Shown here: in pieces, positions 1-64,000 of the stretch
Numbering within the stretch: the first letter of the stretch is position 1
Layout: every line of letters begins with the position of its first letter
Assembly: GCA_023374045.1 (NCBI GenBank)
Contig: CM041776.1
Location: forward strand, 39,190,171 to 39,254,170
Direction: 5' to 3'
Origin: Limonium bicolor
Lineage: Eukaryota > Streptophyta > Magnoliopsida > Caryophyllales > Plumbaginaceae
DNA: 64,000 nucleotides
The notes under the pieces: generated by a model
What the model saw: the letters and a program-made list of their open reading frames with translations, nothing else
Told to the model about the DNA's origin: nothing
Databases searched by the model: none
Made by a program: the position numbers and the translations under genes

Positions 1-555
1 ATCACCCTAAAAACAGGCCCCCTCTCTTACTGAAGATATTTATGTGCTATCTTGACCAATTAATTAAGCAAGGTTGACTTAAGACTCTTTTGGGCACTAT
101 TTGGTTACTATTCATAATTAGTGCACATATTTGTGAAATTTTTGGTTTCCCATTGATTTAGGCTTCCTAATGTGATACTAAGTAGTACACAAGTTGATTA
201 AGGTGTTAATCATGGGCATTTAGCCACTCAAAACCTCTTTCCAAGACAATTTTTCAAAAATGTGCTTTAAGAGTCCTTAAAGCACAATTTGTGTTTTAAC
301 TTGTTTTTGAGCTTGGTTTTCTTTATTAATTGATTTAACATGTCCATTATCATGTTACTAAGGTCTAATAATGATATTTTGGTGTTAATCAAAGTTACTT
401 CAAGCTTAGAGCATGTTTTTGCTTAAATTGCTCTTATGGTGTTTCCTTGTGGTTTCTATGGTTTAAATTGTTTCCTAATGTTTCTAAGGCATTTTTTAGC
501 CTTATTATATCTTATTTTAACATCTAAACATCATATTTAGGTTTGGAGTATTTCA
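1..555 (-). repeat. Element A 3' LTR, partial
   Basis: On the minus strand this is the first 555 bp of the LTR, beginning TGAAATACTCC at 555. It aligns along its length with the start of element E's LTRs (27996 and 38389 onward). It includes the inverted repeat GTGCTTTAAG...CTTAAAGCAC at 262-285. The LTR continues beyond the window's left edge. Confidence 0.9.
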
Positions 556-572
556 ATCTACCCCCCTTAAAA
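556..572 (-). other. Polypurine tract of element A
   Basis: On the minus strand it reads TTTTAAGGGGGGTAGAT directly before the 3' LTR start TGAAATAC. The same 17-mer precedes the 3' LTRs of elements C (46318-46334) and E (38372-38388). It is the expected plus-strand DNA primer. Confidence 0.9.
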
Positions 573-856
573 GAACTTTGTCCCCAAAGTTCATATATAT
601 ACTTAATTATTTACAATACACAAATTTCTTAATACCATATCTTATATTCACATTCACACATCTCAAGACTCAAATGGTTTGCCACAAGTGCAATACATAA
701 GTACTATACATATCTCAAACTTACCACAAAGTGTAATATCTTACACAAAACCATATCTTACATTCACCCAAGCCAACGACAAACATTGTTCGTTTACTAA
801 TTCAAAAGCAAGGAAGCTCTACCCCCTGGGTACACCCCGTACCCTATACAGATGAT

Positions 857-2180
857 CTAGTCAGTAAATAACGAAGGGTACTTCGATCTCATCTTATCCT
901 CTTACTCCCAAGTGGCCTCCTCGATCTCCTAGTTAGACCAGAGAACCTTCACCAATCGCACTGACTTATGGTGAGTGTCCCTAGTATTAGTATCCAAGAT
1001 TCTCTATGGAGTCTCCACTGATCTCATATTTGGCTCTAAGGTCAATCTCTCAGGTTCTAAAACGTGGGAGGGGTGGTGTATGTACTTCTTCAACTGTGAA
1101 ACATAAAAGACGTCACACACTTTACCCAACGCAGCAGGCAAATTCAACCTATAAGCAACTAGGCCCACCCGCTCCGTAATCTCATACGGACCCACAAACT
1201 TCGGGCTCAGCTTGCCCTTCTGACCAAACCTAAACACACCCTTCATCAGTGAGACTCGTAGAAATACTCGTTTGCCCACTGCAAACTCCAGGTCTCATCA
1301 TCAAACATTAGCATACGACTTCTGCCTATCTTGAGCAGCTTTCATATTCTGTCTGATTTGCTGAACCTCAGCCTGAACTTGCTCTAAGTATTCTGGTCCT
1401 ATAATGACCGTCTCACTCGAATCATCCCAGCAGAGCGGTGTACGACATGGTCTACTGTACAACGCTTGGAAAGGCGCCATCTTGATCGAAGCATGATAGC
1501 TATTGTTGTAAGAGAACTCGATCAGATGCAAATTCTCAATCCAACTGCTCTGGAAGTCCAAGGCACATGCTCTCAGCATGTCCTCGAGTGTCTGAATTGT
1601 ACACTCAGTCTGACCATCTGTTTGAGGATGGAATGCGGTACTCAACTTCAATTCTATACCGAACGCTTCCCGTGTCGCTCTCCAGTACCTCGAAAGGAAT
1701 CTAGTATCTTTATCGGATACGATGGTCTTCAGTACCCCGTGGAGTCTCATGATCTCCTTATCAAACAGCTCTGCAAGCTTCGTTACCTTCCAACTGTCCT
1801 TCATCGGTATGAAACGGGCTACCTTGGTCAGGCGATCTACTACAACCCAAATCATGTTCAGACCTCCCCTGGTAGGCGGGAGTCCGACGATGAAGTCCAT
1901 GGAGATGTCATGAAACTTCCACTCTGGAACTGGCATCGACTGTACCATTCCGTCCCGTCGTCGATGCTCGAATTTTACCTTCTGGCATGTGAGACACCTC
2001 AAAATGAACTCGGTAACATCTGCCTTCATCCCGACCACCAGAAGTATCTCTTCTTGTCTTTGTACATCTTAGAGGCTCCCGGATGGATGGAAACTGAAGA
2101 ACCGTGTGATTCTCGTAGTATATAGTCTTTCAGATCTATGCTGTTGCGTGGGATGCATAACCGGCCCTTAAGTCTGATCA
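857..2180 (-). pseudogene. Integrase with chromovirus C-terminal tail, element A (broken)
   Basis: Minus-strand integrase of the Ty3/Gypsy family, which joins retrotransposon cDNA to chromosomal DNA. The core reads open from 2038 to 1301, with the first catalytic Asp in MDFIVGLPP, the second in VSDKDTRF and the Glu region in QTECTIQTLE (Arg replaced by Cys compared with element E). The upstream HHCC zinc-binding part lies around 2150-1990 in another frame. A GPYEI/ERVG motif and the tail [17 protein letters not shown] follow at 1279-1004. The last part, aligning with EEATWE...KYPSLFTD of element E, ends at the stop at 857-859 but contains in-frame stops. At least three breaks make it non-functional. 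Confidence 0.9.
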
Positions 2181-2269
2181 GCTCATCATCATGAAGTCTG
2201 AAGTCATATTTCTGACTCTCAAAGGTACCCTCTTTCAGCTTCTATCTGACTTCCCTCCTATACTCGTCG

Positions 2270-3620
2270 TTCCTCTGAGCCTCTTACACCTCATCAACCA
2301 AGCTCGAAGAAGCAAGTAGCGAATGGAGTGAGTGTGCTCGACGGCTCAAGGCGTCAGCTACTATATTAGCCTTCCCTTCTTTGTACTGGAGGTCAATATC
2401 GTAGTCTTTCAAGAATTCTAGCCATCTCCTCTTTTTAAGATTCAACTCCTTCTGAGTGAATATATACTTCAAGCTTTTATCGTCGGTGTAGATCGTCATA
2501 CTAACCCCGTATACGTAGTGGCGCCATATCTTCAAGGCGAAGACTACATCTCCCAACTCTAAATCATGTGTGGGGTAGTTCTCCTCATATTTCTTCAGCT
2601 GGCGTGAGGCATAAGCGACCACTTTACCGTGCTGCATGAGTATGCAACCTAACCCTCTGCCGGATGCATCACAATAAACCTCAAAGCCCTCCGTACCGTC
2701 TGGAATGGTTAGAACCGGTGCGGTGGTCAATGAGTCCTTCAAGCTCTGGAATAAACTCTCACAGTCATCTGTCTATACGAACGGTGCATCCTTCTTCATC
2801 AGACTGGTAATCGGCTTCATGACCTTGCTGAAGTCCTTAACAAACCTCCGATAGTACCCTGCCAAACTGAGAAAGCTCTTGATGTCGGTAACTGTCTTCG
2901 GTCTTGGCCAGGTGCGTACGACATCTATCTTTGCTGGATCTATAGAGATCCTAGCATCCGAGATGACATGACCAAGGAAAGAAACCTGGTCAAGCCAAAA
3001 CTCGCATTTGGAGAACTTAGCATAAAACTGGTTCTCCTTCAGTGTCTTTAATACTTTTCTCAAATGTTCCTCATGTTCACTTCTCAACCTTGAATATATC
3101 AAAATGTCGTCGATGAAGACCACAACCGACTTGTCCAGCTGCTCCCTAAACAAACGGTTCATTAGATCCATGAATTTCACCAGTGCGTTCGACAAATCTA
3201 ACGGCATCACTGTGAATTCATTGTGGCCGTATCATGTCCCCGATTTGAGATCAATCTTGGAGAACATAGACGCCCCCTTCAACTGATCGAACAAATCATC
3301 AATACGAGGTAGTGGATACTTATTCTTCACAGTCACTGCATTCAACTCCCTGTAGTCGATGTAGAGGCGGATACTGCCATCCTTCTTCTTCACGAAGAGA
3401 ATTGGCGCTCCCTATGGTGAAACACTAGGTTGCACGAACCCTTTGTCAAGCAGGTCTCTCAGTTGTTCTTTTAATTCGTTCATCTCAGCCGAAGCCATGC
3501 GGTAAGGCGCCTTAGCTATTGGTCCGGTACCAGGTAGCAGTTCAATGGTGAACTCTACCTCCCGAGTGGGTGGCATGCCAGGCAGTTCCCGTGGTAAGAT
3601 CGAGGAACTCCGACACTACC
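2270..3620 (-). pseudogene. Reverse transcriptase-RNase H, element A (broken)
   Basis: Minus-strand RT and RNase H domains of a chromovirus pol, which copy genomic RNA into cDNA and degrade the RNA strand. The RT core keeps [11 protein letters not shown] (catalytic Asp pair) in an open stretch 3210-2773. The usually invariant [13 protein letters not shown] reads [13 protein letters not shown], which would probably impair it. RNase H is open at 2742-2284, with [18 protein letters not shown] (TDHKSL in element E) and VADALSRR. The N-terminal RT half (3620-3211) is in other frames with stops. Order and length match element E's intact RT-RNase H (35092-36800), which serves as the template for this call. 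Confidence 0.9.
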
Positions 3621-4052
3621 GGTAAGTTGGGGTCGAACTCGGGGTCTCCCTCTATGTCCTGAACATAGCAGAGATATACCTCTTCCTTCCTCCTCAACTC
3701 CTTAAACATTGCCATGGCGGAGATGATCTTGGTCGAAGGCTCTCTGGGCCTCTGGCGGAATGATATTGTAACCCCAGACGGATTCCTGAGTAGAAGTCGG
3801 TGCTCAGCGCAGAGGATACGACCCTTGTGCCGCTCCAACCAGTTCATCCCGAAGATAACATCGAACCCCAAGTCTCTAAACTCAATCAAGGTAATCGGGA
3901 AGTCTTCTCCCTTGATTCTGATGGTGGCTGCTCGGTAGAAGCGAGTACGTCGTACTTTCTCCTTAGACGGGAGTGTCACCGTAAAGTTCGGTAGCTCATC
4001 AGCGTCTAACCCTAACCTCCTCGCGAATGATGACGAGATGAAGGTATGCGAG
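3621..4052 (-). pseudogene. Aspartic protease, C-terminal part, element A
   Basis: Retropepsin-type protease downstream of the active site, on the minus strand. The stretch 3979-3542 reads open through [23 protein letters not shown] and the linker to RT ([18 protein letters not shown]). At 4052 the reading is cut inside the segment SHTF...SSSFARRLGL by insertion of element B. The active-site half (FFDSGAS) lies at the far side, ending at 58722. Joining the sides across one copy of the TSD GCGAG restores continuity, which proves this is one gene split by the insertion. Confidence 0.9.
4048..4052. repeat. TSD of element B, left (GCGAG)
   Basis: GCGAG lies directly before TGTGGAGG. The identical GCGAG follows TCTACA at 58717-58721. 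It shows that 4053-58716 entered as a single insertion into element A's protease. Confidence 0.93.
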
Positions 4053-4823
4053 TGTGGAGGGTTATTTTCGGTATTAGAGGGGGTCTATCTAAATGGTCTA
4101 ACTAAGAAGTCTAGATCCTAGAAATTACCGTTCTGTGGAGGGTGAAAACCCGTTATTCTGACATCCCTCAAATACCTACTAAATCGTCCGTCTTTCCCAG
4201 AAAGCATAAAGGGGAGTGCAAGTGAACACTACACCCGCTCTCAACGGGCTCCACGCGGACTTATGCCTCTATAAGGCGGAATTGACTAGAGTCGCCACCT
4301 AGTTTGACCTAAGGAACTAGGAAGGAAAGAGGAGGGTTCTAAGAACCGTTAGTTGACTCTGAGATTGTTGCCTATGGATAGGACTTACCTGATCAAGCCA
4401 GAGATTCGATTGTGGGTTCGCACTGGGTTACACCCCTTAGAAGTGGCAACGACCACGACTTCGGATTGGTGCCCGAGGAAACCTCGGTCTCCAATTGTCG
4501 GGATTGCCTTCCTTCAAAACCTTATTAGAGAGATTCAGTTAAAGCCAAAGGATAGGATTAGGACAGGAAGAGAGAAAGAGAGTGGATGAGGCGAGCTTTT
4601 CTGCCAAGCGAGCGCCAAGGGGAGGAGTTGGCGAACTCAGATGAGTATAGAATGAAGATTTGGGAAGAGTCTGAGGTTGAGTGAATGGACAAGACTTGGA
4701 GTCTGATGGTTTGAAGCTTGTGGGAACCGAAGAAGGTTTGAATGTTTTGAGAGATATGAGAGCCACCTCAGAGGGGGAAAGGGGTTTTTTGTTTGGAATG
4801 GGGTCGCACCCTAGATGGGCTGC

Positions 4824-4863
4824 CTACGTACTCAACTCCCTGTTGAGATCAGACCTTACGTAG
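4824..4863. repeat. CTACGTA hairpin in element B 3' LTR
   Basis: Two nested inverted repeats, CTACGTA/TACGTAG outside and CTCAA/TTGAG inside, follow GGTCGCACCCT and GGGCTGC. The same structure is in the other LTR (52926-52965) and again inside element B (12113-12152). Its function is unknown; an RNA structure in the LTR transcript is possible. Confidence 0.75.
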
Positions 4864-5587
4864 TTCAGGATTTTCGGGTTTTGGAGATTTTGGGGTTTTT
4901 TGAAGGTTTTTGAGGTGTTAGTCTGTGAGACGCTCGGGCCTATGAGACGTTTGGGATGTTTATGTAGTGGGAGGTACGGGATATCAAAGTCTATAAGACG
5001 CTCGGGTCTGTGAGACATTTGAATCTTAATATGGTGAAGAGGTTGAGGTGTTCGAGTTTGTGAGACGTTCGGGCCTGTGAGACTTTAGAGGTTTGAGAGA
5101 AGCTGGAATTTGTAAGAGGATTTGAGTTTGAAGTGATTTGAAGTTTGGAAGATGATTCGAGTGTGTGTGAGGCAATTGGGATTTGGGTGGAGATCCCGGT
5201 TTTTTAGGTTTCAGGTTCTGAAAGGGTTGAGGTTTTAGGATATTTCAATTTTAGAGTGAGATGATGATGGACTGAATTGTTTGGAGGAATGATTGTCAAA
5301 ATTGTCTCTCTTAAAGTTTTTTAAACCGAAAATCATTTTTGTTGTAAAAGGGTGGATAATCCCGAGGGATTACCCTATGTACCCCCTCGAACATGTCACC
5401 TAATTAATGGTAAGTGTCAAGGCTCGAAAGATGGGGCAATGTATTTATGTCGAAAATAGGATTTGGAGAGAAACACCATGAATGAGATGTTCTCGGTCAA
5501 ACCCTAATAACGTCTCTAACTCCCGGGTTTTAAAACGTGAGAAACTGAAAACATTGAAATTGAGTGGAAGAGAGTTAGATGATTTAT

Positions 5588-5745
5588 AATCCCGGCTGCA
5601 ACTAGGAAGGCCGTTGCTTCCCTAGCACCCCGCCTTGTAAAAATCTAGGCTGCAATTAGGGGAGGTTTGTCACCCTAATGCCCCGCCTAAATAGATCCAG
5701 ACTGCGACAAGGGAGGTTATGACCCCAGCGCCCCGCCTCGGATTT
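5588..5745. repeat. Three imperfect ~50-bp repeats, each self-complementary (element B LTR)
   Basis: Three successive units end in CCCCGCCT. Each has a potential stem: CTAGGAAG/CTTCCCTAG, TTAGGG/CCCTAA, and a weaker AAGGGAGG/GACCCC. The stems differ in sequence but keep complementarity. The set recurs in the 5' LTR at about 53692-53842. Confidence 0.65.
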
Positions 5746-6129
5746 TTATTTTGGAAAGGGAAACAAGTGATGTTCTAACCATGAAGGAAATGTTTTGAAG
5801 GGGTCAGACGTTTCTTGTTTCCCAAAAACGTTTATTTGAGTTGGAAACTAGTTTTGAAAACTTTTGAAGTTGTTCGGAATTCTCGGTAAGAAAACGCTGA
5901 TTTTGAGGAATGTTGTAGGAGAAAACTTTCTGTATATGTGAGAAGAACTTTCCGCATTTGAGAAGAGTTTTCTGTGTTGTGAGAAGAGTTTTTCCTTTAA
6001 AATTCCATAAAATGGTTTCTGTTTGAAATCCTTTTTTTGGTTTTTGGGTTTTGAAAGGAATTTACAAGTTGAGTGTGGATTGGATGAAATGTATTCGGGT
6101 TCGAGTTGAATTGAGCTGGATGAAATAGG

Positions 6130-6430
6130 TTTGAGTTGAACTGGAGTTCGGTTTGGATTGAGGTCGAGTTCGGTTTGGATTGAGGTCGAGATCGGTTTGG
6201 ATTGAGGTCGAGTTCGGCTTGGATTGAGGTTGAGTTCAGTTTGGATTGAGTTTGAGTTCAGTTTGGATTGAGTTTGAGTTCAGTTTGGATTGAGTTTTGG
6301 GCTTGAACTAGATTGAATTTCGGGTTGGGTCAAAGTTGGGTCAAGGTCAACATTTCTTGGTCAAGGTCAACGCTTTTTGGTCAAGGTCAACACTTTTTGG
6401 TCAAGGTTAACGCTTTTTGGTCAAGGCTTG
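6130..6430. repeat. Short tandem repeats in element B LTR
   Basis: First, about seven copies of a ~24-bp unit containing TTTGGATTGAGGTCGAGTT. Then a 20-bp unit GGTCAAGGTCAACGCTTTTT, present four times here and five times in the other LTR (54440-54550). The unit-number difference marks slippage since insertion. Confidence 0.85.
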
Positions 6431-9400
6431 ACTTTGGTGGACTTGGTTTGACTTGTGTGGGCTTGGGCCGAATTTGGGTTGGGCTTGGGCCGAGTGGGCT
6501 TGATGGGCCGAGTGGGCTTGATGGCCTTGTTTGAGCTTTGGCCTCGACATGGGCTTGGGCCTTGAAATGGGATTTATGAACTGTGGGATGAAGTGGGTTT
6601 TGAATTGGGCCTCAAAGTGGCCTTTTGATTCGGGCTGAAGTACGATTTGAATTGGGCCTAGAAATTAAATTGGGCCCGTTCTGGGCTTTGTTGGAAATTG
6701 GGTTGAAATTTGGACCTTATCTAGAGTTGGGCCGAAAAAGGGCCTTGCTTGAAGTTGGGCCGCAATTGGGCCTTGTTTGGATTGGCTGAAGTGACCCCTT
6801 TTTTTGTGGGCTTTATTTGTGAGATATTAACAAGTGAGAGGAATTGATTTATTGGTTTGTTTATTAACTCTTGATTAGGGGTGTGTCGAAGGCAAAGGAG
6901 GATTCCACCCACATAAAACGGATGAGAGATCCGCTAGGCATGGGGTGGTTTTGCATCCTAAGCCCTCCTAAAATAGCCTTAAGGGCTTGCTTTTTTGAAG
7001 TTTTTGTTCTTATAAACATATAAAGGTGGTTTGAGTGTTTTATGAAGTTATAGGAAATTATCGCTCCACAAAACGAATGAGAGACCCGTTAGGTGTGGAG
7101 CAATAATACATCCAAAACTTTTCTGTTAGTTAAAGGGTCCTAGAGGATGATAACTAGGGCTTAAGACATCAATAAGCAATGAGCAAGGGGCATAAATAAC
7201 AAAGCAGTAACGCAAATATCTCACATAGGGTACAAACATTGGAGAAGCAAAATGAAGTGTAAACGTTATGTACAAAAGTTTGGTGATTGAACATCAGCAA
7301 AAATCCTACAAGATTTCAAATTAATTTCCAAGCTCAAATCCATATGTAGAAGGGGTAAACTAAGCACTAGAATAACATAACAAAACCAGCTAGATATAAC
7401 ATGCTAAAATTGTTCACATGCAAAGAATGAATTAAATTACAAAAATAAATAAATCCAAAGACAACCAAAAGTAAGAACAATAAACAAATTACAAATTAAT
7501 TCAAAAAATAGGATAACAATCTTAATTAAAGAGCTGCTATGGGGGGTCGCATTGACGCCGCCTCACTTGAGCCGACAAGATCAGCAAGAAGTGCACCAAC
7601 CGTTACATATGTTTGAAGCAGAGACCCCGATAATCCAAGTCAAGATCCCGTTCCTTAGTCTTAGGGTAGTTTCCCGTTTCACGAGCATTATGTACATGTA
7701 AAAAACACAACCAAAAGAGGCAAACTGCATTAGTCAAAGAACGGAAGAGGGTTGGGATGTGTGCAATGGGATCATACGGCCCCTCTCAATGGGAGGAAAG
7801 GGGGCAATCTAATCATCTCCCACACCCCAACCGAGAACATAGAAAAGAGTTTCAAGCTGCCAACGAATGCTATGAATTGTAGGATAAATCAAACATTGGG
7901 GTTGCTACGCAGATTAATTCAAGCAAAACCGCAGCCAATTTTTAGTCGCATACATGTACCTCAGACAAGTCATAGAGCATAGTAGTGAGTAAACGAATAA
8001 CAACAAATGTGCAGAAGTCAAATTGATTGCATAGCGGGAGTTTTATCAATCGGTGACACCTACCGTATACTGAAGGAAGATACAAACAAAATGAGCTCCC
8101 CATGATCCAGACCGACATCAATGATCGATGGAACTAGGCTAGAGACCAATCAAATAGGTAACCAAGATCCCCACGCAAGAGAGACACCAGGTTCGTACAG
8201 TCAGACCGGGTGAAAGCCTAGTGGTAGCAGGAAAGGAGGCGACAAACTTCCTCATTTGTACAAACTAATTGCCGAGATAGATTCTCAACAAGCCGAGCAG
8301 ATAACTAATTAGAGCCTTCATCCATTAATCTAACCAGATGAGTAAACAATTCACAAATCAACATAGCTGGTCAACATCGAGTACGATTGTTCAACCCCAC
8401 AATCCAGAGCAACAGAGAAAACCAGTTGGAAGTAGATTAAGCTAATCTACTCCCGTCATCACACAATTCAGGGCAACAGAGAAAATCAGTTGGATGTGGA
8501 GTAGATAACCTCCCGCCTTCACACAATAAGTGAGCATTAGTTCACTGCCAGAAATGGAAACACACTCAAAACGACGAAAGAATCCTATAACATACACAAT
8601 CGCTGATCAGCTGAACAACCTGCATGAAGAGAAATTCTGCAACAAGGTTTACAAAAACCCCACACCAACAAGCCATCGGGAGATTAAAAGCACGATCGAA
8701 TGACCATACTAGCCAATATAGAAAAACGAAAGCGTTGCCCACTAAATCGATTCCAGGACCTAAGTGCAATCGAAATGACCAGGGAAAATACCACAGAGAT
8801 TAACCAAGATTCTACAACATCCAGACCAGGCAACAACACATGTAGCAAATAAAACCTGTCAAGCTCCGTTCAGACAATAGCATCAGGGCAATAGAGAGAT
8901 AAAAATCCAAAGCATGGAATACTCCAGCAACCAAACCATAACGCAGAATGGTGAATACTGTATAAACGAAACACATAAACTCAAAACTGGTGTGAAGCTC
9001 GCGATCTGAAAATGATGTAGTCAACAGGGAGTTATCCTTGTAAAGTCTCAGATGAATCAAATTGGAAATGGGTTGAACCTAAAGAAACAAACTCCCAACT
9101 AACAAACAATGCGAAGCGACATATTTGAGCAGAGATAGTAGAACATAAAGCAAATCCCACAACCTGATTCGATAGAGATGGAGATGATATCCTCAATGGA
9201 CACCGCCGACGAACCCTTAAAAGGCCGGAAAAAGGGGGTCGGGGTCGAGATCAGTAGGCACAGAACGGGATCCCGAAGCAGAACACCATGGTGGCTTTCG
9301 AGAACCACAAAAATAGGGTTATCGCCGTGAGTTTCAATGTAGGAACTCTAATGAGGAGGGACTGGAGTTCAACGACGAGACCGAGGAGGATTGTGGGAGG

Positions 9401-9771
9401 CTGTTGAGAGTGAACCACCGAGAGAAGATAAAAGGAAATAGGATAGAGTTGCAGCCGATTTCATTTGGGTCTTCGTGTGAAATATTGAGAGAATTGAGTG
9501 TATGGAAGAATGGAAACTCAGAGCCGCCGGTGATCGTGAGATGTGAAGCAGATGAAGAAAATGATACATAAAGAGAGGTAGAAGAGAATGGAGAGATTCG
9601 GTTGTAGGTTGAGGATGAGTGAAGGATTCCGAAGCAGAGGGGAGGTGAGGCCGTGATTGAGATCGGAGAAGGTGGTCATGGTCAGACAATCGATGGGGTT
9701 TTAGATGTGGAAAAATGAGAGTGGAGACGCTACCGTGAATCGATCTGCCGGGAACAGTAGGGTTCTTTTGT

Positions 9772-9780
9772 TTTTAAAAG
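9772..9780 (-). promoter_or_regulatory. Possible TATA-like box of element B LTR
   Basis: On the minus strand CTTTTAAAA follows GGCTGC roughly 420 bp into the LTR, and a C/T-rich leader follows downstream. The same site is at 58290-58298 in the 5' LTR. The assignment rests on position and sequence only. Confidence 0.3.
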
Positions 9781-10198
9781 GCAGCCTTTGGATGTGGGCT
9801 ATGTTTGTCAAGATGGAGCAAGTGATCATATGGGCCTTGGATATTGGGCTAAGTTGGGTTCAACCAAAGACTAGGTTATAACCAGGCCTGTCTGACTAAA
9901 ATGAGATAGTAAAAATATCATCATGAAAAATGACAAGCTCACAACTACGGAAATTTAATTGACAATATTAAATAGGTCACTAAACAAAAGGGTAGGTTTA
10001 AGACATATTATTGTTTGAAACTCATTTTCGAAAAATTGGGTTTTTCTGAAACGCTTTGAAAAATGATTAAGAATTTTGTCAAGAAAAACGATGGTTTCGT
10101 TTTGGCACGCATGTTGATACTTTTTTGAAAAAGAAAGGCGACGACCCCTCTTATTTTTGGGAATTTGCTTTATGGGGTGAGAATTTTTGGTGTCTACA

Positions 10199-10211
10199 GA
10201 TGGCTCCCCTT
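10199..10211 (-). other. Polypurine tract of element B
   Basis: On the minus strand AAGGGGAGCCATC directly precedes the 3' LTR start TGTAGACACC, the position expected of the plus-strand primer. Confidence 0.75.
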
Positions 10212-10314
10212 GATTCAATTCTGCAAACCCCTGCAGAATTGGATCAAGGTTGATGGGACGCCAAAAATTCTCACTGCGGTTTATGATTTGTTCTTATGGG
10301 TGCGGGTGTGTGAG

Positions 10315-11300
10315 GACTTATGACGGGCCCCATATTGCGGTGATTGATGGTATGAGGACTAATGACGGGCCTCAACTATATCTCGGTGTCTAGCTCTAGG
10401 ACTAATGACGGGCCTAGAATACAATCGGTATATTGGTTATGCATGAGGACTAATGACGGGCCTCAACTAGAACTCGATGTCTAGCTCTAGGACTTATGAC
10501 GGACCTAGAATGCATCTTCGAAATGTATGAGGACTAATGACGGGCCTCAACTAGATCTCGGTGTCTAGCTCTAGGACTAATGACGGGCCTAGAATACAAT
10601 CGGTATATGGGTTATGCATGAGGACTAATGACGGGCCTCAACTAGAACTCGGTGTCTAGCTCTAGGACTTATGACGGGCCTAGAATGCATCTTCAAAATG
10701 TATGAGGACTAATGACGGGCCTCAACTAGATCTCGGTCTAGCTCTAGGACTAATGACGGGCCTAGAATACAATCGGAATAAGGGTTATGCATGAGGACTA
10801 ATGACGGGCCTCAACTAGAACTCGGTGTCTAGCTCTAGGACTTATGACGGGCCTAGAATGCATCTTCGAAATGTATGCGGACTAATGACGGGCCTCAACT
10901 AGATCTCGGTGTCTAGCTCTAGGACTAATGACGGGCCTAGAATACAATCGGAATAAGGGTTATGCATGAGGACTAATGACGGGCCTCAACTAGAACTTGG
11001 TGTCTAGCTCTAGGACTTATGACGGGCCTAGAATGCATCTTCGAAATGTATGAGGACTAATGACGGGCCTCAACTAGATCTCGGTGTCTAGCTCTAGGAC
11101 TAATGACGGGCCTAGAATACAATCGGAATAAGGGTTATGCATGAGGACTAATGACGGGCCTCAACTAGAACTCGGTGTCTAGCTCTAGGACTTATGACGG
11201 GCCTAGAATGCAATTGAAATAAGGGTTATGCATGAGGACTAATGACGGGCCTCAACTAGACCTCTTGACATCTAGCTATAAGACTTATGACGGGCCTATG
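10315..11300. repeat. Satellite-like tandem array in element B 3' untranslated region
   Basis: The word ATGACGGGCCT recurs about 23 times. The layout is hierarchical: ~43-bp subunits alternating TCAACTAG and TAGAAT contexts form an ~87-bp monomer, and two alternating monomer types (GCATGAGG and GTATGAGG starts) give a ~174-bp higher-order period (GCATGAGG at about 10441, 10616 and 10789). It lies immediately upstream of the 3' LTR. Ogre-type elements are known for hypervariable tandem repeats at this place, and these can seed genomic satellites. Confidence 0.93.
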
Positions 11301-12112
11301 ATACTTTGATTGAGTTGTACGAAACTCGCTGTGGTGAAAGTTTGATCTGAAGTTGTTTGTGGTGGTAGATTGATTTGAGGATGACCTTGATTGTGGAATG
11401 ATCCGGGATTGGATGTTTTTCGGTTGTTTTGTGAGGGATGTGATAGACAAATGTCTTCTGTTGATGTGGCCCTTGACTTTGTCAGTGTGGGACTTGTGTT
11501 TTGGTTATGTTTTGACAGTCTCGCCCGATGTGCATTATAGTTTAGGGATTTGGTAGGACTCTTGGCTCCGGAGTTTCGAGATGGCTTCGGTATGGCTCCT
11601 GAGTTTTTGTTTTGGTTTTGTGATTTTGTGGTCGTTTTCGAAAGGAAGGTTTTGTGAAGGAGTGACTTTGGGGACTGGATGGTCTTGATATGACTGGATG
11701 ACTTTGGTATATTCAGATGACTCCGATGTGATTGGATGGCTCCAGTGCGATCAGATAGCTCCGGTTTGATATGTGACTCCCTTGTGAGCAACGACTCTAT
11801 GATGGTTGATAGGTTTCGGTTTGGATTGAGATTTTCGGGATGGTTGGTGGGTTTCGATTTGTTTTGGATTTTGAGTCGAATGGTGGGTTGATGTGATTGG
11901 TGGGTTGTGTTGTGTTTGACGTATTTTGATGTGGTTGACAGTCTTCTTTTTTTGTAGATGAATGACTTTGGTATGGTCAGTTAAGGCTTCAGATTGATGG
12001 CTCCGAAATAGCTCGGGATGGCTCTTGGGAGGCTACGGGATGGCTCCATTGGTGATTAAGAGGAAAAAGGGGAACTTTCGCCTGTGAGGTGGTCGCACCC
12101 TGAGCGGGCTGC

Positions 12113-12152
12113 CTACGTACTCAATTTCGTATTGAGATCAGACCATACGTAG
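12113..12152. repeat. CTACGTA hairpin, internal copy in element B
   Basis: The same two-tier inverted repeat as at 4824-4863, again after GGTCGCACCCT and GGGCTGC. The inner arms and loop have diverged. Confidence 0.7.
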
Positions 12153-15100
12153 TTCGAAACTGTGTAGGCAAGACCCCGGTGATGAAATGGCTCCTGTGTA
12201 GTCCTGAGGTCTCTATGACGGTCTTAATGCTTGAGGATGGCTCTCGCATGGCTCTAGTTTGGTTTTGGATATGGTGTTGATGAGGCCCGATGACGCTGGA
12301 TGGCTCCGGGAAGATCGTCGTATGGCTCCGGATGGCCTCGGTTTTGATTTCTTTTGATTTTGAGTTGAGCTTCGATAGTAGGAAACTAAAGTCGACCTTC
12401 CACGAGACTAGGCATGGTTCTTACCAGTCGGATGTTGAAAATGAAGTGGTTATGATGCATGCAAATGCTAACTGCTAGAAGAGATGCAAAATGCATATGC
12501 GTTTTTTGAAAAGAAGGTATGATTCTATCTCTATTGCTATGAGGTTTACGAATATAAGACATCTTCGGTTCGATCTTGAGTGATTGTTGAACTGGAATGT
12601 GTGAATCACTTTCCTTTCATGGAGGGATGCGGGTTAATCTCTCATGAGTATGTTTGTGTGTGCTAATGCCGTGATGATGCTCTCAATGGTCGGAGCAGTA
12701 TTTCCCTAAGAATTTCTTTCGAGGTTTTGGACTTTCCGATCCTTACAAATTCCTCACCTGCAACGGGGTAGGCTGTTTATGTGTGGTGCTTTAATCAATG
12801 AGTCACTCGCACTCTGAAGACCTTGTGAGATAAGGTCACACTCATTCGCTCATGGTCCCTTTGGAAAGACGGGACATGTTGATAACAAGTATGAAGCTTA
12901 TGATTCATGTTTCAGATCCGATACTTTCAGTTAACGCTCATTAACTTATGAGTCAGAGGTCTTTATTGGGTTGTAATGGGATTGAGGGGTATGATGTATG
13001 TCACACGGGACTGTGGGATTTATTTGGGAATTGTGGAGCTTTTGTGCAATAGAGGACGTGTTTCGCCTTTTCCATGGGTGGAATGAATGGACGGGTTTTG
13101 ATAACCTTTTATTGGTTTCTACGGGACATCATTGGTCCTTCTGATTTGGATTTCTCCTTCTTGCCTCTTCTGGTGTTCGATTTGAACTTTCTTCTCATTT
13201 TGTTTTTTGAAATTGCATTTGGCTCATCAACTTTGTCAAGCGTTCTCTGCTTTGTATTTTGGCTTTCAACTTTAGAGTTGCATTGACTCATCGATCTTCT
13301 TGAACATTTTTGGTGTTCTTTTTTGGTGTTTGGCTTTGGAGTTGCATTGACTCACTGATTTCTTCAAGCATTTCATTTGTTGTTTTTGTGAAGATGGTGG
13401 GGGAGAGACCATGGCTCGGGCTCCTTCGAGATCCTCTATTGCAAGGGGTGAGTAAATATGTGTATGTGAGTTGGCATGATGTGGAGTTCACAGAAAAAGG
13501 TTTATCGTGAAAAGCTCAGCGGGGCTCACTAAGGGATTATGTACAGGGCAGTCAGAGCTTTTTTGGGTTTTGTGGAGATTTTGATTCCTAAGTGCCTCGT
13601 CATTCTCATTAGTCAATGATTGTTTTCTTACTATTCTCAGATCTTTGCATGAATCACAGTTCGTATCCTGTATATCGACATTGATCTCACTATGTATTGT
13701 GTCTCTCCATGTGATGAAGGAATGCACATGTCACTCATGGTTTTACCTCTATGGACTCGCTCTATCTTCCCTCATCGCTCAGTGGATGGTCCAATACCCT
13801 CATTTGAAATTTGAGAGAAAATACTGCTCTTCACACACTACTCACTTGGTTTGTGGTGCCGATTTTGATTAGACCCTTGTGTTCATTGACGGGTCGAGAG
13901 TTCAGTGGTTCAAGCACTCTGTTCAATCGATCTCTTAAGATTTTCCGAAGATGTCATTTCGATATGGGAGTATGCAAATGCAATTATCTACCATGCGATG
14001 TATTGTGGTAATATGGAATTATTATGTATAGGATGCATGAAATGCTGAAAATGATGAATGAAGATGGTTGACTGAATGTTTTTTTTGGACGCAATGCATG
14101 AGTGGTAAGGTTATGGCTAGTCTCGCTTGAGTCGTTTCCAATTGATGGTCTATGAAGCTCATCCCGTCATTGTAAGCCCCGAAGATGGTCTATGTGAGAG
14201 AAGCTGTTAGGTGTGATGTGAGAGAGGTTGTGTCAGAAAGATATTCGGTTGATGATTGGCTTCTGGAGTTTTGGGACTTTTAGGGAGTGACCACTCCCGC
14301 ATGGTGGTCCCACGACATGACAGTCACTACATTTTTTGGATTTTTTTTTGATATATGGTTTTTTTTTGGATTTTTGAATGTATGCATTTTTTTGGATTTT
14401 TTTTTGGAATATGATTTTTTTGGGGATTGGCTTTTTTGTGGTTGTTGGTCTCTATGTACATGGTATGCCGAATGGGAAGATGCTTGAATCCTTGGTATTT
14501 CTTGCTATCACTTCGAGGGTCACGCTTTCACTCGTGGGCAAACGCGGTTAATCATCTACAGACACAGTCATTATAACAAAAAAAATAATATGACAAATGT
14601 GAATGTTAGCATGCTTTGAAAAAATGGAATGAATGCTTGTGTGTGATGTGTTGGGAATGCAACATGTGATTATACAATTTTTCTGAGATGGGTGTGATTC
14701 ATGCATGATTGATGAATGTAAAATGACCAAAAATGGGAAGAAGCAAGTCATATGTGCTAAACAAATCAAGTTTATAGAAAAACAGTTTTGAAAACACGTG
14801 TTTTCGAAGTGGTGGATTTTCTCAGTAGGAATTTTGATACTCAGTCATTCGCAAATGAAGTAGGGAGTGGGGAACCCTATACACATTGATCTAAATAAAT
14901 TCAAAGGGAATGTACAACCTATACACAAAGTCTATTCAGAAATTGACAAGAGAAAAGAATGCTAGGGGAAAGCCTATACATCCAATCTAAAAGTCATTAA
15001 ATGGGGGAGTTTTGAGCTAAACTTCTTCTGGTCTGTCTTCGGGGTTCAGGCTGACTGCTCACGCTCGGACTCCTGGTTGGCTGCTCGCTCGTCTTCGGGC

Positions 15101-16772
15101 TCTTGCGGCGGAGCAGTATTGTGACCAAACAAAACGGGTTTGGTGTTCCTCTGATTTTTGGTTCAACTGCTGTTATTGATCTTCATGTGCTCCACTTGCT
15201 CCAACAAGGAAAATGAGGGGCTTTTTTTTAGAAAGGAAAGGTGAATGATCGAGCACAAATTCTTTGTCAAAATCCACCACTTTTGTGAAAACACGAAATG
15301 ATTAGTACACTCCACGGTAATAACCGCTGCTCTTGAAGGTTGGTTGAACTTCAAAAATAGCGGGTCACAACATGGGGACTAAATCATTTATTTTGAAATA
15401 CATTTAAGAAACCGACTTTGAAAACTGTTTTTGAAACTATTTTAAAATAAAATCCGTGAAAAATGTTGTTTGAAATTCATTTGTAACAAGTAGGGTTTTG
15501 AAATCTGTTTTTGAAAATAGTCTTTGAAATAGCATTTGTGAGAAGTGATGTTTGAAAATCATTTATAAACAGTAGATTTTGAAATCCGTTCTTTGCAAAC
15601 TGTTTGACAAAGTTTATTTTTTGGAAGAGTTTGATTGAAACCGTTTTGAAATCTATTTTGGAAATAACAATTTTGAAAATCATTATTTTTTTGAAATCAT
15701 TCGAGGACGACTTTGAAGATATTTCATTAGAGTGTTCGACATGATTCATTTTCTGATTTTTGCTAATTTACAACGTTTTCACACATAGATGTAAGTGCAA
15801 AGTAAAAATCGTGGCTGATTTTATGTGGAGCTGAGTGTGAATGATTGGGATAATCACCTTCCAGGTCAATCAATGCTTCCATACCACCGGGGGAACCATC
15901 GTCCCTTCACTGTTCATCTCTCGGGATTTATCTCTGTTATGCCTTGTGGGGCATGTCATCAAGAAAGTCCGGAGTGCTTAAGTTCGAAAGGTCAGGATAC
16001 CCGAAGTGATACAGACACACGAGCCACGGCCGGGGATTATCACAACATACTCACTTTTGGGAAACTTGGGGAAGTACTGCATGGGAACGGGTTTCCCCTC
16101 GTCTGCACGATGAAGTGTGTCTAAAGTCCAAATTATTTGCTGACTACACTATGTCATGTATGGGTATCTGTAAATACGGGATCCGCTATGAATTTGTAGC
16201 GCGACATTGGGCTTTACAGACACCCGTGGTGCAGAGGAATCATGGAGAACTGAGCCCATGCAATCTTCAGGGTAAGGCAAAGGGTGGTCAGACAGACGGC
16301 ATACAAGGGGGTGACTACCCATAAAACCCGCCTTAGACACCAGACCAGGTTGTTGGACACTGAAGGCTCAGAGTTCACTATATGCTGGCTTTGACTCGGA
16401 TAATGAAGGATATTTTTGGATCATGAGCTCAAAGCGTTGGTCGGAGACCGTACCACCTCGTGGGTTTGTTCACTGAGAGAGTGACCCTAGCTCATGGGGA
16501 ATCAACCTTGGACCGGTTGGGGATCCCGTGACATCATGGGTAAATTGGGTGACATAGAGGAATGCATGTCCTAAGCTACCCACCCCATGCACCCCACAGT
16601 CGCAATATAAATATGAAAGCAGTAAATAAATCAAATGAAGTTAGCACCAACCTATGTACTAAGAGTTTTATCTTGAGATTAGTGAATCCAAGTTGGTTGT
16701 TATAAACCTAAAGGGAAGTTAGCTTCATTCACTCCTAAGTGTCTCTTTCTAATCGTGAGCTAATCATTAACC

Positions 16773-16777
16773 CAATT
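16773..16777. repeat. TSD of element C, left (CAATT)
   Basis: CAATT lies before TGAAATACCCC. The matching CAATT is at 51933-51937 directly after TGTTACA. Confidence 0.92.
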
Positions 16778-19700
16778 TGAAATACCCCAAATTAAAAAAA
16801 CATGGATTAAATATTTAATCACATTAATTAAGGCCTAAACATGCCTTAAAAGTCAACTGAGAACAACAGCGGTCAACACAAAACAAGATGTTGCACCCTT
16901 TGACTGTTAAGGGTAAATAAATACCCAAATGAACTTCTTAGGACCTAAAAATTTGTCCTAAGTTTATTAACATAATATTGAACATATTATAATGGTTGGA
17001 CAACACTCCAACACAAAGAACAAGCACTTTCATGCTTCAAGGTCAAAAAGGGCAAAAATGTGCTCTAAGAATACCTTAAAGGTATAATGACCTATAAATG
17101 ATATAAAATTGGATACCATGGTCAAATATCATGTAAGGAACACAACAAAACCGTTGTCAAAGAAAACAGAGCCAGAAACGCCTTGACACACAAATGTGCA
17201 CTAAAACTCCTTAAAGCACGTTTTTGTGTAATTGTCTTCTAAATTGGTCTTAAATGGGCTAAAAGGTTATAAATACCTTTAAATATAATAAAATATCATA
17301 TTATATGATATTAGGAATTTAATTCCAAGAATTTACGAATTTTTACAAATTTAATATTAAAATATTAATAAAACCCTAATGTGGGGCCCGTTTGGGTCAA
17401 CATTGACTAAGTTGGTCAATGTTGACCATTGACCACGAAATGGACTACATAAAATCAGATAATTAAGTCTCTTAACAGACCAAGAGACAAGTCCCATGTG
17501 ACAATTAAATATAGTCCTTTACTTTTGCATAAAATAACAAAAAGACATACTTTACCTTATAAAACAAAAAAGGTGGGCTCCACTTACCTTACCCCATGTG
17601 AAGCCAGCCGGTTTTGGAGCCCCTCATTCACTTGTATTTCGGTGCTCCAAGCAGGAACAAGAAAAGCTAGGATGACTCATCTTACACTTGTTGACTAAAG
17701 TAACATATTTACTCCATTTTCAATCAAAATTGGAATCAAACACCACCCACCTTTGTCAATCAAGGACGGCTGCCCCTTGTAATTGTCTCCTCCTTGTCTC
17801 CACCGAATTAGCTCCAATTATTCAACCCCAATCAGACATGATGAGTCATCAATTCACTAAAGTCATAAAAAATGCAAAAAATGTGTTTTAAGCAAATTAG
17901 GTCATTCTTTCTCATTAGTCCCATTCCAAACGTGGGACTCCTGGCCAAACTCTCTCCTTGGCTCCTCTTCCACCGTAGGTAAGTCTCCAAGCTCCATTGG
18001 AGAGAGCTCAAGCTCTAGGTAAGCTCCTAAGGCATGAAAATGCCGATTTTCTTCATCTTTCTTTCCTTTTTCGATTGATCTAAGCTCCAACCACTTCCAT
18101 CCATGAATCTAGGTTGTTTTGGAAGTTAAATGAAGGAAGAATCTCGGCCATAACAAGGGAAGAAGGTTGAGAAACTCAAACTTGTTCTTAAGGTACAAAA
18201 ATGTGCTTTAAGCTCATATCTTTTGATTCCCTTCAAATTCGGCTGTGAAACTTGTTCCTAGCCTTATTTTCTTCTCTCTTTTCATGTATTCAGTTGGTAT
18301 ACCAAGATCTACAAGGAGTAGCTAGATCCAAGCCAAAAACACCATTTTTGGCATCTTAAACAAGGTAAAACTTAACTATCTTCCAAGCTAATTCACCCAC
18401 GGTTTATACCTTGTTCTTGAGGTGTTTTTATACTCTTTCTCTTCTGGAAAAATAGGGCCGAAGTAGATCTATACCAAGCTTGAAGATCTAAGGTAAAAAT
18501 CCATGATTTTCATGACTTAAATTACTTCTTATGGTTAGATCTTTTTTGGAGACTAACTAGGCCTTGTTTTCTGTTTGAAAACATGTAAGAGAAGCTTGGA
18601 GAAATTCTCCTTAAGGTGGCGAATCCAAACAAGGATTTACCTAAGCTAAATCAAGGTATAAATCACTTAAACATTAACTTTGCTAAGTTAAAATGTTCTA
18701 AGCTATTTCTATAATTATTGCCGTGAGTGAAGAAGTAAAATAAGGTCATGTTTGACCTTAAAATGATTAAGAATGGTTTAATAAATTTTATAACTAATTA
18801 AACAAGCATAAATGTCAAATTTAAGACATTATGTGGAAGTTTGGTAAATAAATGAAAATTATATGGTGAGGCCGAAAATTTATATGTATTTTGGGACATT
18901 TATGTGTAATTTATTTTGCAAGCCAATGTTTGTAATAAGGCCATGTATTTTAGGCCATTTTATTTATGCATTTACAAGTTTTTATTTAAGTTTAGGTGAT
19001 ATATAATTATTACCGAAATGAAATGGGGTCTTAAGTGTAAATAAATTAAATTTAGGGGCTTTATAAAAATAAGGCCGAAAATTAGAGGTAAAAAGGAGTT
19101 AAAATAAAGTTTATAAGATTTTATAAAGTTTTGGGGTTAAATGGTGATTTCTAGAAAGTTTGGGTGCAAACCGTAATTATAAGGAATTGGTGGTCAAGGA
19201 AATATTAAGGTGGTCAACCTTGACCATATGATAGGTTTTGACCAAATTAGATAAGTTAAATAACTTATTTAAGGTGTTATAATAAGATAAGTATCTTAAG
19301 GTAATATTTTTATAACATATGTGGTAAATATGTTATTACCGAAAATAAAGGGTGTACAATGGTATTTTAAACACCCATGGGCTATTAGGAATTTTTAGGA
19401 ATTTATTTGGTGGATTTTGGAATTTAAAATGAACTATATATGTATAATATATAGTTATATGTCATTATGACACTTTGGAGAAAAATAGATGGTGGAATGG
19501 TAAATAAAGTATATGGGTTAATAAGGATATTTATAACCCTTTGGTGGAATTTGGTGATTTTTAGAATTATTAAGAGTTTATAGATGTGTATAAAATATAG
19601 TTTTAATGATATGGTGAACTATATGTTATAAATAGGCCAAATGGCAATTAGAATAGCACAAGGGCTGTTCGAATTTACAAAAAATAACCATAGGTTATAC

Positions 19701-22341
19701 TCTTTTAAGTTAGAAATGTTATATTAATGGAATAATAACATGGTAAAAGAAAGGGGGATTTTGTAAATTAAGGAACTATGGTTTAGAAAAGAATAAGATT
19801 TTCTTATGCCTAAGAGGCAATAAAATAGTTTTGTATAAAAACTATAGGAATAAATTAAAGGGAATAAAAATATCATATCAAATGATATTAGAATTGGTAT
19901 AACATTACATAATGTTATGTGGTCAAAAGGAATTTAAATAAGTTAAGGGCTATACCGAGTTAACAAGTTGGAAAATGAATTTTAGACTAAGGTCTATAGT
20001 GTTATAAATGTTATGACAATTATATGGTTTAGATGGAATTAATATAAGGAAGGGTATCACATAAAATATGTGACAAACTATAAATAAATGGGATTTATAA
20101 ACTAAGGTGTTTATGGAATAAACCTTAGGAGTTGTAATTATACAACATAAAATGTTATATTAGGATAATAATCTTAATATAAGTTGTATAATATAATACA
20201 ACTAATGGGAATAATCATCTAATAAGATGATAAAATGTAACATAAAATATAAGAGTTATGAAACTCATGAATTACCTACGTGGTAAAATATACATACACA
20301 AGATAATGTATATAAGGTGGATATATATTTTGGTTGAAACCATATGATTTAAGGTGGTGGTTATTTAAAAAAAATAAATATAGTTACGAACTATAAGTTA
20401 TGAATTTTAGAATGCAATATAATATAAGAATGCATGCATACATGCAACTATAGGTTACGTACCTAAACTAGATGTGGATAAGATTAAAAGAAATATAAAA
20501 TTAAACTTAACAGTTGAATGTTTTGACGTACGCGTTTTAAGTAACAAAGCCGACTGTTTTAGAGAAACCTGTAACAAACAACTGTAGAAAACAGGGGTGA
20601 ACTGTCGGGGTTACTTATTATTCGGAAATACCGGATGTAGTTAGTCATGGAGACTGACTTATAGTTTTATACCGTTTAGATTATACTTCTGACAAGGACG
20701 CTTGACAGCTAACGGACTACACGGAGCATAGGATCTTGCTGATTCATACTCCACCGTAATACGTCAGGGTGAACGGTATGTAAAGGGGTTTGATCCGAGT
20801 TGTCCTAAGGTTGCTCCTTGGGCTCGGATTTGGTTGATATAACTTGTATTTGTTATGAGTCTCTGATTGTCTCTGAGGGCTTCCTCAGTTCAGACTTCTG
20901 TGTGATCTGTGATAAGATTGTTTGTCTGAATGTGTTAATTAATATGCATGAATTGTATATTATAGCTGCTTATTATTTACTGTTGTTGAGTTAACAGTAT
21001 TGGTTCGTATATATGAACCTATATATATAAAACGAACTAGCGGCTATGGTGCTATCTTATATGAAATATAAGGAACGTAAAACGTTGTAGCACTATGATA
21101 ATAACATATACACTATCTGAGACTTTTATACGGAGCATTGGCCTTTCTATACGCCGCTCTCGTATCTAACACTGGATCCCGAGTTTACAGACTCCGGATT
21201 GGACTAATGACCTTAGTCTGTGTGTTAGAAAATTTGGTAATGCGATGCGATGGTATAATTAATTAATTAATGGAATGGAAGTAAAGCCAAGAGGATGTGG
21301 CTCTTGGTGCGCGCTGTGATCACAAAAACGATACCAGGATGTCCGCGTACGGGTCCGTAAGTATCAAGAAAATTTCCCGTGAGCTAGAATGGCTCGTTGG
21401 TCGGAGACTCTACCGTTGGAGTGGCTACTGCCGTGGGTGACCCGCCATAATATATGGTAACTAGAGACATGTCGTTTTAACGAGACATTGTCACTAGGTA
21501 TAACTGAACAACTAAAACAATTGAGACTTATACAGTGGCGAACAATACCATGGACGAGACTAAATACTTGTTTATTATTCTCGTTGTTTCGCTTTGTTGT
21601 TCATTGGTTATACTAGTGGTTATTTTATTGTGTGTTGATGGTTGGATGGAGCCTACAAGGCCAAGGTAAATTAAATATGAACACTGTACGCTACGGCGAA
21701 TGTACATTGTACATTATATTGTTATTGTTCGATACGTTCGATATATAGTTGTGGATTGTGTTATTAAATGATTGTGGATTGGATGGATGGTTGAATATCT
21801 ATGAATATTTGGATGGATGAATATGTATATTATACATGTTTATTTCAGTATTGTTATAACTGTAAAATGGTAAAGCATGAAACCGACCTAATAATAAGAT
21901 GGTTAAAATGACAAGTGACCATTAGGGTCCAGGCCCGGCATACTCAGCGTCTATCGCTGATACTACACCCATTTCAGGTTGTTGATCATTGTCGGAGCTG
22001 AAGAGCAGGAACAGGGTAATTGGAGATGTTGTATAGTAATGAAGATGGTGTATGGTCTTATGGTAAGGTTATGTATTTTTCAGGATTGGGTAGACGCTCA
22101 CTGGTCGAAGTTTATGGATTATGGATTTAGTATGATGTATAGGAATTTCTCGTTATCACTGCGGTTAGCAGTTTATTTGTATTGGAAGTTGGATGTAGTT
22201 TGGCTGCGTTGCTCGCATGGGCGAGTAACGGCCGGTGACACCCGAGTGAGTTTTGTAATTGTTATTTATTTTTCCGCTGCGAGACGTTTTATTTATTGCT
22301 ACGTGAGAGATTATATCGTGATTATGGAGAGGGGTGTTACA
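16778..22341 (+). repeat. Element C 5' LTR (5564 bp)
   Basis: Starts TGAAATACCCC and ends GGGGTGTTACA. It matches 46335-51932 along its whole length with scattered substitutions and short indels. It is A/T-rich in the middle, where it holds the hairpin run at 18740-20480. TATAAATA near 17264 could be a promoter element. TTCCGCTGCGA near the 3' end is shared with the LTRs of A and E. Confidence 0.95.
18740..20480. repeat. Run of about 20 consecutive short inverted repeats (element C 5' LTR)
   Basis: Successive, mutually different stem-loops. Examples with perfect arms: TGGTCAA/TTGACCA (19211-19226), AACTATATAT/ATATATAGTT (19432-19456), TGTCAT/ATGACA (19460-19472), ATAGTTTT/AAAACTAT (19825-19845), AATATCAT/ATGATATT (19869-19889), ATAACATT/AATGTTAT (19899-19918), TCACATA/TATGTGA (20057-20073), AGTTGTAT/ATACAACT (20182-20203), ATCATCT/AGATGAT (20214-20231), TATAGTT/AACTATA (20379-20395). 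Loops are mostly 3-6 nt. The counterpart in the 3' LTR lies at about 48290-50080. Confidence 0.75.
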
Positions 22342-22345
22342 AAAG

Positions 22346-22357
22346 TGGTATCAGAGC
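22346..22357 (+). other. Primer binding site of element C
   Basis: TGGTATCAGAGC, complementary to the 3' end of plant initiator tRNA-Met, four bases after the 5' LTR. It primes minus-strand DNA synthesis. Confidence 0.93.
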
Positions 22358-23178
22358 GGAGTACCGCTCTGATGACGAGATAATAGGTTAAGACAGTGAG
22401 CTTAGGACTTGGGAAATTATGGGAAACATTTGGGAAGTACGAGACGATTCGTCTTAGAAAGATACTGTGTCTAGTAACGCAAATTGCGTGACAGGTTAGC
22501 CTTAAGGCAACTTAATATCCATTGGTTGTGTACGGTAATTTACCGAGTATTTATGTGACATACTGTACTACAGATGTCTGGTGGAACTAGAGGGCGTGGT
22601 ACTGGAAGAGGTGGAGGCGTGACCCCGGCATTACAGGAGTTGCTGAGACGGTTACAGTCGTTCTTGCACAGCTGGGTACTCAAATAGGAGGAGCACCAGC
22701 CCACCCGCCACAGCCCAGGGAAACGAACTGGCTGAAGTCAGTTAGCGAGACCCGACCACCTACATATTCTGGGGAACCAGACCCCGTAGCTTTGGAGCGT
22801 TACATTGTTGAACATGAGAAAGCATACGAAGCTTTACAGGTACCTGACGACAAGAGGGTCGCCATTGCAGCCAGTACTTGGTGAAGATTGGTCAAGGACC
22901 ATCACCTGGCTACGCCCGACTTTTCGTGGGCTGCCTTTGTCGAGTTGCTGAGAGGGAAGTACTACCCAGCACATCTCAAACAGAAGAAGCGCCAGGAGTC
23001 AGAGACACTGACCCAAGGAGGTCTGACCGTGGATGAGTATTACGCTCGATTCATTGGTTCGCTGGACTCCATTCCCGGTGTGGATTACTCAGAGACCGTG
23101 AAGGTCGATAAGTTCCGGGGAGGACTATTATTTCGCATTCAGATGGCGATGGGTGCTACCCTCTACACTACCATCCAA

Positions 23179-23258
23179 GTACTAACATGAAAGCCATGAA
23201 ATTCTTTACTTACTACATTACCAATTAACTTTGTGAGAACTTACCAAGGAGATTCCAG
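23179..23258 (+). other. Gag intron 1, element C (80 bp, phase 0)
   Basis: Begins GTACTAAC after the codons for TTIQ and ends GATTCCAG before the codons for ECY. It contains an immediate in-frame TGA. The position and phase equal those of intron 1 in elements A and E. Confidence 0.75.
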
Positions 23259-23591
23259 GAGTGTTATGAGGCTGCCTCGAGGACGGAGCTAATGCTCCAG
23301 ACTCGGGAAGAGACTCTTGGGGCAAAGAAGAGAAAGAACCCCGAAGGAGAGTCTGAGGATGGAGGAGCATCTTCAGGCAATAGCCAGAAGAAGGGGAAGT
23401 AAGGACTTATCCCATTCTAAATTGTTTACCATATTAAATACCTTTAGGAATGCTGACCCGAAACCTTTAACAAGAAATTCTTTAAAAGAAAGGGCAGCAG
23501 GGTCACCAGGGAAAGAAAGGGAAAGAGCCCGTCCTTCGGTTGACCGGCCCAACTATAGACGCTAAGCCTTTGAGATCTGCACCTCCTAAGG

Positions 23592-23676
23592 GTGAGAACG
23601 CCTACCTCTTAAAATTCAATTGTGACCTTAACCTTTATATCAACAGATATTCACTTAAACTAAATACCATCATCAG
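23592..23676 (+). other. Gag intron 2, element C (85 bp, phase 1)
   Basis: Begins GTGAGAAC after CCT CCT AAG G and ends CATCATCAG before the exon reading GTGQPQRHFYCKRC. CTTAAACTAAAT near the end is a plausible branch region. Removal restores the zinc-knuckle frame. Same site and phase as in A and E. Confidence 0.75.
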
Positions 23677-23953
23677 GCACCGGACAGCCCCAACGCCATT
23701 TTTACTGTAAGCGTTGTGGGAGGGACCATCCTGGGTCGACTGCGAAGGCCGCAAAGTTGTCTATCGGTGCTGCAAGAAAGAGAGCCATAGGGAATTCGAG
23801 TGCTGGATGAACCCTGAGAGCCGTAATTACAGGCCACCAAAGAATACTCAGAAGACCTCAGCTGGAGGATCTGGAGTACCACGAGGCGGTCAGGATGGCC
23901 AGACATCTACTGATGCTGGAGCCCTGAAGGGCAAGGGAGTAGATAGGGCATGA

Positions 23954-26040
23954 GTCCCCTAACTCCATGAGACCGCTGGTGGAAGACTTTGTTTACTTAC
24001 TATGTTGTGTGCTTACCTTGGATGTTAGAAGGAACTATGTTATAAGAATGTGGGAGTGTGTCATTGACCACTCGCCTTTTGTGTAAGACTTTGGGATTAG
24101 TTGTGTGTACTCAGTACCTATAAGCTTTAAACCTTGACGGATATACATATGAACAGGATGTTTATGCTTACATTATCATGTAGCAATACTCAAATGACGT
24201 AGAGTCAATGAGTCCGGGAATTACTGAACCAGAATTTCCACCTGCATGGCGCACTTGCTAATGCAAGCGCTATGACCAGTAAACCACTGAAATTTCCATC
24301 TGCCTTGCGCACTTGCTATAGCAAGTGCAGCAACAGCAACGGCAACAGTAACAGCAACTGCAAATGCAACTGCAACAACTACTACTTTTTAGTCTTTTAT
24401 TATACATATACCAAAAAAAAAGATGTTTTTCAAACGTTTTCACACAAACCCTGAGATTAGAAACCTATGCAACTATGGAAGGACCGTTAGTCCAACCACT
24501 GCAACTGGAGGAAATTTTACAGCCACTGTAATGGTAAACCACACCAGTTTAATTGTTTGGGAATGTTCAGACATGGCTTATTAGCCAAATACCATCAGTG
24601 TATACCCGCATTTAATGCTAATCACTATTAGTGATGAATGTTTAGTCCATATGGACAAGCATACCCTTTGTAGAAGCACCACCGTCAGGGAGGATGGTTG
24701 GGAAGTGAAGAGCCAAGTTGCTCAAGCTAGTATGCAATCTGCAATACATCCAATTAAACGGATGAGGGAAAGAATGTGAACTATGGAAGAGTTGTGATCA
24801 TGATAAACAGGGAGAAAAGGAAAATGTGTTGTACTCAATGAGATAAAAAAAAAGAGAAACAAGTTTGCTAATATAGCACGGATTTTACTTACACCGAGTT
24901 GAATAATACCAGTCTATGGCACAAATTACCACGGATGCCACAAAGGCAATAACTTATTACAGGATAACTGAAAACATGAACTAATACACAAAAAAAAGGC
25001 AAGCAAAAAGAGGACAAAAAAAAAGAAGGAAGAAGAAGAAGAAAAAAAGGGGGATATCCATCAGAGGGAGATTGACAAAAGAATACTTCACAACAACCGT
25101 GTGACAGACATTACCAGTTTACTAAACGAGACATGGGACGACCGCACTCCGTTAGGAGCATGTGGGCCTGACAGACTTATTTATGAGTTAGTCGGGTAAG
25201 TAGTAATGTATCAGTACGGTACCCCATGCAAGTAGACAAGTAGTGTTAGGAACACGAGAAGTAGTCAACTCCATTCTACGGACAGTAAGACATATTACCT
25301 CGAAGATGGACGAGAAGAGCCGTAGTAAACCAACGGGCTAAAAAAAAGAGAGAGAGAACCTTCAACAGAGAACAGTAGACAGTATACAGAGAAGACAGGG
25401 AAACAGTTCAAGGACAGGAACCCAAAAAAAAAAAGAAACAGGAAAACCCATTATGGATGAATAATATGTAGAATCCTCATAAGGATCGAGTAAATTCTTG
25501 CAATCCAGAGGAAATCTACCAGATGATATGGACATAAACGCGTGAATACGCGAGGAGAAAAGATAAAGCTATATGATAGCAGATACCTTGCTTAAGGAAC
25601 AGTGGATTTGGAATGTACCACTCACAGGATAATTCGCACATCTTTTATGTTTGACTCATTGGATATTAGCTGTTGAGCGTTTACGCCTCTGCACTCTGTA
25701 TGACTGAGTGTTTTGGTATTGCACTCGTGCAGTTATTAATCTAGTGGGAATGCAGAAAGATAAAGTGGATATCAACACGAGTGTGTTAAAAAAAAGAGAG
25801 AACTACAACAGTGTGTTACTCCGGAACAAAACCACCAGGAGACATGGATGACAAACATCATCTTTGTGGACATATAGGCTGGTACGTCTTAATATTACAA
25901 AGACAAGTGCAAAGAGCACTAAGTACTAACAGTAGCCAATGTCATATTACATTTCAAGCTGAATATCAGTGAGAGAAGACACACGCATGTATGCTAGTGA
26001 TCCAACGAGTGGATTCACAGCAATGGAAAAAAAAGAGGCA
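23954..26040 (+). other. Element C interior without recognisable gene
   Basis: This occupies the place of AlkB, protease, RT and most of integrase in related elements, but I find no motif of any of them. Seen instead: a duplicated ~58-bp segment with palindromes (24210-24330), a CAA/CAG-type microsatellite (24328-24385), and seven A8-11 tracts, most followed by GAGA or GAAG, between 24845 and 26035. It may be an unrelated replacement or a pol eroded beyond recognition. Confidence 0.6.
24309..24328. repeat. Perfect 20-bp palindrome in element C
   Basis: GCACTTGCTATAGCAAGTGC. An imperfect sister, GCACTTGC-TAAT-GCAAGCGC, lies at 24251-24270 in the preceding copy of a ~58-bp direct repeat sharing TTTCCA and TGCGCACTTGC contexts. 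Confidence 0.85.
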
Positions 26041-26267
26041 AATTGAGCCTATGTTCATGGGTCTGCACCTCATACGGAGCGAGTGGGCCCATAAGAATGA
26101 ACTTGGGAGAGAGCACAAATAGAGCAGTGCCTCACCTTTATGTATTAGGGAGCCCTGAAGGGCTAGAGTCATACCCGTCTCTCCGATATGAGGATAATTC
26201 ACGAGTTGGTGAACTCTTTGAGAGCCAAGTATCCAGCGCTCCTTATTGAGCGCTGTTGTATACTTGT
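26041..26267 (+). pseudogene. Integrase C-terminal remnant of element C
   Basis: Nucleotide-level similarity to the end of element E's integrase. TTCATGGGTCTGCACC and ATACGGAGCGAGTGGGCCC align with E's GPYEI/ERVGP-coding stretch near 37738-37776. GAACTTGGGAGAGAGCAC aligns with the ELGKVH part. TTGAGAGCCAAGTATCCA aligns with the last codons (MRAKYPSLF). Stops and frameshifts are frequent. It shows that C descends from a full chromovirus. After D is removed the sequence continues at 45648 into GGGGTACGGGGG, as in E's 3' region. Confidence 0.65.
26263..26267. repeat. TSD of solo LTR D, left (CTTGT)
   Basis: CTTGT lies before TGTAATACCCC. The matching CTTGT is at 45643-45647 after GGGGTATTTCA. 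Confidence 0.88.
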
Positions 26268-27990
26268 TGTAATACCCCAACCCGAAATCCAATAATCTGA
26301 ACGGCGATCACTCCCAAATAAAATACAACTGCAGCGGAAATAAATACAACAACCGGGCGGTATTACAATGCCGTTGGCCACCCTTGTGACCAACAAGGCT
26401 AAGTCCAAATACAATCCTCAATGTCACGGTCTGGAATACAGATACAACCCGAGATACTAGGAATCAAACTCAAAAGTACAATACTGAAATAAAACAATTA
26501 ACTAATAGTAACTCCCAAAGCTTGGTCTACCCCCCACACTCACTCAGTGTGGTGATCTCCTCAACTTCAGGTACCTGAAAAATGGGGTGCCCCCAAAGGG
26601 CTCAGCAAACAATGCTGGTATGGAAAACGTGCAGCCCATCGTCTACCGGCCACACCAACTACTTTGTCGAATACATGCAGTTCATTTTTATAAAGCTGTA
26701 ACAAGCATATCTGATAATAACAGTATCCATACAAGGACAATAATGTCCACATAGACAAGACACAGAAGGTCGAGTTAGCTGAACTGAAATTCCTTACTGA
26801 TAGTCGGTCCACACAATGGGACTGACAGTTATAACTGAATATCTGAAATAGTGGAGGTATAGTGACCTCGTTATAGAGAAAAGGTTGGGTATAAAAACCC
26901 CAGGAGATAACGTAGTTAAACCCTGAACTGAATGGCGTGGGAAATAAGAACCCACTAGAGGAATAAAGTCTTCCTCGAACTGAAGGGCATTTGAATCCCG
27001 GAAGGAATAAAGTCTTCCTCCCAACTGAATGTTCCGTCGCGACGTAGTAGGAGACGACCTGAGACAGGTACAACTCCGTAGCATGCATGGCCAGATCCAA
27101 CTGGGCTCCTCATTCTCGAAGTATATATTTGTTAAGTGTCATATAAGACATTAAAAAAAAAAACACAATGTGTATTGTCAATTATCACGTTTAGGATAAT
27201 GACGTTTGTCATAAAGTGAAGTTAGTGAGAGACTTGAGTACAAGTCCTCGTATACTGAAGCGCAGGTATTTAATCCACTGGTATAGTAGTGTTTGTATGC
27301 GTGGGACATCACGTTGTAGTCAGCAACAATCACGCACATAAAATAACACAATAGTGCACAAGAGTAAAACAACATTTTACATTAATTATCTTGGTCGTTT
27401 TTCAAACAACAGATAGCACACAAGCCAGTGTAATCCGCTAGAAAACAGGTTGCAAGAATCCCATACCGTTCACCGTAGACTGTACTCGTTTAATTCCCGG
27501 TCAACGTCTGGTCAAACAGAGTCCTAGGATTGACTGAGAGGGTTAATTTATGTTACCCTTATATAATAATTCTATTGGATCATTTAACAAATCTCGTATT
27601 TGTTATTCATGTGAGGTTTATTTCTTCTAATTACCTCATGATTTAATGTATAACTTATTTGTTATTCCTTTTGATTTACTTATACATCCTTTAATGCACA
27701 TATATGTGTTCATTGCATTTGTTGTTTATTTTATTTGTCTAGGTGACATAACAACTTATAATTTCTTAACTATATTTATATGTCATACATAGACATAAAA
27801 TTCTTATAGTTTTTATTATCTCCTTTTAACCATAAATAATATTTATTGTTTATCTTTTAATTCCTTATAACCATGTAAGCCATAGTTTTAATTCCATAAT
27901 TCCTTTAATCAAATTCTTTCTTCTAAATCCTCCAAATATCCATATAGGACCTATATTTATTTAAATCTAAATTCTTAAACTTGTATTTCG

Positions 27991-27995
27991 GTTAT
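27991..27995. repeat. TSD of element E, left (GTTAT)
   Basis: GTTAT lies before TGAAATACCCC. The identical GTTAT is at 42525-42529 after TGTTACA. Confidence 0.95.
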
Positions 27996-28261
27996 TGAAA
28001 TACCCCAAACTTAGATATGGTGTTCAAAGGATAAACTAAGATATGAGGAGGCTAAATAATGCCTTAGAAACATTAAGAAACATTTCTAAGCAAAGAAAAT
28101 AAGGAAACACCAAAAAGCAGTTTAAGCAAAACGTGCTCTAAGCTTGGAGAGACATGGGAGAGTACCCAAATATTGTTCTAAGACCTTAGTAATATCCTAA
28201 TGGTCATTTTAAGTCAATTATCAAAGAAAACCAAGCTTGAAAACTAGTTAAAACACAAAAT

Positions 28262-28285
28262 GTGCTTTAAGGAGTCTTAAAGCAC
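28262..28285. repeat. Conserved LTR hairpin GTGCTTTAAG
   Basis: Perfect 10-bp arms GTGCTTTAAG and CTTAAAGCAC around a 4-nt loop, 266 bp into the LTR. It is also at 38648-38671 (3' LTR) and 262-285 (element A, same LTR position). A decayed version is in element C (17196-17219). Confidence 0.8.
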
Positions 28286-28471
28286 GTTTTTGAAAAATTG
28301 TCTTGTAAATGAGTTTTGAATGGCTAAATGTCCATCATTACTCTTTAATTAATATGTGTACTATATAGTATCACATTTGGAGGTCTATATCAATGGGAAA
28401 TCAAAATTTCACAACAATGTGCCTTGTTTTGATGAATAGTGAATTAATTAAGCTAGTTTATAACATAAGTC

Positions 28472-28479
28472 TATATAAG
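28472..28479 (+). promoter_or_regulatory. TATA box of element E LTR
   Basis: TATATAAG about 476 bp into the LTR, in an otherwise plausible U3. It is conserved at 38860-38867. It would start a transcript near 28505. No start-site data can be seen. Confidence 0.5.
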
Positions 28480-30294
28480 TGAGACATTTGGTCACAAAGA
28501 CTAAACTACCCTCATTCACTAAAGGGGGCCGGTTTTTTAAGTGTGACTCACCACACTTATCTAGCTAAGTAAAGAGAAAGCAAAATAAGTAAGTTAAAGC
28601 ATAAAGTACTATTCACCTTTTAAGATAAATATCACATTTGCTTACCTCTCTCCTCACTTCTTCATTCTTCCTTGTCTCACACGATTTCTTGCTCTCTTTC
28701 TCTTCTCCATTAACGTGAAGCTCCTCTCCATGCTAGCTCCACCTTCTCTTGCACATCTGCTCATTTTAGCTCCAAATCCAAAACAAAAAACATATCTTCT
28801 TAGTTAGCTCAAGCTCCTCCTTTCTATCTTTCCAAAACTTCAAGAGCTTCATTTTGGTGCCAAGTCAAACCACCATTAGAGGAGGAAATTCAAGTTTGGA
28901 GACTCCATTGGCATCTCCATTCTCTTAAGGTAAAGAAAGTGTAAGAAAATCTAGGTTTCCACCATTTTCTTCACAAACCGAAAATATATGCTCATGGGAC
29001 TCCATGTTTATGCCTTGTTCTAGCTTGTTTCTACTCTTCAAAGGAGAGAGGAGGCCTTCTTGCTTCACATCCAAGTTGCCTTGAGAACCAAGGTAAAACA
29101 ATCACATTAATACCTTAAAAACATATTTTAAACCTAGGGTTTGTTCCTTAGGGTTAATGTATTATCTAGTACTCATTGGAGTCATTGGATATTGGTTAGA
29201 ACATTGGCAAGGAGAATCACATTGGTGACCGAGATTGAACAAAGAAAACCTAAGGAGAAAAGCTTTAAGCTTGTGAGAAAACAAGGAAATTACTTACCTT
29301 AAGGTGTTTTGTTGTTTAAGGGAATGAGATGTGGGTATATGATGAGTTTAGTGTAGAGTTTATATTGGGAAGGTGCTATAAAAACCTAGGAGAAACAATG
29401 ACTATTCTTGTGAACTTGTGACTAAGGAGCAAATGAGAAAAGAGATAGTTTAAGAATATAAAGGTGAAGCACAAGAAGCATTTTATTTCAATGGGAGCCT
29501 TGTTGAGTGTATTCGCAGGTTGAAGGCATATATATTTGTGGAAATTCAGTGGTTAAGATTATTGTTATTTAAGGGCCTAAGTGCCAAGCATTTTAAGTTT
29601 AAGCATTATATGATGATGTGGTGAAGTTTTGGTGTAATTGGGTGTTAAGCTATTGTGATGAGAATTTGTGTGGTATTGGTTGTTTGATGGAGAAAAACCA
29701 TGTGTTAGGAAGTACTATATACTAGAGAACCCATGGCGAAATTTAAAGGAGAGTTTAAGTGTCTAAGATATCCTAAGGGAATTTAATGAATAAGGAAGTA
29801 CTAGGAATGTTCTATGGGTTGTCTTGATGAAAAAGGGTGAAGTAAGTGTTTAATGACTTATGATGACTTAGGTATCACCATGGAATATTTAGGAATCAAG
29901 AGAATGTATTTGGGTATTTAGGACTTAGGCAAATGTTGGTGCACAACTAGGAAGGAAAATGTGATGATGATGGAAGTTTAAACTTGTTAAGGACTTTAAG
30001 TGAATGCTTAAAAGAGTTTAGATAGTGAAAGATGCTTGGGAGATGATGTTATAGTGGTGAAGAAACATTTGGCATAGTGGTTACATTAGGTGAACCACCA
30101 CCTAGAAACCTAGAGGAAAACATTACAAGTGTTAGCATTAGTACAAGGAAAATGCATAATGACTAAGGTGGATCTTGGTGGAGGATTTAAGGTATTTTAA
30201 GGAGGGCTTAAGGTGTATTTGAGGTGCCCAAATGAGGTTATAACATATTAGGAATATGAGGAGAAGTTTGGAGTTGAAAAAGAATTTAGAACAA

Positions 30295-30560
30295 GTTTTT
30301 AGAGCCGACGGCCTTAGGACCGGACTTGCAAGGTCGGTCGGGCTCTGTTACACTACCGGAAAATGTTTCTGGAATGGACCGGACATGGGACCGGACTTGT
30401 CAAGTCCGGTCGGCATGAATTTTGTACGGATTATAAGTCTCTGGAATCGACCGGACATAGGACCGGACATGTAAGTCCGGTCGGAGTGAATTTTCCAACG
30501 GTAAAAGGGTACTGGAATGGACCGGACTTAGGCAAGTCCGGTCGGTAAGTCCGGTCGAGC
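30295..30560. repeat. GACCGGAC palindromic repeat array, 5' LTR of E
   Basis: Successive units pair GACCGGAC with GTCCGGTC, often around CTTG/CAAG. The best arm pair is GACCGGACTTG/CAAGTCCGGTC with one spacer base at 30389-30411. GGAAT or GGAATGG separates units. The zone is G/C-rich within an A/T-rich LTR. It has one 73-bp unit fewer than the 3' LTR. Confidence 0.88.
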
Positions 30561-32063
30561 CTAAAAATAAAAAAAAAAAGAATTTTAAATTCTAAGAATG
30601 GTAATGGGTAATGAGGTATGCCCTTGGTAGGGTAGTAATGATTGGGACCCTAAGGACTTAAGGAATTAAGTTAAGATTAAGTATAAGTTTTAATGTTTAA
30701 GTTAAGTTGTAAGACTAAGTGATAAAGGCTTGAGAGGTTATTGAGTGGAAGTCCTTAGGGACTAAGTGAGTTAAGTGAGGTGCAAATAACTAATGACCTA
30801 AGAATGAATGAATGTTTTAGGTTTGTGAGTTGGGACCCCAAAGAGATTAGTCCAACGAACGATCGACGGTGAACGGTACAGTCTTTCCTGTGACCTGCTT
30901 GCTAACGAGGTGTCCCTCGGCTTGTGTGCTATCTGTTTATTTGCTATGACTAAGACAAGACAAAGCATGCAACCGGTCAAATTTATTCTCGATGTGAATG
31001 TTTACTCCACACTAACCCACGAGACTTGAGAATGTTGCTAACTAAGTTTGGTACTCACTGAGTTAAGGTTAAGAACTAAATAACGGTGATTGTTGGTTTT
31101 ACCCGTCAAGGTTTAACTAACACTTGGTAATTAAGGCTTTCACTAACCATAACTTGGGGTGGGAGTGAGGAATCCGGAATGGTACCGGCACATGTGTATT
31201 GGGGGGTCGGTATCTGAATCAGATCCGACTTCCAAATAAGACTGGTCATTAGACTCGTCGCCTAGGGTCAAAAATCGACCCGACCACCCGGGCTACTGTT
31301 TGAGGGGAGGCACATTAAGGATGGCGTGGGGGGATCAAGCCTACATCCCAATAAATTAAAAAGGTAGCTTATCGTCGGATAGTGCACTGCTACCGGCTAG
31401 GGTTAACCAAGCCCTACAAAGATAAGCAACCAACTAAGGGCTAACCAATCTAATAGTGGAGCGGTTTGGCAAGTATAAGTTAAGGAAATTGTGGATCTAA
31501 GGGGTTAAGAACTAACTCACTTATTAAGGGAACGCCTGAGTCGTTCGTTTGCTTATGGCTAATTATGTCATTGTGGTTGTTGGTTTGTTGTGCTTCACAT
31601 TAAGCTTATTGCACTATTTATGCTTATCATGTTAATAAAACTCCCATGCTATCGACAATTAGTCGTCGTAGCCCCGTTAGCTTGGGGGCCATGGGAGGGT
31701 CGTACCAGCATTCGTGCTGACCCCCTTTGGGGGCTGTTTTTACACTTTTAGGTAAGCGGCCGATGAAGTCACACCACGAGAGTAGGAGCGGGTAGCCCTA
31801 GGTGGGACTTTATTTTGAGTACGGGTAGCGCCTGTGCGCCCGTCTGTTAGTAGGAATATGAGATTTATTATGTGGTTTGAGAATACTTAAAACTCGGATG
31901 GTGTATGTATTTTGGATGTACGGTTGTAAATATTTAAATTACGGTAATTCTTGTTGGTTAGACCGTAGCTAGGTCCTGGTGTTACTTTATTCCGCTGCGA
32001 CGTTAAGTATAGTTTGTTAAGTTGCGATAACCACGATTGGCTTAGGACGGGGTGTTACAAAAG

Positions 32064-32075
32064 TGGTATCAGAGC
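32064..32075 (+). other. Primer binding site of element E
   Basis: TGGTATCAGAGC, complementary to initiator tRNA-Met, four bases after the 5' LTR. Confidence 0.95.
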
Positions 32076-32291
32076 GTAGTTAGCCCTGATCAAGAATACC
32101 GGACTTGAGTGACCACCGAGTTAGGATATAAGAAAGGAATAGTGATGGGATAAGGGTGTGTGAGAAGTTAGAGTGAGTAGAGTCAGATGACCACTAATAA
32201 GTGTGGATTATCTTTACCGTCCACGGACGTTATAAATTTACTAACCAAAACAATGGTGAGTACGAATCTAATGTAAGTTATGCTTGTTCAT

Positions 32292-33686
32292 ATGGCAGGA
32301 CGCCCTAGAGGAGGCCGAGGTCGCGGCCGGGTGAGGATACTTCAGGGATACCTGGAGGGCAGACGATCGCAGATCGTAGCTGCCGCTTTAGGGCACATGG
32401 CTATCACCTGGTGTGGGTGCACCACCTCCACCGCCACAACCTAGGGAACCAAACTGGGTGAAGAGTCTATCAGATCTTCGACCCGCTCATTTAAGGGGGA
32501 GACCGATCCCGCCAAGCTTGAGGCGTACATCTCCGAGCTGGAGACCGCCTTCGAGACCCTTGATGTCCCTGCTGGGATCAAGGTGCGCTTAGCTGCTTTC
32601 TACCTGAAGGGGGCGGCGGGCGATTGGTGGAAGCTGGTGAGGGCCGAGCATGTGGCCAATCCAGAGTTCGGCTGGGAGCAGTACACCGCCTTGCTACGGG
32701 CAAAGTACTACCCCGCCCATGTCCAGACGAAGAAGCGCTTGCAGTTAGATGCGCTTAAGCAGTCGGACAAGATGACAGTGGACGAGTATTACTCAGAGTT
32801 CACTGCCTTGCTCCGTCTTCTGCCAGGTCTAGGGTATTCTGACCAGATCTTGGTAGACCGCTTCTATGGCGGGCTTAGCCATCGACTCCGCTACGGCATG
32901 GGGCCGACGAGTTACACTACCTTGCAGGTAATAAGAATGATTGAGAATTGAGTAAGTGATGAATAAGATTTAGATTATGAGAATAAGTATGACTAATACC
33001 ATGGAAAAGCAGGAGTGCTATCATGCCGCTGCTAAGGTAGAGATAACCGTCCAGCTGAGGGACGAGGAGAACGCTAAGAGAAAGAGTGCTGGGAAGAGTG
33101 CGGAACACCAAGGGCAAGGAGGGTACAAGAAACAAAAGTACCAGCCTCAAGCCCAGAAAAATCAAAACCCGAAGGGGAAGGAGGGAAAGGAGAAGGCTCC
33201 GGAAGAGCCATTGAAGCTGACGTATGCTTATGCAGCTACACCCCTGCGCTCTAAGGCGCCAAAGGGTAAGGAATTGGTATTAAATAAGTTAAGAAACAAC
33301 TAGTAACCATTTGGGATGTGAATATTGACATTGTGAATGATCAGGATCTGAGACTGAGAAAGGAGCCGGTGGTGGATACCAGCGACGCTTCATCTGTAGG
33401 TGGTGTCACAAGGACCACCCCGGGCTCGACTGTAAAGGGAATAAGGTGGAGTGTAACTTTTGCGGAGTACTTGGACACCAAGCATATGAGTGCTACGGGA
33501 ATCCGGAGAGTAAGAATTACAGACCCAGTTTTAAGGTTAAGGCCAAGGCTGATCAGGGATCTGGATCTGACGGTCAGAGGAGGGGGCAACCAGCTGCAGA
33601 CAAGAACCCGAGGGTGACCCAGAAGTCGGGACCCACTCTACACATGGTGGACCGGGACGATGAGCCTGAGCCCTCATCGAGGCCAG
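32292..33686 (+). CDS. Gag of element E, three exons
   Basis: Structural protein that packages the element's RNA. It starts at ATG 32292 (MAGRPRGGRGRG), the same start context as in elements A and C. The first ~290 bases carry a few indels compared with A's open gag. From 32583 the capsid domain is clear: AAFYLKGAAGDWWKLV, YTALLRAKYYPAHVQTKKR, MTVDEYYSEF and FYGGLSHRLRYGMGPTSY. Exons are 32292-32927, 33013-33265 (basic Lys/Gln-rich linker) and 33345-33686, which holds CRWCHKDHPGLDC and the CCHC knuckle CNFCGVLGHQAYEC. Exon 3 is 342 bp, equal to A's. The last codons read PSSRPG at a GT donor. If unspliced, gag would stop soon after, at the TAG at 33704-33706. Confidence 0.85.
32928..33012 (+). 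other. Gag intron 1, element E (85 bp, phase 0)
   Basis: Runs GTAATAAG to AAAAGCAG between the codons TTLQ and ECYHAAAK. It has an in-frame TGA and a plausible branch site, GACTAATACC, near the end. Removing it gives the uninterrupted gag reading found in related families. Confidence 0.78.
33266..33344 (+). other. Gag intron 2, element E (79 bp, phase 1)
   Basis: Begins GTAAGGAA after AAG G and ends AATGATCAG. It contains an in-frame TAG. Splicing joins RSKAPKG to the zinc-knuckle exon beginning SETEKGAGGGYQRRF in frame. Confidence 0.78.
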
Positions 33687-33818
33687 GTACCACTATAACC
33701 ATTTAGTAATAAAACTACCTGCTTACCGCATTATCATGCATGTTTGGTGAAATAAATGAGTTAAGTAAGAATAAGGTGAGATTAGAACTTAAGTGAGATA
33801 TAACCTACATCACTCTAG
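33687..33818 (+). other. Intron 3 of element E, short form joining gag to AlkB
   Basis: The donor CCAG|GTACC follows gag codons PSSRP (phase 1) and the acceptor CACTCTAG precedes the AlkB exon. It is 132 bp (133 bp in element A). Splicing puts gag in frame with the conserved lead-in FNICYPIPST of the AlkB exon. From the same donor a long form, 33687-34706 (1020 bp), would use the acceptor AATTAG before [11 protein letters not shown] and skip AlkB. Confidence 0.6.
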
Positions 33819-34551
33819 GAAGATTCAACATCTGCTACCCAATACCATCTACACCTAACCGGAGCACACCGACATCAAAACCATGGACTTCCAACCGAAC
33901 AATGTCAGGTTATCCGCCCAGGTATGATTTTATTAAGGGGATACCTGACACCCGACGCAAATAGCCATCATCAGGAGATGCAATCAACTAGGAATGGGAC
34001 CGGGAGGTTTTTACACACCGGAGTACCCAGGGGGAGCAAGGATGAAATTAAAGATGATGAGCTTGGGCAAGGATTGGAATCCGTATGCCAAGAACTACCA
34101 AACCATGAGGGAGCAAGATGGAGTCTCACCACCGGGAATACCCGAAGAGTTCCATCCAGTTATTACACAAGTCGTGGAAATCGCTCAGCAGTTGGAGGCT
34201 GAACCGATTCCAGACATCCAACCAGACATTTGCATTAAACTTCTACGAAAAAGATGGGAAACTGGGACTACACCAGGATAAGGACGAGACAACGGAGTCT
34301 CTCGAAAGAGGGATACCGTAGTGTCTTGGTCCATTGGAGATGATGCGGAGTTTTTATACGGCGAGCAGAAGCGTGCGGACCGTGCAGATAAGATAGTACT
34401 TAAGTCAGGTGATGTATTAATTTTGGGAGGAGAATCAAGGATGTTATACCATGGGATTAAGAGAATCAAGCTGAATACGGCACCGTCAGCAGTAATCAAT
34501 GCGACGCATATGAGACCAGGGAGATTAAACCTAACCTTTAGACAATATTAG
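33819..34551 (+). CDS. AlkB-type Fe(II)/2-oxoglutarate dioxygenase domain, element E
   Basis: A domain of the AlkB family, whose members oxidatively remove alkyl groups from nucleic-acid bases. It resembles plant ALKBH1-type proteins. Landmarks: RPGMILLRGYLTP near 33918, GPGGFY and KLKMMSLGKDWNPYAKNY (33994-34110), IPEEFHPVI, PDICI, the Fe-binding HxD in LHQDKDE (about 34270), SWSIGDDAEFLYGEQ, SGDVLILGGESRMLYHG with the distal Fe-binding His, and RPGRLNLTFR with the 2-oxoglutarate-binding Arg, ending RQY-TAG at 34549-34551. Roughly 240 codons including the lead-in. Four 1-2-base indels (near 33860, 33950, 34240 and 34318) break the frame; I see no nonsense substitution. The same domain is at the same place in element A. 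The substrate is unknown; the element's own RNA or cDNA is my guess. Confidence 0.9.
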
Positions 34552-34706
34552 CCATGTAATGTTAGAATGAGATGAGAAATGAGATGTAAGATTGAGCACA
34601 TGTTGTAAACAGGATGGTCATGAATAAAAATAACAGTGTTGTTCATATAAATTGTTACGACTCTTGTTATACCATCAATACTCATGGAGCTTGTGAACAC
34701 AATTAG
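34552..34706 (+). promoter_or_regulatory. AlkB 3' flank with AATAAA, then alternative acceptor
   Basis: About 155 bases separate the AlkB stop from the protease exon. AATAAA at 34623-34628 lies 72 bases after the stop; element A keeps one 65 bases after its stop (58929-58934). AATTAG at 34701-34706 is the in-phase acceptor for gag-pol splicing. A poly(A) role for AATAAA is speculative. Confidence 0.35.
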
Positions 34707-35091
34707 GTCATGGACTCGGTACGGAAGGTGCACTAAGCATACTACAAGAGGCACGGACGATGTAGCGTATATCTCACGGTACACCTCACCCCTTTCCGAT
34801 CAAGGGATTGAGGCATCAGTTCTCTTCGACTCAGGGGCCTCGCATACCTTTGTCTCGGCATCATTTGCGAGCAGGTTGGGGCTAGACGCTGAGGAGCTAC
34901 CCGACTTCACGGTTACGCTCCCGTCTAAGGAGAAGGTTCGTTGCACTCGTTATTACCGAGGAGCCACCATCAATTAAGGGGGAAGACTTCCCAGTCAGTT
35001 TCATTGAGTTCAGTAAGCTAGGATTTGATGTTATCTTCGGGATGAACTGGTTGGAGCGGCACAAGGGACGTATCTCTGCGCCGAGCATAGA
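34707..35091 (+). CDS. Aspartic protease of element E (frameshifted)
   Basis: Retropepsin-type protease that matures Gag and Pol. The active-site motif is in [17 protein letters not shown] (about 34818-34868), followed by [10 protein letters not shown]. The exon beginning [11 protein letters not shown] at 34707 is in phase with the gag donor, but an indel near 34755 moves the reading to the frame used for the active site. Another 2-base loss near 34970 creates TAA before the [10 protein letters not shown] segment. [10 protein letters not shown] then leads to RT. Element A has the equivalent exon open through the active site. Confidence 0.85.
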
Positions 35092-36800
35092 TTGCTGCTC
35101 AGGAGTCCGTCTGGGGTAACAATATCATACCGCCAGAGGCCCAGAGAGCCTTCGACTAAGATCATCACCGCCATGGCAATGCATAGAGAATTAAGGAGAA
35201 AGGAAGAAGTATACCTCTGCTATGTACAGGACATAGAGAGAGACCCTGAGTTCGACCCCGACTTACCGGTAGTGTCGGAGTTCCCCGACTTATTTCCACG
35301 GGAACTGCCCGGCATGCCACCCACTCGGGAGGTAGAGTTCACCATTGAGCTGCTACCTGGTACCGGACCGATAGCCAAAGCACCATACCGTATGGCTCCG
35401 GCAGAAATGACTGAGTTAAAAGAACAACTGAAAGATTTGTTGGATAAAGGATTCGTTAGACCAAGTGTGTCACCATGGGGAGCGCCAGTCCTCTTCGTGA
35501 AGAAGAAGGATGGTAGTCTCCGCCTCTGCATCGACTACAGAGAGCTGAATGCAGTGACAGTGAAGAATAAGTACCCACTACCCCGCATTGACGATCTGTT
35601 CGATCAGTTGAAGGGAGCATCTGTGTTTTCCAAGATTGATCTCAGATCGGGGTATCATCAGATAGCCATTAAGGAGGGAGACATTGAGAAGACGGCATTC
35701 CGGACACGATACGGCCACTATGAGTTTACAGTGATGCCGTTCGGTTTGTCGAACGCGCCAGCGAAGTTTATGGATCTGATGAACCGCTTGTTCCGGGAGC
35801 AGCTGGACAAGTCGGTTGTGGTTTTTATTGATGATATTCTGATATATTCAAAGTCTAAGGTTGAGCATGAGGAACATTTGAGGAGGGTGTTGGAAATATT
35901 AAGGGAGAACCAGCTATATGCTAAGTTCTCCAAGTGTGAGTTTTGGCTTGACCAGGTCTCTTTCCTAGGTCATGTCATCTCAGATGCTGGGATCGCAGTG
36001 GATCCAGCAAAGATTGATGCCGTACGTACCTGGCCAAGGCCGAAGACTGTTACCGACATCCGGAGCTTTCTCGGTCTGGCAGGTTACTACAGGAGATTTG
36101 TTAGAGATTTCAGCAAGGTCGCGAAGCCGATGACCAGTCTGATGAAGAAAGATGCACCATTTCTGTGGACAGATGACTGTGAGAGATCGTTTCAGCGCTT
36201 AAAGGACTCACTGACCACTGCACCGGTACTGACTATTCCAGACGGTACAGAGGGCTTTGAGGTTTATTGTGATGCATCCGGCAGAGGGCTGGGTTGCGTG
36301 CTCATGCAACATGGCAAGGTGGTGGCATATGCCTCACGCCAGTTGAAGAAACATGAGGAGAACTACCCCACACATGATTTAGAGCTGGGAGCTGTAGTCT
36401 TCGCTTTGAAGATATGGCGCCACTACTTATATGGGGTTAGTGTCACGATCTACACCGATCACAAAAGTTTGAAATACATATTCACTCAGAAGGAGTTAAA
36501 TCTTCGACAGAGGAGATGGTTAGAATTTCTGAAAGACTATGACATTGACCTCCAATACAAAGAAGGGAAGGCCAATGTTGTAGCAGATGCCCTGAGCCGT
36601 CGAGCACACTCACTCCATTCGCTAGTTTCTTTCTCCAGCTTGGTTGATGAGGTGCGAGAGGCTCAGAGGACTGATGAGTATATGAGAGAGGTCAGACAGA
36701 AGCTGACAGATGGTACCTTTGAGAGTCAGAAATACGACTTCAGACTTCATGATGATGATCTGATCAGACTTAAGGGCCGGTTATGCATACCACGAGGTAA
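35092..36800 (+). CDS. Reverse transcriptase-RNase H of element E
   Basis: An open reading of 646 codons (35092-37032) covers the linker, RT, RNase H and the integrase N-terminus. RT motifs in order: [100 protein letters not shown], and FIDD in [11 protein letters not shown] at about 35818-35850, the catalytic Asp pair. RNase H shows [45 protein letters not shown] and VADALSRR. Every core residue I can check is kept, so this part looks functional. It is the best evidence for placing the element among Ty3/Gypsy chromoviruses. Confidence 0.96.
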
Positions 36801-38078
36801 CACGGATCTGAAAGACCGTATACTTAGAGAATCACACTGTTCTTCAGTTTCCATCCATCCGGGAGCCTCTAAAATGTATAAAGACATGAAGAGATACTTC
36901 TGGTGGTCGGGGATGAAGACAGATGTTACCGAGTTCGTCTTGAGGTGTCTCACATGCCAGAAGGTGAAATTCGAGCACGACGACCGGGCGGAATGGTACA
37001 GTCGATGCCAGTTCCGGATGGAAGTTCCATGATATTCCATGGACTTCGTAGTTGGGCTTCCACCTGCTAGGGGAGGTCTCAACATGATATGGGTGGTGGT
37101 GGATCGCCTTACCAAAGTAGCCCGATTCATACCGATGAAGGATACTTGGAAGGTGACCAAATTAGCTGAGTTATTTGAGAAAGAAATCATGAGCACGGCA
37201 TACCAAAGACCATAGTGTCAGATAGAGATACCAGATTCCTTTCGAGGTACTGGAGAGCTACCAGAGAAGCGTTGGGTACAGAACTCAAACTGAGTACCGC
37301 GTTCCATCCTCAGACAGATGGTCAGACTGAGCGTACTATTCAGACACTCGAGGACATGCTGAGAGCATGTGCCTTAGACTTCCAGGGCAGTTGGATTGAC
37401 AGATTGCATCTGATCGAGTTTTCATACAACAACAGCTATCACGCTTCGATCAAGATGGCACCTTTTCAAGCGTTGTACGGTAGACCATGTCGTACACCGC
37501 TCTGCTGGGATGAGTCGAGTGAGACGGTCATTATAGGACCAGAGTACTTAGAACAAGTTAAGGCTGAAGTTCAGCAAATCAGGGAGAACATGAAAGCTGC
37601 TCAAGATAGGCAGAAGTCGTATGCTGATGTTCGACGACGGGACCTGGAGTTCGCAGTGGGCGACCGGGTATTTCTGCGAGTATCACCGATGAAGGGTGTA
37701 TTCAGGTTTGGGCAGAAGGGCAAGTTAAGCCCGAAATTTGTTGGTCCTTATGAGATTACGGAGCGGGTGGGCCCGGTTGCTTACAGGTTGAATTTACCTG
37801 CTGAGCTGGGTAAAGTGCATGATGTTTTTCATGTTTCACAGCTAAAGAAATACATGCACCACCCCTCCCATGTGTTAGAACCTGAGAGGTTGACTTTAGA
37901 ACCAAATATGAGATCCGTGGAGACTCCTCAGAGAATCTTGGACAGAAAGACTAGGGACACTCGCCACAAGTCAGTGCGACTGGTGAAGGTTCTCTGGTCT
38001 AACCAGGATGTCGAAGAGGCCACGTGGGAATTAGAGGATAAGATGAGGGCGAAGTACCCTTCTTTATTTACTGACTAG
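36801..38078 (+). CDS. Integrase of element E (one break)
   Basis: Integrase with the HHCC zinc-binding domain ([17 protein letters not shown]... [13 protein letters not shown], about 36860-36980) and a D,D-E core: MDFVVGLPP near 37040, [13 protein letters not shown] at 37215 and [10 protein letters not shown] near 37320. It continues through [43 protein letters not shown] and [31 protein letters not shown] to the stop at 38076-38078. The tail is the Tekay-type chromodomain-like end. Breaks: a small deletion near 37010-37030 and another near 37195 shift frame. From 37215 on it is open for 287 codons. Confidence 0.94.
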
Positions 38079-38109
38079 ATCGTCTGTATAGGGTACGGGG
38101 CGTACCCCT

Positions 38110-38126
38110 TTTTAAGGGGGGTAGAG
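38110..38126 (+). other. Upstream duplicate polypurine tract, element E
   Basis: TTTTAAGGGGGGTAGAG, differing from the terminal tract only in the last base, 263 bases upstream of it. The same duplication is in element C (45669-45685), and a degenerate one is in element A (about 815-830, minus strand). It may be a second plus-strand primer. Confidence 0.7.
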
Positions 38127-38371
38127 CTTCCTCGCTTTTGAGTTAGGAAACGATCATGTTTGTCGTTTGTTTGGTTGTTTAAGATGTGGATTTGTGTAAG
38201 TTGCTACACTTTGGTGTAAGTTTGAGTTATGTATAATACTTATGTATTGTATTGAGATTGACCTTTGAGTCTTGAGATGTATGAATGTGAATATAAGATG
38301 TGGTATTAAGATTAAGAGAACTGTGTACCGTGAATGGTTAAACACATGTGTGAACTTTGAGGACAAAGTTC
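38127..38371 (+). other. Element E 3' untranslated stretch
   Basis: Between the two polypurine tracts. No open frame and no recognisable structure beyond G/T-rich low complexity. Confidence 0.6.
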
Positions 38372-38388
38372 TTTTAAGGGGGGTAGAT
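38372..38388 (+). other. Polypurine tract of element E
   Basis: TTTTAAGGGGGGTAGAT, directly before the 3' LTR start TGAAATACCCC. Confidence 0.95.
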
Positions 38389-41300
38389 TGAAATACCCCA
38401 AACTTAGATATGGTGTTTAAATGATAAACTAAGATATAGAAGGCTAAATAATGCCTTAGAAACATTTCTAATCAAAGAAAATATAAGGAAACACCAAAAA
38501 GAGCAGTTTAAGCAAAACGTGCTCTAAGCTTGGAGAGACATGGGAGAGTACCCAAATATTGTTCTAAGACCTTAGTAATATCCTAATGGTCATTTTAAGT
38601 CAATTACCAAAGAAAACCAAGCTTGAAAACTAGTTAAAACACAAAATGTGCTTTAAGGAGTCTTAAAGCACGTTTTTGAAAAATTGTCTTGTAAATGAGT
38701 TTTGAATGGCTAAATGTCCATCATTACTCTTTAATTAATATGTGTACTATATAGTATCACATTTGGAGGTCTATATCAATGGGAAATCAAAAATTTCACA
38801 ACAATGTGCCTTGTTTTTGATGAATAGTGAATTAATTAAGCTAGTTTATAACATAAGTCTATATAAGTGAGACATTTGGTCAACAAAGACTAAACTACCC
38901 TCATTCACTAAAGGGGGCCGGTTTTTTAAGTGTGACTCACCACACTTATCTAGCTAAGTAAAGAGAAAGCAAAATAAGTAAGTTATAAAGCATAAAGTAC
39001 TATTCACCTTTTAAGATAAATATCACATTTGCTTACCTCTCTCCTCACTTCTTCATTCTTCCTTGTCTCACACGATTTCTTGCTCTCTTTCTCTTCTCCA
39101 TTAACGTGAAGCTCCTCTCCATGCTAGCTCCACCTTCTCTTGCACACATCTTGCTCATTTTAGCTCCAAATCCAAAACAAAATACATATTCTTCTTAGTT
39201 AGCTCAAGCTCCTCCTTTCTATCTTTTCAAAACTTCAAGAGCTTCATTTTGGTGCCAAGTCAAACCACCATTAGAGGAGGAAATTCAAGTTTGGAGACTC
39301 CATTGGCATCTCCATTCTCTTAAGGTAAAGAAAGTGTAAGAAAATCTAGGTTTCCACCATTTTCTTCACATAACCGAAAATATATACTCATGGGACTCCA
39401 TGTTTATGCCTTGTTCTAGCTTGTTTCTACTCTTCAAAGGAGAGAGGAGGTCCTTCTTGCTTCACATCCAAGTTGTCTTGAGAAACCAAGGTAAAACAAT
39501 CACATTAATACCTTAAAACATATTTTTAAACCTAGGGTTTGTTCCTTAGGGTTAATGTGTTATCTAGTACTCATTGGAGTCATTGGATATTGGTTAGAAC
39601 ATTGGCAAGGAGAATCACATTGGTGACCGAGATTGAACAAAGAAAACCTAAGGAGAAAAGCTTTTAAGCTTGTGAGAAAACAAGGTAAATTACTTACCTT
39701 AAGGTGTTTGTTGTTTAAGGGAATGAGATGTGGGTATATGATGAGTTTAGTGTAGAGTTTATATTGGGAAGGTGCTATAAAACCTAGGAGAAACAATGAC
39801 TATTCTTGTGAACTTGTGACTAAGGAGCAAATGAGAAAAGAGATAGTTTAAGAATATAAAGGTGAAGTACAAGAAGCATTTTATTTCAATGGGAGCCTTG
39901 TTGAGTGTATTCGCAGGTTGAAGGCATATTATGTGGAAATTCAGTGGTTAAGATTATTGTATTTAAGGGCCTAAGTGCCAAGCATTTTAAGTTTAAGCAT
40001 TATATGGATGTGGTGAAGTTTTGGTGTAAATTGGGTGTTAAGTTGTGATGAGAATTTGTGTGGTATTGGTTGTTTGATGGAGAAAAACCATGTGTTAGGA
40101 AGTACTATATACTAGAGAACCCATGGCAAAATTTAAAGGAGAGTTTAAGTGTTTAAGATATCCTAAGGGAATTTAATGACTAAGGAAGTACTAGGAATGT
40201 TCTATGGGTTGTCTTGATGAAAAAGGGTGAAGTTAAGGTGTTTTAATGACTTATGATGACTTAGGTATCACCATGGAAGATTTAGGAATCAAGAGAATGT
40301 ATTTGGTTTAGGACTTAGGCAAATGTTGTGCACAACTAGGAAGGAAATAATGTGATGATGATGGAAGTTTAGACTTGTTAAGGAACTTTAAGTAAATGTT
40401 TAAAAGAGTTTTAGATAGTGAGAGATGCTTGGGAGATGATGTTATAGTGGTGAAGAAAACATTTGGCATAGTGGTTACACTAGGTATGAACCACCACCTA
40501 GAAACCTAGAGGAAAGCATTACAAGTGTTAGCATTATTACAAGGAAAATGCATAATGACTAAGGTGGATCTTGGTGGATGATTTAAGGTATTTTAAGGAG
40601 GGCTTAAGGTGTATTTGAGGTGCCCAAATGAGGTTATAACATATTAGGATATAGAGGAGAAGTTTGGAGTTGAAAGAATTTAGAAACAAGTTTTTAGAGC
40701 CGACCGGACCGGACTTGCAAGGTCGGTCGGGCTCTGTTACACTACCGGAAAATGTTTCTGGAATCGACCGGACTTGGGGGACCGGACTTACAAGTCCGGT
40801 CGGACTTGTGTTTTGTGAGGGAAAATGTTTCTGGAATGGACCGGACATGGGACCGGACTTGTCAAGTCCGGTCGGCATGAATTTTGTACGGTTATAAGTC
40901 TCTGGAATCGACCGGACATAGGACCGGACATGTAAGTCCGGTCGGAGTGAATTTTCCAACGGTAAAAGGGTACTGGAATGGACCGGACTTGGCAAGTCCG
41001 GTCGGTAAGTCCGGTCGAGAAATAAAAAAAAAAAAGAAATTTCAAATTCTAAGAAAGGTAATGGGTAATGAGGTATGCCCTTGGTAGGGTAGTAATGATT
41101 GGGACCCTAAGAACTTAAGGAATTAAGTTAAGATTAAGTATAAGTTTTAATGTTTAAAGTTAAGTTGTAAGACTAAGTGATAAAGGCTTGAGAGGTTATT
41201 GAGTGGAAGTCCTTAGGGACTAAGTGAGTTAAGTGAGGTGCAAATAACTAATGACCTAAGAATGAATGAATGTTTTAGGTTTGTGAGTTGGGACCCCGAA

Positions 41301-42524
41301 GAAGATTAGTCAAACAACGATCGACGGTGAACGGTACAGTCTTTCCTGTGACCTGCTTGCTAACGAGGTGTCCCTCGGCTTGTGTGCTATCTGTTTATTT
41401 GCTATGACTAAGACAAGACAAAGCATGCAACCGGTCAAATTTATTCTCGATGTGAATGTGTTTACTCCACACTAACCCACGAGACTTGAGAATGTTGCTA
41501 ACTAAGTTTGGTACTCACTGAGTTAAGGTTAAGAACTAAGTATCGGTGATTGTTGGTTTTACCCGTCAAGGTTTAACTAACACTTGGTAATTAAGGCTTT
41601 CACTAACCATAACTTGGGGTGGGAGTGAGGAATCCGGAATGGTACCGGCACATGTGTATTGGGGGAGGTCGGTATCTGAATCAGATCCGACTTCCAAATA
41701 AGACTGGTCATTAGACTCGTCGCCTAGGGTCAACAAATCGACCCGACCACCCGGGCTACTGTTTGAGGTGGGAGGCACATTAAGGATGGCGTGGGGGGAT
41801 CAAGCCTACATCCCCAATAAAAAGAAAGGTAGCTTATCGTCGGATAGTGCACTGCTACCGGCTAGGGTTAACCAAGCCCTACAAAGATAAGCAACCAACT
41901 AAGGGCTAACCAATCTAATAGTGGAGCGGTTGGCAAGTATAAGGTTAAGGAGATTGTGGATCTAAGGGGTTAAGGACTAACTCACTTATTAAGGGAACGC
42001 CTGAGTCGTTCGTTTGCTTATGAGCTAATTATGTTCATTGTGGTTGTTGGTTTGTTGTGCTTCATATTAAGCTTATTGCGCTATTTATGCTTATCATGTA
42101 ATCAACTCCCATGCTATCGACAATTAGTCGTCGTAGCCCCGTTAGCTTGGGGGCCATGGGAGGGTCGTACCAGCATTCGTGCTGACCCCCTTTGGGGGCT
42201 GTTTTTACACTTGCAGGTAAGCGGCCGATGAAGTCACACCACGAGAGTAGGAGCGGGTAGCCCTAGGTGGGACTTTATTTTGAGTACGGGTAGCGCCTGT
42301 GCACCCGTCTGTTAGTAGTGGAATATGAGATATATTATGGTTTGAGAATACTTAAAACTCGGATGGTGTATGTATTTTGGATGTACGGTTGTAAATATTT
42401 AAATTACGGTAATTCTTGTTGGTTAGACCGTAGCTAGGTCCTGGTGTTACTTTATTCCGCTGCGACGTTAAGTATAGTTTGTTAAGTTGCGATAACCACG
42501 ATTGGCTTAGGACGGGGTGTTACA
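38389..42524 (+). repeat. Element E 3' LTR (4136 bp)
   Basis: Matches 27996-32059 throughout. Differences are scattered and mostly single-base or short indels, plus one additional 73-bp unit at 40747-40819 bounded by direct copies of GGAAAATGTTTCTGGAAT. It ends GGGGTGTTACA, then GTTAT. Confidence 0.96.
40690..41017. repeat. GACCGGAC palindromic repeat array, 3' LTR of E
   Basis: Five units pairing GACCGGAC with GTCCGGTC. The longest arms, GACCGGACTTG/CAAGTCCGGTC, are at 40851-40873. Flanking GGTCGGC and GGTCGGT contain (on the other strand) the plant DRE/CRT core RCCGAC. Confidence 0.88.
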
Positions 42525-42529
42525 GTTAT
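42525..42529. repeat. TSD of element E, right (GTTAT)
   Basis: Matches 27991-27995. Beyond it solo LTR D resumes. Confidence 0.95.
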
Positions 42530-45500
42530 TTACAAAACAACCGCATTAATTCATAAACTTTACACTTAAATTCTAATCTCTTTATATAACATAATTTTAA
42601 TTCCTCATCTAATTAAATTACAAAACTACCACTAATCTTCTGGACATAACTTATAAATATTATAACTTTCAAGAATTACATCTTAGCCCCTCAAAATCTC
42701 GGCATATATTTATATACTTTCTATAATTGCAATTTAGCCACACAAATCTTATAATCTTTACATAATGTCTTATAAACTATAGTTTTAATTTAATTCTCCA
42801 TAATGCCGAATATATATATAAATTCTTAAATTACCAAACTAACCCCAAAGTAATTCGGCTATGTCATTTATTTTTCCTTAATTACAATCTCATCCCAAAA
42901 CTTTATATTAGTATCTTAATAATTTATAAACTATAGTCTAAATATTTAATTCCTTAAAATTTTGAAAGTGAACCTAATAATTCTCTTAATTATGAATTCG
43001 CCCACTAATAAATTCTAAACTTGCATAACAACTTTTATAAATTACATAATAGCCCAAAACTTTATAACAGGTTATTTCAAAGCTTGTTTAAATTATCTAA
43101 AATTCTTAAACTTAATTCCTAACCTTATATTATATTATAATTACACCAAATACCCCTTTAGCTCTCGGTTTTCACAATAAGTGCACCAAACTTTGTAAAA
43201 ATTACATTTAAGCCCCATAACTTATTTAATTAGTCATTTAAGCTCTAATAAAATATTTTTAACTCACCAAACTTTATGATATAAGTTTATATACCTAAGT
43301 AGGTCATTAATACCTATTTAACACTTAGGTAATTCGGCCATATTTATTTAGTGACCATATAGTATATAAAAGTGGATTTATATGTCGTAATAAATGTACA
43401 TAAATTCATATGAGTCATATAACTCATGTAAAAATTATTGTAATGTCTTATATTGATTCTTAGCTTAAAATAAAGCATTTTTGCCCTAGACTTTTCGGCC
43501 TTAATTAATTTGTAACATAAACAAATTCTATGATACAAAAATGTGTCTTAAGGTAAATATTTCTATATATGTTATAGATTATATTTTTGGCATATAAAAC
43601 CATATAGTTTCGGTATTATTTAGCCTAGGAGATGTACATAATTTTTGTACAATTTTTAGAAGCTTAACAAAGCTTATAACATAAAGATTTACTTAGTAAA
43701 CTTACTCTTAACAAAGGTGGTTAAGTGCTTGAACTTCTTCTTGAATCTCCAAGCTTTCTCCTAGGTAAACCTGATGCTCCTCTTCGGTTTATGCAAGAGG
43801 TGAAGGTGTTTAGGAGTTAGATCTTCAACAAAGATCTTAAGTAGATTTGTAAGTAGTTTTACAATACTTTACCTTAGACTTTTTCTCTTATAATTTCGGC
43901 TCACCAAAGGTAGATGAAGAGCAAGTTTTCCTTCATCAAAATGAAGAAGAAAAGAGACTTAGAAGAGGTAGAACTTGGTTACACACAAAAATGTGTTTTA
44001 AGGATTTTCAAGCTTTAAAACCTACCTTAAGATAACCTTGAGATGCTCCTTGGTTTAATGTTGGTTTGGACAATCTCCTTGGAGAACTAAGTGAGGCCGA
44101 ACACACCTTGTTATGCTAGGAAGAGTTTTGCTTCAAGACTTGCCAAGAAATGCTAGGAAATTACCTTAAAGATGAAGATAGAAGTTAAAACTCCATTAAT
44201 GGACTTAAGAGCTTCAAAGGAAGAAGATGAAGCTAGAAGAGAGAGGAGAGAGCTTACCTAAACCGTGGATGAAGAGGGCAAGGAAGAAAGTGAGACTTAG
44301 CTCACGTAAATGGTAAGGAATTGCACTTTGGAATTGATTTTTGTTTTGTCAATTTTTAATGACAAATGACTATACTTTTTCTTAGTTTATTTCATGGTTG
44401 ATTGGCTCAATAAATGACCTCTTTTCCAGCTTGAAAACCGGCCATGAGGAGTGTGACAAGGCAAGAGCATGTGGAAGAAATAATGTGAACTAGAAGACAA
44501 GGAAATTTAGGTAAGGTATCTTCTTTTGATTTTTCTAAGTTTGTGTTGTCTTCTTCCTCATGTAGAGTCACGAATTTAGGGACTGAATGGAGCTCAAAAA
44601 CCGGCCATGAATAGCCAAGGAAGAACATGGAAGATTACTTAGTTTGTAAGAAAGCAAAAGAAAGGAATCTTAGATCTACTTTTTATCTTTTTGCATTTTG
44701 TTTTTGTCTAGCCAACTTGGCCATGTTCTCTAGCATAATTTCGACAGCTCTCTGGTCAAATGAGTCACACATTTCTTTGCCATTAAGTATTATAGCACAT
44801 GGGATGATGAGTCATTATGTTTTAAGCCTTTTTTAAACTTTAAAGGCAAATTTTATACTAGTATTTGCTCTCAAAATCGGCCCCTATAGAGAGCCTTGTT
44901 GACTAGTCACACCAACTTATTTAGAAGGTCATTTTAACCCTATTTAAGATTACCAATTCGTGGCATGTCAAAAACTACAAGGTAATTGCGTAAAACGCAT
45001 TTTCGTGACACCCGAAGGTGTGTTTTTGTGCTCTAAGGAAATTTTGGGAAACCAATTGTTTTATGAGTTCCAAGTGTTTGTAAACACTTATTATAGTAAA
45101 TAAACATATAATAAGATGTTACATTGAGTTATATGGGGTTATATCAACCCGTGACATAATTTACGGGCCATCGGGACACTCCCGGGCCAAAAAGGAGCGC
45201 TAAGAAATTCTCTGTGGTTTTTGCTGAATTTTGAGAAACCACTTCGTGGGTTCTCTTTAGAATGGTAAATAATGATATTAGGAACTCTAGGAATTAATTT
45301 ATAGGAGTTCGTGCCACCTCGGCACTCCTCCGAGCTTTTCTTGCTTTAAGGGGCGCGCGTGAGCACTCCCGAGCGTTTTGTGTATTTGACTGAATATAGC
45401 TTAGGGAATATATTATATATTCATATAATGAGTGTATGACCATTTGGTTTTAGTTTTAGAAGGTTATACAAGGTCATGCTTGATCACATGTTTCTAAGGC

Positions 45501-45642
45501 GTTTTAGCGTTTATGGTGAAACGACTATTTTTACGTAACGTTTTCATGCATGGGTTTGCATGCGTACGTGAACTGATTTATGTTTGGATTATATTCCAAT
45601 AAATAATGATTTAATAATATTATTTAGATTTGGGGTATTTCA

Positions 45643-45668
45643 CTTGTGGGGTACGGGGGCGTAACCCT
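45643..45668 (+). other. Element C resumes: TSD of D (CTTGT) and 3' region
   Basis: CTTGT then GGGGTACGGGGGCGTAACCC, homologous to E's bases just after the integrase stop (38090-38108). It confirms continuity of element C across D. Confidence 0.85.
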
Positions 45669-45685
45669 TTTTAAGGGGGGTAGAG
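45669..45685 (+). other. Upstream duplicate polypurine tract, element C
   Basis: TTTTAAGGGGGGTAGAG, the same sequence as E's upstream copy (38110-38126), 649 bases before C's terminal tract. Confidence 0.7.
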
Positions 45686-46317
45686 CCTCTTGGCTGTGCA
45701 CATGTGTGCACTAATTTTGTTGTTTTCGTATGCATTGCATACAAAGAATTGGTGGTGTGCGGGGCATACGAGGTTGTTTGTTTAGTATGCATGGCATACA
45801 GTGAATTATTCTGTATGCATGGCATACAGTGAATTGGTTTTGTGGTTATGGTTGGTATGCGGGGCGTGCGTTGTTTGGTTTGTTTGTGTGTATTGTACAC
45901 TTGTATGTATGTATCTTATGAGATACTTGTTTGAATGATTGTATGTACACCATGTGTGTAGTACTTTTCTTATGCTATTTGTGATATGTATTCATATTGC
46001 TTTATAGAATGATTACATATGGTATCGCCTAGATACGAAATGAAACATTAGATATGGAGTGTGGAACAATGGAATGTTATGGACACCTCGGGGAGGTTGT
46101 CAGGGTTGGTAGAACTGATAGGAAATGGTGGTGCTGATGGATCACCTATATCCATATATGATTGAACTAACACCACAACGTGATGGCTATGTGCTGTATA
46201 AGCGCAATACGATGTGTGTAAATGATATATTACATAGATATACATTATGGGAACAATGGGTAGTTATACATTTATATATACTTACCTATTTGATTCAGAG
46301 ACTTCGGGACGAAGTCT
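45686..46317 (+). repeat. Element C 3' untranslated region with GTATGC...GCATAC repeats
   Basis: Between the two polypurine tracts. Near 45728, 45786 and 45812 the near-palindrome GTATGCATGGCATAC or a variant recurs, with half-sites near 45762 and 45855. The rest shows no gene. Confidence 0.6.
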
Positions 46318-46334
46318 TTTTAAGGGGGGTAGAT
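46318..46334 (+). other. Polypurine tract of element C
   Basis: TTTTAAGGGGGGTAGAT, directly before the 3' LTR. Confidence 0.95.
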
Positions 46335-49300
46335 TGAAATACCCCAAATTAATAAAACATGGATTAAATATTTAATCACATTAATTAAGGCCTAAACATG
46401 CCTTAAAAGTCAACTGAGAACAACAGCGGTCAACACAAAACAAGATGTTGCACCCTTTGACTGTTAAGGGTAAATAAATACCCAAATGAACTTCTTAGGA
46501 CCTAAAAATTTGTCCTAAGTTTATTAACATAATATTGAACATATTATAATGGTTGGACAACACTCCAACACAAAGAACAAGCACTTTCATGCTTCAAGGT
46601 CAAAAAGGGCAAAAATGTGCTCTAAGAATACCTTAAAGGTCTAATGACCTCTAAATGATATAAAATTGGATACCATGGTCAAATATCATGTAAGGAACAC
46701 AACAAAACCGTTGTCAAAGAAAACAGAGCTCAGAAACGCCTTGCGACACAAAATGTGCACTAAAACTCCTTAAAGCACGTTTTTGTGTAATTGTCTTCTC
46801 TAAATTGGTCTTAAATGGGCTAAAAGGTTATAAATACCTTTAAATATAATAAAATATCATATTATATGATATTAGGAATTTAATTCCAAGAATTTATGAA
46901 TTTTTACAAATTTAATATTAAAATATTAATAAAACCCTAATGTGGGGCCCGTTTGGGTCAACATTGACTAAGTTGGTCAATGTTGACCATTGACCACGAA
47001 ATGGACTACATAAAATCAGATAATTAAGTCTCTTAACAGACCAAGAGACAAGTCCCATGTGACAATTAAATATAGTCCTTTACTTTTGCATAAAATAACA
47101 AAAAGACATACTTTACCTTATAAAACAAAAAAGGGGCTCCACTTACCTTACCCATGTGAAGCCAGCCGGTTTTGGAGCCCCTCATTCACTTGTATTTCGG
47201 TGCTCCAAGCAGGAACAAGAAAAGCTAGGATGACTCATCTTACACTTGTTGACTAAAGTAACTATTTACTCCATTTTCAATCAAATTGGAATCAAACACC
47301 ACCCACCTTTGTCAATCAAGGAAGGCTGCCCTTGTCATTGTCTCCTCCTTGTCTCCACCGAATTATCTCCAATTATTCAACCCCAATCAGACATGATGAG
47401 TCATCAATTCACTAAAGTCATAAAAAATGCAAAAAAATGTGTTTTAAGCAAATTAGGTCATTCTTTCTCATTAGTCCCATTCCAAACGTGGGACTCCTGC
47501 CCAAACTCTCTCCTTGGCTCCTCTTCCACCGTAGGTAAGTCTCCAAGCTCTATTGGAGAGAGCTCAAGCTCTAGGTAAGCTCCTAAGGCATGAAAATGCC
47601 CATTTTCTTCATCTTTCTTTCCTTTTTCGATTGATCTAAGCTCCAACCACTTCCATCCATGAATCTAGGTTGTTTTGGAAGTTAAATGAAGGAAAAATCT
47701 CGGCCATAACAAGGGAAGAAGGTTGAGAAACTCAAACTTGTTCTTAAGGTACAAAAATGTGCTTTAAGCTCATATCTTTTGATTCCCTTCAAATTCGGCT
47801 GTGAAACCTTGTTCCTAGCCTTACTTTCTTCTCATTTTCATGTATTCAGTTGGTATACCAAGATCTACAAGGAGTAGCTAGATCCAAGCCAAAAACACCA
47901 TTTTTGGCATCTAAACAAGGTAAAAACTTAACTATCTTCCAAGCTAATTCACCCATGGTTTATACCTTGTTCTTGAGAGTGTTTTGATACTCTTTCTCTT
48001 CTGGACAAATAGGGCCTAAGTAGATCTATACCAAGCTTGAAGATCTAAGGTAAAAATCCATGATTTTCATGACTTAAATTACTTCTTATGGTTAGATCTT
48101 TTTGGAGACTAACTAGGCCTTGTTTTCTGTTTGAAAACATGTAAGAGAAGCTTGGAGAAATTCTCCTTAAGGTGGCGAATCCAAACAAGGATTACCTAAG
48201 CTAAATCAAGGTATAAATCACTTAAACATTAACTTTGCTAAGTTAAAATGTTCTAAGCTATTTCTATAATTATTGCCGTGAGTGAAGAAGTAAAATAAGG
48301 TCATGTTTGACCTTAAAATGATTAAGAAATGGTTTAATAAATTTTATAACTAATTAAACAAGCATAAATGTCAAATTTAAGACATTATGTGGAAGTTTGG
48401 TAAATAAATGAAAATTATATGGTGAGGCCGAAAATTTATATGTATTTTGGGACATTTATGTGTAATTTATTTTGCAAGCCAATGTTTGTAATAAGGCCAT
48501 GTATTTTAGGCCATTTTATTTATGCATTTACAAGTTTTTATTTAAGTTTAGGTGATATATAATTATTACCGAAATGAAATGGGGTCTTAAGTGTAAATAA
48601 ATTAAATTTAGGGGCTTTATAAAAATAAGGCCGAAAATTAGAGGTAAAAAGGAGTTAAAATAAAGTTTATAAGATTTTATAAAGTTTTGGGGTTTAAATG
48701 GTGATTTCTAGAAAGTTTGGGTGCAAACCGTAATTATAAGGAATTGGTGGTCAAGGAAATATTAAGGTGGTCAACCTTGACCATATGATAGGTTTTGACC
48801 AAATTAGATAAGTTAAATAACTTATTTAAGGTGTTATAATAAGATAAGTATCTTAAGGTAATATTTTTATAACATATGTGGTAAATATGTTATTACCGAA
48901 AATAAAGGGTGTACAATGGTATTTTAAACACCCATGGGCTATTATGAATTTTTAGGAATTTATTTGGTGGATTTTGGAATTTAAAATGAACTATATATGT
49001 ATAATATATAGTTATTATGTCATTATGACACTTTGGAGAAAAATAGATGGTGGAATGGTAAATACCAAGAGTATATGGGTTAATAAGGATATTTATAACC
49101 CTTTGGTAAAATTTGGAGATTTTTAGAATTATATAAGAGTGTCTATTGAGATATGTGTATAAGATATGATTTTAATGATATGGTAAAACTATATGTTATA
49201 AATAGAGCCAAATGGCAATTATAGAATAGCACAAGGGCTGTTCGAAATTTACAAAAATAACCATAGGTTATACTTCTTTTAAGTTAGAAATGTTATATTG

Positions 49301-51932
49301 AATGGTATATATAACATGGTAAAAGAAAGGGGGTGATTTTGTAATAAAGGAAATTATGGTTTAAGGAAAAGTTAAGGTTTAATATATGCCTACGAGGCAA
49401 ATACAATAGTTTTGTATAAAAACTATAGGAATAAATTAAAGGGAATAAAAATATCATATCAAATGATATTAGAATTTGGTATAACATTACATAATGTTAT
49501 GTGGTCAAAAAGGGAATTTAAATAAATTCAAGGGCTATACCGAATTAATAAGAATTGGAAAATGAATTTTAGACTATGGTCTACAATGTCATAAATGTTA
49601 TGACAATTATATGGTATTAAGGTGGTTTAATGGAATTAATATAAGGAAGGGTACTCACATAAAATGATGACAAACTATAAATAAAGGGGATTATAATCTA
49701 AGGTATTTATGGAATAAACCTTAGGAGTTGTAATTATACATCATAAAATGTTATATGATATTTGGATAATAATCTTAATATAAGTTGTATATAATACAAC
49801 TAATGGGGATAATCATCTAATGAAGGATGATAAAATGTAACATAAAATATAAGAGTCTATGAAACTCATGAGAATTACCTACGTGGTAAAAATATATATA
49901 CATACACAAGAATAATGTATATAATGGATATATATTTTGGTTGAAAACCATATGATTTAAGGGTGGTGGTTATTTAAAATAAATAAATATAGTTACGAAC
50001 TATAAGTATGAATTTTAGAATGCAATTAAATAAGAATGCATGCATACATGCAACTATAGGTTACGTACCTAAACTAGATGTGGATAAGATTAAAAGAAAT
50101 ATAAGGAATTAAACTTAACAGTTGAAATAGTTTTGACGTACGCGTTTTAAGTAACAAAGCGGCTGTTTTAGAAAAAACCTGTAACAAACAACTGTAGAAA
50201 ACAGGGGTGAACTGTCGGGGTTACTTATAATTCGGAAATACCGGATGTAGTTAGTCATGGAGACTGACTTATAGTTTTATTACCGTTTAGAGTATACTTC
50301 TGACAAGGACGCTTGACGAGCTAACGGACTACACGGAGCGTAGGATCTTGCTGATTCATACTCCATCGTAATACAGTCAGGGTGAACGGTATGTAAAGGG
50401 GTTTGATCCGAGTTGTCCTAAGGTTGCTCCTTGGGCTCGGATTTGGTTGATATAACTTGTATTTTGTTATGAGTCTCTGATTGTCTCTGAGGGCTTTCTC
50501 AGTTCAGACTTCTGTGTGATCTGTGATAAGATTGTTGTCTGAATGTTGTTAATTATATGCATGACTTGTATATATAGCGCTTATATTTACTGGTTGTTGA
50601 GTTAACAGTATTGGTTTCGTATATGAACCTATATATAAAACGAACTAGGGCTATGGGTGCTATCTTATACTGAAATATAAGGAACGTAGAAAAACGTGTA
50701 GCACTATGATAATAACATATACATACTATCTGAGACTTTTACGGAGCATTGGTTCATACGCCGCTCTCGTATCTAACACTGGATCCCGAGTTTACAGACT
50801 CCGGATGGCTAGAATGACTTAGTTGTGTGTTGAAAATTTGGTAATGCGATGCGATGGTATAATTATTATTAATGGAATGAAAGTAAAGCCAAGAGGATGG
50901 GCTCTTGGTGCGCGCTGTGATCACAAAAACGATACCAGGATGTCCGGTACGGGTCCGTAAGTATCAAGAAAATTTCCCGTGAGCTAGAATGGCTCGTTGG
51001 TCGGAGACTCAACCGTTGGAGTGGCTACTGCCGTGGGTGACCCGCCATAATATATGGGTAACTAGAGACATGTCGTTTTAACGAGACATTGTCACTAGGT
51101 ATAACTGAACAACTAAAACAATTGAGACTTATACAGTGGCGAACAATACCATGGACGAGACTAAATACTTGTTTATTATTCTCGTTGTTTCGCTTTGTTG
51201 TTCATTGGTTATACTAGTGGTTATTTTAATGTGTGTTGATGGTTGGATGGAGCCTACAAGGCCAAGGTAAATTAAATATGAACATTGTACGCTACGGCGA
51301 ATGTACATTGTACATTATATTGTTATTGTTCGATATATAGTTGTGGATTGTGTTATTAAATGATTGTGGATTGGATGGATGGTTGAATATCTATGAATAT
51401 TTGGATGGATGAATATGTATATTATACATGTTTATTTCAGTATTGTTATAACTGTAAAATGGTAAAGCATGAAACCGACCTAATAATAAGATGGTTAAAA
51501 TGACAAGTGACCATTAGGGTCCAGGCCCGGCATACTCAGCGTCTATCGCTGATACTACACCATTTCAGGTTGTTGATCATTGTCGGAGCTGAAGAGTAGG
51601 AACAGGGTAATTGGAGATGTTGTATAGTAATGAAGATGGTGTATGGTCTTATGGTAAGGTTATGTATTTTTCAGGATTGGGTAGACGCTCACTGGTCGAA
51701 GTTTATGGATTATGGATTTAGTATGATGTATAGGAATTTCTCGTTATCACTGCGGTTAGCAGTTTATTTGTATTGGAAGTTGGATGTAGTTTGGCTGCGT
51801 TGCTCGCATGGGCGAGTAACTGCCGGTGACACCCGAGTGAGTTTTGTAATTGTTATTTATTTTTCCGCTGCGAGACGTTTTATTTATTGCTACGTGAGAG
51901 ATTATATCGTGATTATGGAGAGGGGTGTTACA
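46335..51932 (+). repeat. Element C 3' LTR (5598 bp)
   Basis: Matches 16778-22341 end to end with scattered differences. It ends GGGGTGTTACA, followed by CAATT (51933-51937). The hairpin run recurs at about 48290-50080, including TGTCATAA/TTATGACA near 49589, which is perfect here but has one mismatch in the 5' LTR. Confidence 0.95.
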
Positions 51933-52153
51933 CAATTGTTGTAATGTTTGTTGAGGATCTAACATGTCCTAGCTGTCCTCATCAGGCACACACTCTGAGT
52001 GTGGAGTAGAATAATCCTAGAGGCTTGGAATGAATCTTTTGAAGGTTATGAAAGAAGTTAGGAAATCCTGACAATCTTGAATGGAGTTCACTCTTCCTTG
52101 ACCTAGTTTATGAGAAAAACTTACTCAAGTTTTCCCCAGCAGAGTCGCCATTC
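51933..52153 (-). other. Element B leader next to its 5' LTR
   Basis: The right TSD of C (CAATT, 51933-51937), then about 200 bases of element B between C's insertion point and B's primer site. No open frame of note. Confidence 0.75.
52134..52150 (-). other. Primer binding site of element B (tRNA-Arg type)
   Basis: On the minus strand TGGCGACTCTGCTGGGG starts three bases after the LTR end. It matches the complement of the 3' end of plant tRNA-Arg(ACG) plus CCA with one mismatch (CTC-T-GCT versus CTC-C-GCT). An Arg primer is characteristic of Ogre elements. Confidence 0.85.
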
Positions 52154-55100
52154 TGTGGAGGGTGATTTTTCGGTATTAGAGGGGGTCTATCTAAATGGTC
52201 TAACTAAGAAGTCTAGATCCTAGAAATTGCCGTTCTGTGGAGGGTGAAAACCCGTTATTTTGACATCCCTCAAATACCTACTAAATCGTCCGTCTTTCCC
52301 AGAAAGCATAAAGGGGAGTGCAAGTGAACACTACACCCGCTCTCAACGGGCTCCACGCGGACTTATGCCTCTATAAGGCGGAATTGACTAGAGTCGCCAC
52401 CTAGTTTGACCTAAGGAACTAGGAAGGAAAGAGGAGGGTTCTAAGAACCGTTAGTTGACTCTGAGATTGTTGCCTATGGATAGGAATTACCTGATCAAGC
52501 CAGAGATTCGATTGTGGGTTCGCACTGGGTTACACCCCTTAGAAGTGGCAACGACCACGACTTCGGATTGGTGCCCGAGGAAACCTCGGTCTCCAATTGT
52601 CGGGATTGCCTTCCTTCAAAACCTTATTAGAGAGATTCAGTTAAAGCCAAAGGATAGGATTAGGACAGGAAGAGAGAAAGAGAGTGGATGAGGCGAGCTT
52701 TTCTGCCAAGCGAGCGCCAAGGGGAGGAGTTGGCGAACTCAGATGAGTATAGAATGAAGATTTGGGAAGAGTCTGAGGGTGAGTGAATGGACAAGACTTG
52801 GAGTCTGATGGTTTGAAGCTTGTGGGAACCGAAGAAGGTTTAAATGTTTTGAGAGATATGAGAGCCACCTCAGAGAGGCAAAGGGGTTTTTTGTTTGGAA
52901 TGGGGTCGCACCCTAGATGGGCTGCCTACGTACTCAACTCCCTGTTGAGATCAGACCTTACGTAGTTCAGGATTTTCGGGTTTTAGAGATTTTGGGGTTT
53001 TTTGAAGGTTTTTGAGGTGTTAGTCTGTGAGACGCTCGGGCCTATGAGACGTTTGGGATGTTTATGTAGTGGGAGGTACGGGATATCAAAGTCTATAAGA
53101 CGCTCGGGTCTGTGAGACATTTGAATCTTAATATGGTGAAGAGGTTGAGGTGTTCGAGTTTGTGAGACGTTCGGGCCTGTGAGACTTTGGAGGTTTGAGA
53201 AAAGCTGGAATTTGTAAGAGGATTTGAGTTTGAAGTGATTTGAAGTTTGGAAGATGATTCGAGTGTGTGTGAGGCAATTGGGATTTGGGTGGAGATCCCG
53301 GTTTTTCAGGTTTCAGGTTCTGAAAGGGTTGAGGTTTTAGGATATTTCAATTTTAGAGTGAGATGATGATGGACTGAATTGTTTGGAGGAATGATTGTCA
53401 AAATTGTCTCTCTTAAAGTTTTTTAAACCGAAAATCATTTTTGTTGTAAAAGGGTGGATAATCCCGAGGGATTACCCTATGTACCCCCTCGAACATGTCA
53501 CCTAATTAATGGTAAGTGTCAAGGCTCGAAAGATAGGGCAATGTATTTATGTCGAAAATAGGATTTGGAGAGAAACACCATGAATGAGATGTTCTCGGTC
53601 AAACCCTAATAACGTCTCTAACTCCCGGGTTTTAAAACGTGAGAAACTGAAAACATTGAAATCGAGTGGAAGAGAGTTAGACGATTTTAAAATCCCGGCT
53701 GCAACTAGGAAGGCCGTTGCTTCCCTAGCACCCCGCCTTGTAAAAATCTAGGCTGCAATTAGGGGAGGTTTGTCACCCTAATGCCCCGCCTAAATAGATC
53801 CAGACTGCGACAAGAGAGGTTATGACCCCAGCGCCCCGCCTCGGATTTTTATTTTGGAAAGGGAAACAAGTGATGTTCTAACCATGAAGGAAATGTTTTG
53901 AAGGGGTCAGACGTTTCTTGTTCCCCGAAAACGTTTATTTGAGTTGGAAACTAGTTTTGAAAACTTTTAAAGTTGTTCGGAATTCTCGGTAAGAAAACGC
54001 TGATTTTGAGGAATGTTGTAGGAGAAAACTTTCTGTATATGTGGAGAAGAACTTTCCGTATTTGAGAAGAGTTTTCTGTTGTGAGAAGAGTTTTTCCTTT
54101 AAAATTCCACAAAATGGTTTCTGTTTGAAATCCTTTTTTTGGTTTTTGGGTTTTGAAAGGAATTTACAAGTTGAGTGTGGATTGGATGAAATGTATTCGG
54201 GTTCGAGTTGAATTGAGCTGGATGAAATAGGTTTGAGTTGAACTGGAGTTCGGTTTGGATTGAGGTCGAGTTTGGTTTGGATTGAGGTCGAGATCGGTTT
54301 GGATTGAGGTCGAGTTCGGCTTGGATTGAGGTTGAGTTCAGTTTGGATTGAGTTTGAGTTCAGTTTGGATTGAGTTTGAGTTCAGTTTGGATTGAGTTTT
54401 GGGCTTGAACTAGATTGAATTTCGGGTTGGGTCAAAGTTGGGTCAAGGTCAACATTTCTTGGTCAAGGTCAACGCTTTTTGGTCAAGGTCAACACTTTTT
54501 GGTCAAGGTCAACACTTTTTGGTCAAGGTTAACGCTTTTTGGTCAAGGTTTGACTTTGGTGGACTTGGTTTGACTTGTGTGGGCTTGGGCCGAATTTGGG
54601 TTGGGCTTGGGCTGAGTGGGCTTGATGGGCCGAGTGGGCTTGATGGCCTTGTTTGAGCTTTGGCCTCGACATGGGCTTGGGCCTTGAAATGGGATTTATG
54701 AACTGTGGGATGAAGTGGGTTTTGAATTGGGTCTCAGAGTGGCCTTTTGATTCGGGCTGAAGTGGGAATTGAATTGGGCCTAGGAATTAAATTGGGCCCG
54801 TTCTGGGCTTTGTTGGAAATTGGGTTAAAATTTGGACCTTATCTAGAGTTAGGCCGAAAAAGGGCCTTGCTTGAAGTTGGGCCACAATTGGGCCTTGTTT
54901 GGATTGGCTGAAGTGACCCCTTTTTTGTGGGCTTTATTTGTGAGATATTAACAAGTGAGAGGAATTGATTTATTGGTTTGTTTATTAACTCTTGATTAGG
55001 GGTGTGTCGAAGGCAAAGGAGGATTCCACCCACATAAAACGGATGAGAGATCCGCTAGGCATGAGGTGGTTTTGCATCCTAAGCCCTCCTAAAATAGCCT

Positions 55101-58100
55101 TAAGGGCTTGCTTTTTTGAAGTTTTTGTTCTTATAAACATATAAAGGTGGTTTGAGTGTTTTATGAAGTTATAGGAAATTATCGCTCCACAAAACGAATG
55201 AGAGACCCGTTAGGTGTGGAGCAATAATACATCCAAAACTTTTCTGTTAGTTAAAGGGTCCTAGAGGATGATAACTAGGGCTTAAGACATCAATAAGCAA
55301 TGAGCAAGGGGCATAAATCACAAAGCAGCAACGCAAATATCTCACATAGGGTACAAACATTGGAGAAGCAAAATGAAGTGTAAACGTTATGTACAAAAGT
55401 TTGGTGATTGAACATCAGCAAAAATCCTACAAGATTTCAAATTAATTTCCAAGCTCAAATCCATATGTAGAAGGGGTAAACTAAGCACTAGAATAACATA
55501 ACAAAACCAGCTAGATATAACATGCTAAAATTGTTCACATGCAAAGAATGAATTAAATTACAAAAATAAATAAATCCAAAGACAACCAAAAGTAAGAACA
55601 ATAAACAAATTACAAATTAATACAAAAAATAGGATAACAATCTTAATTAAAGAGCTGCTATGGGGGGTCGCATCGACGCCGCCTCACTTGAGCTGACAAG
55701 ATCAGCAAGAAGTGCACCAACCGTTACATATGTTTGAAGCAGAGACCCCGATAATCCAAGTCAAGATCCCGTTCCTTAGTCTTAGGGTAGTTTCCCGATT
55801 CACGAGCATTATGTACATGTCAAAAACACAACCAAAAGAGGCAAACTGCATTAGTCAAAGAACGGAGAGGGTTGGGATGTGTGCAATGGGATCATACGGC
55901 CCCTCTCAATGGGAGGAAAGGGGGCAATCTAATCATCTCCCACACCCCAACCGAGAACATAGAAAAGAGTTTCAAGCTGCCAACGAATGCTATGAATTGT
56001 AGGATAAATCAAACATTGGGGTTGCTACGCAGATTAATTCAACATCTTAGATTGCAACTCAAAACGAAATGTAGTATCAAGGATGTGGGGTTGTGAGTCA
56101 TGTGGGGTCATACCTACAAGGGTTTATATCATTTCCCTCTAAGATGAATAATTAATAAAGACCAACCAGCCAACAAATGATTTATCTTAACGATCATAAT
56201 ATTCGGGCAACTATCACTCAATTCATGTTCTTATCTAAAGCGCAAAGGACAAATCATGTGCTAGTTTCCAACTGATTTCCAAACCAAATATCTATGCGCA
56301 AGGAGCAGTTAATTAGAGAAAGAAGAGATTAGAATTTCCAAACCCAATGAGAAAGTTCTAAGCCCAAAACGCATCAGCAAAATCAACTCGTATGACTCCA
56401 ATGTCAACCTCCAAGCCAAGTGACCGTAGCCCATGTCAAGCAAAACCGCAGCCAATTTTTAGTCGCATACATGTACCTCAGACAAGTCATAGAGCATAGT
56501 AGTGAGTAAACGAATAACAGCAAATGTGCAGAAGTCAAATTGATTTCATAGCGGGAGTTTTATCAATCGGTGACACCAACCGTATACTGAAGGAAGATAC
56601 AAACAAAATGAGCTCCCCATGATCCAGACCGACATCAATGATCGATGGAACTTGGCTAGAGACCAATCAAATAGGTAACCAAGATCCCCACGCAAGAGAG
56701 ACACCAGGTTCGTACAGTCAGACCGGGTGAAAGCCTAGTGGTAGCAGGAAAGGAGGCGACAAACTTCCTCATTTGTACAAACTAATTGCCGAGATAGATT
56801 TCTCAAGCCGAGCAGATAACTAATTAGAGCCTTCATCCATTAATCTAACCAGATGAGTAAACAATTCACAAATCAACATAGCTGGTCAACATCGAGTACG
56901 ATTGTTCAACCCCACAATCCAGAGCAACAGAGAAAACCAGTTGGGAGTAGATTAAGCTAATCTACTCCCGTCATCACACAATTCAGGGCAACAGAGAAAA
57001 TCAGTTGGAAGTAGAGTAGATAAGATCCCGCCATCACACAGTAAGTGAGCATTAGTTCACTGCCAGAAATGGAAACACACTCAAAACGACGAAAGAATCC
57101 TATAACATACACAATCGCTGATCAGCTGAACAACCTGCATGAAGAGAAATTCTGCAACAAGGTTTACAAAAACCCCACACCAACAAGCCATCGGGAGATT
57201 AAAAGCACGATCGAATGACCATACTAGCCAATATAGAAAAATGAAAGCGTTGCCCACTAAATCGATTCCAGGACCTAAGTGCAATCGAAATGACCAGGGA
57301 AAATACCACAGAGATTAACCAAGATTCTACAACATCCAGACCAGGCAACAACACATGTAGCAAATAAAACCTGTCAAGCTCCGTTCAGACAATAGCATCA
57401 GGGCAATAGAGAGATAAAAATCCAAAGCATGGAATACTCCAGCAACCAAACCATAACGTAGAATGGTGAATATTGTATAAACAAAACACATAAAACTCAA
57501 AACTGGTGTGAAGCTCGCGATCTGAAAATGATGTAGTCAACAGGGAGTTATCCTTGTAAAGTCTCAGATGAATCAAATTGGAAATGGGTTGAACCTAAAG
57601 AAACAAACTCCCAACTAACAAACAATGCGAAGCGACATATTTGAGCAGAGATAGTAGAACATAAAGCAAATCCCACAACCTGATTCGATAGAGATGGGGA
57701 TGATATCCTCAATGGACACCGCCGACGAACCCTTAAAAGGCCGGAAAAGGGGGTCGGGGTCGAGATCAGCAGGCACAGAACGGGATCCCGAAGCAGAACA
57801 CCATGGTGGCTTTTGAGAACCACAAAAATAGGGTTATCGCCGTGAGTTTCAATGTAGGAACTCTAATGAGGAGGGACTGGAGTTCAACGACTAGACCGAG
57901 GAGGATTGTGGGAGGCTGTTGAGAGTGAACCACCGAGAGAAGATAAAAGGAAATAGGATAGAGTTGCAGCCGATTTCATTTGGGTCTTCGTGTGAAATAT
58001 TGAGAGAATTGAGTGTATGGAAGAATGGAAACTCAGAGCCGCCGGTGATCGTGAGATGTGAAGCAGATGAAGAAAACGATACATAAAGAGAGGTAGAAGA

Positions 58101-58716
58101 GAATGGAGAGATTCGGTTGTAGGTTGAGGATGAGTGAAGGATTCCGAAGCAGAGGGGAGGTGAGGCCGTGATTGAGATCGGAGAAGGTGGTCATGGTCAG
58201 ACAATCGACGGGGTTTTAGATGTGGAAAAACGAGAGAGTGGGAGACGCTACCGTGAATCGATCTGCCGGGAACAATAGTGTTTTTTTGTTTTTAAAAGGC
58301 AGCCTTTGGATGTGGGCTATGTTTGTCAAGATGGAGCAAGTGATCATATGGGCCTTGGATATTGGGCTAAGTTGGGTTCAGCCAAAGACTAGATTATAAC
58401 CAGGCCTGTCTGACTAAAATGAGATAGTAAAAATATCATCATGAAAAATGACAAGCTCACAACTACGGAAATTTAATTGACAATATTAAATAGGTCACTA
58501 AACAAAAGGGTAGGTTTAAGACATATTATTGTTTGAAACTCATTTTCGAAAAATTGGGTTTTTCTGAAACGCTTTGAAAAATGATTAAGAATTCTGTCAA
58601 GAAAAACGATGGTTTTGTTTTGGCACGCACGTTGATACTTTTTTGAAAAAGAAAGGCGACGACCCCTCTTATTTTTGGGAATTTGCTTTATGGGGTGAGA
58701 ATTTTTGGTGTCTACA
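52154..58716 (-). repeat. Element B 5' LTR (6563 bp)
   Basis: The longer of the two LTRs. It retains 56043-56439, absent from the other copy, and five copies of the 20-bp repeat. Termini on the minus strand are TGTAGACACC and CCTCCACA. The pair differs otherwise by scattered substitutions. No gene is supported in it. Confidence 0.95.
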
Positions 58717-58721
58717 GCGAG
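58717..58721. repeat. TSD of element B, right (GCGAG)
   Basis: Matches 4048-4052. Element A's protease resumes here. Confidence 0.93.
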
Positions 58722-58851
58722 GCCCCTGAGTCGAAAAACATAGATGCATCGACGCCATTGATCAGAAAGATGCCGGTAAGGATTGTGCTGCTTTCGCTGG
58801 CCTGTGCCTCTGTGAGGATGCTTAGTGCACCTTCTGTACCGAGTCCACAAC
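58722..58851 (-). pseudogene. Protease first exon of element A
   Basis: On the minus strand, after acceptor ACATAG at 58852, the exon reads open through [17 protein letters not shown] and GIFLINGVDASMFFDSGAS to the point where element B is inserted. The ALS...EAQAS lead-in and FDSGAS active site are typical of chromovirus proteases. Its phase matches the gag donor at 59871/59870. It continues at 4052 on the other side of B. Confidence 0.88.
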
Positions 58852-59870
58852 CTATGTATTTCACAATTTTTCATGAGTATTGATGGTATAACACGAGTCG
58901 TAGCGATTAAGATGAACAACACTGTTATTTTATTGATAACCATCCTTTTTACATCATGTGCCTTTGTTCCCTTACATCATACTTAAAGTATTACATGTCT
59001 AAGACTGTCTAAAGGTTAAGTTCAGCCGTCCTAGTCTCATGTATGTCGCATTAATTACCGTTGACGGTGTTGTGTTCAGTTTGATCTTCTTAATCCCATG
59101 GTATAACATTCTCGACTCTCCACCCATGATTAGCAAATCTCCGGACTTCAATACCAACTTCTTGGCACGGTCCACACAGTTCTTCTCGCCGTATAGGAAT
59201 TCAGCACCATCTCCAAGGGATCAAGACACTACGGGTACCCCTCTTTTGAGAGACTCCGCTGTCTCGTCCTTATCCTGATGTAATCTGAGTCGCCCATCTT
59301 ACTCGTAGAAGTTAACAATGCACATATTTGCTTGTATGTCTGGGATCGGGTCGGCTTCCAGTTACTGAGCGATCTCCATGGCTTGTGTAACAACTGGATG
59401 GAACTCTTCAGGTATTTCGGGTGGTGAAGCTCCATCTTGTGCCCTCATGTTCTGATAGGTCTTGGCATACGGATTCCAATCCTTGCCTAAGCTCATCATC
59501 CTTAGTTTCATCTTTGCTCATCCAGGGTACTCCAGTGTATAAAACCTCCCGGTCCCACTCCTAACTAGCTGCATCTCCTTATGATGGCTATTTGTGCCTC
59601 GGGTGTCAGGTATCCTCTTAATAAAATCGTACCTGGGCAGATAACCTAACATTTCTCTTGTGTGATCTCTCGAGTTTGGATGTCGGTCTCCTCCGGGTTA
59701 AGCGTTGAAGGTATGGGATATCAAATGTTGAAATTTCCTAAGGTGGTAATAGGTTATATCTTACTTAAGTTCTAGTCATATACTAAGTCTTATCTAACTC
59801 AGTCATTCATCCAAGCATGCATGAATGCGGTAAGCAGGCAATTTTCACTACTTAATGGTTACAGCGGTAC
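58852..59870 (-). other. Long intron 3 of element A (skips AlkB, joins gag to pol)
   Basis: From the donor CCAG|GTACC (59870) to the acceptor ACATAG (58852), 1019 bp against 1020 bp for the equivalent in element E. Both ends are phase 1, so splicing gives a continuous Gag-Pol reading. The short alternative, 59870-59738 (133 bp, acceptor CCACCTTAG), instead joins gag to AlkB. Confidence 0.55.
58999..59737 (-). pseudogene. AlkB-type dioxygenase domain of element A (decayed)
   Basis: Minus-strand relative of element E's AlkB domain, in the same place. Recognisable parts: the lead-in NFNI.YPIPSTLNP, PGTILLRGYLTPEAQIAIIRRC (read across the exon start), GPGGF, MKLRMMSLGKDWNPYAK, ASPPEIPEEFHPVV, CIVNFYE, HQDKDETAESLKRG with the HxD pair, GDGAEFLYGEKN, KSGDLLIMGGESRMLYHG and RLNLTFRQS before TAG at 58999-59001. 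About seven in-frame stops, several explainable as C-to-T or G-to-A changes such as CAG to TAG and TGG to TGA, and one frameshift near 59545 mark it as a pseudogene. All ligand positions (His, Asp, His, Arg) remain visible. Confidence 0.9.
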
Positions 59871-61262
59871 CTGGTCTCGATGAGGGTTCAGCCTCATCAT
59901 CCCGATCCACCATGTGGAGAGTAGGTCCCGACTTTTGGACTACCCGGGGTCCTTTGTTGGCTGCAGGATGTGTCGCTTTCTGACCGTCGGATCCAGTGTT
60001 CTGACCGGTCTTGCCCTTGCCCTTCCACTCGGGCCTGAAGGCTCGGCTCTCCGGGTTTCGGAAGCACTCATAGGCTCGGTGTCCGAGTACTCCACAAAAG
60101 TTGCACTCCACCTTGTTGCCCTTGCAGTCAAGTCCGGTGTGGTCCTTGTGGCACCAAGAGCAGATATAGCGACGTTGGTATCCACCACCGGCTCCCGTCC
60201 CAGACTCAGACCCTGATTGTTCACATTATTAGTGATTGTATCTCAATGGTTGCTAATATATTGTTAACTCACATTAAGGTGTATTTTCTTACCCTTTGGC
60301 GCTTTCGAGCGCAGGGGCTTAGTAGTTATTGCGTAAGTGAGCTTAAGTGGCTCCTCAGCAGCCTTCTCACTCTCCCCCTTTTCCTTCAGGCCCTTTTGGG
60401 TCTGAGGCTGGTACTTTGCTTTCTTGTACCCACCTTGCCCTTGGTTGTCGGACCCCTTCCCAGCAGCCTTCCTCTTGGAGGCATTGTCCTCGTCCCTCGG
60501 CTGGACGCTCATCTCCACCTTAGTAGCGGCATAATAGCACTCCTGCTTTCAAGGTGTTAGTTTCTCTCATTCTCATAGTATAAAATCTTAATCGCTTATA
60601 AGTATCTCAACCTTTCTCATTACCTGCAAGGTAGTATAGCTCGTCGAGCCCATGCCATAGCGGAGTCGATGGCTCAGCCCGCCATAAAAGTGGTCCACGA
60701 GGATCTGGTCCGAGTACCCCAGTCCCGGTAGAAGACGTGGCAAGGCGATGAACTCAGAGTAGTACTCGTCCACTGACATCTTGTCCGTTTGCTTCAGCGC
60801 ATCCAACTGTAAGTGATTCTTCGTCTGGACAAGGGCGGGGTAGTATTTGGCTCGTAGTAGAGCCGTGTACTGATCCCAACCGAATTCTGGGTTGGCCACA
60901 TGCTCGGCCTTTACCAGTTTCCACCAATCACCCGCCACTCCCTTTCGATAAAACGCTGCAAGTCGAACCTTGACTCCAGCAGGTACGTCAAGGGTCTCGA
61001 ATGCATTCTCCATCTCGGAGATGTATGCTTCGAGCTTGGCGGGATCCATCTCCCCTTTGAACGGTGGGGGTCGAAGGTCAACAAGACACTTCACCCAGTT
61101 AGGTTCCCGGGGCTGTGGTGGTGGTGGTGGTGGCGGTGCACCAGGATGATAGCCCATATGCCCTAAAGCGGCAGCCACGACCTCAGTGATCGTCTGCCCT
61201 CCCGATATCTCAGTTGCCTGATCACCTCGGCCACGGCCTACGCCTCCTCTCCTTCCTGACAT
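59871..61262 (-). CDS. Gag of element A, three exons, open when spliced
   Basis: Minus-strand gag that is uninterrupted if the two introns are removed: exons 61262-60624, 60542-60293 and 60212-59871, about 410 codons to the donor. The chosen start, ATG at 61262 (MSGRRGGVG), matches C's start; an in-frame ATG upstream (61283) is less likely. Domains: Gly/Arg-rich N-terminus, a run of eight Pro, REPNWVKCLVDLRPPPFKG, capsid core (GVAGDWWKLVKAEH, YTALLRAKYYPA, MSVDEYYSEF), basic linker, then CSWCHKDHTGLDC and CNFCGVLGHRAYEC knuckles. An open gag beside a ruined AlkB and pol is notable. Unspliced, it would end at a TAG just past the 59871 donor. Confidence 0.9.
60213..60292 (-). other. Gag intron 2, element A (80 bp, phase 1)
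   Basis: Minus strand GTAAGAAA...CAATCAG, with an in-frame TAA inside. It joins SKAPKG to the exon GSESGTGAGGGYQRRY. Confidence 0.78.
60543..60623 (-). other. Gag intron 1, element A (81 bp, phase 0)
   Basis: Minus strand GTAATGAG...GAAAGCAG, between TTLQ and ECYYAATK. It has a TAA inside and AACTAACACC as a plausible branch site near the 3' end. Confidence 0.78.
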
Positions 61263-61480
61263 CTCAACAAGCATAAAGCACATTAGGCTTTTGTTTACAA
61301 AGGTCTTGGTTCACGGTTTATATCGTCCGTAGATGGCAAAGACGATCCACACTTATTAGTGGTCATCTGACTCTCCTCACTCTAAATTCTCACACCCTTA
61401 TCCCATAACTTATGTCTTAACTCATATCCTAACTCGGTGGCTATCTAAGTTCAGTATTTCTTTGTTCAGAGCGTAACTAC

Positions 61481-61492
61481 GCTCTGATACCA
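61481..61492 (-). other. Primer binding site of element A
   Basis: Minus strand TGGTATCAGAGC (initiator tRNA-Met type), five bases after the 5' LTR end. Confidence 0.93.
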
Positions 61493-61497
61493 CTTTT

Positions 61498-62161
61498 TGT
61501 AACACCTCAACTTAATCCAATCGTGGTTATCGTAACTTATCAACATATATATATATATATATATAATATTATTATATATATATGTATAAATGTCGCAGCG
61601 GAATTTAATGCACACCAGGACCTTGCTACGGTCTGATTTACCAGAATACACCGAACTTAAATATTTACAACCATTTATCCAAAATACATACCAACCGAGT
61701 TTCCAAGTATCTCAAAGACTGACATTATTTATCACAAGTTCCAATATCAACAGACGGGTGTACATGCACAACCCGTGCTCAAATAAACCATCCTAAGTCT
61801 ACCCACTCCTACTCTCGAGGTGGGTTTTCTGAGGCCTCTTTCCTGCAAAATTAATATGGATGCCCCGAGGGGCTCAGCACCTTCGCTGGTACGATTATCT
61901 TATAGCCCCCAAGCTAACGGGGCTACTACAACTACTTGTCGATAGCATGTAGTTAATTAATAACACAACATAAATAAGAAGTTCAATAAAAACCACACCA
62001 CATATGAACAATTATAGATCAAACACAATGAATGACTTAAAAGCTTTCCTTAAGTAAGTGAGTTAACTTTTAACTCCTAAAGTTTTTATTTCTTTTAATC
62101 TCAATCCATTCCTATCTTATCTCAAGTCTTATCCCAGTCTCATTACACCAACCATCCTTTA
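61498..62161 (-). repeat. Element A 5' LTR, 3'-terminal part
   Basis: Starts on the plus strand TGTAACACC, the reverse of the usual LTR end. It aligns with the last ~650 bases of E's LTRs, including the TTCCGCTGCGA block and GGGGCTCAGCACC/ACCAGC zone (near 61865-61895). An AT microsatellite occupies about 61543-61582. It is cut at 62161 by LTR F. Confidence 0.88.
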
Positions 62162-64000
62162 TGAAATACCCCAAACCTTAATATGTTAATTAATTATGTA
62201 ATTATAATTTTCTAAGGCTAATTAAGTCCTTAAGATTATTGGTGAAGAAATAAAAACCAAAAAGAAAAAGAAAATGCGTAAAAGTCACAAAACGTGGAAA
62301 CGCGTATTAATTATTTAGGAGGTATATAACCTTCACTAGGGCTATAAATATATTTTTATACTTAAATATACACTAAGAACATGTGGGAAAAATTCCCGAA
62401 GAAAACGGATCCAAACAATGCGTTAAAACGCTAACGGAGTCTTAAAGCGCGTTTTTCGAGGAAACCCGAAAACGTGACCTTAAACAGTTAAACGACCCCG
62501 TAAAAATTATAGTTGACTTATAACTACAATTAACATTAATGGGAGTACAATAACCATTAAAATTAAATAAACAAGAAAATTCCGGAAAACGGGCCCGGAT
62601 TGGTGAATAGTGTAAAAACCGGGAACATTTGGGGTGTAAACCGTAATAAGGGTAAAGTAATCCCTTAACTTGTAAAATAAAATCTGATTCCCCTCTTTTA
62701 CACAGACCCACACGTTTTTGTCCTCCTCCCTCTCTTATTTTGAATGCTTTTAAGTCAAAAGAGTAAAGTAAGAAAGTACAAATATTACTTTTGCTTTTCT
62801 CTCTCCTATTCCCCACCTTCTCCCACGTTTTTCTTCTTCTTCAACCAGAATCCTCTTCCTCCTCTGTCAATCGGCCACTTCACAAGTGAGCACACAGCCC
62901 ACACCTTCTTCCTCCATTAACTCACGCATCTCTTCACCAAACCTCACAAAAATACTACCGTTAGATTCGTATCGACGAGGGCTACGTCTTCCACCCTTCA
63001 AAAGCTTGAAACATTCATCTTCATCTCCATGGAGGTAGGCCATTTTAGAGCTTAAAGAGGTGTTTTTGAGTCTCCAACATCTTCTTGATACTCAAAGGTA
63101 AAAAGAAAGTCAAAAGTTCTCCATTTCTAGCTAGTTCTTCCAATTTTGGAAAAATTCCTCCACGTTGAATATTTTCTCCATTTCAGCCGGTTTCCTTATG
63201 TCCTTGTGGAGTGGTGGAACTTCATCATTTTGATTGCCAAGCTCTCCTTTTGGATACTCTAAGGTAATATCTAAGCTAGAGCCAAAAAAAAAACTAGTTC
63301 TTGAAATACTAGCTTTTGTGTGGAGAATTTAAATTAATTAGGTTGTTATGTGTGTATGGGGATATGATTGTAGATGGCAATCTAGACCCCCTGGTGTGTT
63401 GTGAAAACAAGTAAAGAAAGATGGAGCAAAAAGAAAGAGGAATGAGAGGAAGAAAACCGAGAATAAACAAGGTAATGAGCTTACCTTGAGTTAGTTTCAT
63501 TTGACTTGTGGAACAGATTTTAGAGTTGGATTAATTCTCTTGAATTGGTGTAGTCATGGTACAATAATATTGAGTGGGAATGAGAATGTTTAATGTTGTT
63601 TAAGTGAGAGAAATGAGCTTGTGAACTAAGCTAGTTTAGATGGTGAATAAATGAGAATTTGATGTGGTTGTGATGTTTAAACCAAACAGGGGAGAAGAAG
63701 TGTTTGTGAGCTAATTTAAGTGTGGTGAGAATGCCAAGAAAGTAGCCAAGTGCTGTCAAAATTTGTTTAGGACATTTTGGACTTGAGTGTTTTTATTAAA
63801 GGAAGAAGCTAGGTGTGTATGTGGTTGAGTTGAGATACTAGATGACCTTGTAATGGTAGATGGAGAATGATAGGTGGAGGGGTGCAAAATCTGTAGCATA
63901 ATGGTGGTAGGAACTTAGAATTCTAAGAAGAAGAATTAGTGTCGATAACTTGTGAAACAAGGAGTGAACTTGGGTTTAGAGGATGCAACTGTTTAGGAAT
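62162..64000 (+). mobile_element. LTR F, 5' part, runs off the window
   Basis: Begins TGAAATACCCCAAACC, as do the other LTRs. CTTTA at 62157-62161 may be its TSD, but the other end is outside. It contains TATAAATA near 62343 and a decayed version of the conserved hairpin (AAAGCGCG near 62446). Whether it is a solo LTR or a full element cannot be told. No gene is visible to the window end. Confidence 0.8.

What the first reader, a model, noticed from the sequence alone, without database searches (positions are those of the whole stretch)
33819..34551. An AlkB-type dioxygenase domain carried by a chromovirus between gag and protease
Seen: a complete set of AlkB landmarks (HxD in HQDKDE, distal His in YHG, RLNLTFR with the 2-oxoglutarate Arg) inside element E, and again at the same place in element A, which is on the other strand and older. 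Known: AlkB proteins remove alkyl groups from nucleic acids, some plant RNA viruses carry AlkB domains, and as I recall a host RNA demethylase of this superfamily has been reported to aid mobility of a plant retrotransposon. I know of no Tekay-type element with its own AlkB. Inference: the domain was captured from a host ALKBH1-like gene and may demethylate the element's RNA or repair its cDNA.
Basis: partly seen in the sequence, partly recalled or inferred. Interest (0 to 1): 0.93.

Follow-up and report, generated by a model that had tools for sequence, protein, structure and literature searches.

The report
Retrotransposon splices AlkB enzyme onto Gag
A plant retrotransposon family with many copies carries an old, conserved copy of a nucleic-acid demethylase gene and, judging by spliced copies left in the genome, joins it to its own capsid protein by alternative RNA splicing.

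Summary
Window 33819-34551 is exactly one exon-like block encoding a whole AlkB (PF13532) domain between gag and protease of a chromovirus-type LTR retrotransposon (27996-42524). Element A carries it too. Both window copies are broken, but 14 of 40 scored close copies are open. The class is plant ALKBH1, not the ALKBH5 class of the published case (orchid Ogre elements, PMC9289625). In nine subfamily comparisons dN/dS is 0.14-0.26, in the wrong frames 0.64-1.91. Two deeper lineages, L066 and L067, share the layout.

New is the expression. Gag is split by introns. One donor at the end of gag has two acceptors: one makes an in-frame Gag-AlkB fusion, the other skips AlkB and makes Gag-Pol. I predicted both junctions and found both as integrated copies: 9 gag|AlkB and 14 gag|protease, reversed-pattern controls 0. 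Outgroup element A has introns and AlkB, so these are losses through spliced RNA.

Most likely a splicing switch makes a Gag-tethered dioxygenase that enters particles and demethylates or repairs the element's RNA or cDNA. Splicing is well supported; packaging and substrate are inferred.

The parts
27996..32059 (+). 5' LTR of element E (TG...CA), target-site duplication GTTAT
   Evidence: LTR pair, K2P 0.0108 over 4009 aligned bases (43 substitutions, 62 gaps), 5-bp duplication GTTAT outside both ends
32064..32075 (+). primer-binding-site-like sequence TGGTATCAGAGC (initiator-Met type, recalled)
   Evidence: position; assignment to a tRNA recalled, not tested
32583..32948 (+). ORF holding the gag capsid piece (its last codons run into intron g1)
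   Evidence: PF03732 Retrotrans_gag E 1.8e-18
32928..33012 (+). gag intron g1 (CAG|GTAATA...AAGCAG|GA)
   Evidence: absent in 3 of 39 scorable AlkB-selected copies, as one exact 86-nt gap in two (L009, L010) and as a broken-up 85-nt gap in L046; absent as an 86-nt gap in 6 of 10 AlkB-skipped copies
33266..33344 (+). gag intron g2 (AAGG|GTAAGG...ATCAG|GATCTG)
   Evidence: absent as one 81-nt gap in 2 of 40 AlkB-selected copies (L002, L019); also absent in L034 and L037 (81, 82 nt) and in 7 of 10 AlkB-skipped copies (79-81 nt)
33446..33686 (+). last gag exon part with CCHC zinc knuckle, ending at the shared splice donor CCAG|GTACC
   Evidence: zf-CCHC E 0.0056 (below the curated cut-off)
33687..33818 (+). 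intron i3 between gag and AlkB
   Evidence: absent in 9 of 9 junction copies, in frame at the junction in 9 of 9
33819..34551 (+). AlkB (2OG-Fe(II) dioxygenase, plant ALKBH1 class) exon, broken by frameshifts in this copy, ending RLNLTFRQY-stop
   Evidence: open copies
34623..34628 (+). AATAAA downstream of the AlkB stop (possible early polyadenylation)
   Evidence: AATAAA 59-74 bases after the stop in 47 of 47 copies in which the stop could be located (3 of 50 could not); none in the deeper lineage L066
33687..34706 (+). alternative long intron (AlkB-skipping) from the same donor to the protease acceptor
   Evidence: 14 junction copies; 10 of 10 examined lack exactly the corresponding 1027 nt of L012
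34707..34974 (+). start of protease-pol exon, aspartic protease
   Evidence: PF08284 RVP_2 E 5.1e-9
35092..37029 (+). reverse transcriptase, RNase H, integrase zinc-binding domain
   Evidence: PF00078, PF17917, PF17921
37215..38075 (+). integrase C-terminal part with chromodomain-like end
   Evidence: PF24626 E 2.7e-27; PF00385 Chromo E 3.8e-5, 23.9 bits (just under the curated 25.1)
38389..42524 (+). 3' LTR of element E
58999..59737 (-). AlkB exon of element A (one frame change and several in-frame stops)
   Evidence: dN/dS 0.17 against L012
59738..59870 (-). intron i3 of element A, same donor and acceptor positions
60213..60292 (-). gag intron g2 of element A
60543..60623 (-). gag intron g1 of element A (from splice-site letters only)
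58922..58934 (-). AATAAA downstream of the AlkB stop in element A

Best explanation
This is an old, conserved gene module of a chromovirus-type retrotransposon family with many copies: an ALKBH1-class dioxygenase captured long ago, probably once, and kept. The primary transcript has a splice donor at the end of gag with two competing acceptors. Splicing to the near one (132-nt intron) makes an mRNA for an in-frame Gag-AlkB fusion, which ends at the AlkB stop and possibly at the AATAAA just after it. Splicing to the far one (about 1.0 kb) removes AlkB and makes Gag-Protease-Pol. Two further short introns in gag must also be removed to make Gag. Unspliced RNA is the main genome; occasionally spliced RNA is reverse-transcribed, leaving the fossil junctions. 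Inferred, not shown: Gag-AlkB joins particles through its Gag part and removes methyl or alkyl marks from the packaged RNA or single-stranded cDNA, so that host marking or damage does not stop translation, packaging or reverse transcription.
For: Domain, fold and class. Selection: dN/dS 0.14-0.26 in frame against 0.64-1.91 in the two wrong frames for nine subfamily comparisons; 0.11-0.41 in 39 of 39 comparisons with L012; pol 0.12. Shared by two more diverged lineages, L066 and L067. Splicing: predicted gag|AlkB junction in 9 places, control 0, 9 of 9 lacking i3 and in frame; predicted gag|protease junction in 14 places, control 0, 10 of 10 examined lacking exactly 1027 nt and in frame at the junction; 6 of those 10 also lack g1 and g2. 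The outgroup element A has the introns and AlkB at the same positions; AlkB-skipped copies need at least 8 changes of state on the tree.
Against: No RNA, protein or enzyme data. Whether particles contain AlkB is unknown. Substrate is unknown: rice ALKBH1 is reported to act on DNA 6mA (PMC10469495, abstract), and action on RNA is an assumption. Intron i3 and the 3' spacer diverge less between L012 and A (0.175 and 0.208) than synonymous sites (0.67), so dS may be inflated; measured against the intron, dN 0.113 is about 0.65 of the local rate. 26 of the 40 scored close copies are not open, some perhaps by assembly error. Of the 19 spliced copies in the tree only L031, L034, L057 and L058 nest inside the sampled unspliced group; the others branch between it and A, where I sampled no unspliced copy, so some losses may be shared. 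Only the best 40 matches per DNA query were scored.
Confidence: 0.6

Rival explanations
1. AlkB is made as a free protein, not as a Gag fusion: translated from an internal start (for example the Met of RPGMILL) on a separate RNA, and acts in the cytoplasm on element or host RNA, as proposed for the orchid element.
For: P0001 and P0004 begin at that Met as called; the orchid ORF2 is separate and active alone (PMC9289625).
Against: The gag|AlkB junction is in frame in 9 of 9 copies, and the acceptor lies just before a segment (FNICYP) with a host counterpart FDIC upstream of that Met. Gene callers tend to cut at ATG, so the P0001 start is weak evidence.
Confidence: 0.15
2. The enzyme serves the element by acting on host chromatin: removing DNA 6mA or disturbing silencing at element loci, rather than acting on packaged RNA or cDNA.
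For: Closest solved structure is rice ALKBH1; rice ALKBH1 is described as a DNA 6mA demethylase that opposes PRC2 (PMC10469495, abstract and outline only).
Against: The Gag fusion would place it in cytoplasmic particles rather than on chromatin; no nuclear signal was looked for.
Confidence: 0.15
3. The AlkB segment is a passenger: captured once and amplified with the element without function.
For: Both window copies and 26 of the 40 scored close copies are not open; dN relative to intron divergence is only moderately low.
Against: Frame-specific constraint in nine comparisons; catalytic residues kept in L012, L028, P0001, P0002 and P0003, with P0004 cut short; four diverged lineages of one genome retaining the block in the same place.
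Confidence: 0.07
4. The copies without introns or without AlkB are the ancestral state, and the introns and AlkB were inserted later at those exact points; there is no splicing.
For: A review calls plant LTR elements generally intronless, naming Ogre and EVADE as exceptions (PMC12786077, passages). On the tree 15 of the 19 spliced copies branch outside the sampled unspliced group.
Against: Element A, the outgroup, has g1, g2, i3 and AlkB at the same positions; the 10 AlkB-skipped copies need at least 8 changes and alternate with AlkB-bearing ones along the tree, and L057 and L058 nest inside the unspliced group; different copies lack different subsets of the introns; in L012 each intron begins GT and ends AG.
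Confidence: 0.03

Closest known systems
Orchid (Phalaenopsis) Ty3/Gypsy Gypsy_Pa_2799 with paALKBH5-like ORF2 (PMC9289625; parts 1-5 of 7 of the text read)
   Same: Plant Ty3/Gypsy LTR retrotransposon carrying its own AlkB-family domain, kept in many copies
   Different: There: Tat/Ogre lineage, single gag-pol ORF plus a separate 565-aa ORF2, ALKBH5 class, m6A demethylation shown in vitro. Here: chromodomain-type element, ALKBH1 class, AlkB between gag and protease, joined to Gag by splicing; no assay
Ogre elements of pea and Medicago with a spliced intron (cited in PMC6317226 and PMC12786077, passages read)
   Same: An intron in the coding region, removed from part of the transcripts, restores the polyprotein
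   Different: Ogre: one intron between the gag-protease and RT ORFs, no extra enzyme described there. Here: intron between gag and protease with two alternative acceptors, plus two introns inside gag
EVADE and BARE1 short-Gag isoforms (PMC12786077 passages; PMC3735527 abstract and outline)
   Same: Alternative splicing sets the ratio of Gag-type to Gag-Pol-type products
   Different: Those isoforms encode Gag alone; here the alternative isoform adds an enzyme domain to Gag
Rice OsALKBH1 (PDB 5xeg, 5xoi)
   Same: Closest solved structure by sequence (E 3.5e-75) and by fold (TM 0.92 for the relative P0001)
   Different: Host gene; the element proteins have a shorter loop, most have GDDAEF in place of GDSAEF (L066 and L067 do not), and they form their own clade
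AlkB domains of plant RNA viruses (named in PMC9289625; some hit by fold)
   Same: A mobile RNA-based element carries an AlkB-fold domain
   Different: Embedded in replicase polyproteins; fold similarity weaker (TM about 0.44-0.53 for the plant-virus rows in the list)

Membership tests
AlkB / 2OG-FeII_Oxy_2 family | Pfam PF13532 above its curated cut-off over the full profile | tested here: met
   156.9 bits against 31.2, profile 1-194 of 194 on open copy L012; of three window pieces one passes the cut-off, one is below it, one gives no hit
AlkB / 2OG-FeII_Oxy_2 family | HxD...H iron ligands, RxxxxxR and NxY 2-oxoglutarate residues | tested here: met
   H159, D161, H219, R243, R249, N148, Y150 in L012, L028, P0001-P0003; P0004 ends before the arginines; the broken A-type copy L052 has Gln for the distal His; roles of the residues as in PMC9289625
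AlkB / 2OG-FeII_Oxy_2 family | AlkB fold | tested here: met
   Model of the relative P0001 (74% identical), pLDDT 93, TM 0.92 to 5xeg; the window family's own protein was not folded
AlkB / 2OG-FeII_Oxy_2 family | Demethylase or repair activity | not testable with these tools
   needs an enzyme assay
Plant ALKBH1 class | Closer to plant ALKBH1 than to ALKBH5 | tested here: met
   TM 0.92 to OsALKBH1, 0.81-0.83 to E. coli AlkB, 0.56-0.59 to ALKBH5. Mammalian ALKBH1 scores only 0.56-0.64, so the likeness is to the plant form. Where a listed hit's name gives a class it is ALKBH1, abh1, AlkB or 6mA demethylase; many are unnamed or hypothetical (120 of 477 listed)
Plant ALKBH1 class | Nested in a named ALKBH1 subfamily (A, B, C or D) | tested here: inconclusive
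   Forms its own clade, support 100/100, beside the 30 sampled angiosperm proteins; root unknown, no ALKBH5/9/10 rows in the tree
Chromovirus (Ty3/Gypsy) | protease-RT-RNaseH-integrase order with chromodomain at the end | tested here: met
   the Chromo hit (23.9 bits) is just under the Pfam cut-off of 25.1
Tekay/Del clade of chromoviruses | RT placed in the Tekay clade | not tested
   no reference RT set at hand; long LTRs (4.1 kb) fit by recall only
Orchid Ogre-AlkB elements | Tat/Ogre lineage with an ALKBH5-class domain in an ORF separate from gag-pol | tested here: not met
   chromodomain-type end, ALKBH1 class, AlkB between gag and protease; RT not placed on a tree
Intron-bearing LTR retrotransposons | Intron removed from part of the RNA | tested here: met
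   From integrated spliced copies, not from RNA:

The most novel reading that the evidence does not exclude
A retrotransposon that packages a nucleic-acid demethylase in its own particles as a Gag fusion, made by a two-acceptor splicing switch that sets the ratio of Gag-AlkB to Gag-Pol; a separate capture of a different AlkB class than in orchids, so that erasing or repairing marks on retrotransposon nucleic acid has been selected at least twice.
Probability: 0.5. Interest if true: 0.93.

Novelty: new variant of a known kind. Interest (0 to 1): 0.82.

Why it matters
It shows that AlkB capture by plant retrotransposons is not an orchid oddity: it happened separately, with another AlkB class, in another Ty3/Gypsy lineage, and was kept through long divergence. 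The genome itself records which splice products the element makes, which makes the question of what methylation or alkylation does to retrotransposon RNA or cDNA directly testable. A Gag-tethered dioxygenase would suggest that marks on packaged nucleic acid, not only on translated mRNA, matter to the element.

Tried and rejected
Rejected: chance motif; ALKBH5 class; only two elements; insertion instead of splicing. AlkB relatives in viral contigs: none confirmed among 244 pattern matches. A protein search with a natural Gag-AlkB reading frame found no fused protein elsewhere: 17 hits of 213 candidates, covering at most 59% of the query; proteins much longer than the query were outside its length limits. 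In one search (120 of 1870 hits listed) the score falls after P0001-P0004; the next, P0121, groups with host proteins, and I saw no further member of the element clade in the list. A pattern meant to find the host ALKBH1 gene returned two further element lineages instead, so the host gene was not found and the plant was not identified.

Papers: PMC9289625 text parts 1-5 of 7; PMC6317226, PMC12786077, PMC7730604 and PMC11963269 passages; PMC3735527 and PMC10469495 abstract and outline; all others as search listings only. The statement that no Tekay or chromovirus AlkB is in print rests in an open-licence library; most subscription papers and all preprints are outside it.

Full report
What is there. 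The window is a nest of LTR elements. The innermost, element E, runs from 27996 to 42524 with 4.1-kb LTRs and the target-site duplication GTTAT; its LTRs differ by 43 substitutions in 4009 aligned bases (K2P 0.0108), so it is young, while 62 gaps in the same alignment point to an excess of indels, perhaps assembly errors. Its coding order is gag capsid, CCHC zinc knuckle, AlkB, aspartic protease, RT, RNase H, integrase and a chromodomain-like end. The zinc-knuckle and chromodomain hits are just under Pfam's cut-offs, and placement in the Tekay clade was not tested.

The AlkB block. Pfam PF13532 hits pieces of the block in E, but they lie in different frames, so the window copy is broken. Element A has the block with one frame change and several stops. 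Of the 40 copies that one search scored, the window copy among them, 14 are open from the first block residues to NLTFR. An open copy, L012, gives the full domain at E 9.4e-46. Iron and 2-oxoglutarate ligands are all present in it.

Class. Rice ALKBH1 is the closest solved structure by sequence (E 3.5e-75). The relative P0001 (74% identical) folds with pLDDT 93 and matches rice ALKBH1 with TM 0.92, E. coli AlkB with 0.81-0.83, mammalian ALKBH1 with 0.56-0.64 and ALKBH5 with 0.56-0.59. It is thus of the plant ALKBH1 kind, not specially like the mammalian enzyme of that name. In trees the element sequences plus four unnamed proteins (P0001-P0004) form one clade, support 100/100, apart from the 30 sampled angiosperm proteins. 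P0002 groups with the element copy L066 (99/95), so at least that unnamed protein probably comes from such an element.

Abundance and age. One search scored 40 of 5222 first-look candidates for E (97-100% identity); one search scored 40 of 7156 for A (86-100%). Candidates are not confirmed copies, and the two first looks may count the same places. Two deeper lineages, L066 and L067, have AlkB at 57% and 70% protein identity and protease-RT at 63-66% and 78-83%, in the same order gag knuckle, AlkB, protease. AlkB and pol thus diverge together, as expected from one old capture inherited with the element.

Selection. L012 against 39 other rows (38 loci and the window's A) gives dN/dS 0.11-0.41 in every case. 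For nine comparisons I also ran the wrong frames: four E-side subfamily copies and the window's A give 0.17-0.26, wrong frames 0.64-1.91; four further A-type copies give 0.14-0.17, wrong frames 0.80-1.64. L067 and L066 give uncorrected pN/pS 0.24 and 0.29, wrong frames 1.03-1.57. Pol between E and A gives 0.12. Against this: intron i3 and the 3' spacer differ by only 0.175 and 0.208 between L012 and A, less than synonymous sites (0.67), which I cannot explain; loss of methylated C in G+C-rich exons is a guess. If the intron were the neutral yardstick, constraint on AlkB would look weaker (about 0.65).

Introns. Reading frames showed that gag is interrupted and that gag and AlkB are separate frames in full copies. 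I predicted a donor CCAG|GTACC at the end of gag (33686|33687), an acceptor TAG|GAAGATTC at 33818|33819 and a second acceptor at 34706|34707; both joins restore frame with the same phase. Two junction patterns were then searched in the whole genome. gag|AlkB, up to 2 mismatches: 9 places, reversed-pattern control 0; 9 of 9 lack the 132-nt intron (one gap in six, split in two by the aligner in three) and 9 of 9 read in frame across the join, SSRPG|RFNICYP or close variants. gag|protease, up to 3 mismatches: 14 places, 8 without mismatch, control 0; 10 were cut out and 10 of 10 lack exactly 1027 nt, in frame at the join, although several are broken further on.

Two more introns lie inside gag. 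Among the 40 AlkB-selected copies g1 is absent in 3 of 39 scorable (one exact 86-nt gap in L009 and L010, a broken-up 85-nt gap in L046), g2 in 2 of 40 (one 81-nt gap each), i3 in none of 40. Of the 10 AlkB-skipped copies 6 lack g1, g2 and the long intron together, the layout of a fully spliced Gag-Pol mRNA; L059 lacks g2 and the long one; L058, L063 and L065 lack only the long one.

Splicing, not insertion. Element A, the outgroup, has i3, g1, g2 and AlkB in the same places. On a tree of shared exon pieces (60 rows) the AlkB-skipped copies need at least 8 changes of state, and loss of any kind at least 5. L031, L034, L057 and L058 nest inside the group of unspliced E-like copies. The other 15 spliced copies branch between that group and A, AlkB-skipped and AlkB-bearing ones alternating; I had no unspliced copies from there, because the unspliced sample was chosen for likeness to E, so some of those losses may be shared. 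On a tree of the AlkB exon the i3-lost copies need at least 4 changes, and L031 groups with intron-bearing L014 and L017. L066 has a donor and acceptor of the same phase; L067 has the acceptor, but no CAG|GT-like donor was found in the stretch searched.

A further sign is AATAAA 59-74 bases after the AlkB stop in 47 of 47 scorable copies, A included, which could end a short Gag-AlkB mRNA. L067 has it; L066 does not. This is a sequence match only.

Mechanism. Shown: domain, class, conservation, frame-specific constraint and, through integrated copies, use of both acceptors. Inferred: that the Gag-AlkB mRNA is translated, that the fusion joins particles, that it is active, and what it acts on. 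Rice ALKBH1 is reported to act on DNA 6mA, preferentially single-stranded or unpaired (PMC10469495, abstract), and m6A on plant retrotransposon RNA is reported to hold it in stress granules until ALKBH9B removes it (PMC12786077, passages). Single-stranded cDNA and packaged RNA are therefore the two substrates to test first.

Known and new. One plant LTR retrotransposon with AlkB turned up in print: orchid Tat/Ogre elements with an ALKBH5-class ORF2 that demethylates m6A in vitro (PMC9289625). In the passages read, a review of December 2025 names only that case and calls plant LTR elements generally intronless with Ogre and EVADE as exceptions (PMC12786077). A survey of sunflower elements reports alternative splicing of expressed retrotransposons, with no Tekay member among the expressed set (PMC7730604). 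Searches for Tekay or chromovirus with AlkB or 2OG found nothing else, nor did the two papers citing the orchid work in this library. The present family differs in lineage, AlkB class, position and expression.

Noticed in passing
window 4053-58717: Nested LTR-like pairs: 4053-10199 with 52154-58717 (98% alike) enclose 16777-22347 with 46334-51938 (96%), which enclose element E; all sit inside element A. No ORF of 180 aa or more in 10200-28000 or 42500-58700, so both large elements look non-autonomous or decayed.
   Followed up: partly
window 10213-11304: Array of direct repeats of about 175 nt just inside the outer large repeat pair.
   Followed up: no
window 27996-42524: 62 gaps against 43 substitutions between the two LTRs of E; many copies carry single-base deletions, so some frameshifts may be assembly errors.
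   Followed up: partly
L012 1369-1500 against window 59738-59870: Intron i3 and the 3' spacer are more alike between E and A types than synonymous sites are; unexplained.
   Followed up: partly
L060 and L061 (C7 199518912 and 199528118); L032 and L033 (C1 27775510 and 27830638): Pairs of near-identical spliced copies lying 9 kb and 55 kb apart, perhaps local duplications of one event.
   Followed up: no
L066 (C3, match at 403746961) and L067 (C6, match at 159687715): Two much diverged element lineages with AlkB in the same place; L066 is sister to the unnamed protein P0002.
   Followed up: partly
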